Shown: positions 1 to 64,000 of the stretch, in pieces
Numbering within the stretch: position 1 is the stretch's first letter
How the letters are laid out: every line of letters begins with the position of its first letter
IMG/VR virus record: IMGVR_UViG_3300009154_002711
Span: 91,515 to 155,514 of that record
Strand: one strand, 5' to 3'
DNA from: a virus
DNA length: 64,000 bases
Program-made: the position numbers and the translations under genes
The notes under the pieces: generated by a model
Told to the model about the DNA's origin: nothing
Databases searched by the model: none
Seen by the model: only the letters and a program-made list of their open reading frames with translations

Positions 1-550
1 TAAATGCATTAGTGCCGGCCTCCATAAACAAGCTCAAACCTTCTCCTAAAGTTTGTCTATAAGATTGAACTTCAGCAGTTTCTTGGAATTGATAAGCATC
101 CGCAGCTTCAATATTAGCTTCCAAATCTAAGAATGCCGTTTCAGAGGCGGAGCTACCAGCTCTATCAACATGATATTGTCTAGCAGCTTGACTAATAGCA
201 GTAGCTAAATCCTTATTACTACTCATTGCAGTAAGTCTGAACTTTCTAATAGTACTACCATCAGGAGCTAATTCGCTTTGCACAACTAAGCGATTATCTA
301 CAAAGTAATTATCTTGCCCAAATGGAGACGCACCTCTACGATAATAATAGGGGTTACTATCCCCGGACATATCAGTACCAGGAGACTGGAACATCTTATC
401 TCTAAAGACGCGTCTATTAGCATTTCTAGTATCATAGACCCCAGCAATACCTTTATCAATAAGCGCAGCAACATTATCATCAGAGGTAATGGCATAACCG
501 CCCTGATAATACTGTCCTGTTATTTTATTCAAGAAACTATTATTGCGCAT
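1..550 (-). CDS. Unidentified protein, 3' part beyond the window
   Basis: A minus-strand reading frame opens with ATG at 550 and stays open for 183 codons to the left edge, so the C-terminus lies outside the window. The protein starts MRNNSFLNKITGQYYQGGYA and is rich in Tyr, Asn, Gln and Arg, with no signal peptide or membrane segment. I do not recognise a family. It is divergent from the chaperone/portal operon that begins at 667. A TATAGTATA box read on this strand lies 20 bases before the start codon, and no clear Shine-Dalgarno is seen. Since everything else here is virion structure, a structural or assembly role is possible but is only inference. Confidence 0.75.
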   Translation of the reverse strand, partial: MRNNSFLNKITGQYYQGGYAITSDDNVAALIDKGIAGVYDTRNANRRVFRDKMFQSPGTDMSGDSNPYYYRRGASPFGQDNYFVDNRLVVQSELAPDGSTIRKFRLTAMSSNKDLATAISQAARQYHVDRAGSSASETAFLDLEANIEAADAYQFQETAEVQSYRQTLGEGLSLFMEAGTNAF

Positions 551-570
551 ATAGTTAACTAACAACTTAC

Positions 571-579
571 TATACTATA
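571..579 (-). promoter_or_regulatory. TATA-box promoter candidate (divergent gap 551-666)
   Basis: TATACTATA on the plus strand, TATAGTATA read toward the minus-strand gene, ends 20 bases before that gene's ATG. The same type and spacing recurs before other first-of-operon genes. The gap also holds GCAAAAGTATGGTA just to the right; a close variant, GGCAAAAGTATGTTA, lies in the divergent gap at about 50314-50328. Function is inferred from position only. Confidence 0.35.
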
Positions 580-666
580 TAGCAAAAGTATGGTAATATC
601 TAAGGATGCGCAGATTACACAAGGCGCAGGTACTAAAATAAAACTAGTTTACAACGGACACACAAA

Positions 667-1086
667 ATGAGAAAGGATAAGTTTTACAAGATCACGCTAC
701 CAACCGGGTTAGTAATTGAATTCAGAGAACCATTATTCAAAGAAGTAGAAACATTAAAGCATCAGTGGAAGAGCAAATTAGCAGCTAAGCAAATTGTATT
801 AACCGATTTAGTTCCGGCCGCATGCATTGAAACTATTAATGGACAAGCTCCAGAAGAGCCAGATCCTATTGCATTACTAAGCACAATGGTATACAGAGAT
901 GTATGTGCTTACACTAACTTCTTCAATGGAATGTGTATGCCTCCTGACTTGGCCAAACAGATTGAGGAAGCAGATTACAATAGTTTTTTCGAGACGGGGG
1001 AGATCAACTTCCAGACCAAGAACAACTTCGAGACTTCCGATGGCAAAGAGACCGTAGTCGTCAAGAAAACCGCCCAGAAACCTTAA
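667..1086 (+). CDS. Tail/baseplate assembly chaperone-like protein (pre-frameshift product)
   Basis: A 139-residue protein beginning MRKDKFYKITLPTGLVIEF. The pattern of a short basic start, an LPTGxxIxFREPxFKE strand-turn and a helix around residues 25-45 resembles T4 gp26-type baseplate hub assembly proteins and, more generally, the first partner of phage tail assembly chaperone pairs; this match is from memory and moderate. The last 32 residues, after the TTTTTTC slip site at 984-990, are hydrophilic and dispensable-looking, as expected for an unshifted terminator tail. It is the first plus-strand gene of the head operon. In many phages such a pair sits next to the tape-measure gene, so the location before portal is unusual. 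Confidence 0.6.
   Translation: MRKDKFYKITLPTGLVIEFREPLFKEVETLKHQWKSKLAAKQIVLTDLVPAACIETINGQAPEEPDPIALLSTMVYRDVCAYTNFFNGMCMPPDLAKQIEEADYNSFFETGEINFQTKNNFETSDGKETVVVKKTAQKP
984..990 (+). other. Programmed -1 ribosomal frameshift site
   Basis: The heptamer TTTTTTC is in exact X XXY YYZ phase with the 667 frame (..AGT TTT TTC GAG..). A one-base backward slip leads into a frame that is open without interruption from 990 to the stop at 1581-1583. The dual-coded overlap 990-1086 is visibly richer in G+C than its surroundings, which fits constraint in two frames. Slippery pairs of this type are well known in phage tail chaperone genes. Confidence 0.7.
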
Positions 1087-1583
1087 GTAAATATCGGCAT
1101 AATCGTATAACCACTTGGGAAAAGAGAGTATTTCCTACACCTGTACAGTTTGCTCATCTTTCCCCAATTGGCCCAATATTCCCGGAAGTAACTATATTAG
1201 ATGGAATCTTCTACTTTGTATATAGTCACTTCTTATATAGACGAACTACAAAGTTTCGAGATAACAAGTACGATTTAACCAGGGCAATACAAGAAAGATT
1301 AATTGATGACTATATAAATAGTTATGAGTTGCGAGATCTATATGAAATAAGTAAAGGTTGGGGAATGCCTGCTTTTGCTGAGCCATTAACTGAGTTATCA
1401 TATTTCTTAGTAGCCGCATTAAACTCAATACATTTAGAATATGTAGCAAAACTAAATAGACAGAAACAGGAAGAAGAACAAAAAATATTTAAGAAGTTTG
1501 AAGAAGTTAATAAACCTGCACCTCAAGGTCCACCAAGAGTTGAGAGTGCATTAACCAAAGTACATGTACGAGGATTAAGTTAA
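990..1583 (+). CDS. Frameshift extension of the assembly chaperone (GT-type fusion)
   Basis: This frame has no ATG near its beginning. The first plausible independent start is a TTG at 1329, which would cut away a well-structured stretch. The frame is open from the slip site at 984-990 to the TAA at 1581-1583. Joined to residues 1-108 of the 667 gene it gives a protein of about 305 residues. The extension contains an aromatic segment near 1195-1240 (GIFYFVYSHFLYRR), a helical part, and a charged KQEEEQKIFKKFEE stretch near the end. The portal gene's ATG follows the stop directly. By analogy with lambda G/GT-type chaperones, the rare fusion would guide tail or hub assembly; which one is not visible. 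Confidence 0.65.
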   Translation, partial: RDGGDQLPDQEQLRDFRWQRDRSRQENRPETLSKYRHNRITTWEKRVFPTPVQFAHLSPIGPIFPEVTILDGIFYFVYSHFLYRRTTKFRDNKYDLTRAIQERLIDDYINSYELRDLYEISKGWGMPAFAEPLTELSYFLVAALNSIHLEYVAKLNRQKQEEEQKIFKKFEEVNKPAPQGPPRVESALTKVHVRGLS

Positions 1584-3086
1584 ATGGCACAAAGAGGAAG
1601 GCCTAAAGGCAGTACCGTTAGAAATAATAACTCATCAGAGTTTGATTTTAGCGCAATGAATAAGCCAGTCTCTGGGGCAAAACAAGTAGGTACAAATCTA
1701 AATCCATTTAATGCAAGTCTAGTCCAAAGTTATTATAGATTACCTACGAATGCAATTCAGAGTTATATATACGCAGCAACAGTAGAACCTACTATTCACG
1801 GAGCATTAGAATTAATCATCCGTAGTTTAGTAGGTGCTATTGGTAGTTATGAACACCCCAATAAAGAAATACAAGATTTTGTTAGACAGAACTTATTAGA
1901 ATTAGATGAAAGTTTAAGTAATATCTTTTATAACTTAACCTATAATAATTTAACTGCGGGATATGCAGTAGGTGAGAATATTTGGGCTTTAAAGAATGAG
2001 CAATGGTGGTTAAAGAATGTAGCTTGTTATCACCCTGCATCAATATTCTTCAGTGTTAACCACAGAGGAATTCTAACAGAAGGTGAAGCCAGTTTATTCG
2101 GCCCCTATACTACTGGAGTTTGGCAGCATCAATTCATGGGTACACCAATGAGACTACCCAGAAATAAACTAATAATCACCGCTCACAAGAAAAGAGATAA
2201 TAATTATTATGGGGAGTCAGCTATCAAACCCATATATAATCATTACTTAGCTAAAGGTCAAGTACTGCCCATGCAGTTAGTAGCATTAGATAGATATGGT
2301 AGTCCATTAATCCATGCTAATGTACCTGCAATGCCTACAACCAGAATGTTAGAAGATCCAATTACTAAAGAGATTCGTCCTATGAGTATGGCAGAAGATC
2401 TAACAGAGAAAGTTAGCAATCTACAAACCGGTAGTACTATTGTTACAGAGCAGCCGCCAGGAGCTAACATTCAACCAATCAAGATTGAAGCTATTACAAC
2501 CAGTAATAACTTTGGTAAGTCTTTTGATAATGCTACCCAACAATACAATAGAGAAATCTATAGAGGCTTATTAGTTCCGCAGTTATTATTAGAAACCCAA
2601 ACCGGAGTAATCGGACAAGGCGGGGCACCAATACACTTTGAAGTATTCAAGATTATGTTACAGAGTTTATATGAAGAAGTAATGGGGCCATTTCTAAGAG
2701 AGACTATTGGATCATTAGTATGGTATAACTTTAATGAGCGTAATCCGGGTAGCTTTCCTTTTATGCACAAAGATATTGCTACACAAGAACGCATTGCAGC
2801 ATTACTAAAACAAGCTGTAGTGGATGGATTCCTAGACTACAATAATATTCAAGATCTAGATTATGGCAGAAGACTATTAGGATTACCACAATCTAATACG
2901 GATGAATTAGCCTCACATGCTAAACAGGTAAGAGATAGAACTAGTAGCAAGCCTGAAGAAATTAAAACAGCAGGACAAGTCTTGAAGCAAGGATTAGCTG
3001 CACAAGACTTTACACCAGAACAGATACAAGCAATCTATCATTGGTTAGAAGAAGCATTAGATTTAAATAAGGAAGAAGAAGAATGA
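1584..3086 (+). CDS. Portal protein (DUF935/Mu gp29-like)
   Basis: This 500-residue protein would form the dodecameric ring at the capsid vertex through which DNA is packaged and to which the tail connects. The segment around residues 50-130, with YRLPTNAIQSYIYAATVEP and GYAVGENIW, is typical of DUF935-type portal proteins. The later GGAPIHFEVFK and VMGPFLRETIGSLVWYNF segments fit the clip/stem and wing regions. The basic start MAQRGRPKGS may bind DNA. Its position upstream of head accessory genes, protease/scaffold and major capsid protein is the classical order. The start codon immediately follows the upstream stop, implying translational coupling. The 3' end overlaps the next gene by four bases (ATGA). 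Confidence 0.85.
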   Translation: MAQRGRPKGSTVRNNNSSEFDFSAMNKPVSGAKQVGTNLNPFNASLVQSYYRLPTNAIQSYIYAATVEPTIHGALELIIRSLVGAIGSYEHPNKEIQDFVRQNLLELDESLSNIFYNLTYNNLTAGYAVGENIWALKNEQWWLKNVACYHPASIFFSVNHRGILTEGEASLFGPYTTGVWQHQFMGTPMRLPRNKLIITAHKKRDNNYYGESAIKPIYNHYLAKGQVLPMQLVALDRYGSPLIHANVPAMPTTRMLEDPITKEIRPMSMAEDLTEKVSNLQTGSTIVTEQPPGANIQPIKIEAITTSNNFGKSFDNATQQYNREIYRGLLVPQLLLETQTGVIGQGGAPIHFEVFKIMLQSLYEEVMGPFLRETIGSLVWYNFNERNPGSFPFMHKDIATQERIAALLKQAVVDGFLDYNNIQDLDYGRRLLGLPQSNTDELASHAKQVRDRTSSKPEEIKTAGQVLKQGLAAQDFTPEQIQAIYHWLEEALDLNKEEEE

Positions 3087-3364
3087 TAAAAGAATATAAA
3101 GAGTTTCTACAAAAAGCAATGAATTCAAATACTTTAATAGGTCTAGATACTGTGGAATATCCTGGGTTAAGATTAATGAATATCTTAACTTTAGGTAGAG
3201 AAACCTTTGTAGCAAATGTTATCTGTGCAAAAGACTTAAAGACTTATTTATATAGAGTAATGTTACCTTATACAGCTATTCAAAGTGTAATATATTATCC
3301 TGCAACTTGGGAAAGTTTATTTGGGGATGATGATTTAGAATCAGAAATTGAATACGAGGATTAA
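3083..3364 (+). CDS. Small protein of the portal operon, unidentified
   Basis: A 93-residue acidic protein coupled to the portal gene by an ATGA overlap. Its middle forms alternating hydrophobic strands (TFVANVICA, TYLYRVMLPY) that suggest a small beta domain, and it ends in a strongly acidic tail (GDDDLESEIEYED). No family is recognised. The next gene starts on the base after its stop. A head-completion or portal-associated role is conceivable from context only. Confidence 0.6.
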   Translation: MIKEYKEFLQKAMNSNTLIGLDTVEYPGLRLMNILTLGRETFVANVICAKDLKTYLYRVMLPYTAIQSVIYYPATWESLFGDDDLESEIEYED

Positions 3365-4309
3365 GTGAATATCATTGATGAAACCACAGCAATAGAACTT
3401 ATTAAAAATATCCAATTACTTTCTAACACAGAGCAATTAGATATTATTAATAAGTTCTATTATCGTTTAAGTAATCATATGAATCCTACAGAAGATATTA
3501 TTGCAGCAACAGCAGTATTAGCTAACTACTTAAGAACTAAGAATAATAAATTAGATATCTTTACAAACTATCTGGCAAAGAGGCAAAAAGTTCTCTTTAT
3601 ATGCACCTCTACAAGGTATGAAAAACACAGCGGGGATATTCCCAAGAGTACTGAACTTGCATATATTGTGCAACGTAAACTTGGACAAGACAAGGTGACT
3701 GTGATGGATGCATATAAGCTGAACATTTATGTCTGCGAAGGTAATGTGTCAGCAAGGGAAGGAAACAATTGTGGTGTAAAAGAAGCCAAGCTTATAGATA
3801 GCACAAAGAATCCCACAGGCTATCATAGGTGTTGGGCTTCTATAAATAATCCCACAGATGAATTATGGAAGATCAGTAAAGCTATATTTGAAAGTGATGT
3901 TATAGTATTCTGTTTATCAAATCGCTGGGGTAGTGGTTGTGCAATATATCAAAAGATTAAAGAGAGATTAAACTGGATTATTAATAGAGTAGACACCTTA
4001 AAAGAAACTCCGATAATAATTAATAAAGACTTAGGATTAATAATCACAGGACATAACTGGGGCACAGAAGAGTTACTTCTTAAAGAACAACAAGTGTGGA
4101 ATATGTTTGGATTTAATACCCCTAATGAGCTACAGATTAGTTATCAATTTAGTAATGATATTACTACAACAACTCCAGAAAGTTATTCAGAAACATATAA
4201 GAAGTTTGAACAAGTCTTTAATGTTAATTTAATAACAAATGATTATTTAGCAAGAATTATAATAAATCCATACACAGGATTAAAACAAGATGGAGCCGAT
4301 TTAAAATGA
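3365..4309 (+). CDS. Flavodoxin-fold NAD(P)H:FMN reductase-like protein
   Basis: 314 residues, GTG start directly after the previous stop. Residues 1-75 are a helical extension. From about residue 76 a Rossmann-like flavodoxin fold is visible: strand KVLFICTS followed by a TRYEKHSGDIPKST loop in the FMN phosphate position, strand KVTVMDA, then a Cys-containing NCGVKEA and HRCWASINNPTDELWKISKAI helix, strand DVIVFCLSNRWGSG, and helix YQKIKERLNWI. The order matches NADPH-dependent FMN reductase/flavodoxin-like proteins, which move electrons from NAD(P)H to flavin. The second half contains another strand (LGLIITGHNWG) typical of the same fold. Such an enzyme between portal and protease genes is unexpected. 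It could be a virion component or an auxiliary metabolic gene; activity is not shown. Confidence 0.7.
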   Translation: MNIIDETTAIELIKNIQLLSNTEQLDIINKFYYRLSNHMNPTEDIIAATAVLANYLRTKNNKLDIFTNYLAKRQKVLFICTSTRYEKHSGDIPKSTELAYIVQRKLGQDKVTVMDAYKLNIYVCEGNVSAREGNNCGVKEAKLIDSTKNPTGYHRCWASINNPTDELWKISKAIFESDVIVFCLSNRWGSGCAIYQKIKERLNWIINRVDTLKETPIIINKDLGLIITGHNWGTEELLLKEQQVWNMFGFNTPNELQISYQFSNDITTTTPESYSETYKKFEQVFNVNLITNDYLARIIINPYTGLKQDGADLK

Positions 4310-4500
4310 TAACAAGAAAAGGATTAAATGTCCAAGCAAGAAAGAATACAAATAATAAATATCAAGCTTATTTATATTGGGAGAACAGGCCTATTAGTAT
4401 TAAAGCTTTAAGTGAAGAAGAATTTGAAACCGAAGCAGATGTATTAATAAACTTTAAAGATAAGATAAAAGATATTAAACTTAAACATAGGGATTTATAA
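4306..4500 (+). CDS. Small basic protein, unidentified
   Basis: A 64-residue, Lys-rich protein overlapping the flavodoxin-like gene by four bases (ATGA) and the next gene by one base. It has short strands (YQAYLYWENRPISIKAL) and a charged C-terminal helix. No family is recognised. The tight overlaps on both sides support that it is translated. Confidence 0.55.
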   Translation: MITRKGLNVQARKNTNNKYQAYLYWENRPISIKALSEEEFETEADVLINFKDKIKDIKLKHRDL

Positions 4501-5942
4501 TGAACAGTTTTGAATGGAATGGCTTAACTATAGTTATTGAATATAACGAAGGGGATATTCGCTTTGGCCGATATTGGTCTTGTAAGTATGGTTATATAGA
4601 AGACTACTTAGGAGAAGATGGTGTAGAGTTAGATTGTTATGTTGGAGATAACTTAGATAGCCCCAATCTATTTTTACTACAGCAAGTACGCTTAGATGGT
4701 ACTCCGGATGAATCTAAAGTAATGATTGGATTTAATGATATTGATGAGGCTAAACAAGCTTATATTAGATGCATGCCTGTAAGATTCTTTGGGGGCATTA
4801 AACCAATTAGTTTTGATAGCCTTGAATATTTTCAGAACAAGATCTATACAACTACTCAACCGGTAAGATTTATTATTGATTATACTGTTCCTAATACTAT
4901 AGAAGGAATTGATGCATATTTTGCAGATCCATTCTGTAAGGAATTAACCCAAGCACAGATCGCAGCTATTGCGGATAGCCCTGCAATGTATGAATGTTAT
5001 TCTAATACTGTCTTTATAGATAAAGCTATCCATGCTAAAGCTGTAGCTAAAGCTAAGAATAAGTTTGATGTATGGCCTAGTGCATATGGCAGTTTATACA
5101 TGACCAAATTATACAAAAGTATGGGAGGAAGATTCCGTGCGGAGAAGAACTCAACTAATGCTTTAAGTAATACTACTATTAGTTGGTCTAGTGGTTGGCA
5201 AGTATTAAGTAATAAAGGAGAAGTCTTAGAAGTAAAAGACAATACTACTAGACCTAAATGTTTATCTTATGATACCTGGAAAGCATCTATTTCTCCGGAG
5301 ATCCTAAGTGCTTATACTACAAAGTATGAAGTTCAAAGTAATACCGTAGAGTTAAAAACCCGTGCTGAAAAATACTCATCTTTATCAGAAGAATTATTAA
5401 GTATGTTTAATTTAAGTGATGGTGAAGATGACGATGCAGATTTACTTGAAGATTATATCCATCACAACTGCACAGATTATACATATGATCAATTAGCAGA
5501 GATGCAAGATGAAGATCATATTCTTAATACTTTAATGGAATTATACGGTACAGAATATAATGATAGTGAAATAGAAGGGCTGGAAGAAGAGTTATCTGCG
5601 AATTATTATATTCCTAGTAAGTACAAAGATAAAGAAAGTGGAGGACTAACCAATAAAGGCATCTCGTATTCCAATAGGAAGTTTGGCACCAAGTTAAAAG
5701 CAGGAGTGCAACACAAACCCCGAAGTCCTGAAGAGTTTCGTCGTCAAGGATTATTCTTAACTAGAATGTATGGTCCTAATTCACATGGCCCTTTAACCAA
5801 TGCAGATGGTACTCCAACCCGCCGAGCATTACAGGCAAAGAAGTGGAATAGTAAGATTCCTAAAACGGCCGATGATGTTAGGGTATTATATAAAAAAGGC
5901 AAACGGTTATTAGAAACTTATAGTAGATTAAAGGATAAATAA
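4500..5942 (+). CDS. Head-module protein with pyrophosphatase-like N-domain and DUF6321-like C-domain
   Basis: 480 residues. Residues 1-115 (EWNGLTIVIEYNEGDIRFG, YGYIEDYLGEDGVELDCYVG, DESKVMIGF, FFGGIKPI) match the inorganic-pyrophosphatase-like domain that recurs in phage portal and head proteins; whether it hydrolyses pyrophosphate is unknown. The middle, about 130-400, is not recognised and includes an acidic stretch (DGEDDDADLLEDYIHH). Residues about 405-480 (SPEEFRRQGLFLTRMYG, GPLTNADGTPTRRALQAKKW) look like DUF6321, also found in phage head modules. It lies between portal and protease genes and its stop overlaps the next start (TAATG). It is probably an internal head or portal accessory protein. 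Confidence 0.65.
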   Translation: MNSFEWNGLTIVIEYNEGDIRFGRYWSCKYGYIEDYLGEDGVELDCYVGDNLDSPNLFLLQQVRLDGTPDESKVMIGFNDIDEAKQAYIRCMPVRFFGGIKPISFDSLEYFQNKIYTTTQPVRFIIDYTVPNTIEGIDAYFADPFCKELTQAQIAAIADSPAMYECYSNTVFIDKAIHAKAVAKAKNKFDVWPSAYGSLYMTKLYKSMGGRFRAEKNSTNALSNTTISWSSGWQVLSNKGEVLEVKDNTTRPKCLSYDTWKASISPEILSAYTTKYEVQSNTVELKTRAEKYSSLSEELLSMFNLSDGEDDDADLLEDYIHHNCTDYTYDQLAEMQDEDHILNTLMELYGTEYNDSEIEGLEEELSANYYIPSKYKDKESGGLTNKGISYSNRKFGTKLKAGVQHKPRSPEEFRRQGLFLTRMYGPNSHGPLTNADGTPTRRALQAKKWNSKIPKTADDVRVLYKKGKRLLETYSRLKDK

Positions 5943-6856
5943 TGCATACCGGAACAACTGTTGCAGTAGAAGAAGCTCCAGATTCTATAGCACCTGGACA
6001 AGATAGTGAGGATTGTCTAAGCACAAACTATAAGAAAGTATTTAATAATGATCAGTTATCAAAACTTTCAGATAAAGTAACTGAGGCATTAACTATTCAC
6101 ATGGGATTAAAAGAGATCTTAACTAATACTGAAAAGTTAAGTGAAGAATATAGTAATTACTTAGCAAAGACTTTAACATTAACTAATCAGCTATTAAGCT
6201 TAGGTATTAATCAAGATTTAAGCCAGCTAAGTAGCTTAGGTAAAAGTAATCCAAAGAATCAATTTAATTTTATAGCAACTAGTTTACAAGCAGTAAGTAC
6301 AGAATTGCAGGAATCACTTAGTATTAATGTTCCTGGTAGTGTTTATACAATGACCTTAGATAATCCGCTACCAGATCAAACTCCTTTAGACAATGAACCG
6401 GCTAAGCCACAAGAAGATGCATTATTCAAAGTGCAAGAAGAGATGGATTCTAAACAAAATGGTTACGATAAGACTGGCTTAAAGAGTTTATATACCGGGC
6501 AACAATTCTATAGTAATTTAGTGGATGCGGCTGATTATAATTGTGGATTTGACGAATGCCCATTATTTAGTTATAGTATGGATGTACTCGGGGTACCAGA
6601 AGATGAGGTAGATTTAAGTACATTCGTATTAAGTAAACTAGATGGTAGTGCTAGAAAAGCTTTAGCTGCCAGTGAATTTGGATTACCCAAAGAGCGTAGG
6701 TTTCCTTTAAATGATAAAGCCCATGTATTAGCAGCCTTACGCATGTTTAAGTTAGGTAAGAATCTAAGTGATGCACAAAAGAGCAGTCTAAAAGCTAAGA
6801 TACATGCTAAAGCTAAAGAGTATGGAATTGAAGTAGCAAGCGCAGAAAAACCCTAG
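5942..6856 (+). CDS. Head-module protein with DUF6582-like C-terminal domain
   Basis: 304 residues. The N-terminal two thirds are helical and polar, with heptad-like leucines around residues 35-120 consistent with a coiled coil. The C-terminal 75 residues (ARKALAASEFGLPKERRFPL, NDKAHVLAALRMFKLG) match the DUF6582 pattern, a DNA- or capsid-associated motif often attached to phage prohead proteins. It is coupled to the upstream gene by a one-base overlap. It ends a translational block, because a short gap with a promoter-like box follows before the protease gene. Confidence 0.6.
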   Translation: MHTGTTVAVEEAPDSIAPGQDSEDCLSTNYKKVFNNDQLSKLSDKVTEALTIHMGLKEILTNTEKLSEEYSNYLAKTLTLTNQLLSLGINQDLSQLSSLGKSNPKNQFNFIATSLQAVSTELQESLSINVPGSVYTMTLDNPLPDQTPLDNEPAKPQEDALFKVQEEMDSKQNGYDKTGLKSLYTGQQFYSNLVDAADYNCGFDECPLFSYSMDVLGVPEDEVDLSTFVLSKLDGSARKALAASEFGLPKERRFPLNDKAHVLAALRMFKLGKNLSDAQKSSLKAKIHAKAKEYGIEVASAEKP

Positions 6857-6865
6857 CAATTAGTA

Positions 6866-6874
6866 TATAGTATA
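6866..6874 (+). promoter_or_regulatory. TATA-box promoter candidate before protease/capsid genes
   Basis: TATAGTATA lies 20 bases before the ATG of the protease/scaffold gene in a 38-base gap. A promoter here would let protease, scaffold and capsid genes be transcribed more strongly than the portal block. No convincing -35 element is visible, so a phage-specific late promoter is more likely than a plain sigma-70 one. Confidence 0.4.
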
Positions 6875-6894
6875 AAGAAGTTAGAGAAATAGTA

Positions 6895-8184
6895 ATGGCA
6901 GACAAACTACCAGATTTGAAAATCCCAGTTGCCAGATTAGGTACATGGCACCACCCCCGTTATGGCAGAGTTTCCTTCCGCCAATCCGACTTCAATGACA
7001 TGAAAAGGAACTTTACTAATAGTGAGGCGGGGTTTAAACCTTATTTAACTTATGGACATGTACAAGGTGCTCAGGAACATTTAGAGAAGTATCCACCTAC
7101 AATAGATGGATCTATTTCTAGAGGCACTTTAAAAGAATTACTACAAGAAGGGGATGTATTATATGGAATCTTTATTCCAACAAATCAAACAATTGTTGAT
7201 CAGATTAAAGAGTCTGGATACAGACATGCTTCTGGGGAATTTACAAGAGGTGCTATGTCCAAGAACAGTGGTCAGAATATTGGTACATTATTAACAGCAG
7301 TCGCATTAACCAACGCACCATACTTACCAAACTTACCTTTAGCAACAACGCTAAGCATAAGCACAGATTACCCCAAGGATTTTATGCTAAGTTCTTATAC
7401 AGATGAAGAAGTTCTAACCTATGGAGCTTCTGTTTTAGAAGAACTGTCAATGTTATTAAGCAGTAGTCAAATAAACGAGGACAAAATGGATTTAAACGCA
7501 GTAAGAGTAGTCGAAGGCCACGAACAATTAGATGGAGTTATTAAGCCTCCAACACTAGACGGCCCTAACGTTCCTAAATATCCACCAAACGCAGACATGG
7601 CCCCAGTAGATTATCCAATCCTTCCTACTCAAGTACAGCAAGAAAATGTTACTACTTTGAGTGCGAATCCATTTGCTGCCAAGCCTGCTGATGAAAAAGC
7701 TAAGGATAAAGATATGGAAGACAAACTTGAGAAAATGTCTGCAGCAATCGCAACATTAAGTAGTACTGTAGCTACATTATCTCAAGCCAACGCTAATTTA
7801 CAGACCCAGTTAAGTAATACTCAGCAAGAAGCCTCAAGATTCACTCAGTATGAAAGAGAAGCTAATAGAGCAGCAATCAAATCTCAATTGTTATCTGAAG
7901 GTATTCCTTTAGGAATGGTTGAACAAGTATTTAGACTTGCTACCAGTTCATCTTCAAATACTATTAAGTTATCTAATGGTGCCGACAGTGACTTATTTGC
8001 TTGGGGTGTTGACTTGTTAAGATCTATTCCTTCTACCATGAGAGTAAATCCTAGCCAAGTTGGTCAGCAATTAAGTAGTAATGCCGTAGCTCAAGGTCAA
8101 GAAAACATCTTCGCAAAAGTGGTTAGTCCTGAGCATGCTGAAGCATTACGTAAAGTAAAGATTAATTATAACGGAGTATACTAA
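6895..8184 (+). CDS. Capsid maturation protease fused to scaffold (Mu gpI-like)
   Basis: 429 residues. The N-terminal part (IPVARLGTWHHPRYGRVSF, then SGYRHASGEFTRGA and LTAVALTNAPYLPNLPLAT near residues 110-155) follows the Mu gpI serine protease family, which cleaves scaffold and coat protein during prohead maturation. From about residue 198 on the protein is scaffold-like: a proline-rich linker, then a coiled coil at about 280-325 (DKLEKMSAAIATLSSTVATL), then a C-terminal domain ending in INYNGVY that would contact the coat protein. Its stop lies two bases before the capsid start. An in-frame internal start with its own ribosome binding site (see 7486) probably yields free scaffold. Confidence 0.85.
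   Translation: MADKLPDLKIPVARLGTWHHPRYGRVSFRQSDFNDMKRNFTNSEAGFKPYLTYGHVQGAQEHLEKYPPTIDGSISRGTLKELLQEGDVLYGIFIPTNQTIVDQIKESGYRHASGEFTRGAMSKNSGQNIGTLLTAVALTNAPYLPNLPLATTLSISTDYPKDFMLSSYTDEEVLTYGASVLEELSMLLSSSQINEDKMDLNAVRVVEGHEQLDGVIKPPTLDGPNVPKYPPNADMAPVDYPILPTQVQQENVTTLSANPFAAKPADEKAKDKDMEDKLEKMSAAIATLSSTVATLSQANANLQTQLSNTQQEASRFTQYEREANRAAIKSQLLSEGIPLGMVEQVFRLATSSSSNTIKLSNGADSDLFAWGVDLLRSIPSTMRVNPSQVGQQLSSNAVAQGQENIFAKVVSPEHAEALRKVKINYNGVY
7486..8184 (+). CDS. Nested scaffold protein (internal start in protease gene)
   Basis: In-frame ATG at codon 198 of the protease gene, preceded by AACGAGG with GAGG at 7477-7480 and a five-base spacer. This is one of the better ribosome binding sites of the head module and lies inside a coding region at the protease/scaffold domain boundary. 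The 232-residue product (start MDLNAVRVVEGHEQ) would be scaffold without protease, in the manner of Mu gpI/gpZ and lambda C/Nu3. It would allow scaffold to be made in large excess over protease. Confidence 0.65.
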   Translation: MDLNAVRVVEGHEQLDGVIKPPTLDGPNVPKYPPNADMAPVDYPILPTQVQQENVTTLSANPFAAKPADEKAKDKDMEDKLEKMSAAIATLSSTVATLSQANANLQTQLSNTQQEASRFTQYEREANRAAIKSQLLSEGIPLGMVEQVFRLATSSSSNTIKLSNGADSDLFAWGVDLLRSIPSTMRVNPSQVGQQLSSNAVAQGQENIFAKVVSPEHAEALRKVKINYNGVY

Positions 8185-8186
8185 CA

Positions 8187-9344
8187 ATGGCTGAATTAGC
8201 AACAGGCTTATATACACCATTTACTAGTCAAGGTGACATTCTACAAACGGGTACTACACAACTAACTGAACTTGCCCGTTCTTACGAGCAGCTTGGTAGT
8301 AGTAGTGTTTTAGATATTTTCTTCCCTGTAAGAAATGTCCCAGAATATAGAGTTAATATTGAACGTAAGAAATTCGGTGTGGGACTTTCCCAATTAGTTG
8401 ATCCAGTATCTCGTTCTAGTTTCTTGCCAAAAGCTAAGTTTGAAAGACTATCTGTAGAACCTTTAACTATTAAAGAAGCAGGTACAATCTCTCAATACGA
8501 TATCAACACTGCTCGTAGAGTTGGTACTTTGAATGAGACTGCTGGATTGCTAAACATTGTAGAATTAGTCCAAATGTTAGTTATGCGCAGAAACAACTTG
8601 TGGAACTTGTTAAAGTCTCAAGTATTACTTGGAACCATTAATTATAGTGATCCTTCAAGAGGTGTTACTAAAGTCATTTCCTCAGGTATTCCTTCTGGTA
8701 ACTTTAGAGATATTGTTACTAACTATGGAGCTTCTGGAGCATGGTCTCAATTAGATACTGCTAGAGTGATTAGTCAGTTGTTATTTGAATACACAAGATT
8801 GCTAGAATCTGGTAAGGCGCAACCTTCTCACATTATTATGCATCCTAGACTAGTAACTATTCTAACCATGAACCAAGAGATTCGTGAGTTAGGTTCTAGA
8901 GAATATCACACTCAAATGGGATTAGTTTCCTATGAGAATGGTAGATTAGCTGGGTTGGCAGGTTTGCGTATTGTAGAACAGCAAGGTATTTATGAAGATC
9001 CTGCTGATAACACTGTAAAGAGTATTTGGCCTATTAACCAAGTAGTTATCATTTGTAAGACTTCTTTTGATAGTTCAGCAATTGCTCCCACTGTAGGTAG
9101 AATGCACTATACATTATCTGAAGCTCCTGATGGACTTCCTGGAATGTATATTAGAGTTAGTCCTCCTAACCAAATCCCTGAACCTCAAGGTATCTCTATT
9201 GAATTAGGTGATTCTGGATTGCCTTTCCTAGTGTATCCTGAATGGGTAGCTGTATTGACTGTTGATACTGCTGCTGCGCTTAACGCCATTATTCCTAGTG
9301 CTGTTGCGAATAACGTTGCAGTTCTTGGTCCTAACAGTAAGTAA
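8187..9344 (+). CDS. Major capsid protein (HK97 fold)
   Basis: 385 residues, directly after protease/scaffold. It has the features of a myovirus/Mu-like coat protein: an N-terminal arm, a long spine-helix region around residues 120-150 (VELVQMLVMRRNNLWNLLKS), and an A-domain segment with QPSHIIMHPRLVTILTM and RLAGLAGLRIVEQQG, after which WPINQVVIICK and FLVYPEWVAVL strands close the fold. It forms the icosahedral shell. A GGAG at 8171-8174 upstream serves as ribosome binding site with long spacing. Codon use here is less extreme than in neighbours (more TTG and CGT), which is common for highly expressed phage coat genes. Confidence 0.85.
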   Translation: MAELATGLYTPFTSQGDILQTGTTQLTELARSYEQLGSSSVLDIFFPVRNVPEYRVNIERKKFGVGLSQLVDPVSRSSFLPKAKFERLSVEPLTIKEAGTISQYDINTARRVGTLNETAGLLNIVELVQMLVMRRNNLWNLLKSQVLLGTINYSDPSRGVTKVISSGIPSGNFRDIVTNYGASGAWSQLDTARVISQLLFEYTRLLESGKAQPSHIIMHPRLVTILTMNQEIRELGSREYHTQMGLVSYENGRLAGLAGLRIVEQQGIYEDPADNTVKSIWPINQVVIICKTSFDSSAIAPTVGRMHYTLSEAPDGLPGMYIRVSPPNQIPEPQGISIELGDSGLPFLVYPEWVAVLTVDTAAALNAIIPSAVANNVAVLGPNSK

Positions 9345-9364
9345 CAATAAGGTAGGTAAAACAA

Positions 9365-10000
9365 ATGCCAAATATCACATATCTGCAACAATTAGGTTCT
9401 GGCGATCAACAAAGAGTAAACTCCTTAGGTACTTCTTACGGTATGATCAGTGGTAACAGTGGGATTCTAATTGGTCCTGAATGCAGCATTACTTCTAATG
9501 CTTTAACTGTTCCCGATCTTCAAATCAAGTTTGAAGGACTTGTATATTTTATTACTGGTGCTAACTACACAACTACATCTGTACTTAATGGTTATGCTTC
9601 TGCTCCTGATACCCACTCTGGCGGATACAACGTTTATATTCACCCTAAGTTGGCAGCAACTGGGTCTGAATTACTAGACGCCACCACTCCACTAGAAGTT
9701 AAGATTGCTAGCTTTGCGTTTGCAACATATCCTACAGGAACGTCAACCTATAACATAGCTAACGCCACTGGCCCTGCTGGTGTACTAGCAACCCTTCCTG
9801 GAAGTTATCCTGCTATTCAATATGATTCATTTAACACAGCGAATCCTATTCCTGAAGCTAACGTGTTTACTTCTGATGCAGTCAATGGTACCCGTAGAAT
9901 TAGATACTACTCTAGAGATATTCTATTGTGCAAAATCTATCTAAATGCTAGTGGACAAACTGTAGTAGTAGATAACAACGCAAGACAAGTCACAATCTAA
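9365..10000 (+). CDS. Capsid decoration or head-surface protein candidate
   Basis: 211 residues, rich in Thr, Ser, Gly and beta-strand patterns, without membrane segments. It follows the coat gene by 20 bases with an AAGGTAGG-type ribosome binding site and is itself followed by a strong terminator, so the two are probably co-transcribed at high level. That pairing is typical of decoration/cement proteins. I do not recognise a family; a head fibre or other abundant surface protein would fit equally well. Confidence 0.55.
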   Translation: MPNITYLQQLGSGDQQRVNSLGTSYGMISGNSGILIGPECSITSNALTVPDLQIKFEGLVYFITGANYTTTSVLNGYASAPDTHSGGYNVYIHPKLAATGSELLDATTPLEVKIASFAFATYPTGTSTYNIANATGPAGVLATLPGSYPAIQYDSFNTANPIPEANVFTSDAVNGTRRIRYYSRDILLCKIYLNASGQTVVVDNNARQVTI

Positions 10001-10019
10001 GCTAAACAATGCTATAGTA

Positions 10020-10053
10020 TGGGTGGTAGGGGGAGACCTTATCACCCATTTTT
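10020..10053 (+). terminator. Rho-independent terminator after capsid genes
   Basis: Stem TGGGTGGTA (10020-10028) pairs with TATCACCCA (10040-10048) with one G.T pair, followed by TTTTTATTT. It separates the coat/head-surface pair from the low-copy neck genes. A TATAGTATG lies just before the stem at 10013-10021. Confidence 0.75.
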
Positions 10054-10068
10054 ATTTAGGAGTATTCT

Positions 10069-10470
10069 ATGTATTATGTAAAAGTATTAGTACCAATTCC
10101 AGAACAACCCTCTTGGGCTGTAGGAAAGATTATGCAAGTATCTGCTAGAAGTTATAATGAAATATTATCTGATCCTAAGCTAAGAGCTAAGTTTGAACCA
10201 CAACCAGTTAAAATAGCTACACCTTCTTTAAGTACTAATACTTTAGATTACTTAATAGATACGTTAGCTCATACTGCAGAACAACAAGTCACACAAACAA
10301 TAGAACAAGAACTATCTCAAGTAGTAGCTGATATTGCTCCTGCAGTTAAACCAGTAGAAGATGTCATTGATATTGTTAATAATCCTGTAAACGCAGTGGT
10401 ATCAGAACTATTCCATCTTATAGATCCTAAGATTAAATCTCCTATAGATGATTTGATTAATCCTAAATAA
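10069..10470 (+). CDS. Small helical protein between head and neck genes, unidentified
   Basis: 133 residues with a strong AGGAG ribosome binding site. The first 45 residues form a compact beta-rich start (YYVKVLVPIPEQPSWAVGKI) in which a few residues resemble head-tail connector starts. The rest is amphipathic helix with many Val, Ile, Asp and Pro (DVIDIVNNPVNAVVSELFHL). No family recognised. As the first gene after the terminator it may be a neck or head-completion protein; this is inference. Confidence 0.5.
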   Translation: MYYVKVLVPIPEQPSWAVGKIMQVSARSYNEILSDPKLRAKFEPQPVKIATPSLSTNTLDYLIDTLAHTAEQQVTQTIEQELSQVVADIAPAVKPVEDVIDIVNNPVNAVVSELFHLIDPKIKSPIDDLINPK

Positions 10471-10487
10471 TAAGGATATAATATTAA

Positions 10488-12296
10488 ATGCAAGATATAT
10501 CAAGGTTTAGACTTACAGTAAGTTTCCCAGATATAACATCTGGGTTAACTGTTACTGATATGCAATTAACTATTAATATGGTACGTAGTCTAAACGTAGT
10601 ATTTAGTAGTACAGTTAGTCCTACAGATGCTGAGATACAGAATATTATAGTTAACTTTGGAGACCCTCAAGTAGCAATCTACTTACAAGCTTGTCAAGAT
10701 GTAAATGGAAAGTATTTATTTGCAGATTACAATTCTTTATCCGGTGCTCTACAGAATAACCAGAGTTTAAGAGATGGTTTAAGAGCAGCGACTGCTCATT
10801 TCTCTGCAGCTTATTTAATCAATTCTAAAGTTGGTCAGATTGAACAGCAACAAAAGATTGCTAAGCAGCATGAAGATACAGCTATTAGAATACTAACCCT
10901 ATTACTAAAACCACAAGTACTTACTACTATGAATACTTCTAGTAGTACTACAGGAACTGCTAGTGATTATGTTAGTATGTATTTCTCCATGGCGCCTCAA
11001 GTAATCTTTAATAATAATATCCTAAATGATTTAGTTCCATATCCGTATATAACCTTAGTAAGAAATAAACAGAGAGCACAAGCAGTATTAAACTACGGTG
11101 GTAGAGTAAGTACTGTTGAGTTTGCTAATGGTGATAATAGTATTGATATTATTAGTAAGATCTCAGATCAAATTAATAGTGAACCCAATCTAAACTTAAT
11201 CACAGTACCGCATCAAGATAACGATACTCCTACTACTATAGTTAAGTTTGGTTATAGTTCTATTCAAGACTTTAGTGCAGATCAACAAAGTATACTATTA
11301 AGTGCACAGAATTATATGCCTGTTAGTATCGATGAATTAAGAATTCATGGTAGATTATTAGATGCGCTACAAGATACAGAAGCGGTTACAATATATCTAC
11401 AAAGATTAACTAATGGCAAGGGGACAATAACCTTAGGCAGTAACACAAGTTTTGATAATATATATACAGTTACAGGAACCAGCACTTTATTTACCCAAGA
11501 AGTTAGTTTAGGCGATTCCATTATAGTTAATGGCAATACATATCAAGTAGTTAATATAACCAGTGATACAGACTTAGAGATAAAGAGTTTATCAGGAACT
11601 CCTAGTTTTACCGCAGCCAGTTATACAATACAAGAACCCGGAATACCAGAAGTAGTTTATGGAACACAACACGATTATAATACTTTAACTAAGACTGGAC
11701 CTTATGGATTACTAATCAATATAACTAATTCTAATGGTACAGTAGTTACCACCAATACTAATGCTAATAGTGTAATTAATACATTCTATTTCAGCGGCAC
11801 TACCACAGCCACGCGTACTTTACAATATAGAATATCTACGACTCCTAGTGGGGCAATACCTCCTCAAGGAATCTATACAATAAATGTTACTACAGGCACT
11901 ACTGCAGAGCAATTAGTATTATTATTACTTAATGATATTTACAGTAACAGAAACACTAATTTCCTTTTAGGAGCATTAACTAGTATCAGCACTGCTATAC
12001 AAATGACAGGTTTCAGAAGAACAGATCCACAGTATCAATTAATCATAGATATATTAGTAGTACCTACAGGAATAACATTTGCTAGAGGTACTACAAGTGT
12101 TGTTAGAGGTTCTTTTAGTACAAGTGCTAAGAGTTTAATACTAGATACCTCTTTAGCTGCGGGTAATGTAAGTAATGATGTTAGTCCAAATACAGGAATT
12201 CCTGTAGGAACTTTAATATCTAAATATAAACCAAATAGTGATATGCAACGGGTATTAGATCGAATTAATGATTCTTATGGATTACGAGGCTACTAA
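10488..12296 (+). CDS. Neck/tail-region structural protein with inserted beta module
   Basis: 602 residues, no recognised family. Residues 1-290 are mixed helix and strand with a helix around 105-145 (AAYLINSKVGQIEQQQKIAK). Residues about 310-384 are one copy of a recurring beta module (TVTGTSTLFTQEVSLGDSII, then ITSDTDLEI) that also occurs in the sheath, the 36212 fibre and the 49504 minus-strand protein. The C-terminal 200 residues are Thr/Ser-rich beta structure. It lies between coat and sheath genes and overlaps the next gene's start by one base, so a head-tail connector or tail-completion role is likely. Confidence 0.5.
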   Translation: MQDISRFRLTVSFPDITSGLTVTDMQLTINMVRSLNVVFSSTVSPTDAEIQNIIVNFGDPQVAIYLQACQDVNGKYLFADYNSLSGALQNNQSLRDGLRAATAHFSAAYLINSKVGQIEQQQKIAKQHEDTAIRILTLLLKPQVLTTMNTSSSTTGTASDYVSMYFSMAPQVIFNNNILNDLVPYPYITLVRNKQRAQAVLNYGGRVSTVEFANGDNSIDIISKISDQINSEPNLNLITVPHQDNDTPTTIVKFGYSSIQDFSADQQSILLSAQNYMPVSIDELRIHGRLLDALQDTEAVTIYLQRLTNGKGTITLGSNTSFDNIYTVTGTSTLFTQEVSLGDSIIVNGNTYQVVNITSDTDLEIKSLSGTPSFTAASYTIQEPGIPEVVYGTQHDYNTLTKTGPYGLLINITNSNGTVVTTNTNANSVINTFYFSGTTTATRTLQYRISTTPSGAIPPQGIYTINVTTGTTAEQLVLLLLNDIYSNRNTNFLLGALTSISTAIQMTGFRRTDPQYQLIIDILVVPTGITFARGTTSVVRGSFSTSAKSLILDTSLAAGNVSNDVSPNTGIPVGTLISKYKPNSDMQRVLDRINDSYGLRGY

Positions 12297-13513
12297 TGAA
12301 ACCTTTAATATTAGGCTTAACTAAAATCAACTTTACTACTAACACCTTTCCAATAGTACAGTTTTATGGAATTAACTTTACTAATATACAAACTATACAA
12401 GTTTATAATCTTAGTGGAATTACTTTTAATATAATTAAAGAATCTTTACAAGATAACTTCTTTGAAGCAGTTGCAGTAGTAGCTTTACCTAATGGCTATA
12501 CGCCTGTATATGCAACGGGATATGTAACTGTAGTAAATAACTTAGGAGAAGAAAGTAATACAGTTCCTATAAATATAACTAAGACTACAGATTTAATAAC
12601 TACACAAGATTTAATCTATAATACTTTATTAGGATTAGCCAACAATCCTTTATTAACCAGTCCTCCATTTAAAAATGCTGATGGTACCGATCAATATCCT
12701 GATCCAGCCACTGGAAAGAATTATGTATTGTCCACCATTAGAGATTACGCAGGATTTGCTCCTGATCCGGGATTAACCCTATCTGTATATCCTTATTCAA
12801 CTAGAGAGAATAAACTCTTACCAGCTATTACAACAAACACTGGGACCTATTATAAAGACTACACATTAGCAGGAAATAAAACTCTTGGACAATGTAAAGA
12901 GATAACCATGTTAGTAATTGAATTAAGATTAACTGGGCCGGCATTAGATAATCAAACTACTATAACAACAGCATCTGGAAAAGTAACACAGAAGTTAGAC
13001 ACATATGAAGGTGTAATAAGAGCTTACACAGAACTAATCAGAAGAATCTTACAGTATGATTTATTTGGGATTAACAACTTAGCCAAAGCTACCACATTAA
13101 TTAAAGTAGATTATAAGAGTTCTAGCCCTTTTACTGACTCAGGTATTTATTTCCACTTAGTAGAAATGTATTGGGAAGTAGAATTGTTCAAGACTAATTA
13201 TTATGCATATACAGTTCCTGCTACTACAATTGATATTCAGTATAGTTTAGATGATATCTACCCGAGTACTTTACCAGCTAACAGTATTATAACAATTACA
13301 CAATTAGCAACTACCATACCATTACCAAGTCAGTGGTTACCAGGAAACACAACACAATACAACAGCAGCTTTACATTTATATATACAATAGGAGATCCTG
13401 GACTTGCAGGAGCTTTTACATCAGTTAATATAACTTGCCCAGATAATACAGGGTATTTATTATATTATGACAACAGTGGTTTACTAATAAACAAGACTAT
13501 TACAACAGGATAA
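12296..13513 (+). CDS. Tail terminator/neck candidate with Ig-like N-domain
   Basis: 405 residues. Residues 1-95 look like an IPT/TIG-type immunoglobulin fold (FPIVQFYGINFTNIQTIQVY, GYVTVVNNLGEESNTVPINI). The centre, about 205-300, holds an alpha/beta block (EITMLVIELRLTGPAL, EGVIRAYTELIRRILQYDLF, FHLVEMYWEVELFKT) whose order and place, just before the sheath, would suit a tail terminator or gp15-like protein. The last part is Thr-rich beta structure. Function is inferred from position; the Ig-like domain is an unusual addition. Confidence 0.45.
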   Translation: MKPLILGLTKINFTTNTFPIVQFYGINFTNIQTIQVYNLSGITFNIIKESLQDNFFEAVAVVALPNGYTPVYATGYVTVVNNLGEESNTVPINITKTTDLITTQDLIYNTLLGLANNPLLTSPPFKNADGTDQYPDPATGKNYVLSTIRDYAGFAPDPGLTLSVYPYSTRENKLLPAITTNTGTYYKDYTLAGNKTLGQCKEITMLVIELRLTGPALDNQTTITTASGKVTQKLDTYEGVIRAYTELIRRILQYDLFGINNLAKATTLIKVDYKSSSPFTDSGIYFHLVEMYWEVELFKTNYYAYTVPATTIDIQYSLDDIYPSTLPANSIITITQLATTIPLPSQWLPGNTTQYNSSFTFIYTIGDPGLAGAFTSVNITCPDNTGYLLYYDNSGLLINKTITTG

Positions 13514-13517
13514 TCAT

Positions 13518-16500
13518 ATGGCAACCGACCAAAGAACTCCACGGGTATTAATTTCAGAACCAACTAATACAATAGTTGCTCCACGTACGGTAAATTTAAA
13601 CCGCATTGGAGTTTATGGCAGGTTTAGAAGAGGCCCTGCAAATACCCACACAACATTATCATCTAGAGATACCTTTTCTCGTAGATACGGAATTGATACA
13701 AACCCAGGATCCCTATGTGTACAGACCGCATTTGATCAAGGTGCTGGTGACTTTGCTATTTATAGAATTGTCCCAGGAGCTAGTGCAGCTACCGCCACTA
13801 TTACCCTAACAGGAATTGTTGGTACTGCAGGAACTCAAGATGTTGCCTTATGGCATTATAAAAGTGGAGATACTAGTGGTACTGGTGTTGTAGTTGCTTA
13901 TGCAGTAACCTCAATTGGGGAAACCGCTGCAACTATTATGAACAGATTAGTTAGTAATATTAACGCCAACCCTGTAACCGTTGGAAGATTAAACGCCGTG
14001 TATAATAGCACAGCTACTCCAAGTATTACTTTAACTACAACTACTATTGGTGCCGCTGCAAACACTGAGCAGTATTATATAGCAGTAGGAAGTAGTGGAT
14101 TAAGTGGAGCGACACCAACATTTGCTAGTGGAGGCTATACCTTTAGTGGTGGAGCTAATGCCGCTACTGCAGGATCTATTACTTTATATGATGCTACTGG
14201 CTTGTTACCTTTAGTAACTATCACAGATGTATCTGTAGGATACTCTAACTTAGTACTTACTGTTACCGCTGGTATTGGTAGTAGTAAATGGAACCTAACA
14301 GTACAAGATCAAAGTGCTAGTAATAACACAGTAAGTACTGTAGATGCTTTTGGTAACCCTATTGTTAGTAACGTTACTCAAAGTGGAAGACAAGAAGTAT
14401 ATACCGGATTAGATTTCCTTAACTTAGATATTCTAGGATTTATGCAGCAATTTGATAAGTCTGAATATATCAAAGCACAATATGTTGGTAGAGGTGGACC
14501 TAATGCTGCTGGCCCTAATGGAATTAGTGATATTAACTTACGTCCTACAAGAGCAGGAAAGCAATATGCAGTAAGTCTTACAAGAGGTTATAGACCTAAT
14601 ACTCAAGATGACACCGGGTATACCTTTGTTAAATCTTTAATAAGTGTAAGCCAAACAGTAAGAAATGCATTTAATCCTACTACCACAACTACTACAACTT
14701 TTACTCAAGGTATTGATTATAAGTTGACTGGTAATACCGTTGATTGGTTGTATGATTCACTAGATCTAGCACAACCAGGAACAGTTACAGTTACTTCTGC
14801 TAACTACTATCAAGTAATTGGTACTAATACAACCTTCTTAACTACGTTTAGTGTTGGTAACTTAATTAAATTTAATAGTGTCTCTTACACAATCGCTAGT
14901 ATTACTAATGATTTATTATTAACTCTAACAACTCCTGCTGCCGCCACAAGTGGAGCTTCTTATGTTAGAGATGATAACAGCACAGTTAACGAACCTATTA
15001 ACGCGACCTCTATGATTATGCCTGCAGTAGGCAGCACAGTAGCCGCAGCTAACTCAGGAGCAGGTACTGGCTCTTTAACTAACGCCACTACTTATTACTA
15101 CGTAGTATGTGCAGGAGATGCTGGTGGATATACTACTTTAGGAACTGTGGTTAACGTTGCTGCTACAAGTACAGGAACTATTAACTTAACCTGGACTGCA
15201 GTAAGTAATGCTACTAAATACAGAGTATTCAGAAAGACTACTACTATTTCTGCTGGTGATACTTCAGTAAGTTACTATGATATTCTTAGTGGAACTACAC
15301 TTAACTACTTAGATACTAACGCTGCCCCTACAGGAACTGCTACTGTTCCTTCTTCTAACACAACTACCGGAGTATTAGCAGCAGTTACAGGACTAAACGC
15401 AGCTACTACATACTTCTATACTGTTTGTGCTTCTCCTGATAACGTAAACTTCACTACTATTAGTGGTAACGTACCAAGTGCAGTTGTAAGTAGCACAGGA
15501 ATTGTAAACGTGACTTGGCCTATTTCTGCTGGTGCTAACTACTACAGAGTATTCAGAAAGCCAACAACTATTATTAGTGCAGGTGATACTACTATTGGTT
15601 ATTACACAATTACTGGTGGAAACATTACTACACTAGCTGATACTTTAGGAAGTCTTAATGCTACTACTGCCACAGTTCCTAGTACTAATGGTACCGGGTT
15701 AGCTACAGTACTTAGCACAACTCCTACTACTGTTACAGGAACTGGTACAGCCTTTATTAACCAGTTTGCAGTTGGGGATACAGTTACTATTCGTACTAGA
15801 GCTTATAGCGGGGCTGCAACGCCTTTAGTATTAACCGCTACTACAGATGGAACTACTACTACAGTAACAGCACAACAACCTTATGCTTTTATTAATGCTA
15901 GTAACGTACCAGTAATTCAATTAGGTGATATTATCAGAATTGGTTCTGAGAATCGTAAGATTACAGCTATTACAAGTGCAACCGTAGTTGTAGTAGATTA
16001 TGCATTCGCAGCTAACACTACCCAACCTTTATACATTGTACAAGATAGAGTGATTACTGCTATTGGAAGTAACACTTCCTTAACTGTAAGTTCTGCCTTT
16101 ACTTACTTTGGAGCTAACTTAGCTTATGAAATCCTACGTAGAGAATTCTATACAGCTAACATTGTTTCTTGTAAAGACACAACAGTTGTAACAACTCCTT
16201 TATATGGTGGAAGTGATGGTCCTTTACCAAGTGCTCAAGATTATATCAATGCTATTAACACCAGTAACACTTATAACTTGAACTATATTGTAGTTGGTGC
16301 TGAAGCAGGAATCGTAGATAACTTTAACGTACATGCTGCACAAATTACTGCTGTAGATAACTCTGTAGAACTAACCGGATTACGTATTGCAATCTTACAA
16401 GCTCCTAAATCTTGGACTACTACAGATACAATTGTAAGTAACTCCTTAACTTATGCACAACCAAGTGTATATAAAGGTGGAGCAGTAATGGTTTATAGTT

Positions 16501-17090
16501 GGCACACATATACAGCACAGACTTCTGTAGCTCCTCTTAGTGTTCCTGGTAATGGTTTCTATGTAGGGCACTTAGCAAGTACACCTTTCTATGTAAGTCC
16601 TGCTGCTCGTAGATCCAGTCCTACTATCAAGAATATTGTAGATACCACTCTAACAACCTCCCAAGATTACTACAATGCTATTGCTGATGCAGGCTTCGAA
16701 GCCTTAATCTTAGACCCCGCTATTGGTCAATATCACTGTTTAACTGGGAAGACTACTTCTACTGATTCTAACTGGGTATATATCTCTGTAAGACGTGTAT
16801 ATAACGTATTACGTGAGAACATCTACTTTGCGTTAAGTTGGGTTAAATCTGAACCAGCAAGTACACAAAACAGCTACTACAATAGAATTAATGACTCTGT
16901 AGATAATATCTTACAAAATGCTAAGAATCAAGGGATTATTGAGGCATTTGTACCAACAACTTCTACTGCTAGTAGTTCTGACAGAGCGGCCGGGATTGTT
17001 AAAGTCTATACATCTATTACCCCTGTATATCCTGCAGACTTTATTAATCTTGAGATCAATCGTAGTATCCCATTAGCAATCAATATTTAA
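13518..17090 (+). CDS. Contractile tail sheath protein with large inserted domains
   Basis: 1190 residues; sheaths are usually about 400-700. The N-terminus (PRVLISEPTNTIVAPRTVNL, IGVYGRFRRGPAN) and the C-terminal region from about residue 890 (SAQDYINAINTS, NYIVVGAEAG, then GQYHCLTGKTT, WVYISVRRVYNVLRENI, and PADFINLEINRSIPL) are those of the contractile sheath family. Between them are a first beta domain, two copies of the dispersed GTGTxFxTxF beta module (about 420-487 and 730-845) and two tandem Fn3-like domains (about 511-607 and 618-725). The insertions would decorate the outer surface of each sheath subunit. The conserved C-terminal segment should interlock subunits for contraction. 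The tube gene follows with a strong ribosome binding site. Confidence 0.85.
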   Translation: MATDQRTPRVLISEPTNTIVAPRTVNLNRIGVYGRFRRGPANTHTTLSSRDTFSRRYGIDTNPGSLCVQTAFDQGAGDFAIYRIVPGASAATATITLTGIVGTAGTQDVALWHYKSGDTSGTGVVVAYAVTSIGETAATIMNRLVSNINANPVTVGRLNAVYNSTATPSITLTTTTIGAAANTEQYYIAVGSSGLSGATPTFASGGYTFSGGANAATAGSITLYDATGLLPLVTITDVSVGYSNLVLTVTAGIGSSKWNLTVQDQSASNNTVSTVDAFGNPIVSNVTQSGRQEVYTGLDFLNLDILGFMQQFDKSEYIKAQYVGRGGPNAAGPNGISDINLRPTRAGKQYAVSLTRGYRPNTQDDTGYTFVKSLISVSQTVRNAFNPTTTTTTTFTQGIDYKLTGNTVDWLYDSLDLAQPGTVTVTSANYYQVIGTNTTFLTTFSVGNLIKFNSVSYTIASITNDLLLTLTTPAAATSGASYVRDDNSTVNEPINATSMIMPAVGSTVAAANSGAGTGSLTNATTYYYVVCAGDAGGYTTLGTVVNVAATSTGTINLTWTAVSNATKYRVFRKTTTISAGDTSVSYYDILSGTTLNYLDTNAAPTGTATVPSSNTTTGVLAAVTGLNAATTYFYTVCASPDNVNFTTISGNVPSAVVSSTGIVNVTWPISAGANYYRVFRKPTTIISAGDTTIGYYTITGGNITTLADTLGSLNATTATVPSTNGTGLATVLSTTPTTVTGTGTAFINQFAVGDTVTIRTRAYSGAATPLVLTATTDGTTTTVTAQQPYAFINASNVPVIQLGDIIRIGSENRKITAITSATVVVVDYAFAANTTQPLYIVQDRVITAIGSNTSLTVSSAFTYFGANLAYEILRREFYTANIVSCKDTTVVTTPLYGGSDGPLPSAQDYINAINTSNTYNLNYIVVGAEAGIVDNFNVHAAQITAVDNSVELTGLRIAILQAPKSWTTTDTIVSNSLTYAQPSVYKGGAVMVYSWHTYTAQTSVAPLSVPGNGFYVGHLASTPFYVSPAARRSSPTIKNIVDTTLTTSQDYYNAIADAGFEALILDPAIGQYHCLTGKTTSTDSNWVYISVRRVYNVLRENIYFALSWVKSEPASTQNSYYNRINDSVDNILQNAKNQGIIEAFVPTTSTASSSDRAAGIVKVYTSITPVYPADFINLEINRSIPLAINI
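15013..15690 (+). repeat. Tandem Fn3-like duplication inside the sheath gene
   Basis: Two adjacent repeats of 324 bases (108 codons), both with the pattern TYxYxVCA...YRVFRK.TTI.SAGDT. The 18-base string TACAGAGTATTCAGAAAG occurs identically at 15219-15236 and 15543-15560. The near-identical core among otherwise diverged sequence suggests a fairly recent duplication or gene conversion. Confidence 0.75.
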
Positions 17091-17100
17091 GGAGTTCATA

Positions 17101-17772
17101 ATGTCTATTTTAAGTAAAGCGCCAGGGAATGCTGAATTAGTCCCATTTTCTGGATATGATTGTCAAGTATGGCTAGCAAACCAAGCAGATGGTAAACCAG
17201 TATTAGTGGGTGAATATACCTCTGGTACATTTACCATCAGAGATGCTACTGAAGCATACTTAACATTCAACCAAAGAATCCCTATGTATCTAAACGGAGA
17301 GATTCAGATTGCATGGGTATTAGAAAGAGGACTATTAGATCTAGGAATGATTCAAGAGATCTTTGGGGAAACCCAAATGACAAGAGCAGATAGATTTAAT
17401 AGAGGTCCCAGATTCTCTTTAACTTTTAATGTAAATGCAGATGACTTATCTTCTAGTGGTTTAGTATCAGGTAGTCCCGAAGGCTCCGGTGCTCAATCTA
17501 ACACCATTGATTTCTCTAAAGGGGGCTATGTTAATAATAACCCTAATGATTTAAGCTTCGCAGAAAGATACCCAGGATCTCCTACTACGGGTGCATTAAG
17601 ACCCAGATCTACATCTTCTAGACTTAAATTAGAGATGTGTAAATCAGATAGTTTTTCTATGGCAGCTATGTCAGGCCGACCTGTAGTAGCTACTCAGATT
17701 CAAGGACTAGCTGAAGGTTGGAAAATATTAGAGGGTAATAAAGGTTATAGTCCTCTTGGCCCCTTGTTCTAA
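17101..17772 (+). CDS. Tail tube protein
   Basis: 223 residues with a strong AAGGAG ribosome binding site just after the sheath gene, the classical sheath-tube order. The tube forms the inner channel of the contractile tail. The fold signature here is CQVWLANQADGKPVLVGEYT, then a T-rich strand, EAYLTFNQRIPMYLNGE, IQIAWVLERGLLDLGMI, and a closing IQGLAEGWKIL. The same signature recurs three more times in the next two genes. This copy is longest, with an insert at about 120-190 (Ser/Gly/Asn-rich). It is followed at once by a strong terminator, consistent with its being the abundant main tube protein. Confidence 0.75.
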   Translation: MSILSKAPGNAELVPFSGYDCQVWLANQADGKPVLVGEYTSGTFTIRDATEAYLTFNQRIPMYLNGEIQIAWVLERGLLDLGMIQEIFGETQMTRADRFNRGPRFSLTFNVNADDLSSSGLVSGSPEGSGAQSNTIDFSKGGYVNNNPNDLSFAERYPGSPTTGALRPRSTSSRLKLEMCKSDSFSMAAMSGRPVVATQIQGLAEGWKILEGNKGYSPLGPLF

Positions 17773-17795
17773 AGTTCGTAATCATAATCCTATAT

Positions 17796-17827
17796 TAGAC
17801 ACTGTAGCAATGCAGTGTCTATTTTTT
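17796..17827 (+). terminator. Rho-independent terminator after the tail tube gene
   Basis: Perfect 9-bp stem TAGACACTG / CAGTGTCTA with an eight-base loop, followed by six T residues. It lies between the main tube gene and two smaller tube paralogs and should cut their transcription. Confidence 0.85.
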
Positions 17828-17831
17828 ATGT

Positions 17832-17840
17832 TATACTTTT
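17832..17840 (+). promoter_or_regulatory. TATA-box promoter candidate before tube paralogs
   Basis: TATACTTTT ends 23 bases before the next start codon, directly downstream of the terminator. If active it would set an independent, lower transcription level for the two paralogs. Confidence 0.3.
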
Positions 17841-17863
17841 AAAGTAATATATAAACAACAACA

Positions 17864-18256
17864 ATGGAAGAATCTAAAGACTGGAAAGTTTGGGTAAGTA
17901 ATACAGAAGGGACCACGTTAGTAGGAGAATATAAGACAGGAACTTTTACTATTTACTGTAGTGTAGAACAAGAAATAATGACTATGGAAAGTAGAATACC
18001 TAAATATTTAGCCGGGGAAAAACAAATAAAATGGAAACTAGAAGACGGTAGTTTAGATCATGATTTAATTACTAAGTTACGCCCCGAAAGAAAATATAGT
18101 TCAGGAATACGATTCTTTATTACAGGAAATACTATAAACGGGCCAGTAAAGTTATCATCATTAGCCTCAGATTACTTTAATATTTCTGGTGAAGAGAAGG
18201 TATTAGATAGCACAACCATTGTTGGCTATGCAGAAGAATATGATATAATACAATAG
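17864..18256 (+). CDS. Minor tail tube paralog, single domain
   Basis: 130 residues, essentially one tube domain: WKVWVSNTEGTTLVGEYKTG, then SRIPKYLAGEKQIKWKLEDG, SLDHDLI, and a closing IVGYAEEYDI. It aligns by eye to the main tube protein over most of its length but lacks the Ser/Gly/Asn insert. Separated from the main tube by a terminator, it is probably a low-copy ring, for example a tube initiator or terminal ring at the baseplate or neck end. That role is inference. Confidence 0.65.
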   Translation: MEESKDWKVWVSNTEGTTLVGEYKTGTFTIYCSVEQEIMTMESRIPKYLAGEKQIKWKLEDGSLDHDLITKLRPERKYSSGIRFFITGNTINGPVKLSSLASDYFNISGEEKVLDSTTIVGYAEEYDIIQ

Positions 18257-18277
18257 TAAATTAAGGTAATAATAACA

Positions 18278-19150
18278 ATGCTTACAAATTGCAAGATCTG
18301 GGTATATTCCAAGAAAGGTTTATGTACAGGCACATCAACATTAGTTGGTAGATATGAAAAGGGAAACTTTAGTGCTGAGATTGTAGAAGAGGCCTATCTA
18401 GACCTTAGTAAAAGAGTACCTACATATTTGGGCGAGGTAAAAATATATTGGGAATTAGAAGATGGAAGTTTAGATACAGAACAAATCCTTAAGTTATCTC
18501 AACAAGATCCAACAATCAAATTCTTTATGACAGCTTGTACGGATGCCCCTATAACATCAGTCTCAGGCCTCCCATCCGAATCTCCTGGAATACTTAAACC
18601 AGGAATACTTGAATTTATTGAATGTAAATCTGATAGTTTCTTTGATCGGAACAATAAAGGCATTACATCTATTAAGGGCACCGCTGAAGGTTGGACAGTA
18701 GTACATGATATTAAATTTAACCTAGATTGTTTAAAAGTAGATAACTTAGCAACTAGATTATCTAAAGGTGAAACAGTAAAAGAAAGAGGGCACTTCAAAG
18801 TTTGGCTTAGCTTACGAGATATGCCTTGTGAAGTATTAGTGGGAGAATATAAGATTGGAGAAGCAAAGTATAATGTAGATTTAGGAGAAGACAATCCAGA
18901 TCCCTTAAGTAAATCTTCCTTCAAGACTAAAGTTAGTTGGAGATTTAGAGATGGCGAATTAGATTACGAACTTATTAATTGTTTACTAAAAAGAGCCAAG
19001 TATTATAATAGTCCTTATGAATTTTATATCATAGTAAATAGAAATAAACTATTTAATTTAGAATCTGAATTCCTTACTGAAGAAGCTGCTAAAGAAGCCA
19101 AAGAGAGTAAACTAATTACCGGAATTGCTAATGGTTATCAGAAACTATAA
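18278..19150 (+). CDS. Minor tail tube paralog with duplicated tube domain
   Basis: 290 residues containing two tube-like domains in tandem. The first, 1-148, has CKIWVYSKKG, TLVGRYEKGNF, VPTYLGEVKIYWELEDGSLD and IKGTAEGWTVV. The second, about 165-290, has FKVWLSLRDMPCEVLVGEYK, VSWRFRDGELDYELI and ITGIANGYQKL. Domain two is more diverged and lacks the RxPxYL motif. A fused pair in one chain could turn a sixfold ring into a trimer of pairs, as seen where contractile systems change symmetry. The gene precedes a TnpB element and, behind it, a terminator that probably once closed this operon. Confidence 0.65.
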   Translation: MLTNCKIWVYSKKGLCTGTSTLVGRYEKGNFSAEIVEEAYLDLSKRVPTYLGEVKIYWELEDGSLDTEQILKLSQQDPTIKFFMTACTDAPITSVSGLPSESPGILKPGILEFIECKSDSFFDRNNKGITSIKGTAEGWTVVHDIKFNLDCLKVDNLATRLSKGETVKERGHFKVWLSLRDMPCEVLVGEYKIGEAKYNVDLGEDNPDPLSKSSFKTKVSWRFRDGELDYELINCLLKRAKYYNSPYEFYIIVNRNKLFNLESEFLTEEAAKEAKESKLITGIANGYQKL

Positions 19151-19249
19151 TTTAACCTTATTCTGGACTCAATCCTACTTCATCTGCTCGTGTGGCGGGG
19201 TCACTATTGACACCCTCAAAAAGTACATCTAGAACCAAGGGAAAGAAGC

Positions 19250-20476
19250 ATGAGAATCACCTACCAGTACCGGATGCGCCCACCCCCTAACCAAGAAGCC
19301 ACAATGCTTGATTGGTTAGAACTGTTACGGAAGCAGTACAACTACCACTTGGGTGAGCGTCTGGACTGGGAACGGCTCAATAAATGCCCTGTAGACCGTT
19401 GCTCTATTATCAGTTGTCCAATTGCCCCACCCAAAGACAGACCTAGCTATTACAGCCAACAAAATGACCTACTCAATACCAAGAAGCTGTTTCCTGAGTA
19501 CAAAGCTATTCACTCTCAGGTACTTCAAGATTGCGTAAAACGTATTGACCGCACTTGGCAGCGATTCACTCAAGGGGACAGTAACGGTAAGCGGTCAGGC
19601 CGTCCTCGATTCAAAAGCAAAGGCCGCTATCACTCATTCACTTACACCCAGATGAAACCAGGATGCTTGGATGGGAAACTGCTTACCCTGCCCAAGCTGG
19701 GAGTCATCAAGCTTATTTTGCATCGTCCCATCCCAAACGGCTTTGTTATCAAAACCGCTACCGTCACGCATCGGGCGGACGGGTGGTATGTGTCCTTATC
19801 CTTGCTCTGTGATGATGTGCCCCTTTTGGCTCCAGACCCAAACCCAGAAAATACGATAGGGATTGACTTAGGGCTAAAGGCGTTCCTGGTCACATCTGAA
19901 GGTGAAGAAGTTGCTATTCCACAACATTACCGCAAAGCTGAGAAGAAGCTAAGGCGCATACAACGTCAGCTATCCAAGAAGAAAAAGGGCAGCAACAACC
20001 GCAATAAAGCCCTACGCCGGGTTGCCAAATTGCAGCAACGCACGGCTAACCAACGTAAAGATTTTCACCACAAGACAGCTTCTAATCTTGTGGTAAAGCA
20101 TCAGGTCATTGCTCATGAAGACCTGAACATCAAAGGCTTGGCAAAGTCCAGACTAGCCAAGTCAGTCAATGATGCCGGATGGGGTCAATTCCTGTCAATT
20201 CTCGCTGTCAAAGCTGCAAATGCTGGACGGATGACGATAGCAGTGAATCCAAACGGCACAAGTCAAGAATGTTCTAGCTGTGGAACGCACGTCCCCAAGA
20301 CCTTAGCCGACAGGTGGCATAACTGCCCTAGCTGTGCCCTGAGTCTTGACCGTGACCACAATGCAGCCCTGAACATCAAACAAAAGGCGGTGGGTCATCC
20401 CGTCTCTGCTAGGGGAGGCTTCCAGGATGCTGGGCCAATGAACCTAGAAGCCCGCTCTATACCGCTTTGCGGTTAG
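19250..20476 (+). CDS. tnpB: TnpB RNA-guided endonuclease
   Basis: 408 residues, intact. TnpB is the RuvC-type, omega-RNA-guided DNA nuclease of IS200/IS605 elements and the relative of Cas12. The RuvC triad is present: D206 (TIGIDLGLKAF), E290 (IAHEDLNIKGL) and D369 (LDRDHNAALNI). A zinc ribbon CSSCG...NCPSC lies between the last two. The N-terminal half (KCPVDRCSI, PSYYSQQNDL, IHSQVLQD) has the wedge/recognition region, in a form I associate with cyanobacterial TnpB. Codon use (CGC, CCG, CTG, GTC) differs sharply from neighbours, so it was acquired recently, probably from the host. All catalytic residues being kept suggests it is functional. Confidence 0.9.
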   Translation: MRITYQYRMRPPPNQEATMLDWLELLRKQYNYHLGERLDWERLNKCPVDRCSIISCPIAPPKDRPSYYSQQNDLLNTKKLFPEYKAIHSQVLQDCVKRIDRTWQRFTQGDSNGKRSGRPRFKSKGRYHSFTYTQMKPGCLDGKLLTLPKLGVIKLILHRPIPNGFVIKTATVTHRADGWYVSLSLLCDDVPLLAPDPNPENTIGIDLGLKAFLVTSEGEEVAIPQHYRKAEKKLRRIQRQLSKKKKGSNNRNKALRRVAKLQQRTANQRKDFHHKTASNLVVKHQVIAHEDLNIKGLAKSRLAKSVNDAGWGQFLSILAVKAANAGRMTIAVNPNGTSQECSSCGTHVPKTLADRWHNCPSCALSLDRDHNAALNIKQKAVGHPVSARGGFQDAGPMNLEARSIPLCG

Positions 20477-20493
20477 AGTCGGGAGTATGTCAC
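20380..20493 (+). ncRNA. Candidate omega-RNA (tnpB 3' end and right end)
   Basis: In IS605-type elements the guide RNA scaffold overlaps the tnpB 3' end and the element's right end, and the guide is the flanking DNA just outside. The hairpin at 20455-20478 followed by GGGAGTATGTCA is in the right place. The guide would begin at about 20492-20494 with TAAACTAAATAACACT, which is phage sequence. The 5' limit is a guess; no expression evidence is available. Confidence 0.45.
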
Positions 20494-20514
20494 TAAACTA
20501 AATAACACTTTAAG

Positions 20515-20535
20515 ACTAGGCCCTGCCTAGTTTTC
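20515..20535 (+). terminator. Rho-independent terminator after tube paralogs/TnpB element
   Basis: Perfect 7-bp stem ACTAGGC / GCCTAGT with a three-base loop, followed by TTTTC. Its AT-rich surroundings are phage-like, so it probably belonged to the tube-paralog operon before the TnpB element entered. Confidence 0.75.
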
Positions 20536-20550
20536 TAGTATTAAGTAGGA

Positions 20551-20559
20551 TATACTATA
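20551..20559 (+). promoter_or_regulatory. TATA-box promoter candidate before the baseplate hub gene
   Basis: TATACTATA ends 21 bases before the hub ATG, just after a terminator, so a new transcript would be expected to start here. Confidence 0.4.
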
Positions 20560-20580
20560 TACAAACAGCTCAGTGAACTT

Positions 20581-23500
20581 ATGAAAATATATAATGATCG
20601 CGCTAGACATAATGGTACTAAAGACACCCCTGTATTATACAGAGGAATGAACCCGGGAATAACTTGTAGCCAAGGCGGTAATGACGCATTAACTCCTAAG
20701 TTTGTCTTGGTAGGAGTTGATAGAAGTTCTGATAACTTATTAAGCTCAGCTTATCCACAGATACAAGCCCTATGTAGTAAAGTATTCAATGGCCCCGTAG
20801 ATAAATATGGGCAGTATTTAATAGCAGGCCAAATGGGAACCTTCAGATTCCATTCTGCTGTAGTAAGAATGACAAGATTCTTTGCAGTATCCAGTGCAAC
20901 TATTACTTTAAGCATAGATGCAGATCAATATAATAAAAGCTGCGGTGGATTAAATACATTACAATATGATGATCTTAAAGAAGCTACTAAGATAGACTTA
21001 AGTAATGTAAAACTTAAGACTGATAGTAGTGCGTCGATAAAAACCCAAACAGCTACTTCAACAACAACTCTTCCACCATTTTTATACACATTATATCCAG
21101 ACCTAGAAGTAAGAATCTTTGGTGGCTATAGCAAAGATAAATATGTAGAATCTACAGATTGGATGGAAGATAATTGGCAGTCTACAGATTCGGAACTAGC
21201 CCCAATATTCTGGGGAGTTATAGATACAATTAGTGTAAGTATCCAAAGCACGAATATATTCATTAGTCTAAACTTAAGAGATAATATTAGATACTTTGTA
21301 GATACTAACTTAGTACAAGAGATTTTGCCCAGTAAAAATAATACTGCAGGTAATAGCCTAACTAGATTTGAAGTATTATCTTCAGTAATTTTAAACACCT
21401 TTTATAGATCTTCAGATGCAAGATTAATAAGTTCTTCCATTGATACTAATAATCCAGATGCTATAATTAATCCTATTGGATTTAATCTTACCGATCCTGA
21501 AACAAGAAGGAAAGCTGTAGGAGCTACTGCTAAAGATGGAGGAACATTATCTGGGAATGCCCCAGTATTTACCAAGGAGCAAACGCCAGAACGAATTCCA
21601 CAATATACATTTACAGCATTACCAAGACCTGTATACTTACAACCGGCTGTAGCTTTTGTTAGTGGAAGTGGCGGCAACTTAATTCAATGTGCAACACTAC
21701 CAACAGACCCTGAGGTTAAGAAAGCTTTAACAGATAACAACACTAAGACACGAGGAGAGTTATTAACTTTAGCAATTAGTAACTCAACCCAAGCAGATAC
21801 AACTAATATAAAGAAGTTAGCTGCTTTTAAAGCCGCCTTCTTAAGCAATATATATCTTGCTAAAAATAGTGTGTTACAAACCCCATCTTTAGACTTACTT
21901 AGCACAGGTAACGCCACGGGCAGCTACTCTCAAGAAAGTCAAATAAGCGCAGCCAAAGGTATAACTAATAATAATGGTGACACCTTTCAAGATGTGTTTA
22001 CAAAAGCTAATAGCGATACAACCAGATATAGTACTGAGACTTTACAAACCATATTTACAAATGGTATTACAGCTTTTGATTCTTTAAAAGACAAAACATA
22101 CACGTCAGCATTAAATAAGAAACCACCTAGTAATTTTGGCTCTGGTACCTTAACTAAAGCAGATCTAATAGCTTATATATTAGATACTAAAAGCGTAGAC
22201 TTACAACAGAACACTCAAAGCTTAAGTGATACAGTACAAACTTATACTTATTTAAATGAAGGTTCTGCCCCACCGCCTAATATAGATACCGTAGCTCAAA
22301 CCATGGGGAATTACATCGTTACTAAAGGCTTCGCCCAATTATCAATGGTAGACCCGGATGATGTCAAGAACTACTTTCAGTATCAAGCTTTGGGAGATCC
22401 CTATAGATTAGATAAGATAGGATTACCTCCATTTGCTTTTATCTATACTCAGCGCAGTTATATCTCAGGTGATAGCGCCACACCTAATTTATTCAAGGTA
22501 ACTAACAAAGCACCTATAGATGTATTAAAGCATTTAGGAACTACTGAAGCAGTACCCACAGAGTTCTTCTTTGATCATAGAACAGGACATTACTTTTATA
22601 TTCCTAAAGCTAGCGCATTTGACTTTAATATAAGTAATGATGTTAAGCAGTATTTAAATAACTCAAGTCAGCTATCTACTTTAGGTGGACTTATTACAAG
22701 CACTAATGAAACCTTGGCTAGTACTACAGCAGATAGTACTACACAAGATGATGAGGTAACTGCAGCCCAAGCCACTATTACTGAAGCTAATAAGCAAGGG
22801 TTTGCAATTACAGGTAAAGATGGTAAAACTATTTACAAAATTAGACCTATAACGACCAACGATCTAACCTACTTTTCCCAAGTGGCAACCCCAGTAGACA
22901 GGCTACCAAATAAAGATCCCTCTACAATTTATTACACAAATGGTGGAGGATTCCTAGAACCTAATAGAAATATACAAAGAATTAAATCAGATCCCACAGG
23001 AAATAACTATGATGCTTTTATTTTAGATCCCGCAGCAAAAGTAACAGATACTCTTTATGAACAAACTACAGATGGCAGTAAAAAACCATTAGGCTCAGTT
23101 TTATCTGTATTACGTACCTCACCATTTACGCATTTTACTCTTACACCAACAGATAAAAATAATCCAATAGTGCAGCAACTAAAAGATGCCACAGATATAG
23201 TTAATAAAGCTGCTACAAATAAAACACAAGCTAACCAAACAATAAGCAAACTAAATAAACAGGTTAGTGATTACAAAGCCCAACAAGATACTATAACCAA
23301 ACAGCAAGAAGCTTTACTAGCAGCCAATCCTGATCTAGCAAAGACTCTAACTGCCCCGGCTGATGCAATCCCCAGACACTATTATGCTGTACTAGAGGAT
23401 ACTCAGATTAAAGATCTAAGAGATCCCTCAGGTAAATCTAGTGTAATCATTCCTAAATCAGTTAGTAATTGTAAAGTAGAATGGTCTTCTTTTGGTATGA

Positions 23501-24111
23501 AGACAGATATCCACATGACTAACCAGAAAGGAATTAATAATGGAACACTACAAGGTGTTGGTTTACACGCAGGAATTATTATAGATGAAAGAGCCGGGAT
23601 ACCTAACTATGCCATCCCACCCAGAAATGTATTTATCTTTGATGAAACTGCTGACGAGAACATGACAAACGAGAACTTTGCAGTAGTTATGGCTATGGCT
23701 AGACTATGGGGTAGAGATACTAAAGTAGCTTTAATAACTATTCCTGGAGATCCCGGAGTTATTATTGGAGAAACAGTTAAGTTATACAAGACTATATTAA
23801 ATACTAATAATATCTTACAGTTATCTGCAGAAGCTAATAAAAGTGTTAATGATCAGAATGCTAGATTACATGCCAGCGGATGTAACTTAGGACAAGGTGT
23901 TACTAATGCCGATAGTAAAAATCAACTTACTACAGTAGTCTATCAAGCTGATGTGCAAGGACTATTCGTTAACTTAAGTGATAGTCATAAAGATCCTTAT
24001 ACCACAACCGAAGAAGGTTATACGTATAGAATAGAAGCAGTATCTCACATCTATAGACCTAATACAGATGTGGGATTTGAAACCCAGCTATCTTTAATTG
24101 AGGTGATTTAA
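20581..24111 (+). CDS. Baseplate hub protein (gp27/gpD-like), enlarged
   Basis: 1176 residues. Residues about 30-270 (GPVDKYGQYLIAGQMGTFRF, PDLEVRIFGGY, APIFWGVIDTISVSI) look like the first hub domain, which sits at the end of the tail tube. Residues about 955-1176 (NCKVEWSSFGMKTDIHMTNQ, MAMARLWGRDTKVALITIPG, GDPGVIIGETVKLY, YTYRIEAVSHIYR) form the typical C-terminal hub domain of the gp27/late-control-D type. In between are about 600 residues of helical, Thr/Asn-rich sequence including a coiled coil near 880-925 (NQTISKLNKQVSDYKAQQ). Family members are commonly a few hundred residues, so the centre is a large insertion. The next gene starts on the last base of its stop. Confidence 0.65.
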   Translation: MKIYNDRARHNGTKDTPVLYRGMNPGITCSQGGNDALTPKFVLVGVDRSSDNLLSSAYPQIQALCSKVFNGPVDKYGQYLIAGQMGTFRFHSAVVRMTRFFAVSSATITLSIDADQYNKSCGGLNTLQYDDLKEATKIDLSNVKLKTDSSASIKTQTATSTTTLPPFLYTLYPDLEVRIFGGYSKDKYVESTDWMEDNWQSTDSELAPIFWGVIDTISVSIQSTNIFISLNLRDNIRYFVDTNLVQEILPSKNNTAGNSLTRFEVLSSVILNTFYRSSDARLISSSIDTNNPDAIINPIGFNLTDPETRRKAVGATAKDGGTLSGNAPVFTKEQTPERIPQYTFTALPRPVYLQPAVAFVSGSGGNLIQCATLPTDPEVKKALTDNNTKTRGELLTLAISNSTQADTTNIKKLAAFKAAFLSNIYLAKNSVLQTPSLDLLSTGNATGSYSQESQISAAKGITNNNGDTFQDVFTKANSDTTRYSTETLQTIFTNGITAFDSLKDKTYTSALNKKPPSNFGSGTLTKADLIAYILDTKSVDLQQNTQSLSDTVQTYTYLNEGSAPPPNIDTVAQTMGNYIVTKGFAQLSMVDPDDVKNYFQYQALGDPYRLDKIGLPPFAFIYTQRSYISGDSATPNLFKVTNKAPIDVLKHLGTTEAVPTEFFFDHRTGHYFYIPKASAFDFNISNDVKQYLNNSSQLSTLGGLITSTNETLASTTADSTTQDDEVTAAQATITEANKQGFAITGKDGKTIYKIRPITTNDLTYFSQVATPVDRLPNKDPSTIYYTNGGGFLEPNRNIQRIKSDPTGNNYDAFILDPAAKVTDTLYEQTTDGSKKPLGSVLSVLRTSPFTHFTLTPTDKNNPIVQQLKDATDIVNKAATNKTQANQTISKLNKQVSDYKAQQDTITKQQEALLAANPDLAKTLTAPADAIPRHYYAVLEDTQIKDLRDPSGKSSVIIPKSVSNCKVEWSSFGMKTDIHMTNQKGINNGTLQGVGLHAGIIIDERAGIPNYAIPPRNVFIFDETADENMTNENFAVVMAMARLWGRDTKVALITIPGDPGVIIGETVKLYKTILNTNNILQLSAEANKSVNDQNARLHASGCNLGQGVTNADSKNQLTTVVYQADVQGLFVNLSDSHKDPYTTTEEGYTYRIEAVSHIYRPNTDVGFETQLSLIEVI

Positions 24112-24773
24112 TGATTATAGATCCAAGCCTACCCCAACCATTAGATAACCCCAAAGGGTTAATGACTTTGTGGAATCGTCTAGGTGATAATGAATATAAC
24201 CATAAACATGATATGGGAATATTCCCGGCTATTATTATTGATAACAGTAATTGGCAACGCGGCGTATATCTTATAGCCAACTTACAAATAGCAGGGAATA
24301 AAACTTATGCTGTAGATACTACACAGAATATTAGTTTTGGCTCTGGGAGTAATAAAAGAATAGAACTAAATACTAAAGTAGTTGTAAACTGTAATGGTTA
24401 TAATAGTAATGGTGAATATTATATTGTTGGGATTATCCCTTCAGTAATTCACATGAATAGTGATAAGATAGATACTAGTAGCGCCACCACTAATGCATTA
24501 CCTTATGTACCTGAGATAGAGAACTCTAATAATCATATAGAGGTTAAATCAGGAGATCTATTTAGTGGAACCAACTCTCAAGTATCTTTATCAGATGGTG
24601 TTAACTCTTCTACATATCATAGAGGAACTAAATCAGAGAATATAGAATCAGGACATATAGTTATGAATACAGGATTCTGTATCCCCGCCCATGAATATTT
24701 AGCTACTGATATGGTACAAGTAAGTCAAAGTAATATAAATCTTAGTAATAAATTGAGTTCATATGTGGAATAG
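24111..24773 (+). CDS. Hub-associated protein, unidentified
   Basis: 220 residues overlapping the hub gene by one base. The centre is a run of beta strands (YAVDTTQNISFGSGSNKRIE, TKVVVNCNGYNSNGEYYIVG) that could be an OB-like fold of the gp5 N-domain type, but the match is not convincing. A His-rich stretch NEYNHKHDMG is at residues 28-37. Its location between hub and spike genes supports a central baseplate role. Confidence 0.5.
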   Translation: MIIDPSLPQPLDNPKGLMTLWNRLGDNEYNHKHDMGIFPAIIIDNSNWQRGVYLIANLQIAGNKTYAVDTTQNISFGSGSNKRIELNTKVVVNCNGYNSNGEYYIVGIIPSVIHMNSDKIDTSSATTNALPYVPEIENSNNHIEVKSGDLFSGTNSQVSLSDGVNSSTYHRGTKSENIESGHIVMNTGFCIPAHEYLATDMVQVSQSNINLSNKLSSYVE

Positions 24774-26160
24774 TACAATAGATACAGAATTAAAGAGAAC
24801 AAATGATTTGACTGTACTAACTAATAGTCTGCAGCCAATTATCTTAAGCATTCTACAAAGTTATAACTTTGTCCCTATTATTAAATATATAGAAACTAAT
24901 ACTGCCACCGGTTATATAGGAGATCAAACTAGCTTTATAAATACTTTAAGTAATTATACAAAAGCACAATATGATTTATTATATCCAACTAAACGAGAAG
25001 TAGACAGCACATATTCTTCGAGAAGTTCTAATATATTTAACCTGACTAATAGTGTAACGGCAACTCCTTATGCAACTATTGAACAAGATAACCAACATAG
25101 AAAAGATAACATTAATAGAACTAACCAGTTAACTTTACATTTAAGTTCTAAGCAAAGAGCTATTAGTGATATTTGTAATACAGTAGTTAATAGCTTTGAT
25201 TTAGATTTAATAGATTACACTAATGCAATCTTAGAAAGCATTATTAAGCTTCAATGTTTGCAGAACTTATGTTTAGATTTAGATGGAACTATTGCTAATG
25301 AAACCTTACATTCCAAGCGCACTTTTAGTTTAGATACACATGAATATAAAGATTTGCAAAGCGGATTATATGCTAACCAAACTTTGTATTGGAAAGGTAA
25401 TCTAATATATCTAAGCGGATTACAATTATTAAGCTTTAATCAAACTACTATAGATGGATTAGTAGGAAATCTTATAGGTAAAGTATTAAATGGAATCTAC
25501 TTAAAGGATTTACAAACCAATACTTATAGCGCTAAACAATTAATAGATAAGGCTAATAATTATTTAATAACTGTGTGGCAACCTATAAAAGATCTACTAA
25601 CTACTCACCAACAAATCTTAAGCACAAAGACTCCAAGTGATACTTATCAGAAGTTAGTTGATGGTAACATTCCATATCCTCCAGGAACACTAACTATAGA
25701 TGACTATTTATATGTAGCCTTTAGAAATGAACTAACAGATTCACAAAGAGTAGATTTAAGAACTTGGTATATATTCTGGAATTCAGATAATTATTATTTA
25801 TCTGCCCAAAGCGCAGTAGATAACTATTTATATCCCAGTGGGTTCGTATATACCGTAACCGCGCTTCTAGTTATCTATTTATATTTATGTAAATTAACTC
25901 CGGCTAATATTCCTACATATCTAAATATAATGAATGATTTAGTTAATTATTATGGGATATCTTTACCACAAACAAAGAGTTATTATTCAACTGTTATAAG
26001 CAGATTAACTCCAAGTACTAGTTATGATAGTTTATTTAAACTCTTTAGTATCTTATTAGCTGGAATAAACACACAATTAGGTGGGGAGCATATAGTTATT
26101 CAAAGCTTAACTACTATACATTCAGGAAGTCAATCAGGAGAATTATTAAGCTATGATTAG
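24763..26160 (+). CDS. Helical baseplate-region protein, unidentified
   Basis: 465 residues, almost entirely alpha-helical by pattern and rich in Leu, Ile, Asn and Tyr, with a hydrophobic helix near residues 362-385 (FVYTVTALLVIYLYLCKLTP) that could be a buried helix or a membrane segment. No family recognised. It overlaps the genes on both sides by 8-11 bases, so it is translated with the hub/spike set. Confidence 0.5.
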   Translation: MWNSTIDTELKRTNDLTVLTNSLQPIILSILQSYNFVPIIKYIETNTATGYIGDQTSFINTLSNYTKAQYDLLYPTKREVDSTYSSRSSNIFNLTNSVTATPYATIEQDNQHRKDNINRTNQLTLHLSSKQRAISDICNTVVNSFDLDLIDYTNAILESIIKLQCLQNLCLDLDGTIANETLHSKRTFSLDTHEYKDLQSGLYANQTLYWKGNLIYLSGLQLLSFNQTTIDGLVGNLIGKVLNGIYLKDLQTNTYSAKQLIDKANNYLITVWQPIKDLLTTHQQILSTKTPSDTYQKLVDGNIPYPPGTLTIDDYLYVAFRNELTDSQRVDLRTWYIFWNSDNYYLSAQSAVDNYLYPSGFVYTVTALLVIYLYLCKLTPANIPTYLNIMNDLVNYYGISLPQTKSYYSTVISRLTPSTSYDSLFKLFSILLAGINTQLGGEHIVIQSLTTIHSGSQSGELLSYD

Positions 26161-26740
26161 TAATAGACAGAATATAACAAATGGTTTAAATAACATAAGT
26201 ATTAATGCTATGCAGCAAAGCAATTCATTAGTACAAATTAGTGGTGAGATAAGTAGAACAGAAGCTATTAAGAATAAGCTAGATAGTATGTTAAGTAGTG
26301 CTAAGAGTTATGTAACCTTACCAACTATTACACAAGTACAAGGGTATAATGATACACAATACTCTGCTTTATTTACTGATATCGGATTAGAAAAGAACAA
26401 TACAAGTTACGGCCGCACATTAATTTATGATAGCAAAGCAGATAAAGTTAATGAGTTAACTGATAACGCCACTGCAGGTATAAGTAGTCCGGAATATGTA
26501 GCAGCAATATCTTCTAATTATTCAGCAGATGTAGTTGATGAAGCCTTATATAAGAATGTATTACCTAATCAGCCTATAGATACCATGACACAGGTGCAAG
26601 CTAATATGTCTAACTCTGATACTACTTCAAGTAGTAGTGATAGTTCAACAGCACAAACCATAGTTAAATCTACATTACAGTTAAGTTTAGCAACATTGAA
26701 TATAAATAAATTAAATCTTATGGGATTAACCTATGGCTAA
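26153..26740 (+). CDS. Baseplate-region protein, unidentified
   Basis: 195 residues, polar and helical, with a Ser-run near residues 157-166 (TTSSSSDSST). It overlaps both neighbours by eight bases. No family recognised. It lies immediately upstream of the spike gene, where small adaptor or chaperone proteins are common. Confidence 0.45.
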   Translation: MISNRQNITNGLNNISINAMQQSNSLVQISGEISRTEAIKNKLDSMLSSAKSYVTLPTITQVQGYNDTQYSALFTDIGLEKNNTSYGRTLIYDSKADKVNELTDNATAGISSPEYVAAISSNYSADVVDEALYKNVLPNQPIDTMTQVQANMSNSDTTSSSSDSSTAQTIVKSTLQLSLATLNINKLNLMGLTYG

Positions 26741-27677
26741 TATTACACAAACATCTGCAGAAATAGCATCACCATCAACTGAAGGTAATAAGATACAGAC
26801 TGCTTTATTAGAAGCTACTGATAAGAAACACTTGGATCAGTTAGAGAATGCTGGATTATTATTGCCGCAGTATGCACAGACGCTACGAGATGAATTAAGT
26901 AGAATTAAAGATCCTTTAGTACCTCTTACAGATACCATATTAAAAGATGTATTAGGGCGGTCTATATTTAATTACCATAAGTTAGGATTAGAAGCTTTAG
27001 GAAATACCTATGAGGCTAATAAGATAGAAATAACTAGCAACCGCCATATACTTAGTAGTAATAGTATGACCTTAAGTAGTGATTCCTTATTATTATTAAC
27101 CAGTCCTATACTACAGACACAATCTTTAGATTCAATAGAAACTATTAGTAATACTAAATACAGTGAGATTCATTTAGAATGGGAACAGTTAGGTACCAGT
27201 ATTAGTTCTATAAATGGCTTTAAAATATTAAATGTTGGTGGTAGTTATACATCTATATTAGGAGTTAATTATAGCAGTTCTATTGGTAATAATTATACAG
27301 AGATTATCCAAGGACAACAGAGTATAAGAGTATTAGGAAGTCCTACTGCAGATAGCTCTTTAGATAGTTCTCTAGCCGCCAAGTATAGTTATGCTAAGGG
27401 TGTAGAGGTATTAATACAAGACACCTTTAAACGCGAAGTAGATGGCACTGAGACAACATTAAATGCAGATACAGTTACCAGAACTTATGAAGCTGATTAC
27501 AATACCGAAGTTAAAGGAACTAGAACAGATACTTTAGATGTGGACTATAACATAGAAGTTAGTGAAGATTATAATCTGGTAGCGGATACTATAAATATCA
27601 CAGGTAATAACCAGATTACTTTACAAGTAGGAAGCACAGCAATTAGAATCAGAAACGGCGCCATTTATATAGGATAG
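26733..27677 (+). CDS. Baseplate central spike protein (gp5 C-terminal/VgrG-like beta-helix)
   Basis: 314 residues. Residues 1-95 are helical and would attach to the hub. From about 105 onward the sequence is an unbroken series of short strands (SNSMTLSSDSLLLLTSPI, GSYTSILGVNYSSSIGNNYT, then TVTRTYEADYNTEVKGTRTD) ending in ITLQVGSTAIRIRNGAIYIG. That last pattern is the hallmark of trimeric beta-helical needles in T4 gp5 and VgrG. The spike punctures the cell envelope on contraction. A separate PAAR tip gene is present on the minus strand at 30109-30369, which fits a spike needing a cap. Confidence 0.7.
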   Translation: MANITQTSAEIASPSTEGNKIQTALLEATDKKHLDQLENAGLLLPQYAQTLRDELSRIKDPLVPLTDTILKDVLGRSIFNYHKLGLEALGNTYEANKIEITSNRHILSSNSMTLSSDSLLLLTSPILQTQSLDSIETISNTKYSEIHLEWEQLGTSISSINGFKILNVGGSYTSILGVNYSSSIGNNYTEIIQGQQSIRVLGSPTADSSLDSSLAAKYSYAKGVEVLIQDTFKREVDGTETTLNADTVTRTYEADYNTEVKGTRTDTLDVDYNIEVSEDYNLVADTINITGNNQITLQVGSTAIRIRNGAIYIG

Positions 27678-27683
27678 AAACAT

Positions 27684-28334
27684 ATGTCATCATGTAGTCA
27701 ACAGTTTAATAATTTAATTAACGCGGCTGTACAAGATGCAGCCAACTTTGTAGTACCAATAGTAGCAGATTACTTTCAGCCTTTAGCAGATAAATTGTCT
27801 AGTTTCTTTAATCAAAACAAAGGATTAGACTTTGCTAGTATTCAAAACAATATAAATGATTTTATTAATACGAATATTACAGACACAATTAAGCAGTTAA
27901 GTAAAGACCTAACTGCAGCAAATACAAGTATTAATAAATATATTCAACAGCAAATAAAAGAGGCTTTAGATAATGTATATAGTACAGTAACAGATAGCAT
28001 TACATCTTTATTTGGGAAAGCTTCTTTAGATTATTTAGCTAATAGTTTACCCGCATTACAAAGCACCTTAGGATGTTTACTTACTGATCAATTAGGGCCA
28101 TTAAATGATTTACTAAATGCTAAAGATAAACTAGTAGATGATTTAACAACTGAATTAGCCAATGGAACTAATCTATTAAATACAATTACTAGTTATACTC
28201 CTCAACCAATGATTAATACTGCGTTATCTAATTACATGGCTATTCCTGGAATTCAACAAGCAGAACAAGTAGTTAAAACAGCTTTAGATAATAGATTAAA
28301 AGGTAAAGCTATAGTAGCCACAGGTAACCCTTAA
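27684..28334 (+). CDS. Helical baseplate/tail protein, unidentified
   Basis: 216 residues, amphipathic helices throughout (FNNLINAAVQDAANFVVPIV, IKQLSKDLTAANTSINKYIQ). It is the last gene of the hub operon, and its TAA shares the TTAA palindrome with the stop of the convergent endolysin gene. No family is recognised. Confidence 0.5.
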   Translation: MSSCSQQFNNLINAAVQDAANFVVPIVADYFQPLADKLSSFFNQNKGLDFASIQNNINDFINTNITDTIKQLSKDLTAANTSINKYIQQQIKEALDNVYSTVTDSITSLFGKASLDYLANSLPALQSTLGCLLTDQLGPLNDLLNAKDKLVDDLTTELANGTNLLNTITSYTPQPMINTALSNYMAIPGIQQAEQVVKTALDNRLKGKAIVATGNP

Positions 28335-28972
28335 GCAAGTCCTAAGGCTTGTTTAGCATGTGCCCAGCAAACAATTCTATCAGTTTCTCCATTAGTACCA
28401 CCATTAATAGCTCTACCTATTTGCTTAAAGGAATTAAGATCTTTCTTATCCGCCAATTCATTTAGTTCACGAGTATACCAGAACCAACCTGCGCTCATAC
28501 AAGCAAATCTTGGTGTAGCTAATAAATCAGGACTCATTACTAAAGTTAGCTCTGAGGGAATTAGTTTGCGCTTAAATAATTCTCTAGATAGAAAAGTATA
28601 ATTAGCTTTACCTGTAAGCTGAATTAATCCACGCCCCCTATATTTATAGCCATCAGTAGGAATTGTATTCCCCATACGATTGGCATAAACTATATTAGCA
28701 ATCTTATCTGGTTTACGGGCATTTACTAGCGCTGTAGCATAGTTAAAGTATTTAGGGAATGTCTTAAGTAATCCCTGCACGCCATAGTTAAGATTCTCTA
28801 CAACTGCTGTAAGAGCAGCGCTTTCATGTGCAATCTGTGCTAAGAATGCAGCTTGTCTATAAGAAGTATTTATCTCGAATACAATACAAGTCTCATTAAT
28901 AAATGGTAAATACTTATCAGCATTAGCATCAGAACATCTAATAGCCTGCATTAATTGTTGTTTAGTTATCAT
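28331..28972 (-). CDS. Endolysin, glycoside hydrolase family 19
   Basis: 213 residues. GH19 enzymes cut beta-1,4 bonds in chitin or peptidoglycan; phage members are endolysins. Typical elements are the acid residue E50 in AQIAHESAAL, a second acid E59 in VVENLNYG, the substrate-cleft motif YKYRGRGLIQLTGKANY, and a C-terminal INGGTNG followed by DRIVCWAHAKQALG. No signal peptide is present, so release needs a holin-type partner; a 29-residue membrane protein is encoded directly upstream with a four-base overlap. It is transcribed opposite to the surrounding tail genes. Confidence 0.88.
   Translation of the reverse strand: MITKQQLMQAIRCSDANADKYLPFINETCIVFEINTSYRQAAFLAQIAHESAALTAVVENLNYGVQGLLKTFPKYFNYATALVNARKPDKIANIVYANRMGNTIPTDGYKYRGRGLIQLTGKANYTFLSRELFKRKLIPSELTLVMSPDLLATPRFACMSAGWFWYTRELNELADKKDLNSFKQIGRAINGGTNGETDRIVCWAHAKQALGLA
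28333..28354. terminator. Possible bidirectional terminator at convergent gene ends
   Basis: An imperfect hairpin (AAGCAAG-T-CC, loop TAA, GGCTTGTTT) of about nine pairs with one bulge overlaps the last codons of the endolysin gene. On the plus strand it ends in only three T residues, so it is weak, but the position between converging operons suits a terminator. Confidence 0.35.
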
Positions 28973-29058
28973 TTTTGTATCTCATTCATAGTGTATATAT
29001 AAATAACCGCTGTGATTATAACAAGAGCAGCCGCGGTAAGTCCTAATCCATAAACCAT
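28969..29058 (-). CDS. 29-residue single-pass membrane microprotein, holin candidate
   Basis: ATG at 29058 with AAAGGAGAC upstream (a strong ribosome binding site) and TGA at 28969-28971, overlapping the endolysin ATG in an ATGA. The protein starts MVY, then one hydrophobic helix (GLGLTAAALVIITAVIYIYT), then a short polar tail (MNEIQK). Strong initiation signal, coupling to the endolysin and a clean membrane helix make it credible despite its size. It may be a very small holin or lysis accessory; true holins are usually longer. Its short tail puts few residues on either face of the membrane. Confidence 0.65.
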   Translation of the reverse strand: MVYGLGLTAAALVIITAVIYIYTMNEIQK

Positions 29059-29076
29059 ATTAGTCTCCTTTATTAT

Positions 29077-30102
29077 CTATAAAGTAATTATAGTAGTTAA
29101 AACAGATTGATTCCAGAAGTATAATCTGGGATGTCCTGAAGCAGTTTCATCAGCAACAACATAAACTAATCTAGGAGATAAACCAATAACTCCTACAGTA
29201 GCTAAAGCATAAGTATTAAATTGAATTAATGGAGTTGCATTAACTATTCTAGAATCATCTCCAGCAGCTACAGTACCGATAGTTGTACCAGTATTCTTAC
29301 TAGCCGCATCTCCTAATGGAACCGCTCCATTAACATTATCCCCTAAATTAACTGTACCAACTGGAGCATTAGTAACTACTAAATCATTAGCTGTGCTAGG
29401 AATATTAGTAGGAATAACATAATCCAATTGCGCAGGTAATACAGTTACATTAGGTAATTGTGTTGTGCTGAGAATAGTCTGAGATTGATCTTGTAACCCA
29501 CCTCCATAAGCGCTAATAGTTAAGTTAGTAAATGTGGTTAATAGTGGCAACACAACAATAACTGTAATAGTATTCCCAGTAATAATAGTCTTACATGATA
29601 TAGGAATACCATTAGCATTAATACTAGAAGTGGTATTGGTAGAAGTTATTGTAACTGCTTTAGTATTAGTATTTAAAGTAATTACTGGAGATGTATAAGT
29701 ATTAGTTAGTGCATTATAAGTCCAACCAATAAAGCTAATATAAGTTAAAGTCTGTAATAAGTTATCCGGGTAAGTATATTCTTGTCTAGTTAATACAGAA
29801 TTTACTGCATATTGTGTAGTGGCCACAGAAGTATCTAATGCATAATTAATAACTGAGTAATCTCTATAAACAGAATAAGTAGAACTATTTAATCGTTTAA
29901 TCTTAGCTGGTTGAATATCCTGGATTAAACTTCTAGTCTTACTAATAAGAATATCTGTGCTGCCAATATATTCATCCGTTCCTTGTGTATACCGGATTCC
30001 TAAAGTAGGTTCTAATTCTACTTGTGTATAAGTTTGATATTGTGTATCTGGGGTAATAATATTAGCACCGACAATATCATTACCATCAACATATAAAGCC
30101 AT
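29077..30102 (-). CDS. Tail fibre-like protein
   Basis: 341 residues. The N-terminus (MALYVDGNDIVGANIITPDT) is small and ordered, the middle is Thr/Ser/Asn-rich beta structure, and residues about 255-290 carry LGDAASKNTGTTIGTVAAGD followed by DSRI, a motif widely seen in phage tail fibres and fibre-like needles. The C-terminal 45 residues (YVVADETASGHPRLYFWNQS) would be the tip or receptor-facing part. It lies between PAAR and lysis genes on the minus strand. No chaperone domain is visible. Confidence 0.65.
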   Translation of the reverse strand: MALYVDGNDIVGANIITPDTQYQTYTQVELEPTLGIRYTQGTDEYIGSTDILISKTRSLIQDIQPAKIKRLNSSTYSVYRDYSVINYALDTSVATTQYAVNSVLTRQEYTYPDNLLQTLTYISFIGWTYNALTNTYTSPVITLNTNTKAVTITSTNTTSSINANGIPISCKTIITGNTITVIVVLPLLTTFTNLTISAYGGGLQDQSQTILSTTQLPNVTVLPAQLDYVIPTNIPSTANDLVVTNAPVGTVNLGDNVNGAVPLGDAASKNTGTTIGTVAAGDDSRIVNATPLIQFNTYALATVGVIGLSPRLVYVVADETASGHPRLYFWNQSVLTTIITL

Positions 30103-30108
30103 ATTATA

Positions 30109-30369
30109 TTATCCTATTTGAACGTACATACCTTTAATCTGTTTACCACCACAGGGATGTTGATCTCCAACTCTATGTGCTTTAGCTCCTACTATAAATA
30201 CTCTAGAAGACCCTGTACTAGCTTTAACACCGCAACAGGTAAGATTATCTACACTTCTAGCTGCTGCTTTACCACCTACAAATACTTTATTCTGTGTAAC
30301 TAGAAGTAATCCCGGGCAGCTATTACATGCCCCTTTAGATTCTCTAGTTAATGTGTAGCCGAGTCGCAT
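30109..30369 (-). CDS. PAAR-repeat spike tip protein
   Basis: 86 residues. Features of the PAAR family are the repeated VFVGGKAAARSVDNLTCCG and VFIVGAKAHRVGDQHPCGGK segments with Cys/His residues placed to bind a metal at the apex (candidates are C45, C46, H65, H71 and C73). The N-terminus adds a Cys-containing ACNSCPG. PAAR proteins form a sharp cone on the central spike, here probably on the 26733 gene product. It overlaps the upstream small gene by 22 bases, so the two are translated together. Confidence 0.75.
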   Translation of the reverse strand: MRLGYTLTRESKGACNSCPGLLLVTQNKVFVGGKAAARSVDNLTCCGVKASTGSSRVFIVGAKAHRVGDQHPCGGKQIKGMYVQIG

Positions 30370-30590
30370 GATTTAACCTCCCACACATGAGAAGAAATCT
30401 CCTGTGCTACTTCTGCTGGACTAGTTGCTAAGTATACACTGTTATCTTTAGGCTCACCTATAATAATATATCCTGTAGCTAATAAAGAAGCATTGCCTTT
30501 AATTGTGATTACCAAACCATGATCTTCCTCAGTAATATCAAGTTGATTTAATAGTCTAAACAACTTTATTATGTTATTAAATAGTTTCAT
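30348..30590 (-). CDS. Small protein upstream of PAAR, unidentified
   Basis: 80 residues from ATG at 30590. The frame is open further up to an ATG at 30662, but that would reach into the opposite gene's start and through the AT-rich promoter region, so the shorter form is chosen. It has an amphipathic N-terminal helix (KLFNNIIKLFRLLNQL) and then a small beta domain (HGLVITIKGNASLLATGYII). No family recognised; a baseplate adaptor is possible from context. Confidence 0.5.
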   Translation of the reverse strand: MKLFNNIIKLFRLLNQLDITEEDHGLVITIKGNASLLATGYIIIGEPKDNSVYLATSPAEVAQEISSHVWEVKSCDSATH

Positions 30591-30646
30591 CCGAGATTCC
30601 CATGTATAATTAATATATAATACATTATACATTACATAGACTAAAA
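30591..30646. promoter_or_regulatory. Divergent promoter region
   Basis: The 56-base gap between the minus-strand PAAR/lysis operon and the plus-strand wedge operon is nearly pure A+T. TATAATACA at 30616-30624 ends 22 bases before the 30647 start. Read on the minus strand, TATATATTA ends 20 bases before the ATG at 30590. Both match the spacing of the other boxes, but in DNA this AT-rich a chance match is likely. Confidence 0.35.
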
Positions 30647-31711
30647 ATGGTAGCAACAACATTATTAGATCAATTAGGCACAGATATTAATTGGGACGGC
30701 GATATAGGGATAATAACTAGAGATACTACAAGTGGTTATATAGATTTAACCTCATTAGTAAGCTTAGTAAAAGGCCCCGTAACAAACTACGTATATGTAT
30801 ACCAAGTAATAACAATAACCCCTACCAGTACATATTTAGGAATTATCAACGCGGCTATACAGAACTGTAATTATGAAGTTATTAATGATTACTCTTTAGT
30901 TGACGGTAATAATAACCCTATACTTTCAGTAATAGCCGATAATATAACTACAACTAGTAGTTTAACCTTGACACTAAATCTGGTAGCTGCAGCATATACA
31001 ACTCCAAGTTATACAGTTAAATTACTTGGTAGTACTGGCAATGATATTACATCTCAATTCACAATTAATATTGGAGTTGTTAATCAGGAAGTAATCTTAC
31101 AGCAGCCCATAACTATAACCGCTTTAAGTAGTCAGAACATAGTTGGAAACATTAATATACTTACAAGTAACTTTCAGTACGGCGCCTATATGATTAATGC
31201 TATTAATAACTACACTTATATTAGTGATACGTTAACTAATACTCCAGTAACAGTTAACTTATATATTAAAAACGCAATAGCAAAGACTTTAACTTATACA
31301 TTACAAATAGTAGATACGCAAGCTTATACAATAGTAGATTTATTAACTATAAGTGGATTAGAGAATCTAGATAAAGCTTTATTAAGGCGGCTAAATACAC
31401 CACAAACATATATAGGTAGATTCATAGGAAGTATAGATGGATTAAGAACAGTAGACTTTAACTATGGTAATAGTTTGTATAATATCTTAAGTGAGCCACA
31501 AAGCGCAGCTAATTTCACAGATATACAGAATAGTATACGGAATGCATTATTAGCAGATCTTAGAGTAAGTACTGTTGATGTAAGTTTAACCTCACCAGCT
31601 CCAAGTAATGGACAGTTATTAATAAATATAAACTATGCCATTAGTGGAACCAATTCAACCAAGAATTTAGTTATTGGTTTTAATGGTAATAGTTTTGTAA
31701 CAGTTTCATAG
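30647..31711 (+). CDS. Baseplate wedge protein with gp25-like C-domain
   Basis: 354 residues. The C-terminal 115 residues (VDFNYGNSLYNILSEPQSAA, then IQNSIRNALLADLRVSTVDV and GQLLININYAI) match the GPW/gp25 lysozyme-like baseplate wedge family, which links sheath and baseplate and starts sheath assembly. Family members are usually about 100-150 residues, so the 240-residue N-terminal part is an extension: Thr/Ile-rich beta strands resembling an Ig-like pair. It heads the wedge operon and is followed by baseplate J and tail protein I, the standard order. Confidence 0.75.
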   Translation: MVATTLLDQLGTDINWDGDIGIITRDTTSGYIDLTSLVSLVKGPVTNYVYVYQVITITPTSTYLGIINAAIQNCNYEVINDYSLVDGNNNPILSVIADNITTTSSLTLTLNLVAAAYTTPSYTVKLLGSTGNDITSQFTINIGVVNQEVILQQPITITALSSQNIVGNINILTSNFQYGAYMINAINNYTYISDTLTNTPVTVNLYIKNAIAKTLTYTLQIVDTQAYTIVDLLTISGLENLDKALLRRLNTPQTYIGRFIGSIDGLRTVDFNYGNSLYNILSEPQSAANFTDIQNSIRNALLADLRVSTVDVSLTSPAPSNGQLLININYAISGTNSTKNLVIGFNGNSFVTVS

Positions 31712-31723
31712 GAGTATAAATTA

Positions 31724-32791
31724 ATGGTAGATTTTTTAACATATGATCAAATGTTTAGTGGTGTTGAGAATAACTTAAAGACTCAAGCACAACCACTAAC
31801 AGATTTTAACCAAGGGGCTGGACTAAGAATGCTAGTCCAAGCATTTGTAGCCACATTAAGTTTAAGAGAAACAAGATTAACTGAATTGCAGAAGTCCTTT
31901 TATATCAAGACTGCAACAGGCACAGATTTAGATAATAGATTAGCTGACTTTGATTTCTATAGAATAGGTGGTAGTTATAGCACAGGAGCAATAACTATAA
32001 GCGGTACTGGTATTAGCGGCAGTATTACTATTCCTGCTAATAGTCTATTAATAGATCCTAATACTCAATACAGATATAGAACTAGTGATTTAGTATCCCT
32101 CTCTAATAACATATCTAAGACAGTTAATGTAACTGCAGAAGCAGAAGGATTCCTGAGTAATCAAAGTGTCGGAACTTCATTAAGCTTTGTTTCGTATCCC
32201 ACAATAACCGCTACGGTAAGCACAGCTATAACCGCAGGTAATATTACAGAAACAGATGCAGGATTTGTGCAAAGATTCATTAGTTATATAACTTCATTAT
32301 CTAAATCTACTAAAGATGCAATCTTAAGTAGTGTACTCGGGGTTTCCGGAGTAGTAAGTGCTTATGTAGATAATATAACTAGTGTTCCCGGGGCATTTAA
32401 TGTATATATAGATGATGGCAATGGCACAGCTAGTCAAAGCTTATTAGATTCAGTAGCTACGGCAGTTGGAACTGTAAGCGCTGCGGGAACTTATTATACT
32501 GTAAAGGCTATTACACAAGTACCAATAGTAGTAACTCTTACAGTTAAAACTACTAATACTTTAGATACTAATTTATTAAGTAACATAACTACTAATCTAA
32601 CCACATTATCTAACAGTTTAGTAATAGGGCAGACCTTATATTTAAGTCAGATACAACAAGCTGTAATGAATACTACAAGTACTTCTAGTGTTATCTTAAA
32701 TGCTACTATTAGTTCACCTCTTACAGATACTATAATAGATAATACTAAGATTATTAGATTTAGTAGTATAGGAGTAAGTTATGCAAGCTAG
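31724..32791 (+). CDS. Baseplate J-like wedge protein (gp6/gpJ)
   Basis: 355 residues with an AGGAG ribosome binding site. The N-terminal helices (VQAFVATLSLRETRLTELQK, FYIKTATGTDLDNRLADFDF) and the core (TVNVTAEAEGFLSNQSVGTS, then DAILSSVLGVSGVVSAYVDN and PGAFNVYIDDGNGTAS) are characteristic of Baseplate_J. These proteins dimerise to form the wedge ring of contractile baseplates. The size is normal. The next gene starts inside its last codons. Confidence 0.88.
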   Translation: MVDFLTYDQMFSGVENNLKTQAQPLTDFNQGAGLRMLVQAFVATLSLRETRLTELQKSFYIKTATGTDLDNRLADFDFYRIGGSYSTGAITISGTGISGSITIPANSLLIDPNTQYRYRTSDLVSLSNNISKTVNVTAEAEGFLSNQSVGTSLSFVSYPTITATVSTAITAGNITETDAGFVQRFISYITSLSKSTKDAILSSVLGVSGVVSAYVDNITSVPGAFNVYIDDGNGTASQSLLDSVATAVGTVSAAGTYYTVKAITQVPIVVTLTVKTTNTLDTNLLSNITTNLTTLSNSLVIGQTLYLSQIQQAVMNTTSTSSVILNATISSPLTDTIIDNTKIIRFSSIGVSYAS

Positions 32792-33890
32792 TAATTTAAT
32801 AGATACCGATTATCTAACAGCAGACTTTCTACAAGCAGTTAAGTATTACATACCTACAAACACTAGTTTTAGTTGGTTTGATATTACTACACCTCAATTA
32901 GATTCTCTACTAACAAGTCTTGCAGAAACCTTTGCTAAACAAGAAGAGCGAAGATTACTACTAAGATTTAATACTTTATTAGAATATGCTAAAGCTTCTG
33001 ATTTAGATACATTAGCTGCAGACTTTAATATAACCCGGCTAGCAGATGAGACTGATGCTAAGTTCTATAGCCGAGTAAAGTTATATATCTTAGGTGAAAG
33101 ATGTACAGTAAGTGGTATTAGTGCATTTATAAAATCAATTGGTTATTTAGATACAGAGTTTACTATTACAGAAAGCTGGAGAAGTCTTAAACCGGTTGAT
33201 GGTGATGTAGGAGTTGTAAGTCCTAAACGAGATGGCTTTAGAGCTGACTATGATATTACTCCATATGGAAATACTATTCAGCCAGGATATATACAAATAG
33301 CTTTAGTTACTCCCAGTACAGATGATCCCAGATATGAATCCTTATTAGAACTACTTAATTTAGTTGTAGCAAGTGGAGTCAAAGTAACATTTACAATGCT
33401 TAATCTTAGTATTCTATCAAATACTTTAAACACATTTACTATTACAACTACTCCAACAGTAATTATAAATACAGAAGAAGCAGACATATTTACTAATGAG
33501 TTTAGTGCAGAGTTTGCTAGTCAGACTAATAACTTAAATATCTATATGTTTGATTCTGTAACTCCAATAACTGCCACTATAACTAGTGGGGATTATATCA
33601 AAACATTTACACTTAGTTTAGATAGAACAAACTTGCCAGATACAGTTACATTTAGCGCACAAGGATTACCTGCCGGGGCTAGTGCTAGTTTTACTCCTAT
33701 GACTACAAATGGGAATACCACAACAGTTACATTAACTTTTAGTCCTGGAACTGCCACAGGTACTTATCCAATAGTATTAATAGCAAATGCAGGAAACAAA
33801 CAAGCACAGATAAATGTAAATGTAACCAGAACTGGTGGAACTTTAACAGGACAACCAATGGGATTATTACTAGCATTCACTTATAGTTAA
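32781..33890 (+). CDS. Tail protein I-like wedge protein with Ig-like C-terminal domain
   Basis: 369 residues. The N-terminal 210 residues (LLLRFNTLLEYAKASDLDTL, AADFNITRL, DETDAKFYSRVKLYILGERC, TVSGISAFIKSIG) fit the gpI/tail protein I group that pairs with baseplate J. Residues about 265-350 (TFTLSLDRTNLPDTVTFSAQ, GLPAGASASFTPMT, GTYPIVLIANAG) are a bacterial Ig-like domain of the type that decorates exposed phage proteins and may bind glycans weakly. Overlap of 11 bases with baseplate J supports joint translation. Confidence 0.7.
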   Translation: MQASNLIDTDYLTADFLQAVKYYIPTNTSFSWFDITTPQLDSLLTSLAETFAKQEERRLLLRFNTLLEYAKASDLDTLAADFNITRLADETDAKFYSRVKLYILGERCTVSGISAFIKSIGYLDTEFTITESWRSLKPVDGDVGVVSPKRDGFRADYDITPYGNTIQPGYIQIALVTPSTDDPRYESLLELLNLVVASGVKVTFTMLNLSILSNTLNTFTITTTPTVIINTEEADIFTNEFSAEFASQTNNLNIYMFDSVTPITATITSGDYIKTFTLSLDRTNLPDTVTFSAQGLPAGASASFTPMTTNGNTTTVTLTFSPGTATGTYPIVLIANAGNKQAQINVNVTRTGGTLTGQPMGLLLAFTYS

Positions 33891-33902
33891 AGGATATTTA
33901 AC

Positions 33903-34811
33903 ATGACAGATACAATAAGAACACAGACAGATTTACTAAGCTTATTCGCCGCAGCACAAACTCCGGGATCTATTAATTCTCAAGATATGAGGGATACAAT
34001 TGTTACATTATTTAATAGAGGTCGCCAGATCTTATTATCTAACGTAACCTATTATGTTAGAACAGATGGTAATGATAGTAATAGTGGTTTAGGTAATGAT
34101 GCAGGCAGCGCTTTCCTCACAGTTAATCAATTTATAAATACTGTAACCACCTTAGAGTTAAATGGGTATACAGTAACCTGTCAATTAGCTGATGGAACTT
34201 ATACAGTACCTATAGTATTAAAGGATTATAATAGTCGGGGTTCAGTAGTAATCCAAGGAAATATCAGTAATGCTTCTAGTGTAATAATCCAAACTACTAA
34301 TGCTGATTGTATTAGTGCTACTAATATTCAAAGCGCCTACACTATTCAATATGTAAAGCTAAGCACAATAACTTATGGTAGTTGTATTAGATTAGATAAT
34401 AGTGTCTTGAATATTAATAACTTGAATTACGGAACTGCAGTAACTGCGCATAATATGTTAACCAAGCATTCTATATTAAATTGTGGCAACTTTGCTATTA
34501 GTGGTGGAAGTGCTTATCATTGGTACTTAGATACAGTTAGTAGTGTATATGCTACAGGAATAACAATAACAATAACTAATGTGCCCACCTTCACAGTTTT
34601 TATTTATGCTATACATAATAGTATGGCTTATTTAACTTCACTAACAATTAATGGAACTGCCGCAGGTACCAGATACACTGCTTTTAGAAATGCTACAATA
34701 TTTACTAATGGGGGAGGCCCAACATACTTACCAGGAAATATAGCAGGAACCCCAGTATCAAATGGCACAGCAGCTAATTATCTAACCTCACTATATGGAT
34801 TATATGTCTAG
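33903..34811 (+). CDS. Tailspike/fibre protein with beta-helix (pectin-lyase-like) fold
   Basis: 302 residues. After a short N-terminal attachment part (residues 1-45) comes VTYYVRTDGNDSNSGLGNDA followed by SAFLTVNQFINTV, the standard entry into a right-handed parallel beta-helix in phage tailspikes. The rest is repeated short strands (SRGSVVIQGNISNASSVIIQ, then YGSCIRLDNSVLNINNLNYG). Such spikes bind or cut surface polysaccharide. No catalytic acid pair can be assigned by eye. Confidence 0.75.
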   Translation: MTDTIRTQTDLLSLFAAAQTPGSINSQDMRDTIVTLFNRGRQILLSNVTYYVRTDGNDSNSGLGNDAGSAFLTVNQFINTVTTLELNGYTVTCQLADGTYTVPIVLKDYNSRGSVVIQGNISNASSVIIQTTNADCISATNIQSAYTIQYVKLSTITYGSCIRLDNSVLNINNLNYGTAVTAHNMLTKHSILNCGNFAISGGSAYHWYLDTVSSVYATGITITITNVPTFTVFIYAIHNSMAYLTSLTINGTAAGTRYTAFRNATIFTNGGGPTYLPGNIAGTPVSNGTAANYLTSLYGLYV

Positions 34812-35406
34812 TATATTTGTACAGCGCAATCAATTAACTAATATTAGTTTAGTAATAAACAAGGCTAATTACAATGGGCAAGTAACTCTAAGTGTTAGTG
34901 TTAATAGCCCACAGATTGAGGTATTTATTAGTGAGATAATTACAAGTAGCAATAGAGTTAGATTAGCTGTATTAGCTCAAGCTGCCCCTGGAGTATATAC
35001 TCTAACTATAAATGCAACAGGTACAGGAGTAGTCATACAACCCATAATTATATCAATGACAGTATTAGGGAACTTTAATCCGACTATAATTAGTACAAAT
35101 ACTATTTATCCTGTAATACAAATAAATGGTATAACAAAGTTTACAGGAGTAATTATTAAAGGTAATACTAATATTGTTGGAAGTATTAAAAGCACTAATA
35201 CTATATATCAGAACACAAATGTAATAAGTATAGTTAAGAATACTAATATAATTACTAAGAATGCTTTAGAGGGAATAACCACACTTACAGGAACCATTAC
35301 AGTTATTCCTTATGGTGGTGCTTTAAATGGTGTTACCAGAACCACCGGTATAATTAGTAAGAATGCTTTAGAAGGAGTTATTAAGTTTACTGGGGTAATC
35401 AGTTAA
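34795..35406 (+). CDS. Fibre protein with short tandem strand repeats
   Basis: 203 residues; start at 34795 or the ATG at 34804, both overlapping the tailspike gene. Residues 1-100 look like an Ig-like domain (ISLVINKANYNGQVTLSVSV, AAPGVYTLTINATG). Residues about 108-203 are about five degenerate units of the form [LI][NE]G[IV]TxxTGxI (INGITKFTGVI, LEGITTLTGTI, LNGVTRTTGII, LEGVIKFTGVI). AAGAATGCTTTAGA is repeated exactly at 35257-35270 and 35359-35372. The unit would suit a trimeric beta-fibre shaft. Confidence 0.55.
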   Translation: MDYMSSIFVQRNQLTNISLVINKANYNGQVTLSVSVNSPQIEVFISEIITSSNRVRLAVLAQAAPGVYTLTINATGTGVVIQPIIISMTVLGNFNPTIISTNTIYPVIQINGITKFTGVIIKGNTNIVGSIKSTNTIYQNTNVISIVKNTNIITKNALEGITTLTGTITVIPYGGALNGVTRTTGIISKNALEGVIKFTGVIS

Positions 35407-35427
35407 CATTTACCAATAGATTAAAGA

Positions 35428-35436
35428 TATACTAAA
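35428..35436 (+). promoter_or_regulatory. TATA-box promoter candidate
   Basis: TATACTAAA lies in the 59-base gap 35407-35465 and ends 29 bases before the next start, a little further than at other genes. No other element is seen in the gap. Confidence 0.3.
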
Positions 35437-35465
35437 ACTACAACAATTAATTTATAGGACAAATC

Positions 35466-36188
35466 ATGGCCGCAATAGCAACAAATTCTTGTATAACAAG
35501 AGAGAACAATATTTACTTTAGCAATGCTTTAACTGTTACACCTCCCGATAGAACCAAGTTCTATGTAGCCCTATTAAACTTCACCGCATTTAGTAATACC
35601 ATAACTTCTACCGGATCTGGTACCAGTTTAACTCTTGGAGTTACTATCGGGACTAACTTAGTAGTTGGTTCTAGAGTTAGATTTACCACTACTAATACTT
35701 TACCTGCTCCTCTAGCACTTGCCACAGATTATTATGTAGTAAGTTTCCCGGGTGGTACCGGTGGTAGCACATTAACAGTATCTTTAACTCCCGGTGGATC
35801 TGCAATTACCTATACTACAACTGGTACTGGAACTCACACTTTAACTGAGCAAGCTCCCAGTAGAATAGATACAATGGCGCACTTTATCAGAAGTGAATTA
35901 CCTGTAACTAATGGTTATGCTAGAGCAAACGTAGTATTTGCCACAGCTACATTTGATACAGTAAACCTAGTAGCTTATCCTGCAACTGCGGTAGCAAGTT
36001 TTACTGCTACAACTGCTTATGCATTTAACACAGTAGTTCTTCTAGAAGATGCTAGTGCTACTGTAGGAAGTACTACTGGTGGTGTTACCTTCTTTGATAA
36101 TACTATTACTGGTACTGTACCAACAAGTGGACTAAGCTTTAACATTACTCCTAGAACCGCTAATAGTAATACTTTAACTGGGGTTTAA
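35466..36188 (+). CDS. Thr-rich structural protein, fibre/baseplate candidate
   Basis: 240 residues. Residues about 45-120 show a strand pattern met in phage structural proteins (TLGVTIGTNLVVGSRVRFTT, ATDYYVVSFPGGTGGSTLTV). Residues 130-240 are also strand-rich. Codon use is more balanced than average here, hinting at high expression. No family name can be given. It lies in front of the DUF4815 fibre gene with its own promoter-like gap. Confidence 0.5.
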   Translation: MAAIATNSCITRENNIYFSNALTVTPPDRTKFYVALLNFTAFSNTITSTGSGTSLTLGVTIGTNLVVGSRVRFTTTNTLPAPLALATDYYVVSFPGGTGGSTLTVSLTPGGSAITYTTTGTGTHTLTEQAPSRIDTMAHFIRSELPVTNGYARANVVFATATFDTVNLVAYPATAVASFTATTAYAFNTVVLLEDASATVGSTTGGVTFFDNTITGTVPTSGLSFNITPRTANSNTLTGV

Positions 36189-36211
36189 TACTTTATAAGT
36201 GAGATTATATA

Positions 36212-39200
36212 ATGGGAACAGCAATACCAAATTACTATAACACCTTTGATAGAACTAAAGGCTATAATGAGCTTTTATTTATTAGCGGTGTAGATAGATA
36301 TTTACAAAGCAGAGAACTAAACGAATTACAAAGTATTATTAAAGATCAGATTAAATTATTAGGAGATAAGTTATTCCTCCAAGGTAACCCTATTATGGGA
36401 TTACAAGTATCTATTACCTTTGATAATACTAATGGAACAGGCACAGTAACTTTTAGTGGAACTACAGTAACCGGAAGCGGGACTAATTTCCTAACCTTCT
36501 TTAGTCCTAACGATAAGATTAAGATTGGTTCTAATATAGGTGTAGTAAGTAGTATTACTAGTGATACCACATTAACTTTAACCGCAGCTATTCCTACAAT
36601 TACTGTAGGAACCAGTTATAGTAAGCAGAATAACTATAAAGCATTAATTAATGATGGCCTTGTATATTACAATGGAACATTAATTAATTACACAGCTAAT
36701 GGCAATAAGGTTGCATTAACTGGTGTAGGTACAGAGATTATTGGATTGATTCCTACTAATACTACTATCACAGAAGTAGAAGATCCCAGTTTAAGAAACA
36801 TTGCTATTGGAACTCCCAGCTTAGGATTTCCAGGAGCATATAGAAATCAATTAACCTTAACTGCTGGGAAGAATACAGCCAGTAATACTCCCAATGCAGG
36901 GATGGTAGAACTCCAAACTATTCAAGATGGAACATTAGTAGTTAATACTTTAGTTACTACTAACCTCAACTCTAATTATGTTACTAGAGCAGCTTTAGAT
37001 GATATCTTAGCTGTAAGAATATATGATTTATTTGGGCATGTAATTACCGAAGGATTTAATTGTAAACTACAGACTTCAACGAATACTAATAACTTTAGAT
37101 TAGCCGTAAGTCCAGGAAAAGCTTTAGTTAGTGGTTATGAAGTTATTAATAATGAAACTCAATATATAGAATTACCAAAAGCTTTAGATACAAGACTACA
37201 ATCTCAGGAATCTCATGTATTTAATACTACTAATGCTAGCGGGTATATTAACTTTAAAGGACAGATTCCAGACAGCGGCACTATAAAAATAGTAATTAAT
37301 AATATTCTAGTTAATAATAAAACCACTACTGTTACTATTAATTACCCGGTAAGTAATCTAACCATTCTTAGTCTGCGGCAATTGGTTAATAATCTAGTAG
37401 CACTTCTTAATGGCACAGATCAAAGTCTTACAACAATATCTTCTGGTAATAGTGATACACCGACTACTATTTATGGTGCTTTAAGTAATCAATTTAGTTG
37501 TTCTGCAGATGATTTAACTCTAGGTCAACTTAATATTAAGCTATTACATAGTGGTAATAACAATATAAGTATCACAGTAACAACACCTTATTCTAGTGGT
37601 AAGCAACTTAATCAAAGAAATGCTGGACTATTATGTGATGGTTCCTTTGCTACCTTAGGTACAGGTGTAGCACAAATAGCAGGTGGATCAGGTTCTAGGA
37701 CTATAGCTTTAAACCTAACTCCAGTACAAAGCATAACCAGTGTTACCGGATTAGTGCCTGTATCTCAGACATTAACTAGAGGGGCCAGCACAGCAGATTT
37801 ACTGGGCAATACACCTGTAGGAACTATTACTAGTGTTACTGCTAAAGATATAGCAGCGGTTACAGATTTATCTGCTAGTAGTGCAGCTACTGTATTAGAT
37901 GTCACAAGTACTATTGTTGGTTATGACCTTATAGTTAATATGAAAGGTAATCAACAAAAGCATCCAATCTATTTAACTATTGAGAACTTAAGTGCAGGAG
38001 CTACTATAATTAGTACTCCTAATGTAACTACTATTAGTGGAGTTACTTGTGTATTAGTTACCCCTAATGATTTAGGTGGTAAAGCAGGAACTAATGTATA
38101 TTTCACTACTACCAGCGCGCCTGTAAGTTTCACTAGTAGATGCTTAGTAGATCAAACTAATATTGATGTTACTAATGATGTTTATATTTATAAGCAGAGT
38201 TTATATCTACAACCAACTGGATATCTCAAAAGATACATTACAATTACTAATAATAGCGGCGTTAATAAATACGCTAACGTATTACAGTTAAGTTCTTTAA
38301 CAACAGGAGTAAAAGCTACTGAAGCAGAAACTCCTGCCACATATTTAGGATTAACTAATACAAATAACACCTTACAGATTTATGACACAACTGATGCTAT
38401 AGCTCCTGGAGAATCAATAACAACTGCTATAGAGTTATATAACAATGGAGTAAGTACTTCTTTTACACCTAACATATATAAGTTTATAAGTAATAATACA
38501 GCTTTAAGTTTAGTAACCTCTGACTTTAGTATTAACACAACTAGTGAAAGCATTACTCCATATACAGTTAATGTGGTATCTATACAGAACACATCTGTAA
38601 GTACTCTTACAGGTAACTTCTATATAAGTCTAGAATCATTAACAGCAGGAGTTACTTTAGTAGATAGTATTGGAAATAATCCTAGTACCGGTGCGCCGAT
38701 GCAATTACTATATAGTGGCAACATTACAGCCGGGGCAACTGTTAAAGCTATTGTAAGATTCTATAATCCATCTAACTTAACCATTACTTATACAGCTAAG
38801 TTAAACAAAGGTTTAAGTACTACTTATGTTAAAGATACAGATTATACATTAGCTGTAAATAGTATTAACTGGTTAACCAGTAATAAACCTCCAACAGGAA
38901 CACTTTATACAGTTAACTACACACAATCTAAGACATTAAGTAGTAGCAATTACACATTAAGTAATAACAGTATTACCTTTAATCAGAATGGGGATGAGCC
39001 TGCACCTGCTAGTGTATTCTATGCTAACTATTATTTCTACTTAAATAGATTAGATACTATCGGATTAGATCAAGACGGAAACGTAATTAGATTAGCAGGA
39101 TTACCTGAGCTAGTTCCTATTGAGCAATCTATACCAGATTACATTCTACCTTTAGCAAATGTATTATTAAAAGCTAATGGAAGTCTATCAGATCTTAACT

Positions 39201-41509
39201 TAGAAGTATTAGCTTATGATGCAATTACATTAAAGCAATATTATGAATTAACTGAACTAACTAATAGATTAGATAGCAGATTAACTGATTTAGAATTAAG
39301 TACCTTTGGTTCTACTTTAGCTTTACAACAACAGATAACAGATTTAACTACTAGAGTTACTAATACAGAAAGTGTTAATGCAACTGAGGATACTCAAATA
39401 GCTGCATTACAACAAAGCATAGTAAGTATTAATAATCAACTAGGAGTATTAGACAGCCGTATAACTGCATTAGAACCTACAGTAGCTTTACTCTTAGCAG
39501 TTCCTGCTGCACCTATATTACACTTAACCACTGCTACTTACAGTAGTACCTATTGGAATAATGTGTATTGGGATGCAGTCTTTCCTGCTGTTGGTTATAG
39601 TTTAGAATATGCTTTAACTGCTGCCGGTCCATGGTTTGCCCTAAGTGCTAATGTAAGTAACACTAATAACTTACTACCCTTTTATGGTGCTAGTAATACC
39701 GGTCAGATTAGCCCTGCTTTAATCACAAATAACTTAAGCATTCCTCAATACACACACACAAGTCTACAACCCGCCACAGCTTATTACTACAGAGCCAGAG
39801 CTTATAATTGGTTAGGGTATGGTAATTACAGTGGCATTGTTAATGTAGTAACTGGAGGAACCGCACCCACTAGTGCGCCTAATGCTCCTACATTAAATAC
39901 AGTTACTTCAACATATAATAGTAATACTGGTAAGTTAACTAATACAATTACCTTTACTGCTCCCGGAAGTGGCGCAACTCCATCCAGTTACAATATCTAC
40001 AGAGCTACTAGTAGTGGTGGATACACTACTAGTCTATATTCTATTAATGCTAGTGGATCGCCATATACAGTATATGATGACAGCAGTATTACCAGCGGCG
40101 CTACCTTCTATTACATTGTTAAGAGTGTTACTGTGGTTGGAGAGAGTGTAGCCTCTAATGAAGTTAATGTAGTAAATGCTATAACACCAACTGCAGCTAC
40201 TGCACCACCATCACCAGAATTAGTTAATGGCGTAGCTAGTTATAATACTGATACAAGTGCCTTTACTAATACCTTTACTCTTAAAGGATCTACAAGTGCT
40301 GTTAGTTATACTATTCAAAGAAAGACTGGTATAGGTGGTACCTATGCGACTATAACTCCTACACAAGTTGGATCCGGAATTACTTATACTTACACAGATA
40401 GCGCATCTATAGCCGCAAATACTCAATACTATTACAAAGCCAGTGCAACTAATGGTATAGGAACTTCTGCTTATAGTGTTGAGCTAATACTAACAAGCTT
40501 AGCAACAGCACCAACATTAGCAGCTCCAACTAATCTAACCGCCAGTACTAATTCTATTACAGTAACTCAAGATTATACTTTCAACTTTACCCCTCCCAAT
40601 AGTTATCCAATTAGTATTAGTCCTCCGAGTGCTATAGCAGGATTATATGGAGTTAAAGCTTTCATGACTAAGAGTACTTGGGATGACTATGGAGTAATTG
40701 GTAGTTATACAAGTCCGGTAATTAATAGTGGCACCTTTACTTATAGCGGAAGTCCAATACAGATATCTACTGGTACAGGAAATATCACAGGTTATGTTAA
40801 TAACTATAGTGCTGATAATGGTGGGGGATTAACCTTAACTATTCAATGGACAGGAAATGTTACACCAGTATCTACTCCTGGAATTACTTTAAGTTGGAAA
40901 GATAGTTCTACTATAGAAACAGGATTCCAAATCTACAGAAGCACAAGTCCTACAGGTGGATTTGTCTTATTATTAAATCCCGTAACCTCTTCTACAACCA
41001 CAGTAAGTTCTACCACAACAAGTACAACAGGAACTACTTATACATATACAGATAGTACAGTAACCGGAGGAGTGACTTATTACTATACAGTAAATGCTAT
41101 AGCCACAGCTACCATAGGAACCTCTAGTAATATAGCTAGTGCTACTGCATTACAATTAGTACCAAATGCACCTGTAGTAAGTCTAACTACATATCAATCT
41201 CAGATCTATGATAGATATGGTAATATTCTTAATAGCTCTACTAGTTTTAATATGAGTTGGGCTGCAGTAAATACAGCTACTAGTTATAAGATCTATAGAA
41301 GTGCAAGTTTAAGTAGCGGGTATAGTTTATTAACCAGTACAAGTAATACAAGTTATAGTGATGTTCCCACCATTTCTGGTGTATATTATTACTATATTGT
41401 TGCCTCAAATATAGGTGGGGATAGCGCACAAAGTAATACTGTATCCGGCACCAGCATGGTAATTACCGGAGGCGGTGGTGGTGGTGGTGGTGGAAACTAC
41501 TCTAATTAG
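36212..41509 (+). CDS. Large DUF4815 fibre/baseplate protein with five Fn3-like domains
   Basis: 1765 residues. The N-terminus (YYNTFDRTKGYNELLFISG, VDRYLQSRELNELQSIIKDQ) is the start of DUF4815, a phage baseplate/fibre family, and its end (LVPIEQSIPDYILPLANVLL) is near residue 980. One dispersed beta module is inserted at about 74-143 (TVTGSGTNFLTFFSPNDKIK). The region 330-960 is Ig-like/beta-rich. A coiled coil spans about 1013-1093 (LTELTNRLDSRLTDLELS). Then come about five Fn3-like domains (1098-1748), each with a YxIYRxxxxGGY or YYYxVxAxNxxG pattern. It ends in a poly-Gly run and NYSN. It is probably a long, flexible host-binding fibre fixed to the baseplate. Confidence 0.7.
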   Translation: MGTAIPNYYNTFDRTKGYNELLFISGVDRYLQSRELNELQSIIKDQIKLLGDKLFLQGNPIMGLQVSITFDNTNGTGTVTFSGTTVTGSGTNFLTFFSPNDKIKIGSNIGVVSSITSDTTLTLTAAIPTITVGTSYSKQNNYKALINDGLVYYNGTLINYTANGNKVALTGVGTEIIGLIPTNTTITEVEDPSLRNIAIGTPSLGFPGAYRNQLTLTAGKNTASNTPNAGMVELQTIQDGTLVVNTLVTTNLNSNYVTRAALDDILAVRIYDLFGHVITEGFNCKLQTSTNTNNFRLAVSPGKALVSGYEVINNETQYIELPKALDTRLQSQESHVFNTTNASGYINFKGQIPDSGTIKIVINNILVNNKTTTVTINYPVSNLTILSLRQLVNNLVALLNGTDQSLTTISSGNSDTPTTIYGALSNQFSCSADDLTLGQLNIKLLHSGNNNISITVTTPYSSGKQLNQRNAGLLCDGSFATLGTGVAQIAGGSGSRTIALNLTPVQSITSVTGLVPVSQTLTRGASTADLLGNTPVGTITSVTAKDIAAVTDLSASSAATVLDVTSTIVGYDLIVNMKGNQQKHPIYLTIENLSAGATIISTPNVTTISGVTCVLVTPNDLGGKAGTNVYFTTTSAPVSFTSRCLVDQTNIDVTNDVYIYKQSLYLQPTGYLKRYITITNNSGVNKYANVLQLSSLTTGVKATEAETPATYLGLTNTNNTLQIYDTTDAIAPGESITTAIELYNNGVSTSFTPNIYKFISNNTALSLVTSDFSINTTSESITPYTVNVVSIQNTSVSTLTGNFYISLESLTAGVTLVDSIGNNPSTGAPMQLLYSGNITAGATVKAIVRFYNPSNLTITYTAKLNKGLSTTYVKDTDYTLAVNSINWLTSNKPPTGTLYTVNYTQSKTLSSSNYTLSNNSITFNQNGDEPAPASVFYANYYFYLNRLDTIGLDQDGNVIRLAGLPELVPIEQSIPDYILPLANVLLKANGSLSDLNLEVLAYDAITLKQYYELTELTNRLDSRLTDLELSTFGSTLALQQQITDLTTRVTNTESVNATEDTQIAALQQSIVSINNQLGVLDSRITALEPTVALLLAVPAAPILHLTTATYSSTYWNNVYWDAVFPAVGYSLEYALTAAGPWFALSANVSNTNNLLPFYGASNTGQISPALITNNLSIPQYTHTSLQPATAYYYRARAYNWLGYGNYSGIVNVVTGGTAPTSAPNAPTLNTVTSTYNSNTGKLTNTITFTAPGSGATPSSYNIYRATSSGGYTTSLYSINASGSPYTVYDDSSITSGATFYYIVKSVTVVGESVASNEVNVVNAITPTAATAPPSPELVNGVASYNTDTSAFTNTFTLKGSTSAVSYTIQRKTGIGGTYATITPTQVGSGITYTYTDSASIAANTQYYYKASATNGIGTSAYSVELILTSLATAPTLAAPTNLTASTNSITVTQDYTFNFTPPNSYPISISPPSAIAGLYGVKAFMTKSTWDDYGVIGSYTSPVINSGTFTYSGSPIQISTGTGNITGYVNNYSADNGGGLTLTIQWTGNVTPVSTPGITLSWKDSSTIETGFQIYRSTSPTGGFVLLLNPVTSSTTTVSSTTTSTTGTTYTYTDSTVTGGVTYYYTVNAIATATIGTSSNIASATALQLVPNAPVVSLTTYQSQIYDRYGNILNSSTSFNMSWAAVNTATSYKIYRSASLSSGYSLLTSTSNTSYSDVPTISGVYYYYIVASNIGGDSAQSNTVSGTSMVITGGGGGGGGGNYSN

Positions 41510-41517
41510 GAGATAAA

Positions 41518-43638
41518 ATGCAAGTAACAACAGAATCATTTAATAATTTAGATAAATGTGATATTAAATATAGTACCTTTAACAGCGCAATATATCCTAG
41601 TGATAATGCAGTTAGTCTAGGCTATACAGAATCCTTAAGCAGTTTTACTCCTAGTAATACCAGCAATGTAACTAGCACTGATACAACCAGATATAATACC
41701 ACAGATTACAACTGTATTATGTTAGGGTATACAGAAGCACAATTAATAGCTCAGAATGATTTTAGTACTGAGTTAGATACTTATACAGATTCAGTGAGTA
41801 TTCCTGTTGGTGGATTTATTATAAATTATAAGTTTATTAATACTAATACCGCAGGAACTTTAAATAATCTACTAAATGTAACTACTAATAGTGTGGCTAT
41901 AGATCCTACCATAGCAGACCCCAACCAACAATTATCGCCCTTTAGAGTATTAAATAAGAAAGAGGATAACACTACTTGGTGGAATTCTAATGATCCCGCT
42001 AAAGGGCATACAGGGGACTTTAATACCACATTTAGTCTACAGAGTTTAAACAATAACTTACCAACATCTTTTGAGAGAATTATTGAAACAGAACCATTTA
42101 GTAATCTTGTGAATATAACCTTAACTTTAACTGGATTCGGTTATCCAATTGACAGCACAATAAGTCTTAGATGTACAGTAGATGGCGTGCCATATAATCT
42201 AGTACCAGTTAGTGAGACCTTTCAGACCGGTACTGGAACTGGCTATGTACAAGGTGGGGTTACCTATTCTACTATAATTAGTCGAGCTGATGGAACGTGG
42301 AATGCTACAGTAACATTTCCTGCAGCTCCTATTTTACCAGGGCCGCATACAATAAGCGTATTTAGTGATAGCCCTGCAGTACATGGTTCAGAAATATGGT
42401 ATGTAGATAATAATTTATATAAGCGGGCAGTAGGCACAGCCAATACAGCTAATAGTAGATATAGTAATAGAGACTGGGATATATTAACCCAAGTATTACA
42501 TATAAGTGAGACTTGTATGCTATCCTCATTAGATCTATTCTTCTCCACTAAAGATAGTAATTTACCTATTACTATTTGTCTTAGAGAAGTAGATGCTAAT
42601 ATACCTTCTGATCCAATAAATACTTTAGCCACAGTTACTTTACCCAGTAGTGCAGTTAATATTGCAGGTAAAGATTTAAATAATAATATAACCGCCATTA
42701 GTGCTACCAGATTTACATTCCCTAGACCAATCCTAGTAGAAAGTAATAAGTTATATGCAATTGTAATTCAATCTGACAGTAATAACTATAAGTTAGTAGC
42801 CGCAGTTAATGGTGATCCTAATACTCTTACAGGTACTACTATAAACGGAGTCTATAGTTACTATAAGAGTTTATATAAACGCACTAATAACACACAAGTA
42901 GAAATAGAGAATACTACTTTAAAGTTTGTATTATACAAAGCACAATTTAATACAGCATTAACCGGGCAGTTTGATTCAACTGCAAGTGTAGTTACTAACT
43001 CAAATGCTTTTATTATTAATTGTGATTACACATTGCCTGAGAATACTAATGTGGAATGGAGATATAGTTTAGATAATTGGGTAACTTATAAGTTAACACA
43101 TCCATATTTCTATACTCGATTAACTAGCAGATATAGCGGAACAATACAATTTAGAATTGTAATGACCACTACTAATGCTAACTTCTCTCCTATTATTCAA
43201 TATGGTTCTGCAACTATTAGTTCTATATCTAATCTATTAACTAGTTATTATGTATCCAACATATTCACAGGTAATACCACTTACAATAATATCAAAGTAG
43301 TATTACAGCAATACACTCCAGCATCTACCACACAGACTTTATATTGGACAGACACATTAGTACATTTAAGTAGTGAAGTGGTTCCTAGTAATGTTATTGC
43401 AGATAATGTTATATCTAGTACTAATGGAGCTGTTATAGGAAAGCTATGGTGGTATCCAATGTCATTATCCACTTCAACCTTGTTATACAATAATATCTAT
43501 AGTAATACTTATCAGCTATTAAACTTAAATAACTTATATGCAAGTAATAGATTAAGTTATCGTATAATGATTATACAGACTAGTAGTACTGGAGTTCAGT
43601 TACCCTTATCCACTTCTATAATTATCTATCCTTACTAA
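41518..43638 (+). CDS. Tail fibre/baseplate protein accompanying DUF4815, unidentified
   Basis: 706 residues with an AGGAG ribosome binding site. The middle (VNITLTLTGFGYPIDSTISL, GTGYVQGGVTYSTIISRADG, then ILPGPHTISVFSDSPAVHGS) is an Ig-like section, and residues about 305-480 (TQVLHISETCMLSSLDLFFS, then FTFPRPILVESNKLYAIVIQ) resemble structural proteins placed after DUF4815 proteins in large myoviruses. It may form part of the same fibre or wedge. No catalytic feature is seen. Confidence 0.5.
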   Translation: MQVTTESFNNLDKCDIKYSTFNSAIYPSDNAVSLGYTESLSSFTPSNTSNVTSTDTTRYNTTDYNCIMLGYTEAQLIAQNDFSTELDTYTDSVSIPVGGFIINYKFINTNTAGTLNNLLNVTTNSVAIDPTIADPNQQLSPFRVLNKKEDNTTWWNSNDPAKGHTGDFNTTFSLQSLNNNLPTSFERIIETEPFSNLVNITLTLTGFGYPIDSTISLRCTVDGVPYNLVPVSETFQTGTGTGYVQGGVTYSTIISRADGTWNATVTFPAAPILPGPHTISVFSDSPAVHGSEIWYVDNNLYKRAVGTANTANSRYSNRDWDILTQVLHISETCMLSSLDLFFSTKDSNLPITICLREVDANIPSDPINTLATVTLPSSAVNIAGKDLNNNITAISATRFTFPRPILVESNKLYAIVIQSDSNNYKLVAAVNGDPNTLTGTTINGVYSYYKSLYKRTNNTQVEIENTTLKFVLYKAQFNTALTGQFDSTASVVTNSNAFIINCDYTLPENTNVEWRYSLDNWVTYKLTHPYFYTRLTSRYSGTIQFRIVMTTTNANFSPIIQYGSATISSISNLLTSYYVSNIFTGNTTYNNIKVVLQQYTPASTTQTLYWTDTLVHLSSEVVPSNVIADNVISSTNGAVIGKLWWYPMSLSTSTLLYNNIYSNTYQLLNLNNLYASNRLSYRIMIIQTSSTGVQLPLSTSIIIYPY

Positions 43639-43639
43639 G

Positions 43640-44056
43640 ATGCAACTATATAATATTCCTAATTCAATTGTATTTAATCCTACACATGCTAAAGACAGCA
43701 CCGGTGTTAGGACATTAAATTCTCCTGCAGGTATTTATAATGGTGTAGTTTATATTCAAGCCAATAGTAATAGCAATTATATTAGTAATAACTTATTAAC
43801 TATATTAGGAACCAATTCCAATAGTACTTATTTAGTAGCAATTCCATGTACAAACAAATCAAGATATGTTATTTATACCCAGTTCATAACAATAACTGAT
43901 ACAGATAATTTAGTTATATTAGGATCAAACACTTTAGGAATTAGCGTAACTAATCAAAGCACAAGTAATTTATTATCAATAACATATCCAAAAGGATTTA
44001 GATTCAAGAGTATTATAGGTACAACAGTAGAACAGTCAATATTAAGTAGTGCATAG
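43640..44056 (+). CDS. Small beta-rich protein, unidentified
   Basis: 138 residues, starting one base after the previous stop. Strand-rich throughout (GIYNGVVYIQANSNSNYISN, KSRYVIYTQFITITDTDNLV), similar in style to fibre-tip or decoration proteins. No family recognised. Confidence 0.45.
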   Translation: MQLYNIPNSIVFNPTHAKDSTGVRTLNSPAGIYNGVVYIQANSNSNYISNNLLTILGTNSNSTYLVAIPCTNKSRYVIYTQFITITDTDNLVILGSNTLGISVTNQSTSNLLSITYPKGFRFKSIIGTTVEQSILSSA

Positions 44057-44081
44057 AAAACCATAAGAGATTAATGTAGTA

Positions 44082-44090
44082 TATATTTAT
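44082..44090 (+). promoter_or_regulatory. TATA-box promoter candidate
   Basis: TATATTTAT ends 20 bases before the 44111 start, within the 54-base gap 44057-44110. TAGGAG follows as ribosome binding site. Confidence 0.3.
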
Positions 44091-44110
44091 AGGTAATTAG
44101 GAGCGTAGTC

Positions 44111-44353
44111 ATGGACAATTTAGATATCAGAGTTGACAAGCCAATTAATGAGGAATTCTGTTTCTTATTAATGATTGATGGAATCAAACATAGATTAATA
44201 GACCATCCCCATGGTCCTATAATTTCTATCCTAGCTCCCATACCAGAGAATATAGATAGTACCTTAACTAAAATTCATGCAAGAGCTACTAGATCTTTAG
44301 ACCGCAAGCGCAGATTAGAAACCCTATTTAATAAATCCATAGATCTAACATAA
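44111..44353 (+). CDS. Small protein, unidentified
   Basis: 80 residues with TTAGGAG upstream. N-terminal strand pair (EEFCFLLMIDGIKHRLIDHP) followed by a charged helix (RATRSLDRKRRLETLFNKSI). It is the first gene of the block leading to the terminase. Unrecognised; a small assembly factor is possible. Confidence 0.5.
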   Translation: MDNLDIRVDKPINEEFCFLLMIDGIKHRLIDHPHGPIISILAPIPENIDSTLTKIHARATRSLDRKRRLETLFNKSIDLT

Positions 44354-44354
44354 G

Positions 44355-44846
44355 ATGAGTATAGTAACAGACATTCAAGCTGACATAACAACTGCCTTGG
44401 TTAATCAGGGCAGTTATTTAAACATATATAATAGTTTAGCTTTTGGAGATGTAAATGCCACATTAGCCAACTTAAGATTAAATCATGCTAGTCAAGTTGC
44501 TAATATACTAACAAAGCTAAACAATTACATTACTCAAGCTTATAACACAACACCTGCAGTTATATACACAAATACGAGTAGTCAACTCTTAGGTAAATTA
44601 GTGCAGGTACATACAGCACAATTAGAATTATACAGATCTCATATCTACAGTACTTTAGTAATTAAACAAGCTCTGATTAATAGTAGTGGTTATGCCACTG
44701 CGGCTAATCCCACAGTAAGTATATTTAATACTACAGAGAAATTAGTACAGACATTAGATATCTGTTTATTAAACGTAATAGTATTAGCCTTAAACACTTT
44801 ATTATTACTAGTACAATACATTAATGATTTTATTCTACTAGGGTAA
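44355..44846 (+). CDS. Helical tail-region protein, unidentified
   Basis: 163 residues starting one base after the previous stop. Helical, Leu/Ile/Asn/Thr-rich; the C-terminus is strongly hydrophobic (LLNVIVLALNTLLLLVQYIN), possibly a membrane or buried helix. No family is recognised. Confidence 0.45.
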   Translation: MSIVTDIQADITTALVNQGSYLNIYNSLAFGDVNATLANLRLNHASQVANILTKLNNYITQAYNTTPAVIYTNTSSQLLGKLVQVHTAQLELYRSHIYSTLVIKQALINSSGYATAANPTVSIFNTTEKLVQTLDICLLNVIVLALNTLLLLVQYINDFILLG

Positions 44847-44857
44847 AGGAGAGGTAA

Positions 44858-46141
44858 ATGGCAAGTAATCAAGCGTTATCATTATCTGCAGGAGTATCTA
44901 GCAATACATCTAAGAATGCTCCATTCACTTCATCAGACCCCACCTTTAGAATATATAGAGGTGATCCTGATAGTGCTAATTGTGCAGATACTTATTTCTG
45001 GGAGATGGATGTATTACCTGCCATTACTCCAGCTAATACATTTTCAGGTGAAGGTACTAGAGTTCCTAATACAGAGGTTGGAATCTCTAGTAAAGTGCGC
45101 ATGAGAGTGGCCACACAACCAATCATTGGTGGTACACCTATCAAGCAATCATTAGGCATTGAGGGCCAAATGATGACCTTTGTAGGAGCCTTTTTAGGTA
45201 GAGGCCGGGATAGCAATAACTTTGTAGATCATGAGAATGCAGACGCTAATAGTTATACAGGAACAGGACCTAATAAAGTTGCCTCTGATAGTTATACAAG
45301 TATGCAACTACAAAAGGTAACTGCAACTGCTGTTTATAATAAAATATCTACAAGTGCAGAAGCTTATTATACCGCAGAGCAGTTTAATAGTGAGATTGTT
45401 CTTCCCGGTAGAGAAGTAACGGTTATAATCACATATCCTATGTTAAAAGACATGGATTTAAATATAGCTTCATCTCCCGGGCGTGGAATTAGAATTAAAG
45501 CCACAGGTTATATAACCTCTATAGATTACATGCATGTAAGAGCCACAAGAACTTATTACAGATTTGTATTAGATGTAACTAAATTCTATCCATCTAAGCG
45601 GCCATTAAGTTCTGGTACCCCTGAGCTTATACTCAGCCCGGAGAATAAACAGCAATCTTGTACATCTTTAATTAATGCTCAGATAGCTTTAGTACAAGCA
45701 CAAAGTAAATTATATAGTTTACAGACACAGTTAACGACAGCACAATCATCACTAGCAAATCTACAAACTGCTTTAAATAACTTCCCAACATCAGGGCAAG
45801 GATTACCCACTGAGAATTTAATAACCGATCCTAACTCAACTGTAGAATTATTACCAAATGCCCCTAACTTTACAGCCTCAACATTTACAGATACAACTCC
45901 TACAGATTCTATTAATCTACAAACAGCTAAGATAACTACAGCTTCGGCAAGTGTAGATAGTATTAATAAACAAATAACAACTACACAAACATCAATAACA
46001 ACTCTTATAAAAACTATCATACAAGAGAGTAAATCTTGTAGTATTTATGCAAGACCGATAACAAGTCCTGGAGAACTACAAAAGCCGGCAAGATACACAC
46101 CAGCTTCTAATGCTAGTCTCGTCCCAGATATTATAAGATAA
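44858..46141 (+). CDS. Baseplate/tail protein with beta N-domain and coiled-coil C-domain
   Basis: 427 residues with an AAAGGAGAGG ribosome binding site. Residues 1-260 are a beta-rich domain (VGISSKVRMRVATQPIIGG, EGQMMTFVGAFLGRGRDSN, NSEIVLPGREVTVIITYPML) and residues about 268-310 and 350-385 are coiled coils (AQIALVQAQSKLYSLQTQLT, TASASVDSINKQITTTQTS). It might be a tube-to-baseplate connector. I cannot place the family. Confidence 0.5.
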   Translation: MASNQALSLSAGVSSNTSKNAPFTSSDPTFRIYRGDPDSANCADTYFWEMDVLPAITPANTFSGEGTRVPNTEVGISSKVRMRVATQPIIGGTPIKQSLGIEGQMMTFVGAFLGRGRDSNNFVDHENADANSYTGTGPNKVASDSYTSMQLQKVTATAVYNKISTSAEAYYTAEQFNSEIVLPGREVTVIITYPMLKDMDLNIASSPGRGIRIKATGYITSIDYMHVRATRTYYRFVLDVTKFYPSKRPLSSGTPELILSPENKQQSCTSLINAQIALVQAQSKLYSLQTQLTTAQSSLANLQTALNNFPTSGQGLPTENLITDPNSTVELLPNAPNFTASTFTDTTPTDSINLQTAKITTASASVDSINKQITTTQTSITTLIKTIIQESKSCSIYARPITSPGELQKPARYTPASNASLVPDIIR

Positions 46142-46157
46142 GAACAGGAGTCTAATC

Positions 46158-46445
46158 ATGTTAATCATAACCAATAAGCCAGTTGAATTAGATATAACAT
46201 TACCTGCAGATACAGGAACTCCTTTAAGTATCTATACTCCAGATGTAAATACTAATGTTAGTGATGATTTAGATATTTATCTAAGCGGTATATCAAATGA
46301 TCCTCAGCAATGTTTACTAGAAATAATAAAGGATTGTTTACCTAACGCATATAAGAATGAGTTATTATTGAGTATTGATCAAACAAGATTAACTAATGCC
46401 GCCACAATAAATACCTTTGTGACTGGAGTATTAAATGCTAACTAG
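46158..46445 (+). CDS. Small protein upstream of terminase, unidentified
   Basis: 95 residues with an AACAGGAG ribosome binding site. Strands first (LIITNKPVELDITLPADTGT), then a helix with DPQQCLLEIIKDCLPNAYKN. It resembles small phage structural proteins of the FI/HII size class but no match is sure. It overlaps the next gene by 11 bases. Confidence 0.45.
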   Translation: MLIITNKPVELDITLPADTGTPLSIYTPDVNTNVSDDLDIYLSGISNDPQQCLLEIIKDCLPNAYKNELLLSIDQTRLTNAATINTFVTGVLNAN

Positions 46446-46785
46446 AGATATGTTAACTACACATGCGGTAAATACTTTAGAAGTATTATTACTTAATTAT
46501 GGTTCAGTAGATACTGCTTTAGAAGATCTAAACATGACTAAGGTTGCTTATATATTAGCTAACAATGGCCCTGTAAAATACATTCCTAAGAACAACCCCG
46601 TATTAAAAGTATCAGGAACTAGTTATAAAGTATTTAATATAGATGCCCAGTTAGTATATACAAACAATAGTAATGTGTTTGGTTTAAGTGAATACGAAAG
46701 ATTATTTATTAGAAATAGCGCGCCTGGGACTTTAATATATATTTACAGTAACGGCACAACAATTCTAGGAGTTATAGGAAGATAA
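46435..46785 (+). CDS. Small protein directly upstream of terminase, unidentified
   Basis: 116 residues. A helical N-terminus (TTHAVNTLEVLLLNYGSVDT) is followed by strands (NNPVLKVSGTSYKVFNIDAQ, GTLIYIYSNGTTILGVI). Small terminase often precedes the large subunit, but the protein shows no clear helix-turn-helix, so I leave it unassigned. Confidence 0.45.
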   Translation: MLTRDMLTTHAVNTLEVLLLNYGSVDTALEDLNMTKVAYILANNGPVKYIPKNNPVLKVSGTSYKVFNIDAQLVYTNNSNVFGLSEYERLFIRNSAPGTLIYIYSNGTTILGVIGR

Positions 46786-46789
46786 TTAA

Positions 46790-48592
46790 ATGGATAAAAC
46801 AACCAGTAAATTAGTTGATATGCAAAATAGTTTAATCTCTGCCTTAGAGAAGAAAGTTAATAAGGGGCAGAATTATAACATATTAGAATTTATTGAGAAT
46901 GTTTTAGAAACCCCAATAAGTAAACTTTATTTAGCTCAACGAGTAATCTTCAAAGCAGTATACAAATTACCATTTGATTCTGAAGAAGCCGCTTTAATGC
47001 AGCTTTGGGTAAGTAATAATAAAACTAACTGGAAAGAAATATCAGAAGAGCAGAATTGGAAAGTTATAAATATCCAAGCAGGGATGAGAAGTTCTAAAAG
47101 CTGGATGGCTGCGGCCATAGCTTTATATGAGTTCTATAAATGGCATAACATGGATAATCCCAGAGAATTTTATGGATTACTCCAAGGAGCTATTGTAATA
47201 ACTTGTTTAGCTACCACAGAAACCCAAGTAAAAGATACTATTTTTGGTAAGATAGTAAGCTTTTATGAAGGGTCTAGTTATTTTACAAATAATAATGAGA
47301 TTAGTAAGATTGACACTAGAGTTAGATCTAAGACTAAAGACATGGAGATTATAGCTGCCCCGGCTAACCCTTCAGCTCTTGTAGGAAAGACTTCTATAGT
47401 AGTCGTATTTGATGAAGCTTGTCGTATGCATGAACCTAATGCTTTAGGATCTGTAGAAGCTGTAAGAGCTTTATATACAAGTGTGCAGAAGTCTATTACC
47501 AACATATCCCACTTCTCTAAAGTAATCACTGTATCCAGTGCTTGGGAAAAGGGAGACTTTATGGAGTATTTAATAGAGAGAGATTGGGAGTATGCCGAGA
47601 GAGGATATTTATGCTTCAACTTATCTACATTAGATATAGCTAGTAGTAATGCTAATGTAGCCGCTGAAGTAGCCACTCAATTAGAAGTAGAACCTATTGC
47701 GGCACTTAGAGATTTCTATAATGTAAGGCCTGAATCTCAATCAGCATTCTTAGATCCTAATGAAGTAAACAAAGCTTTAATAAGCACACCAATGATATAT
47801 ACAACCCCTAAAGATATTACAGTTAATGAGCATACTTGGGTAGGTGTAGACTATGCTAATATACCTAAATTACATTTTAGTGAGATGTCATATATACATG
47901 GAGATCCTGGAGTAAGTGGAGATAGTTATGCAATAACTGTAGCTCGACCGGTATATATGGATGGCGTCTATAAATGCTTAATAGATTGTGTAATTACTTG
48001 GGTACCTACTAAAACTAAAACAGGTGTTAAGAAAGTTAGCTTTGATTCTGTAGAGCAAACTGTTATTGAGTTATGTAAGAAACGAAATGTAGGCGCAGTA
48101 ACTCTTGACCACTTCCAAGGAGAAGGCTTGATACAGAAGCTACAACTCTTAGGTATTAATGCTAGCGAAATGCACTTTAATAGAACTCAGCAGACTAATT
48201 TATATATGACTTTTAGACAATGGCTAAATGCCGGCCGCATTATATTACCAAAGGATATAGATGTTCCTCCTTATAATATCATGGTACAAGAGTTAAAAAG
48301 CCTGATGTTAATCGGGGGAACTAAAGTAGATCACCCTAAGACGGGTTCAAAGGATATTGCAGATACTATTGTAGGGGCATTATCGCACGTAGTAACTCAT
48401 GAAGCTAATTATCCTAGCGGTGGTACTACTAACAATGGTGCAGTTACTCTTGATAGAAGTATATTTTATACCGGGGGAATAATCTTAGCTAGAGAAGCGG
48501 CTATTCCCGCTAGACAAAACCCATTATTTAATAACAGACGGAGTGCATATGAGTCAGCAAATCTTACCAACTTTATGTCCCCTAATAGGTAA
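46790..48592 (+). CDS. terL: Terminase large subunit
   Basis: 600 residues. This ATPase-nuclease pumps DNA into the prohead and cuts the concatemer. The ATPase has a Walker A-type loop (AGMRSSKSW, K103), Walker B at SIVVVFDEAC (D208, E209) and a motif III-like KVITVSSAWEKGDF. The C-terminal RNase H-like nuclease has acids at D372 (YIHGDPGVSGDSYAI), D440 (TLDHFQGEG) and D522/D525 (SKDIADTIVGALSH). Length is normal for the family. It lies amid tail genes, far from portal and capsid, and no small subunit was found. It overlaps the next gene by about 44 bases. Confidence 0.9.
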   Translation: MDKTTSKLVDMQNSLISALEKKVNKGQNYNILEFIENVLETPISKLYLAQRVIFKAVYKLPFDSEEAALMQLWVSNNKTNWKEISEEQNWKVINIQAGMRSSKSWMAAAIALYEFYKWHNMDNPREFYGLLQGAIVITCLATTETQVKDTIFGKIVSFYEGSSYFTNNNEISKIDTRVRSKTKDMEIIAAPANPSALVGKTSIVVVFDEACRMHEPNALGSVEAVRALYTSVQKSITNISHFSKVITVSSAWEKGDFMEYLIERDWEYAERGYLCFNLSTLDIASSNANVAAEVATQLEVEPIAALRDFYNVRPESQSAFLDPNEVNKALISTPMIYTTPKDITVNEHTWVGVDYANIPKLHFSEMSYIHGDPGVSGDSYAITVARPVYMDGVYKCLIDCVITWVPTKTKTGVKKVSFDSVEQTVIELCKKRNVGAVTLDHFQGEGLIQKLQLLGINASEMHFNRTQQTNLYMTFRQWLNAGRIILPKDIDVPPYNIMVQELKSLMLIGGTKVDHPKTGSKDIADTIVGALSHVVTHEANYPSGGTTNNGAVTLDRSIFYTGGIILAREAAIPARQNPLFNNRRSAYESANLTNFMSPNR

Positions 48593-49496
48593 GTTTAATT
48601 ATCCAGATAATACTAATCTACCTATATTTAATCAAACTTATAATACACCCATATTAAATAGTGCCGGCTTACCTGTATTAGATTTATCAGGAAATGTAAT
48701 AACTAAAACGGCGCAGAAATTAGTATATGGGTTAGTAGTTAGAGTAATTACTCCAATACAATCATTTACTGTAGAGAATAGTTATCAAGATTATACAATA
48801 GACGCTACCTCAGGCTTCCTTAAATTAAGTCTATATCCTAATGATCCTGTCTATAATAACGATGCTAGTTATTATTGGGTAGAGTTTTATCTAACTGATA
48901 TAACCGGAAGAACTAATAACTTTTATAGTAGTAGAGCCAAATGGACTGTGCCGAATGCCCCTAATGCAACCACTATTACAGTTACTAGAACTGCAGGAAC
49001 TTATATAGATCCTCTAGGAGATTATCAAGTAGCCTTAACAGGTATTGTAGATAGTACGGGGTTAATTAACTATGTGCCTAATGTAGATTTCACATACAAT
49101 GAATACCAAATCTTCTGGTATAAACCTTATACACAAAGTTTCACTGTAAGTAGCGGGACTACATTTACTTTAACCACAGCCCCAACAGTAAATGCTTTAA
49201 ACAAAGTAGTAACAATTACTAGAAATGGATTATCTTATAAGTATGATTACGGAACCTACTGGACTATTAGTGGTAATACATTAAATTGGACCGGCACCGG
49301 AGCATTAGCAATTCAAAGTGGGGATACATTAGTAATTACTTGGAACGAACCCAGTACTAATCGACCCCCGAATAATTCTATATATACAGTAAGTTACACT
49401 CCTGCCATAGACATTGCTACTATAAGTGATCCTAATCAATTCTGGTTGAATAACTTATATGTATATCCATTAGCATTAACTAATGCACCATTTTAA
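48549..49496 (+). CDS. Beta-rich structural protein after terminase, unidentified
   Basis: 315 residues from ATG 48549, chosen over GTG 48543 because GGAG at 48540-48543 lies five bases before it. Residues about 45-140 resemble an Ig-like domain (ASYYWVEFYLTDITGRTN). The C-terminal part (YGTYWTISGNTLNWTGTG, PPNNSIYTVSYTPA) shares the motif PPxxxxYTVxYT with the DUF4815 fibre at 36212-41509. It is convergent with the next gene, only seven bases apart. Likely a surface or neck appendage protein. Confidence 0.5.
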   Translation: MSQQILPTLCPLIGKFNYPDNTNLPIFNQTYNTPILNSAGLPVLDLSGNVITKTAQKLVYGLVVRVITPIQSFTVENSYQDYTIDATSGFLKLSLYPNDPVYNNDASYYWVEFYLTDITGRTNNFYSSRAKWTVPNAPNATTITVTRTAGTYIDPLGDYQVALTGIVDSTGLINYVPNVDFTYNEYQIFWYKPYTQSFTVSSGTTFTLTTAPTVNALNKVVTITRNGLSYKYDYGTYWTISGNTLNWTGTGALAIQSGDTLVITWNEPSTNRPPNNSIYTVSYTPAIDIATISDPNQFWLNNLYVYPLALTNAPF

Positions 49497-49503
49497 CCAG
49501 TAT

Positions 49504-50259
49504 TTAGATCACCACATCTCTAGTAGCCACAAACACAGTTCTATAAATAGTATTAATACTACTACCACTAATACATTGTATTTCCAGACTATAATATTGG
49601 TCTGGAATAAACATAACTGTACCTATAGGAATAAATATTAAATTAGCCGAACCCGCAGCAGTAAAGTTATCTAATGCACTAGTAAGAATAGCAACTGTAT
49701 CTAGATTAGTACTTCTAATATCACCTTTCTTAATCTGCCCGATAAGTTGTGGGAAGGCTACAGTCATAGAAGTAGTGCTAGCAATAGCAGTAATTAATCT
49801 TCTTTGTCCTTGAATATCAATAGTCTGTCCCACTTTAAAGAAAGTAGTAAAAGTGGTACCAATACCAGTAACAGTAGTCTCTAACAAAGAAACCGTGCCT
49901 ACTCCTAGTTGTCTCTGGATACTATAAGCCGTTCCGGCGCTAACCGTCAGTGAAGTATTAATAGTTAAAGTAGTATTATTAGTAACCGCTGTTACCAGAG
50001 CAGAAACAGTTCCTATTTTTATATAGTTATTTATATTAAAGAAAGTAGTAAAGCTAGTACCAGTACCTGTAACAGTAGTACCAGAAACCGCTATAGTTCC
50101 CACTCCGGGAGTATTATCTAAATAATATGTAGTAGAACTCGCCACATTAACTGATAGCGCTGTAAAGCCGCTAAGAGCAACTTCTATAGTATCTCCTCTA
50201 AGAATGACATTACTTAAAGGTGTGATAGTTAAATCATTAGGTTTAACAATAAGTTTCAT
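49504..50259 (-). CDS. Minus-strand structural protein made of dispersed beta modules
   Basis: 251 residues from ATG 50259 with GGGA upstream. Residues 1-48 are a small strand domain (LTITPLSNVILRGDTIEVAL). Residues 52-117 and 119-169 are two tandem copies of the beta module found in the sheath, the 10488 protein and the DUF4815 fibre (TVTGTGTSFTTFFNINNYIK; TVTGIGTTFTTFFKVGQTID). The last 80 residues (IFIPIGTVMFIPDQYYSLEI) form another beta domain. It is isolated on the minus strand between plus-strand structural genes. Probably a fibre or decoration protein. Confidence 0.6.
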   Translation of the reverse strand: MKLIVKPNDLTITPLSNVILRGDTIEVALSGFTALSVNVASSTTYYLDNTPGVGTIAVSGTTVTGTGTSFTTFFNINNYIKIGTVSALVTAVTNNTTLTINTSLTVSAGTAYSIQRQLGVGTVSLLETTVTGIGTTFTTFFKVGQTIDIQGQRRLITAIASTTSMTVAFPQLIGQIKKGDIRSTNLDTVAILTSALDNFTAAGSANLIFIPIGTVMFIPDQYYSLEIQCISGSSINTIYRTVFVATRDVVI

Positions 50260-50330
50260 AGAATATCCCAAGTATTAATAATTTAATTATCACACACATT
50301 AACCTAGAAATGTCGGCAAAAGTATGTTAT

Positions 50331-50339
50331 TAATAGAAT
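50331..50339 (+). promoter_or_regulatory. TATA-like promoter candidate in divergent gap
   Basis: TAATAGAAT ends 21 bases before the 50361 start in the gap 50260-50360. GGCAAAAGTATGTTA just upstream resembles GCAAAAGTATGGTA in the other divergent gap near 582-595. Confidence 0.3.
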
Positions 50340-50360
50340 AGTCCTTTAGAGATTTTATAC

Positions 50361-50846
50361 ATGGCTATTTCATTAACAAGTAACGTATACGTTGGTCCAT
50401 ATCCCGAGAGTCCCAATGCATACGGCCGTACATCTGTCCAAGCTTTAGGAGATTTAATTGCTACCAGTGCTACAACTGCAATTGCAGCAGTAAATAAAGC
50501 AACTACTCTTCAACGTAATGCTGTTACAGTACAACCAGTAACAAACACCTTTGCTATTGATTTTAGTTTGGGTGATACTTTTATCCTAAACGTTGGAGCA
50601 GCTACTGGAAACATTACAGTTAGTTTTCCTACTAACGTTCCTACAAAAGCTGTTCAATTTAATATCTTATTTGTTCAGGGTAGTACCGCAAGAACAGTTA
50701 CCTTTACTGGTGCTTATAAAAACACTCCTACTTTAACTGCTTCTGCTAACGCACAAGACTTTGTTGAAGCAATTTACTTACCTGCTACTACACTTCCCAC
50801 AACTACAGCTAAAGTAATCTGTCAGAACACCCTAAACATTGCGTAA
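50361..50846 (+). CDS. Head- or tail-surface protein candidate
   Basis: 161 residues. A helical middle (LGDLIATSATTAIAAVNKA) is followed by a beta sandwich-like C-terminus (SLGDTFILNVGAATGNITV, FVEAIYLPATTLPTTTAKV). The strand pattern NxFAIDFSLGDTFILNVG is typical of phage decoration or fibre-tip domains. More balanced codons than neighbours suggest strong expression. No family is named. Confidence 0.5.
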   Translation: MAISLTSNVYVGPYPESPNAYGRTSVQALGDLIATSATTAIAAVNKATTLQRNAVTVQPVTNTFAIDFSLGDTFILNVGAATGNITVSFPTNVPTKAVQFNILFVQGSTARTVTFTGAYKNTPTLTASANAQDFVEAIYLPATTLPTTTAKVICQNTLNIA

Positions 50847-50874
50847 TTCTGATTTTAGTAGTTAGGAGTTTAAT

Positions 50875-51195
50875 ATGGTAGCACCTTTTCAATCCAATAT
50901 AACTGCTCCTGTAGCAGGTTCTGCTGCGCCCAGTTCAATAGCAACGCCTGTAAAACTAGCAGCTAACTTTACTCCTGTAAGTACATTAGTAATTACAGCT
51001 ATTAGACCTACTAGAGTAACTAATACAGGAACAGTTTATATAGGAATTTCTTCAACCAATGACACACAGTTAATACCATTAGCTCCTGGTGCATCTATCA
51101 CATTAAACTGTGGACCAAAGACATTACTAGATGTCTCCACATTATGGGTAGATGCCACAACTGCTACAGATGGAGTATGTTGGTTAGGAATCTAG
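50875..51195 (+). CDS. Small beta-barrel structural protein candidate
   Basis: 106 residues with TTAGGAG upstream. Strands throughout (STLVITAIRPTRVTNTGTVY, TQLIPLAPGASITLNCGPKT), with a layout typical of small phage head-tail or decoration proteins. It lies between a surface protein candidate and the tape-measure gene. Unidentified. Confidence 0.5.
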   Translation: MVAPFQSNITAPVAGSAAPSSIATPVKLAANFTPVSTLVITAIRPTRVTNTGTVYIGISSTNDTQLIPLAPGASITLNCGPKTLLDVSTLWVDATTATDGVCWLGI

Positions 51196-51216
51196 TTAAC
51201 ACAATTTATTCATAAT

Positions 51217-51248
51217 ATAATAGTATTACTATTTGAAATTACTATTAT
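51217..51248 (+). promoter_or_regulatory. AT-only hairpin over the tape-measure start codon, with TATA-like box
   Basis: TAATAGTA (51218-51225) is complementary to TACTATTA (51240-51247), whose last A is the first base of the start codon; one more A-T pair and a G.T pair extend it. No Shine-Dalgarno is present. The left arm plus one base (TAATAGTAT, 51218-51226) also lies exactly 20 bases before the ATG, the spacing of the other promoter boxes, so the repeat may be a promoter rather than an RNA structure. Confidence 0.4.
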
Positions 51249-54200
51249 GGCTAGTACAAATGAACAATTAAGAGCACTAGGAATAACAGGGGAGGTATAT
51301 AACACCTCCTCTCGTTCTAGTGTTCTTTTTACATCAAGAGGAACTAGCACAAAAGCATTTGATAGGTTACTAACTAACGGCAATAAAATAACTAATGTAT
51401 TACAATACCACATAAATCCTACAGGAGCATTAGGTGGAAAGCTAGTTAATAATGCTACTAATATTTATAGAGCAAATGATTATAATTCTAGACGCCACCC
51501 AGACAGTAGAATTAAACAAGTCCCTAATTATATAGAAGGACCAACTAGAGATAGTTATACTCACATTAAGTTGTATGGGGGCACCAAGACTTCCATGTTC
51601 AGTACTTCAGGTGCTGGAGGTGGAAATACTCAAGACTTTGGAGAAGAGAGTGAGATAAACCTAAACTATATTTCTCCTAAGCTAAATAATCTAGAACGGA
51701 CATTTGTTAAAGATTATTTAAGTGGCAATGCTAAAGATCAGTATCATGATAAAGATATAGCTTTATACTATCAAGATTATAAAACCCCTGGCATTAGTAC
51801 AGAAGAAGCTAAGTTAATTAACGCTGCCCAAAAGGGTGACACTATTAATATAGGTAGTGCCACTTTAAGTAGTAATAGTATTGTGGGTGCTGCACTAGAA
51901 GCTGCTTTAGCTAGGGGTGCACAAGTTAATATTGCTACTACCGTTGATGGAAGTAATACAACAACTACAGCAAGAACACTAAGTCACTATTCAAACTTAG
52001 GTGCAACAGTATTCCCTACTAATGTAGATGGAGTTATACTCCATGCTAACTTCTTAGGAATTAAATATAAGAATAAACCTGAAGTAAGTTTAATAACTTC
52101 TTTTAGAGCAAGTGCTAAGGCTCAAAGTACTTATGGAGAAACTCAAACTAACCTAGCCATAGAACTCCATGGAGCAGAAGCTTCCAGTATTAATAAATAT
52201 ATAAATTCTGTATTATTCAAACCAGGAAATGGCCAAGCACCCAGTGCTGTAGGAATTGGTAATAGATTAGCTGAACTGGGTAATTCAAATTATCTAAGCG
52301 CATTAGTTAATATGAGTGATGCAGTTAATGTTCTTTATACTATCCAAGCAGATATTAGTGGAGATTTATTAACCAGATATTACAGTGCTAATCAACAAGG
52401 ATTAACTGGTAGAGCCAGACAGATATATTTAACTCAACCCATCTTTACTGGAGAGCCTGTAGCAGAACAGTTATATTATGTAACTAGAGGAAGTGCTGCT
52501 CCTAGTTACGTTAAGGTATTAGATACTATTAGAAGTAGTCCAACTATTTATAATGCTATTAATGGATTTGTGAATCAAGCTGTAAGACCTAAAGATGAAA
52601 CAGCTTTTGGGGCATTTGCTTTTGGCTTCTTAGGGGGACAAGGAGGATTCTTTAAAGGAAATGAGAATCCTATTCTATCTATATTAGCGGCACCAGCAAG
52701 AGGAATAGATAATCTATTCCGGACTCAACGAGCGCCTTTTAATAATGGTGTTTATGGAGCATTAATAGCAGGTAGCATTGGTTCTATTACTGCAGGAGTT
52801 ATAGTAAGACAACGCTTTAATAATAATCTAGGATTTATAGCAGGAGCATTAATAGGGGGAAGTATTGGAGCAGCAATGAACCAAACTCCATCTAATATGT
52901 TTAGTACTCCTGGAGTTAAACTAATGGCATTAAACAAAGCTAATAAAGGAGATTTGCAAGATACTAATGCTCCCGGCCCAGCAGAAAGTCTTATTGGAAA
53001 TCTATTTAATTCTGTACAATCTGTAGGATTATCCGCATTAATGTATGGAATACAATCTAGAATTGCACCTTTAGTAATGGATTATATATTCCAAAGCAGT
53101 GCTACTACTGCAGCTTTGATGAATAATATTAGTGAAGATCTAAGTAAAATGCCTCCGGGTACTTCTAATGTATCTAAATTCTTTAGAAGTATTGGAGTCT
53201 TTGGTGCTAAAAGTGTTGGACTTGTTAATACTATTGGTAACTTAAATAGTATTCGTAGAGGAATTGCTATTGGTAACTTAGGATTATATGGATCCTTTGC
53301 TAGAGATCTCTTTGGATTAGATATGTTAGTCCAATTAAATAGACCTATAGGTAATGCTACAGGAAATTATACTCATGGAGTTGAAGTCTATCATAAAATA
53401 GGAGCTGAAAATCCTGGTGTTCTTATTAGACCAGGAGATGATTTTAGAGGTAAGTTAGATCCTATTTTAGATAAAGGTTATAATATCCAACTAAGTACAG
53501 TTTCAAGAGATCCTGAAATCTTACGTCAATATGGTAGAGGAATATTCCGGGAATCTAGTTCATCGGGGTTATTGGGAAGAGTTAATAAGAAAGTTATAGC
53601 AGAGGCGTTAAATACTATTCTAGACTTAAACTCCAGAATACATTTAAAAGATGGAACCTTTGGATTAGCACATACTACTTATGGTAGAGCATTTGGTACA
53701 GTAGACCAAGAGTTAACCGGAGACTTAAATACACGATTAAATACTGATATTGAAAGCTTTATTAAAACACATCATCCAACTGCTACCGTATTAGAAATAG
53801 CGGAAATAAAACGCAGGATAATATTTGGTAACGAAGTAGAGATAAATGGAAATAAAGTACGAGCACCAACTTATCAATACCTTACTGAGGCTGGTATAGA
53901 TAATATAGATAGATTGTTTGGATATTACAGACAAGGAATGAATATCTTAGGAGCTATTTATGTTAACCCCATGATATTTGCTCTCGGGAACAAACCAAAA
54001 GATACTTCATTAACCATTAAGGATTTACTAGCTGCTATTCAAGAAGGAACCTCTAATGTATTTGGATTACCTTTAAACTTATTTGATAATGATGATAAGT
54101 TAAAAGCACTATTTAAAAGTAATAATGATGAGGGGCCTCTTAAATACTTTAGTAGTAAAGGCAAAGCCATTATTCAATTGTTTCTACAAGATGCTAGTAA

Positions 54201-57200
54201 CAAAAGTATATCTGCAGACTTATCAACAAACTTAAATACTAATGATAGAGAGGTAAGATCACTAAGGGGATTCTTTGGTAAAGAATCTAGTGCGCTTGGA
54301 GAAAAGATAGCTTTATTAGGAGCTGAAAATAAATTAGCTCTTAGAGGATTAGCTGGATTAAAGTTATTAGGAATGACACTACCACTTACTTTAGTAGGAT
54401 TAGCTTTAGGAGATCAACCAGGAAACTCTTTAACTACAGCTACTACAATGTTATTTGATCAACTACAAAACGGACCATCTCTATATGGATCTAAGCTATT
54501 AGGAGGTCTAGCAAAAGTAGGTGGAATTAATCAAGACTATTTTACTGGAGGTGTTAAACCCGCATTAGGGTTTAGTTTAAATCCATTTTATTTAAAGAGA
54601 GCAGGCATCGCCACAAATCCTAATGGAACTCCTTTAATGTATTCCGATGGTACCTATCAGTATGTAGATAAAGGAAGAGACTGGAAAGAAGATCTGCAAT
54701 TAACTGGGCAATTATCTTTAGAAATTGGTGGAGGTCTTTTAGCTTATAATGCTATTAAACATGGAGTAGGATTAGCTACTGATTTAGCAGATTTAAAAGC
54801 AGGAGGTACTCGCAGCTTAGAAAGAATTATTGGGAGTAGATTAAATAGATTAGCTGGAGAAACTGTATTACCCGCATTAGCCTTACTTACCTTTGGAGCC
54901 GTAGATACGGCTGTGGATAGTCTAGTACAAAAGGTAAGTCCTTATGGAGTTAACTATGGCATGTCCTTTATGTTACTTAGTGGTGTTGCTGGAGCAGGTA
55001 TAGGAGCCGTATTTAATAAAGATTCAGGGCGTATTAAAGCAGGTGCTAAAGGGGCAGTTGGTGGATTATTACTGGGTGCGGTAGCAACCATGATTGCAGA
55101 GTTTGCTACTACATTAGGTGTAGATGCAATTAGAGGTGCCGCTGGATTAATCTCTGGAAGACCTATAGATGATGCAGTAATGAATAATACTGTAGAAGGT
55201 TCTCTAAGAAATACTTATAGATATGCTTTAAGTATTGGAGATATGGCAGGAGCTATTAGAGCTAGAGCAGAAATGCAAAGTATGGGATTCTATATAGATA
55301 ATTCTAATAGTAGATTAAGTCATTCTATAGCTACACAGTTAGGAACAACTCCGGTAGCACAAAATGCTATCTCTTTAAATATAGATAATAGTGGAGCAGT
55401 CATACCTACTCTTAGTTTCCAATTACCTTTATTAGGCTTTGGAGTTAATTTAGAATCACCTGTAAAGTTTGCCTTTAGATCTAACCAACAATTATTATTA
55501 GCTAGGGATCCAGATCAGAATTATAGTAAGGTATATGAAGGTGGTTTAGTATTACCACAACAATTAGGAATGCCTAATATGTTAGGTATGGGATTAGGAG
55601 CCATTGCTGGTATAGCAGCTAAAGGAGCCTTTACTAGATTCGGATTACCAGCAATAGTTCCAATGGCTCTTGGAGGACTTATTGGAGGATTTGGATTTAA
55701 TGCTTATAACAGCCTTACTAATAAAGATAAACCAAAACAAGGAAGTCTAAGTATTGAATACAATTCTGGTAATGATTTAGAGAAGTTAATGTTAGGTTAT
55801 ACAGCAATAGCTCCTATATTAGTAAGCAGTCAATTAATCAGTGGTGCTTTTATCAACACGGGTATTGGATTAGCTAATAGTTCCACAAATGAACTAGTAC
55901 AAAAAGCTGGAGGTACTCTAATAGGTTTAGGATATAAAATAAGTACTAATCCTATAGTTAGCGCTGCTCGAATGATGGGAGGGCACGCTAATAATTTAGT
56001 AGGTGGACAATGGGGATTATTTAATAATACTTATGGATTAATTAATAGAGACCGAGGAATTCCAGTTATCCCATTAAATGATAAATTACCCGGGGGTAAA
56101 ATTCCAGAAAGGTCCGTAACACATTTACCAGCATTCTTAGTAAAAGGTATAGGTAAAACAGTTAAGTATGCAGCAGCTTATATGTTATTATCTAACATGT
56201 TTGATTTAAATAAGACTATACCTTTAGGAAATGGTAATACAATACCCACATTATTTAGTCCTACAGCAGCCTTAATTACAGGAACTTATGCTAGCTTAAA
56301 ATACGGTCCTAGATTATTACCAGAAGGTAGTATAAAAGAGTTTGCTAATATTATTGGTGGAAGTAGAAGTAGAGCATTAACCTCTATGTTCGCTGTTATA
56401 GGGGCAACAGCATTATATACTTTAAGTGCACAAACCACAAATGGAATTCCAACACCAAGAAAGTCTGTAGCAGCATTAAATAACATTGCAAGTATTCCTT
56501 TTATAGGAAACCCTCTAGCTAAGATAACTGACTTCTTCTATGGAGTTAGTAGAAATGCATCTATACAAGATAGATACACAGTTATCCCTACAGTATTTGG
56601 AGGAATTCGTACAGGAACAAATACCAATTCATTACTTACCGGAGATTTTGGAAGTCCTATTGTAAGAAAGCGTGGTGGTGCTGGTCTTATTACTTCTGAT
56701 ATAACCACAGCATTAAGTTCAGGATCTTTTAGTGGATTATTATATTTAGGTGCTGCCCAGAACACTACATTAACTATTACAGGTAATCAAGGATCTAGTT
56801 TTACTAAAATGGGCAATTACACATTACCCAGAAATAGCTATGTGCAGATGATTTTCCAAGGAGCAGATTTATCTTATGCCTATAACTTATTACCCAGCGG
56901 AGATAAAGCACAAAAACAAAGAGCATTAGCTAGATTTAATGTAATCAAAAATGCTGGCCCTAATCCTAAGAACATATTAAAGGCATTAAATACGCAACGC
57001 CCCGGATTCAGTCAGCAAGATTATAGAACTAGTTCCCCATTATTTAGTTCAGCTACTTTAAAAGCAGTTCATTCTGAGTTAATATTAGCTGCATTAAAAC
57101 AGCGGCAATTTGTCACTGAATATATCTTAAAGAATCCTTCTGAGGATATCACAAGTTATTTAGATAGTTTAGGTGTAGATAAAATGCTTAATGGGATAGG

Positions 57201-60200
57201 TGCTTTAAGTAAGCAAGTCATCCTACCTGTGCGCGGTAACTTCTACTGGAACAGAACTGCTGTAGGAGGCCCTGTAGGAGCCGGCCCAACAGGACATCCC
57301 TATTTTATTGGTGGTGGGGAAGTAGATACCAGTGCTCAATTAACCTTACAGAACTTTAATTATAATAGTTTACAAACTGTACAAAATGCCGCGGCTAATG
57401 ATAAAGCATTAACTATATTTAATCTTGGATTAATAAGTCTTAGTGGATTAATATTAGCAGGACCTTTACTGGGTAATCTATTTACTAATGCCTCTAGAAG
57501 AACAAATATTGATAGATACGTGGCTGAAGGTGGTGGTCAGCGTTCTATGATTAACATAGGAGCTTATAATACAGAGCGGGGAGGCAACCAATTATTAGCA
57601 AAAGTAGCCTTATCTGGTGCTGGGGATAGTAATCTGGGTACTTTAGCTTATCTTGGGGGCTTACCTATTTATCATACTGATGTTATACCAGGTAGTTATA
57701 AAACCGCATATGACAACGTTTCAAAGAATATATCAGAATTATATGTGGGAGACGCGCAACGAAAGCTTAATACTATAGACAGAAATAACATCGCTTCAGT
57801 TAAAGAGTTTGCTGAATTAATCCATGGAAAGCTAACAGACTTACGTAACTCAATGTTCACAGGCTCTGAGAATATTACGAATGAATTAAACGCACGGCCG
57901 GATATTGTAGCTAAATTTGATCCACATAGAGATAGAAATAGATTAGCTAAAATATCTGAATTAGATAAAGTATTAGCCGGATTACGAGCTGATATAGATT
58001 CCGCAGTAGATCCGCATAGATTATTAGAAAAGACTCTAAGCCGTAGAGAGCCATTTAGAGATGTAAGTGCTGCGGGGGTATTTAAACTGATGGGCTTTGA
58101 AGTAGACCCGGGTGGTAATACTTTAGCCAGAATGGCTACATGGTTTGGAGAACGAATTCCAGGAGCTAAAAGTATATATGATTTTATCCGCCCTAATAAA
58201 TTAACCAAGGCAGCTAGAGCAGAAGATCCTCTAAGACTACACACTATGAGTAGTGCAGAATCTGATCGGATATTAAACGGTTTAGGTGTTAAAGAAAGCG
58301 AGCGGATTAAAGCTAGTATCTTTACAGATGTGGAAAATCAAGTAGCCGGGAAAACCGCATTAAGGATTATGGGAAGTACTGGTGCAGGTGTTATTGGAAC
58401 CTTACAGAACTTAGCTATTACAAGTATGTTCTTAGATGTTGGGGATAGTAGGCGCAGTATGGTTTATAGAGAAAACCAAGCAACAACAGCGCTTGAAACC
58501 ACTTCTTTATTCTTAGGTACTCATATGGCTACTCAAGTATTAACTACTGGAGGAAAAGCCGCATATGAATTAGCTACTACTGGAACAATGAATAGAGTAG
58601 GATTAGTCGCTATGTTTGCCAACCCTGAAGTAAGTTGGCTCCCCGGCCTTTTTATAGCCGGTGCCACCATGTTTGGTCCAACAGTATTAGACTGGATGGA
58701 TCATATGGGTGTACCCGGGATTAAAGGCTTCAAACAAGGTGTAGGAAGTAATCTAGAACGTGCTGCTAATTGGGCAGATAAAGGATTAAATACTAACCAA
58801 AGTGTAGGGAGTACTTCTTTAGGATTCGCGGCATTAACAGCCTTAACTATCTTTACTGCAGGTGGAGGTTTCATTGCTGCGGGAGTGGCCGGAGGTGTAG
58901 TTGCAGCCGCTAACTCTTTAGCTAATAAAGGTACTAAGGCTACCCCTGCCCAACAATTAGCTAATACTCTTCAAGCAATACAGAATATTCCTGGAATTGG
59001 TCCTAATGTTATAAGACCTATATGGGAAAAAGCTAATGACTTATTTGAGAGTACTTATCAAACTTTAGCAAATCAAATTAGAGGAGGCTTACAAGCAGAT
59101 CCTAAGAGTTTCTGGTGGGGTGTTGCTGAAGGAATAGTAGAAGGTTCTTCTGGAAGAAATCTATTTGAGGATAGAACTAAAATAAACAGTGCTCAGAGTA
59201 TGTTCTTAAGTGGTTATTATAGAGGTTCTCCACTATTCAGTGTTAATAATAGAGACTATAAAGCTTTAGGATATGACGCTAACTACCAGAAGTTCCTAGC
59301 AGATACACATGAGCAGGAACAAAGTAGATTAAACACAGACACATTAATTAGCACAAGAATATTACACAAGACTGTATTAAACGGTATAGCATATTCTGGA
59401 GATTATCAAGATGAAGTCTTTGCTAATAGATTAATGGGAGGAAGTCAAGGAAGAATCTTTACTAAAGGTAGTAGAGCTATAGATAATCTATTAATGCTTT
59501 CTATTACTAGTAGAGCAGAAGATACTCAATGGGTATTTGGATCTGTATATAACCGAGCTGTAGAAAGAGAAACTATTAAGAATAGTGGTGTAGCTATAGG
59601 AGCTATGCTACTACCTACATTAGGTGCTATGGCTACGCTAGGTGGTGCTGGCTATATAGCCAGCAGAGCAGCTAAGCGAGGTCGTCCACCAAGTTCAGGA
59701 GGTCTTACTGAACCTGAGGCACCAAAACCTAATCTACCTGATCCACCTAATCAAGGAGTTCTATTAGAAGAGAGGCCTGCATCACAAAGAAGAGTATTAA
59801 CTCAAGCGGAGCAAACTCATGACTTCTTAATATGGCGTAATGAAACTGCTGAAGGTAAAATTGCATATAAGAATCATGGCGTACATGCTAGGGGTATATA
59901 TAATAAATTATATGGAGTTACGGGGCATCAATCTAGTGAGGCTTATGTAAAACCTTTAATGGGTAATGAGGCCCAGCATGATTATAGGCTATGGTTACAA
60001 ACTGCTGAAGGTAAAGCCGCCACTATAGAAGGCAAAGGTAGTTTTGATGATTACTTTGACTTGTTTGGATTTAAAGGTCATCAACCTAAACCTAGTCCAC
60101 AACCAGTAATACAAAATAAGTTAAATCCAGAGCAGTACTTAGAGTCAGCAAAGCTTGCAGCTACTCGCCCCTCAGTTCAAGGTCCTGCAAAGAATCCTAC

Positions 60201-63200
60201 AACTAGTCCATTAAGCACTCCTACTGCTCCATTAGCAGCGCCTATTAGTACTCCTGTAGCACCAGTAGTTAATCAATTACAGCCGCCAAGTGATGTCACA
60301 ACAACTCCTTTAACACTAGAAACAACTCCACATACACCAATCACTAATAGAAGATCATACACTTTGGGAGAGCATACACAAGGATTAGGAGGTTTAGTAC
60401 TCGGGGTAGGTTTAGTTGCTACTGCTTGGTCTTTTAGAGAAGCTCAAATGACTAACTTTAAAGACACAGATGCTGATACAAATCTCTTTATTAGTTCAGC
60501 AGGAGTAGCAACACAACTTCTGGGAGGTAAAGCAGGAGTAATTGGTAATACCATTTTAGGTATAGGTATGATTGGACTACAAGCTAAAGTTGCTGCAGAG
60601 AACCAATGGAAGAATCAAGAAGCTAATGCAAATGTAGTAGGAATTGGAAGTAATATATTAGGTAACTTAGCTGGATTTACTGCTTTAAGTGCAGTGGCAG
60701 AAGGTTTAGGAGGAGTAGCTGGTATAGCTGCAGGAGTGGGAGCAACAACAGGATTAGCAGCAGCAGCCGTCCCAATAGCAATTGGTGCAGCAATATTAGG
60801 CGGCGCCGCACTTATAGGGGCAACAGCAGAGTGGATTGGAAAAGGAATATATAATAATGTAACCAAACCACAGCCCGTATCACAGGTCTCAAAACCAGTT
60901 ACAGTTAGTAATAAATATGTTAATGTGGCCCCTGTATATAAAAATCCAGTTAGTAATAATATACAAGTAGATAAAACCAATACTGATTATATTAGTGTAT
61001 ATCATTCTAATAGAAGCCCAGTAAGTACAAGAGTGCATTTAGCTAATACTGGTAGTCCACCTATTAGTGATTATGTTGGTATGTATCATTCTAATAGAAG
61101 TCCTATAAGTAGTAAATTAAGTCTACCTAAACCTGTTCCACATATAGCAGAGTATGTAAGTAAGTACTCGTCTAGTAGAAGTCCTATTAGTAGTAAACTG
61201 CCTTTAACTAAAGTTACTAGTTCACCAATTATCAAATATCAATCTACTAGAAACCCAACCAGTACTAGAATAAATCTATCAAATCCTATTAGCAGTTTTA
61301 TTGATAGACCAGCTCACTTTAATAATCTTAATCCCGCTGAATATGTAAGTAAATATGTATCAAATAGAAGTCCTATTAGTACTAAAATTAATCAACACAA
61401 AACTAATACTTTAGGTTCAGTTAGTAATACAAAACATATTAATACCAATCCATATTATGCAGTGATTGCTCATGTAGATGATGATAGAATAAATAGTAAT
61501 CTTATAGATACAAGACAACTAACATCTTTAAACCAACTTAAGGAAACTTTAGTTAGTATCAAACATAAAGCTAATGGACAACATGTAATATTAGATTTAG
61601 ATACTCATGGTATAGAAGGAAGAGGCTTCGCATTTACAAAAACTGCGCATGGTAAGACTACAGTTAGCGCAATGTCTGCTAAATATCTTAATAGACAATT
61701 GTATGAAGCTGGGTTTAAGAAAGATGACATCACAGTTATTTTAGAAACTTGTAATGCTTATTTCTCTTATAATAGTTCAAAGAGTGGATTCAAAGCTACT
61801 TCAAAAAGTGATATTGAAAAAGCAGAATCTAGAATAAATTCTAGTAAAGCTACAGCTACCTTATTAGACACTAATAAAGAAACACCCATAGAGTATAAAA
61901 TGTATGGGCGCCGGTCAGGTAATTACGAATACTTAGCATTAGCACAATATGTAGGAAATGTAGAATTACAGGGTCCAGCTAATAGAACAGAGATTGTTGA
62001 AGTGCATGGAAATTATAAAGGCTCTGTAGATACCAACTATCCACTGACGTTCCTAAATATACACGATCAAATAATCGCAAGTATAAATTCAAACTATATT
62101 GAACAATATCCTTCTGGCAGAAGCCCTGTAAGCACAAAGCACAGTAAAAATATATTCCAAAATATCTTTGAGTTCTTCTTCGGTAAGCCTGTTGCAGCAG
62201 ATACTTTAAAGGATCCAAGTAATTGGTTAACTAATAGTCAATACACAGCATTAACCAAAACTGCAGGCGCTAGTAAATTAGAGCAGAGAGTTAATAAGAG
62301 TCTACCTGCATTAAATACTAAAGGAACGCCTCTACAAAGTATTCAGAAGAAACCTAATACATTAGACTATATACAATCCGCTACTATGAACTTCTTTGAT
62401 CAGATAAAAGAAGACTTTAATTATATTCTAAATAGAGTTGGTAGTGGTTTAAATAAAATAGGTAATGGAATTGGCCATGCTATTTCTAATTCAGTAGATG
62501 GTATTGGAAAACTATTCGGCAAAAGCTCACAAACCTTTGACCAACAATCCCCAACGTTAATGGCAAATCTTATGAGAGATTTCAGTCTCACAAAGGAACA
62601 AGCCGCGGGAATAGTAGGTAACTTAGGTCATGAGTCTGCGGGGTTACAAGCAGGTATACATCACATTGGATCTACAAGCAGTAATGCGGGTATAGGTTGG
62701 GCACAATGGGTTGGACCCAGACGTAAAGCCTTTGAGCAATACTTAACTATGACCAATCAAAAGGCTACTGATGCAAATGCCAATTACGGCTTCTTAAAGC
62801 AGGAATTAATGGGGCAATACAGAAGTGCCATTAAAGAAGTCAGAAAGCAATCTACCGTACACAACTCCATGGTTGTATTCGAGAAGATTTACGAAGGGGC
62901 TGGTATAAAGAATTATGCTAGCAGAGAAAGATATGCTAACCGCGCTTTAGCTACATTGGGTAGTATATCTACCACAGCAACAGTTAGTAATAATTCAGAA
63001 GCACTATTCCCTATAGTTGGGTACAGCTCTTTAACAGCTCCTGTAAGAGGTCAATTTGGTACCCAGAGGCCCGGGCATGTACACCAAGGTACTGATTATG
63101 GTATCCCAGTAGGAACAGGCCTTGTAGCCCCATTAAACGCCACTGTAAGTGAAGCCGGAAGTAATTCCAGTATGGGTAATTACATTAGATTAAAAGCATT

Positions 63201-63975
63201 AGATAATTCCGGTAGAGCTATTAAATATACCTTTATGCACTTATCTCAACTAGATGTACATAAGGGTGAACAAGTAGTAGCAGGACAGGAAATAGGTAAA
63301 AGTGGTAACTCCGGACATAGTACAGGAGCACACGTCCATATAGAAGTACAGCAAGGTAACTTGAATATAGATCCGGCAGCATATTTTGGTAAGCGCGCTG
63401 GAGTAAGTAAAGTAGCACAAGTTGTGCCTAAAGGGGAAACAAAGACTAGTAATAGTAACCAAACCCAAAGTGCTATTGATCCTTATACCGGACAGTATAG
63501 AGGAGAAGTATATGATGGAAATACTTTAAACAGTATTAAAAGATATGTACCAACCGGTAGAGGCTATAAGTTAGATATCCTTAATGGTTCTGAAGTAGTA
63601 GTTATAACAGATGCTAATAATAATACACAGCATCAGCATATTAATTTAGATATGAAACCTAAAGTTAATATGAGTGTAATGTCACCCACTATAGTAAGTC
63701 CAGTTAAAGCTACCCCTATAATTCCTACTAAGCAGAATAAAGTAAAGACTACTATTAAAGTAGTAGTTACACCAACTTGTTATAAGGAGGAGATGATTAG
63801 TAGAGGGCAGATACAATTAGATACAGCTAAATCTCCTACTCCAATAAGTCATAGTGCTAAGGCTGTCATAGTAGTAAATAAAGATGGAAAGGCCAATCAA
63901 GTTATGCATGAAGAAAGAGCCACTGAATTAACAATGGCTCAATGCGGGATCCCCAATTTTCAATACAGAGCTTAA
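51247..63975 (+). CDS. Giant tail tape-measure protein with PLD-like, caspase-like, lysozyme and M23 domains
   Basis: 4242 residues. Tape-measure proteins set tail length and are carried inside the tube. (1) About 195-310: phospholipase-D-like fold with GDTINIGSATLSSNSI and AALEAALARGAQVNIATTVD, then ILHANFLGIKY, where H266 is kept but the HKD lysine is N268. (2) About 490-3080: helices and Gly/Ala-rich hydrophobic segments (GALIAGSIGSITAGVIV, ALGGLIGGFGFNAY), with a duplicated motif at 2858 and 2911. (3) About 3247-3630: RSPxS[TS]K repeats surrounding a caspase-like domain, H3454 (LDTHGIEG) and C3502 (LETCNAYF). (4) About 3768-3912: phage tail lysozyme, E3796 (GNLGHESAG). (5) About 3930-4045: M23 endopeptidase with H3946/D3950 and HVH 4029-4031. 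It is the last gene here; AAGGAG at 63987 starts another. Confidence 0.85.
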   Translation: MASTNEQLRALGITGEVYNTSSRSSVLFTSRGTSTKAFDRLLTNGNKITNVLQYHINPTGALGGKLVNNATNIYRANDYNSRRHPDSRIKQVPNYIEGPTRDSYTHIKLYGGTKTSMFSTSGAGGGNTQDFGEESEINLNYISPKLNNLERTFVKDYLSGNAKDQYHDKDIALYYQDYKTPGISTEEAKLINAAQKGDTINIGSATLSSNSIVGAALEAALARGAQVNIATTVDGSNTTTTARTLSHYSNLGATVFPTNVDGVILHANFLGIKYKNKPEVSLITSFRASAKAQSTYGETQTNLAIELHGAEASSINKYINSVLFKPGNGQAPSAVGIGNRLAELGNSNYLSALVNMSDAVNVLYTIQADISGDLLTRYYSANQQGLTGRARQIYLTQPIFTGEPVAEQLYYVTRGSAAPSYVKVLDTIRSSPTIYNAINGFVNQAVRPKDETAFGAFAFGFLGGQGGFFKGNENPILSILAAPARGIDNLFRTQRAPFNNGVYGALIAGSIGSITAGVIVRQRFNNNLGFIAGALIGGSIGAAMNQTPSNMFSTPGVKLMALNKANKGDLQDTNAPGPAESLIGNLFNSVQSVGLSALMYGIQSRIAPLVMDYIFQSSATTAALMNNISEDLSKMPPGTSNVSKFFRSIGVFGAKSVGLVNTIGNLNSIRRGIAIGNLGLYGSFARDLFGLDMLVQLNRPIGNATGNYTHGVEVYHKIGAENPGVLIRPGDDFRGKLDPILDKGYNIQLSTVSRDPEILRQYGRGIFRESSSSGLLGRVNKKVIAEALNTILDLNSRIHLKDGTFGLAHTTYGRAFGTVDQELTGDLNTRLNTDIESFIKTHHPTATVLEIAEIKRRIIFGNEVEINGNKVRAPTYQYLTEAGIDNIDRLFGYYRQGMNILGAIYVNPMIFALGNKPKDTSLTIKDLLAAIQEGTSNVFGLPLNLFDNDDKLKALFKSNNDEGPLKYFSSKGKAIIQLFLQDASNKSISADLSTNLNTNDREVRSLRGFFGKESSALGEKIALLGAENKLALRGLAGLKLLGMTLPLTLVGLALGDQPGNSLTTATTMLFDQLQNGPSLYGSKLLGGLAKVGGINQDYFTGGVKPALGFSLNPFYLKRAGIATNPNGTPLMYSDGTYQYVDKGRDWKEDLQLTGQLSLEIGGGLLAYNAIKHGVGLATDLADLKAGGTRSLERIIGSRLNRLAGETVLPALALLTFGAVDTAVDSLVQKVSPYGVNYGMSFMLLSGVAGAGIGAVFNKDSGRIKAGAKGAVGGLLLGAVATMIAEFATTLGVDAIRGAAGLISGRPIDDAVMNNTVEGSLRNTYRYALSIGDMAGAIRARAEMQSMGFYIDNSNSRLSHSIATQLGTTPVAQNAISLNIDNSGAVIPTLSFQLPLLGFGVNLESPVKFAFRSNQQLLLARDPDQNYSKVYEGGLVLPQQLGMPNMLGMGLGAIAGIAAKGAFTRFGLPAIVPMALGGLIGGFGFNAYNSLTNKDKPKQGSLSIEYNSGNDLEKLMLGYTAIAPILVSSQLISGAFINTGIGLANSSTNELVQKAGGTLIGLGYKISTNPIVSAARMMGGHANNLVGGQWGLFNNTYGLINRDRGIPVIPLNDKLPGGKIPERSVTHLPAFLVKGIGKTVKYAAAYMLLSNMFDLNKTIPLGNGNTIPTLFSPTAALITGTYASLKYGPRLLPEGSIKEFANIIGGSRSRALTSMFAVIGATALYTLSAQTTNGIPTPRKSVAALNNIASIPFIGNPLAKITDFFYGVSRNASIQDRYTVIPTVFGGIRTGTNTNSLLTGDFGSPIVRKRGGAGLITSDITTALSSGSFSGLLYLGAAQNTTLTITGNQGSSFTKMGNYTLPRNSYVQMIFQGADLSYAYNLLPSGDKAQKQRALARFNVIKNAGPNPKNILKALNTQRPGFSQQDYRTSSPLFSSATLKAVHSELILAALKQRQFVTEYILKNPSEDITSYLDSLGVDKMLNGIGALSKQVILPVRGNFYWNRTAVGGPVGAGPTGHPYFIGGGEVDTSAQLTLQNFNYNSLQTVQNAAANDKALTIFNLGLISLSGLILAGPLLGNLFTNASRRTNIDRYVAEGGGQRSMINIGAYNTERGGNQLLAKVALSGAGDSNLGTLAYLGGLPIYHTDVIPGSYKTAYDNVSKNISELYVGDAQRKLNTIDRNNIASVKEFAELIHGKLTDLRNSMFTGSENITNELNARPDIVAKFDPHRDRNRLAKISELDKVLAGLRADIDSAVDPHRLLEKTLSRREPFRDVSAAGVFKLMGFEVDPGGNTLARMATWFGERIPGAKSIYDFIRPNKLTKAARAEDPLRLHTMSSAESDRILNGLGVKESERIKASIFTDVENQVAGKTALRIMGSTGAGVIGTLQNLAITSMFLDVGDSRRSMVYRENQATTALETTSLFLGTHMATQVLTTGGKAAYELATTGTMNRVGLVAMFANPEVSWLPGLFIAGATMFGPTVLDWMDHMGVPGIKGFKQGVGSNLERAANWADKGLNTNQSVGSTSLGFAALTALTIFTAGGGFIAAGVAGGVVAAANSLANKGTKATPAQQLANTLQAIQNIPGIGPNVIRPIWEKANDLFESTYQTLANQIRGGLQADPKSFWWGVAEGIVEGSSGRNLFEDRTKINSAQSMFLSGYYRGSPLFSVNNRDYKALGYDANYQKFLADTHEQEQSRLNTDTLISTRILHKTVLNGIAYSGDYQDEVFANRLMGGSQGRIFTKGSRAIDNLLMLSITSRAEDTQWVFGSVYNRAVERETIKNSGVAIGAMLLPTLGAMATLGGAGYIASRAAKRGRPPSSGGLTEPEAPKPNLPDPPNQGVLLEERPASQRRVLTQAEQTHDFLIWRNETAEGKIAYKNHGVHARGIYNKLYGVTGHQSSEAYVKPLMGNEAQHDYRLWLQTAEGKAATIEGKGSFDDYFDLFGFKGHQPKPSPQPVIQNKLNPEQYLESAKLAATRPSVQGPAKNPTTSPLSTPTAPLAAPISTPVAPVVNQLQPPSDVTTTPLTLETTPHTPITNRRSYTLGEHTQGLGGLVLGVGLVATAWSFREAQMTNFKDTDADTNLFISSAGVATQLLGGKAGVIGNTILGIGMIGLQAKVAAENQWKNQEANANVVGIGSNILGNLAGFTALSAVAEGLGGVAGIAAGVGATTGLAAAAVPIAIGAAILGGAALIGATAEWIGKGIYNNVTKPQPVSQVSKPVTVSNKYVNVAPVYKNPVSNNIQVDKTNTDYISVYHSNRSPVSTRVHLANTGSPPISDYVGMYHSNRSPISSKLSLPKPVPHIAEYVSKYSSSRSPISSKLPLTKVTSSPIIKYQSTRNPTSTRINLSNPISSFIDRPAHFNNLNPAEYVSKYVSNRSPISTKINQHKTNTLGSVSNTKHINTNPYYAVIAHVDDDRINSNLIDTRQLTSLNQLKETLVSIKHKANGQHVILDLDTHGIEGRGFAFTKTAHGKTTVSAMSAKYLNRQLYEAGFKKDDITVILETCNAYFSYNSSKSGFKATSKSDIEKAESRINSSKATATLLDTNKETPIEYKMYGRRSGNYEYLALAQYVGNVELQGPANRTEIVEVHGNYKGSVDTNYPLTFLNIHDQIIASINSNYIEQYPSGRSPVSTKHSKNIFQNIFEFFFGKPVAADTLKDPSNWLTNSQYTALTKTAGASKLEQRVNKSLPALNTKGTPLQSIQKKPNTLDYIQSATMNFFDQIKEDFNYILNRVGSGLNKIGNGIGHAISNSVDGIGKLFGKSSQTFDQQSPTLMANLMRDFSLTKEQAAGIVGNLGHESAGLQAGIHHIGSTSSNAGIGWAQWVGPRRKAFEQYLTMTNQKATDANANYGFLKQELMGQYRSAIKEVRKQSTVHNSMVVFEKIYEGAGIKNYASRERYANRALATLGSISTTATVSNNSEALFPIVGYSSLTAPVRGQFGTQRPGHVHQGTDYGIPVGTGLVAPLNATVSEAGSNSSMGNYIRLKALDNSGRAIKYTFMHLSQLDVHKGEQVVAGQEIGKSGNSGHSTGAHVHIEVQQGNLNIDPAAYFGKRAGVSKVAQVVPKGETKTSNSNQTQSAIDPYTGQYRGEVYDGNTLNSIKRYVPTGRGYKLDILNGSEVVVITDANNNTQHQHINLDMKPKVNMSVMSPTIVSPVKATPIIPTKQNKVKTTIKVVVTPTCYKEEMISRGQIQLDTAKSPTPISHSAKAVIVVNKDGKANQVMHEERATELTMAQCGIPNFQYRA
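59818..60087 (+). repeat. Two-copy 53-residue repeat inside the tape-measure protein
   Basis: Residues from H2858 and from H2911 share HD[FY]xxWxxxTAEGKxAxxxxG...[YD]xxLxGxxGHQ. The two copies are adjacent, with period 159 bases. Their nucleotide identity is modest, so the duplication is not recent. The unit is unlike the hydrophobic segments around it; it may be a small folded domain. A Pro/Thr-rich linker follows. Confidence 0.6.
60985..62140 (+). repeat. RSPxS[TS]K linker repeats flanking the caspase-like domain
   Basis: Units of the form [DEN]Y[VI]xxYxSxRSP[VI]S[TS][KR] start at residues 3247, 3275, 3302 and 3365, with a weaker unit near 3330 (KYQSTRNPTSTR). One more follows the caspase-like domain at 3616 (NYIEQYPSGRSPVSTK). 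Spacing in the first set is about 27-35 residues. They are Tyr- and Ser-rich, basic and probably unstructured linkers. Confidence 0.75.
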
Positions 63976-63986
63976 AGTCCTTGTTT

Positions 63987-63992
63987 AAGGAG
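63987..63992 (+). promoter_or_regulatory. Ribosome binding site of the next gene
   Basis: AAGGAG lies 11 bases after the tape-measure stop codon and eight bases before the window end. The start codon it serves must lie just outside, so the operon continues. Confidence 0.6.
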
Positions 63993-64000
63993 ACCTAATA

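Follow-up and report, generated by a model that had tools for sequence, protein, structure and literature searches.

A putative clan CD-like cysteine protease domain within a giant virion protein of a likely cyanobacterial virus

A giant protein at the end of the structural genes

The window analysed here, a stretch of 64,000 nt, forms the terminal part of a 155,514 nt virus record (IMG/VR IMGVR_UViG_3300009154_002711). The same virus is represented by a second assembly of 212,497 nt, IMG/VR 3300010885_025649, with 99.94-99.96% identity over the three stretches compared. Homologs of the tail sheath, the tail tube and several head or neck proteins occur in the Microcystis phage Ma-LMM01 and the Microcoleus phage My-WqHQDG. 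Loci matching a tail-tube profile numbered 30 in viral contigs, of which two belong to the window virus, and one more was located in the assembled genome of the cyanobacterium Elainella saxicola. The host of the window virus is likely to be a cyanobacterium. Three successive open reading frames (ORFs), at 17101-17772, 17864-18256 and 18278-19150, all match one tail-tube protein of Ma-LMM01 and the Microcoleus phage, such that the tube gene seems to have been triplicated. The tail sheath, encoded at 13518-17090, is 1190 aa long, as opposed to 774 aa in Ma-LMM01, and as BLAST homology is confined to its two ends it probably contains a large central insertion.

The gene considered here encodes a protein of 4242 aa, the features of which are as follows (all on the + strand):

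51247-63975, +: giant virion-module protein, 4242 aa, intact ORF, with three cysteines (residues 3502, 4178 and 4233)
51811-52125, +: N-terminal PLD-like domain (PF13091), residues 189-293
52750-60831, +: body rich in Gly and Ala, residues 502-3195, with seven hydrophobic segments
60994-61398, +: five R[SN]PxS[ST] repeats, residues 3250-3384, N-terminal to the protease-like domain
61447-61956, +: putative clan CD-like cysteine protease domain, residues 3401-3570, proposed from motif, homologs and C14 alignment
61606-61608, +: His3454 (THG), predicted catalytic residue, invariant in a three-member family
61750-61752, +: Cys3502 (ETCN), predicted nucleophile, invariant in the family and the only cysteine in residues 1-4177
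62101-62151, +: sixth repeat (RSPVST), residues 3619-3635, separating the protease-like domain from the lysozyme
62563-62952, +: phage tail lysozyme (PF18013, E = 4.8e-22), residues 3773-3902
63079-63375, +: Peptidase M23 (PF01551, E = 1.6e-19), residues 3945-4043

The PF13091 match falls under the gathering score both for the N-terminal part alone (E = 7e-4) and for the whole protein (E = 0.007), and the position of the lysine in the HKD motif is occupied by asparagine (HAN); the PLD-like domain is probably degenerate. An HKD-like motif is present near the N-terminus (first 600 aa) of Ma-LMM01 gp080 and in several relatives, where the window protein has HAN. At the opposite end, the lysozyme and M23 domains follow the same order as in phrog_11037 (365 positions), which we take to be a phi29 gp13-type lysozyme plus M23 tail enzyme and which covers residues 3779-4042 (E = 4.4e-7); by contrast, the module here lies near the C-terminus of a 4242 aa protein, behind the protease-like domain. 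The giant protein probably helps to breach the cyanobacterial cell wall. When ORFs of at least 60 residues were searched across the whole 155.5 kb record, the repeat motif was found six times, always within the giant protein.

The identification of this protein as a tape measure in the original prediction could not be established, the gene being the last of the rightward structural genes, around 32 kb downstream of the tube-like genes at 17101-19150, with no recognisable tail chaperones adjoining it. The two small ORFs that precede it are non-overlapping, and no slippery heptamer was found in 50700-50900, which is unlike the arrangement of frameshifted chaperones. Seven hydrophobic segments, together with the PF18013 and PF01551 domains, are compatible with a tape measure without constituting proof of one, and it is safer to speak of a giant tail or ejection protein that has a wall-degrading C-terminus.

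In Ma-LMM01-like phages, each end of the structural module carries a giant protein of about 2,000-5,500 residues that is almost free of cysteine. The window virus shares this arrangement, in which one giant gene is divergent at the left end and the other is last before convergent genes. As the final rightward gene before leftward ones, the gene studied here occupies the place of Ma-LMM01 gp120 (2898 aa, no cysteine), of which its product is the positional counterpart. A second giant ORF of the window virus (3183 aa, no cysteine), running leftward from window position 550 to position 82516 of the full record, lies where Ma-LMM01 has gp080 (3562 aa). Two such giants were present in five of the six related records read through, the sixth, of 107 kb, having one. 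The window protein resembles gp080 in its N-terminal PLD-like domain and very low cysteine content, but differs in that no homology to gp080, gp120 or the giants of their relatives was detectable by BLAST. When it was compared with the relatives' last-gene giants by hhalign, three weak matches near one diagonal were returned (E = 0.0011, probability 20%) that were not reproduced with gp120 as master; homology to these proteins is only hinted at. PHROG 6700, the 2898 positions of which equal the length of gp120, was not equated with gp120, as the latter has no match to the window protein in M23. An ORF at 18911-20545 (- strand) of the 212 kb assembly, located downstream of the giant gene, has a translation that resembles a ribonucleotide reductase with an intein-like insertion.

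A His-Cys pair conserved in free-standing proteins

The stretch HVILDLDTHGIEG, which begins at residue 3446 (nt 61582), contains His3454, and DDITVILETCNAYFS, which begins at residue 3493 (nt 61723), contains Cys3502. Both residues are found exactly where the original prediction had placed them, 48 residues apart in an intact ORF of 4242 aa. Simple propensities give the order strand, strand-HG, helix, strand-Cys, helix, strand, as required of a clan CD core, with mean strand propensity exceeding that for helix both before HG (1.23 against 1.08) and before Cys (1.29 against 1.05). The strand-HG...strand-Cys pattern has one match in the 48,562 ORF residues of the 155.5 kb record and two in the 321,502 ORF residues of six related records. 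Approximately 0.03 matches to the bare motif are expected per 4242 residues, the length of this protein, and the sequence scanned was long; by itself the bare motif is weak evidence, and these figures leave room for the likeness having arisen by chance in a spacer of this large virion protein.

The cysteine content of the protein points in another direction. Fifteen other giants of this phage group contain just two cysteines in 55,444 residues, a set selected as homologs of gp080, gp120, the Microcoleus ORF or one another (except for the second giant of the window virus, chosen by place alone) that includes one near-identical pair and some incomplete ORFs, and from which a 2611 aa ORF of G012 with 15 cysteines and shorter large ORFs with cysteines were left out. 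The retention of Cys3502 against such a near-cysteine-free background is as expected of a nucleophile.

A search with the domain across 386 Cyanobacteriota genomes gave 13 matches in 12 genomes at E <= 0.1, of which two, both in the same genome (G072), are real relatives: L054 (E = 3.5e-13, 30% identity) and L066 (E = 4.2e-7, 35% identity). The other 11 matches (E = 0.019-0.097), of which three were inspected (L055, L056 and L058), were dropped. Likewise, a profile search of 386 Cyanobacteriota genomes matched two, the second of which (G336, E = 0.0025) reads as an HlyD-type adaptor and was discarded. L054 and L066 stand alone as proteins of 378 and 342 aa, with start codons chosen by us, and carry no Pfam domain. 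The former is encoded beside genes for a histidine kinase, a T2SSE-type ATPase and efflux functions, and the latter beside tRNA-thiolation and pterin-binding genes, neighbours that do not give either the look of a prophage gene. The family is present in one of the 18 genomes of G072's class.

Both proteins keep the HG and the Cys, the latter being the sole cysteine in each, so that the predicted pair is conserved in two of two homologs, both from one genome. The spacing between His and Cys is 48 residues in the giant protein, 48 in L054 and 67 in L066. Residues invariant in all three members include H, G, G and G around the first motif, E, C and N (ExCN) in the second, and, following this, S, GF, K, D, Y, GR, G and N. 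The motif is placed beyond chance by the combination of Cys3502 as sole cysteine before residue 4178, the retention of His and Cys in the two homologs, the single cysteine and spacing of these homologs and the in-register orthocaspase alignment described below. The significance of the two homolog matches and the invariance of His, Gly, Glu and Cys argue strongly against a meaningless spacer, and a chance resemblance is very improbable.

The sequence of the domain matched no family in Pfam and NCBIfam at E values up to 10, and had no meaningful match in PHROG or among PDB sequences; a PADLOC scan returned 'VakA' at E = 0.012, which was disregarded. No match to PF00656 was found in the virus record. 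Searches by tblastn against phages (with flanks) and plasmids at E up to 1 retrieved nothing with the domain, and nothing with L054 and L066 except a single chance hit (E = 1) in a gene for AIR synthase. In genome contigs, none of 69 pattern stretches was confirmed as the domain. The motif pattern had three matches in viral contigs, one being the window virus and the other two having their halves in different frames, while two profiles confirmed one of 73 (A4) and one of 102 (A6) stretches in viral contigs, in each case the window virus. Among records related by their tail-tube loci, the domain was found in none of 18, one being a 7.9 kb fragment of the window virus, and the domain profile in none of 20 (17 viral contigs, two phage records and the Elainella genome); these searches covered 18 and 17, respectively, of the 30 tail-tube loci, in records that may be fragments. 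Over 185 residues the protease-like domain is identical between the window virus and the 212 kb assembly. The domain defines a small protein family spanning a phage and a Cyanobacteriota chromosome, which we read as a new, clan CD-like family of cysteine proteases, apparently a new branch at the level of a family.

Comparison with clan CD peptidases

As a yardstick for family C14, the 12 orthocaspase sequences of the Elainella genome were used, representing all 12 loci found, of which L049 and L052 are missing at least one of the two catalytic residues and L050 has an internal stop. The window-virus domain alone aligned to this set with a score of 30.9 (pairwise E = 4.4e-4, HHsuite probability 34%), placing HG over HG and Cys over Cys; this score was reached by none of 200 shuffles (maximum 25.2) and none of 371 decoy phage sequences (maximum 21.7). 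With the same settings, the three-row family profile also aligned in register (score 23.0, E = 0.012), exceeding all of 200 column shuffles (maximum 20.6) and all of 126 three-member phage decoy families (maximum 19.4).

The C14 alignment depends on the rows and settings employed. L054 and L066 without the window sequence aligned out of register, with a score of 22.8 or 24.2 according to the setting. Under the column rule M 50, with 12 C14 rows, four of five query sets were in register and the homologs alone failed (22.8, 27 columns), while under the rule 'first', in which the first C14 row is the master, only the window-virus domain by itself kept even HG on HG, over 16 columns. The three-row profile fell out of register when the C14 set was enlarged to 17 rows. 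No signal was obtained when the family profile was compared with C25 (four sequences, L087 left out) or CHAT-like sets (seven sequences), five of the 17 loci of the underlying search having been left unused; a set of C13-search loci comprised five, with L068 left out. There is no invariant His after the Cys in the three members, so the Cys-then-His order of papain-like enzymes is a misfit.

In common with caspases, metacaspases and bacterial orthocaspases (C14, PF00656), the domain has a hydrophobic strand ending in HG, a second ending in [DE]xC, and the His before the Cys. It differs in having no Pfam-model match, a shorter stretch from the first strand to HG and, in our reading, CN(A/G/V) after the nucleophile position in place of the C(H/F/Y)(S/A)G of most of the 12. 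Of the caspase-like character originally proposed, the catalytic anatomy held up, through the conserved HG and Cys, the strand-like runs and the in-register C14 alignment, while the fold was not borne out by modelling: single-sequence AlphaFold models of the domain had pLDDT values of 38.5 and 41, making them unusable, and both of these very-low-confidence models placed the Cys segment in a helix and not a strand. A Foldseek search with the first model gave no caspase among 50 of 102 matches listed, all at E > 1, a result that is meaningless at such confidence. Judged from its sequence, the domain is likely to have a caspase-type (clan CD) fold, a judgement already well inclined that way and strengthened slightly by the window-alone alignment scoring above all shuffles and decoys.

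Could the domain instead be something other than a protease, for instance a different alpha/beta domain such as a hydrolase, or an inactive structural relative? The lack of any family profile match and the low confidence of the AlphaFold models would accord with this. So would the occurrence of HGxxG as the oxyanion motif of alpha/beta hydrolases, and sub-significant phmmer matches to such hydrolases (E = 0.34-1.8), the best of which spans both His and Cys. However, that best alignment sets DLDTHG on the GHSMSG elbow, with Asp at the position of the Ser nucleophile, and two alignments to KAI2-like hydrolases stop short of the His. That a single Cys is retained, both in a protein otherwise depleted of cysteine and in the two homologs, points instead to catalysis, and the C14 alignment was in register above all decoys. 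We regard a non-protease as unlikely, and the domain as probably possessing catalytic activity.

A possible release mechanism for the wall-degrading module

Repeats lie on both sides of the domain, and the lysozyme and M23 domains directly after it. In the mechanism we propose, residues 3401-3570 would form a caspase-type cysteine protease with a His-Cys dyad, in which His3454 and Cys3502 would be the catalytic pair. The protease would act on its own chain, cutting the RSPxS-repeat linkers on either side, and such cuts would separate the C-terminal wall-degrading module, of tail lysozyme and M23, from the hydrophobic giant body, either during assembly or on ejection. A new clan CD-type protease that cuts itself in the repeats and so frees the lysozyme-M23 module is the best explanation of the locus as a whole, with the balance for and against it about even. 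Three roles had originally been suggested, namely maturation of the tape measure, action on a host protein once ejected and triggering of a host death pathway; self-processing fits the architecture best, and nothing was found in favour of the death pathway.

Autoprocessing domains of family C80 in large toxins likewise place a protease inside a large protein, upstream of an effector. In polymorphic toxins, internal caspase-like domains positioned immediately before the C-terminal toxin domains have been proposed to act as releasing peptidases (PMC3482391). The giant protein resembles the toxins of both kinds in housing its protease-like domain within a long multidomain chain, immediately ahead of an enzymatic effector at the C-terminus, but here the effector is a phage wall-degrading unit of lysozyme and M23, encoded where a structural operon ends, and the domain matches no Pfam family.

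A clan CD-like protease might alternatively have a host protein, or another phage protein, as its target after ejection, leaving its own chain uncut. That the two homologs are free-standing and lack Pfam domains suggests that the family does not need such a chain in order to act, and giant virion proteins with hydrophobic segments could themselves be ejected. On the other hand, the domain sits immediately before a wall-degrading module, with the same type of repeat on either side, which is the architecture of a releasing domain, and a foreign target seems rather improbable as an account of the locus. Taken as a separate question, cutting of its own chain and of another protein appear equally plausible to us.

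Cleavage after synthesis is a feature of some large tail proteins, among them the tape measures of phages lambda and T5. If the proposal is true, a built-in protease would offer a simple and testable answer to how and when large tail proteins are cut, and the 'releasing caspase' plan of polymorphic toxins would extend to phage virions. Among the open-access papers searched, no title indicated a phage tail or tape-measure protein with a caspase-like domain. The fullest form of the proposal, in which a giant virion protein has a member of a new caspase-type family built in to serve as a release switch at RSPxS repeats, the family being shared with free-standing bacterial proteins of the likely host phylum, is put forward tentatively, and cleavage within the repeats themselves is a somewhat doubtful component. 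Orthocaspases prefer Arg, and an Arg residue is found in all six repeats, which would suit such a preference.
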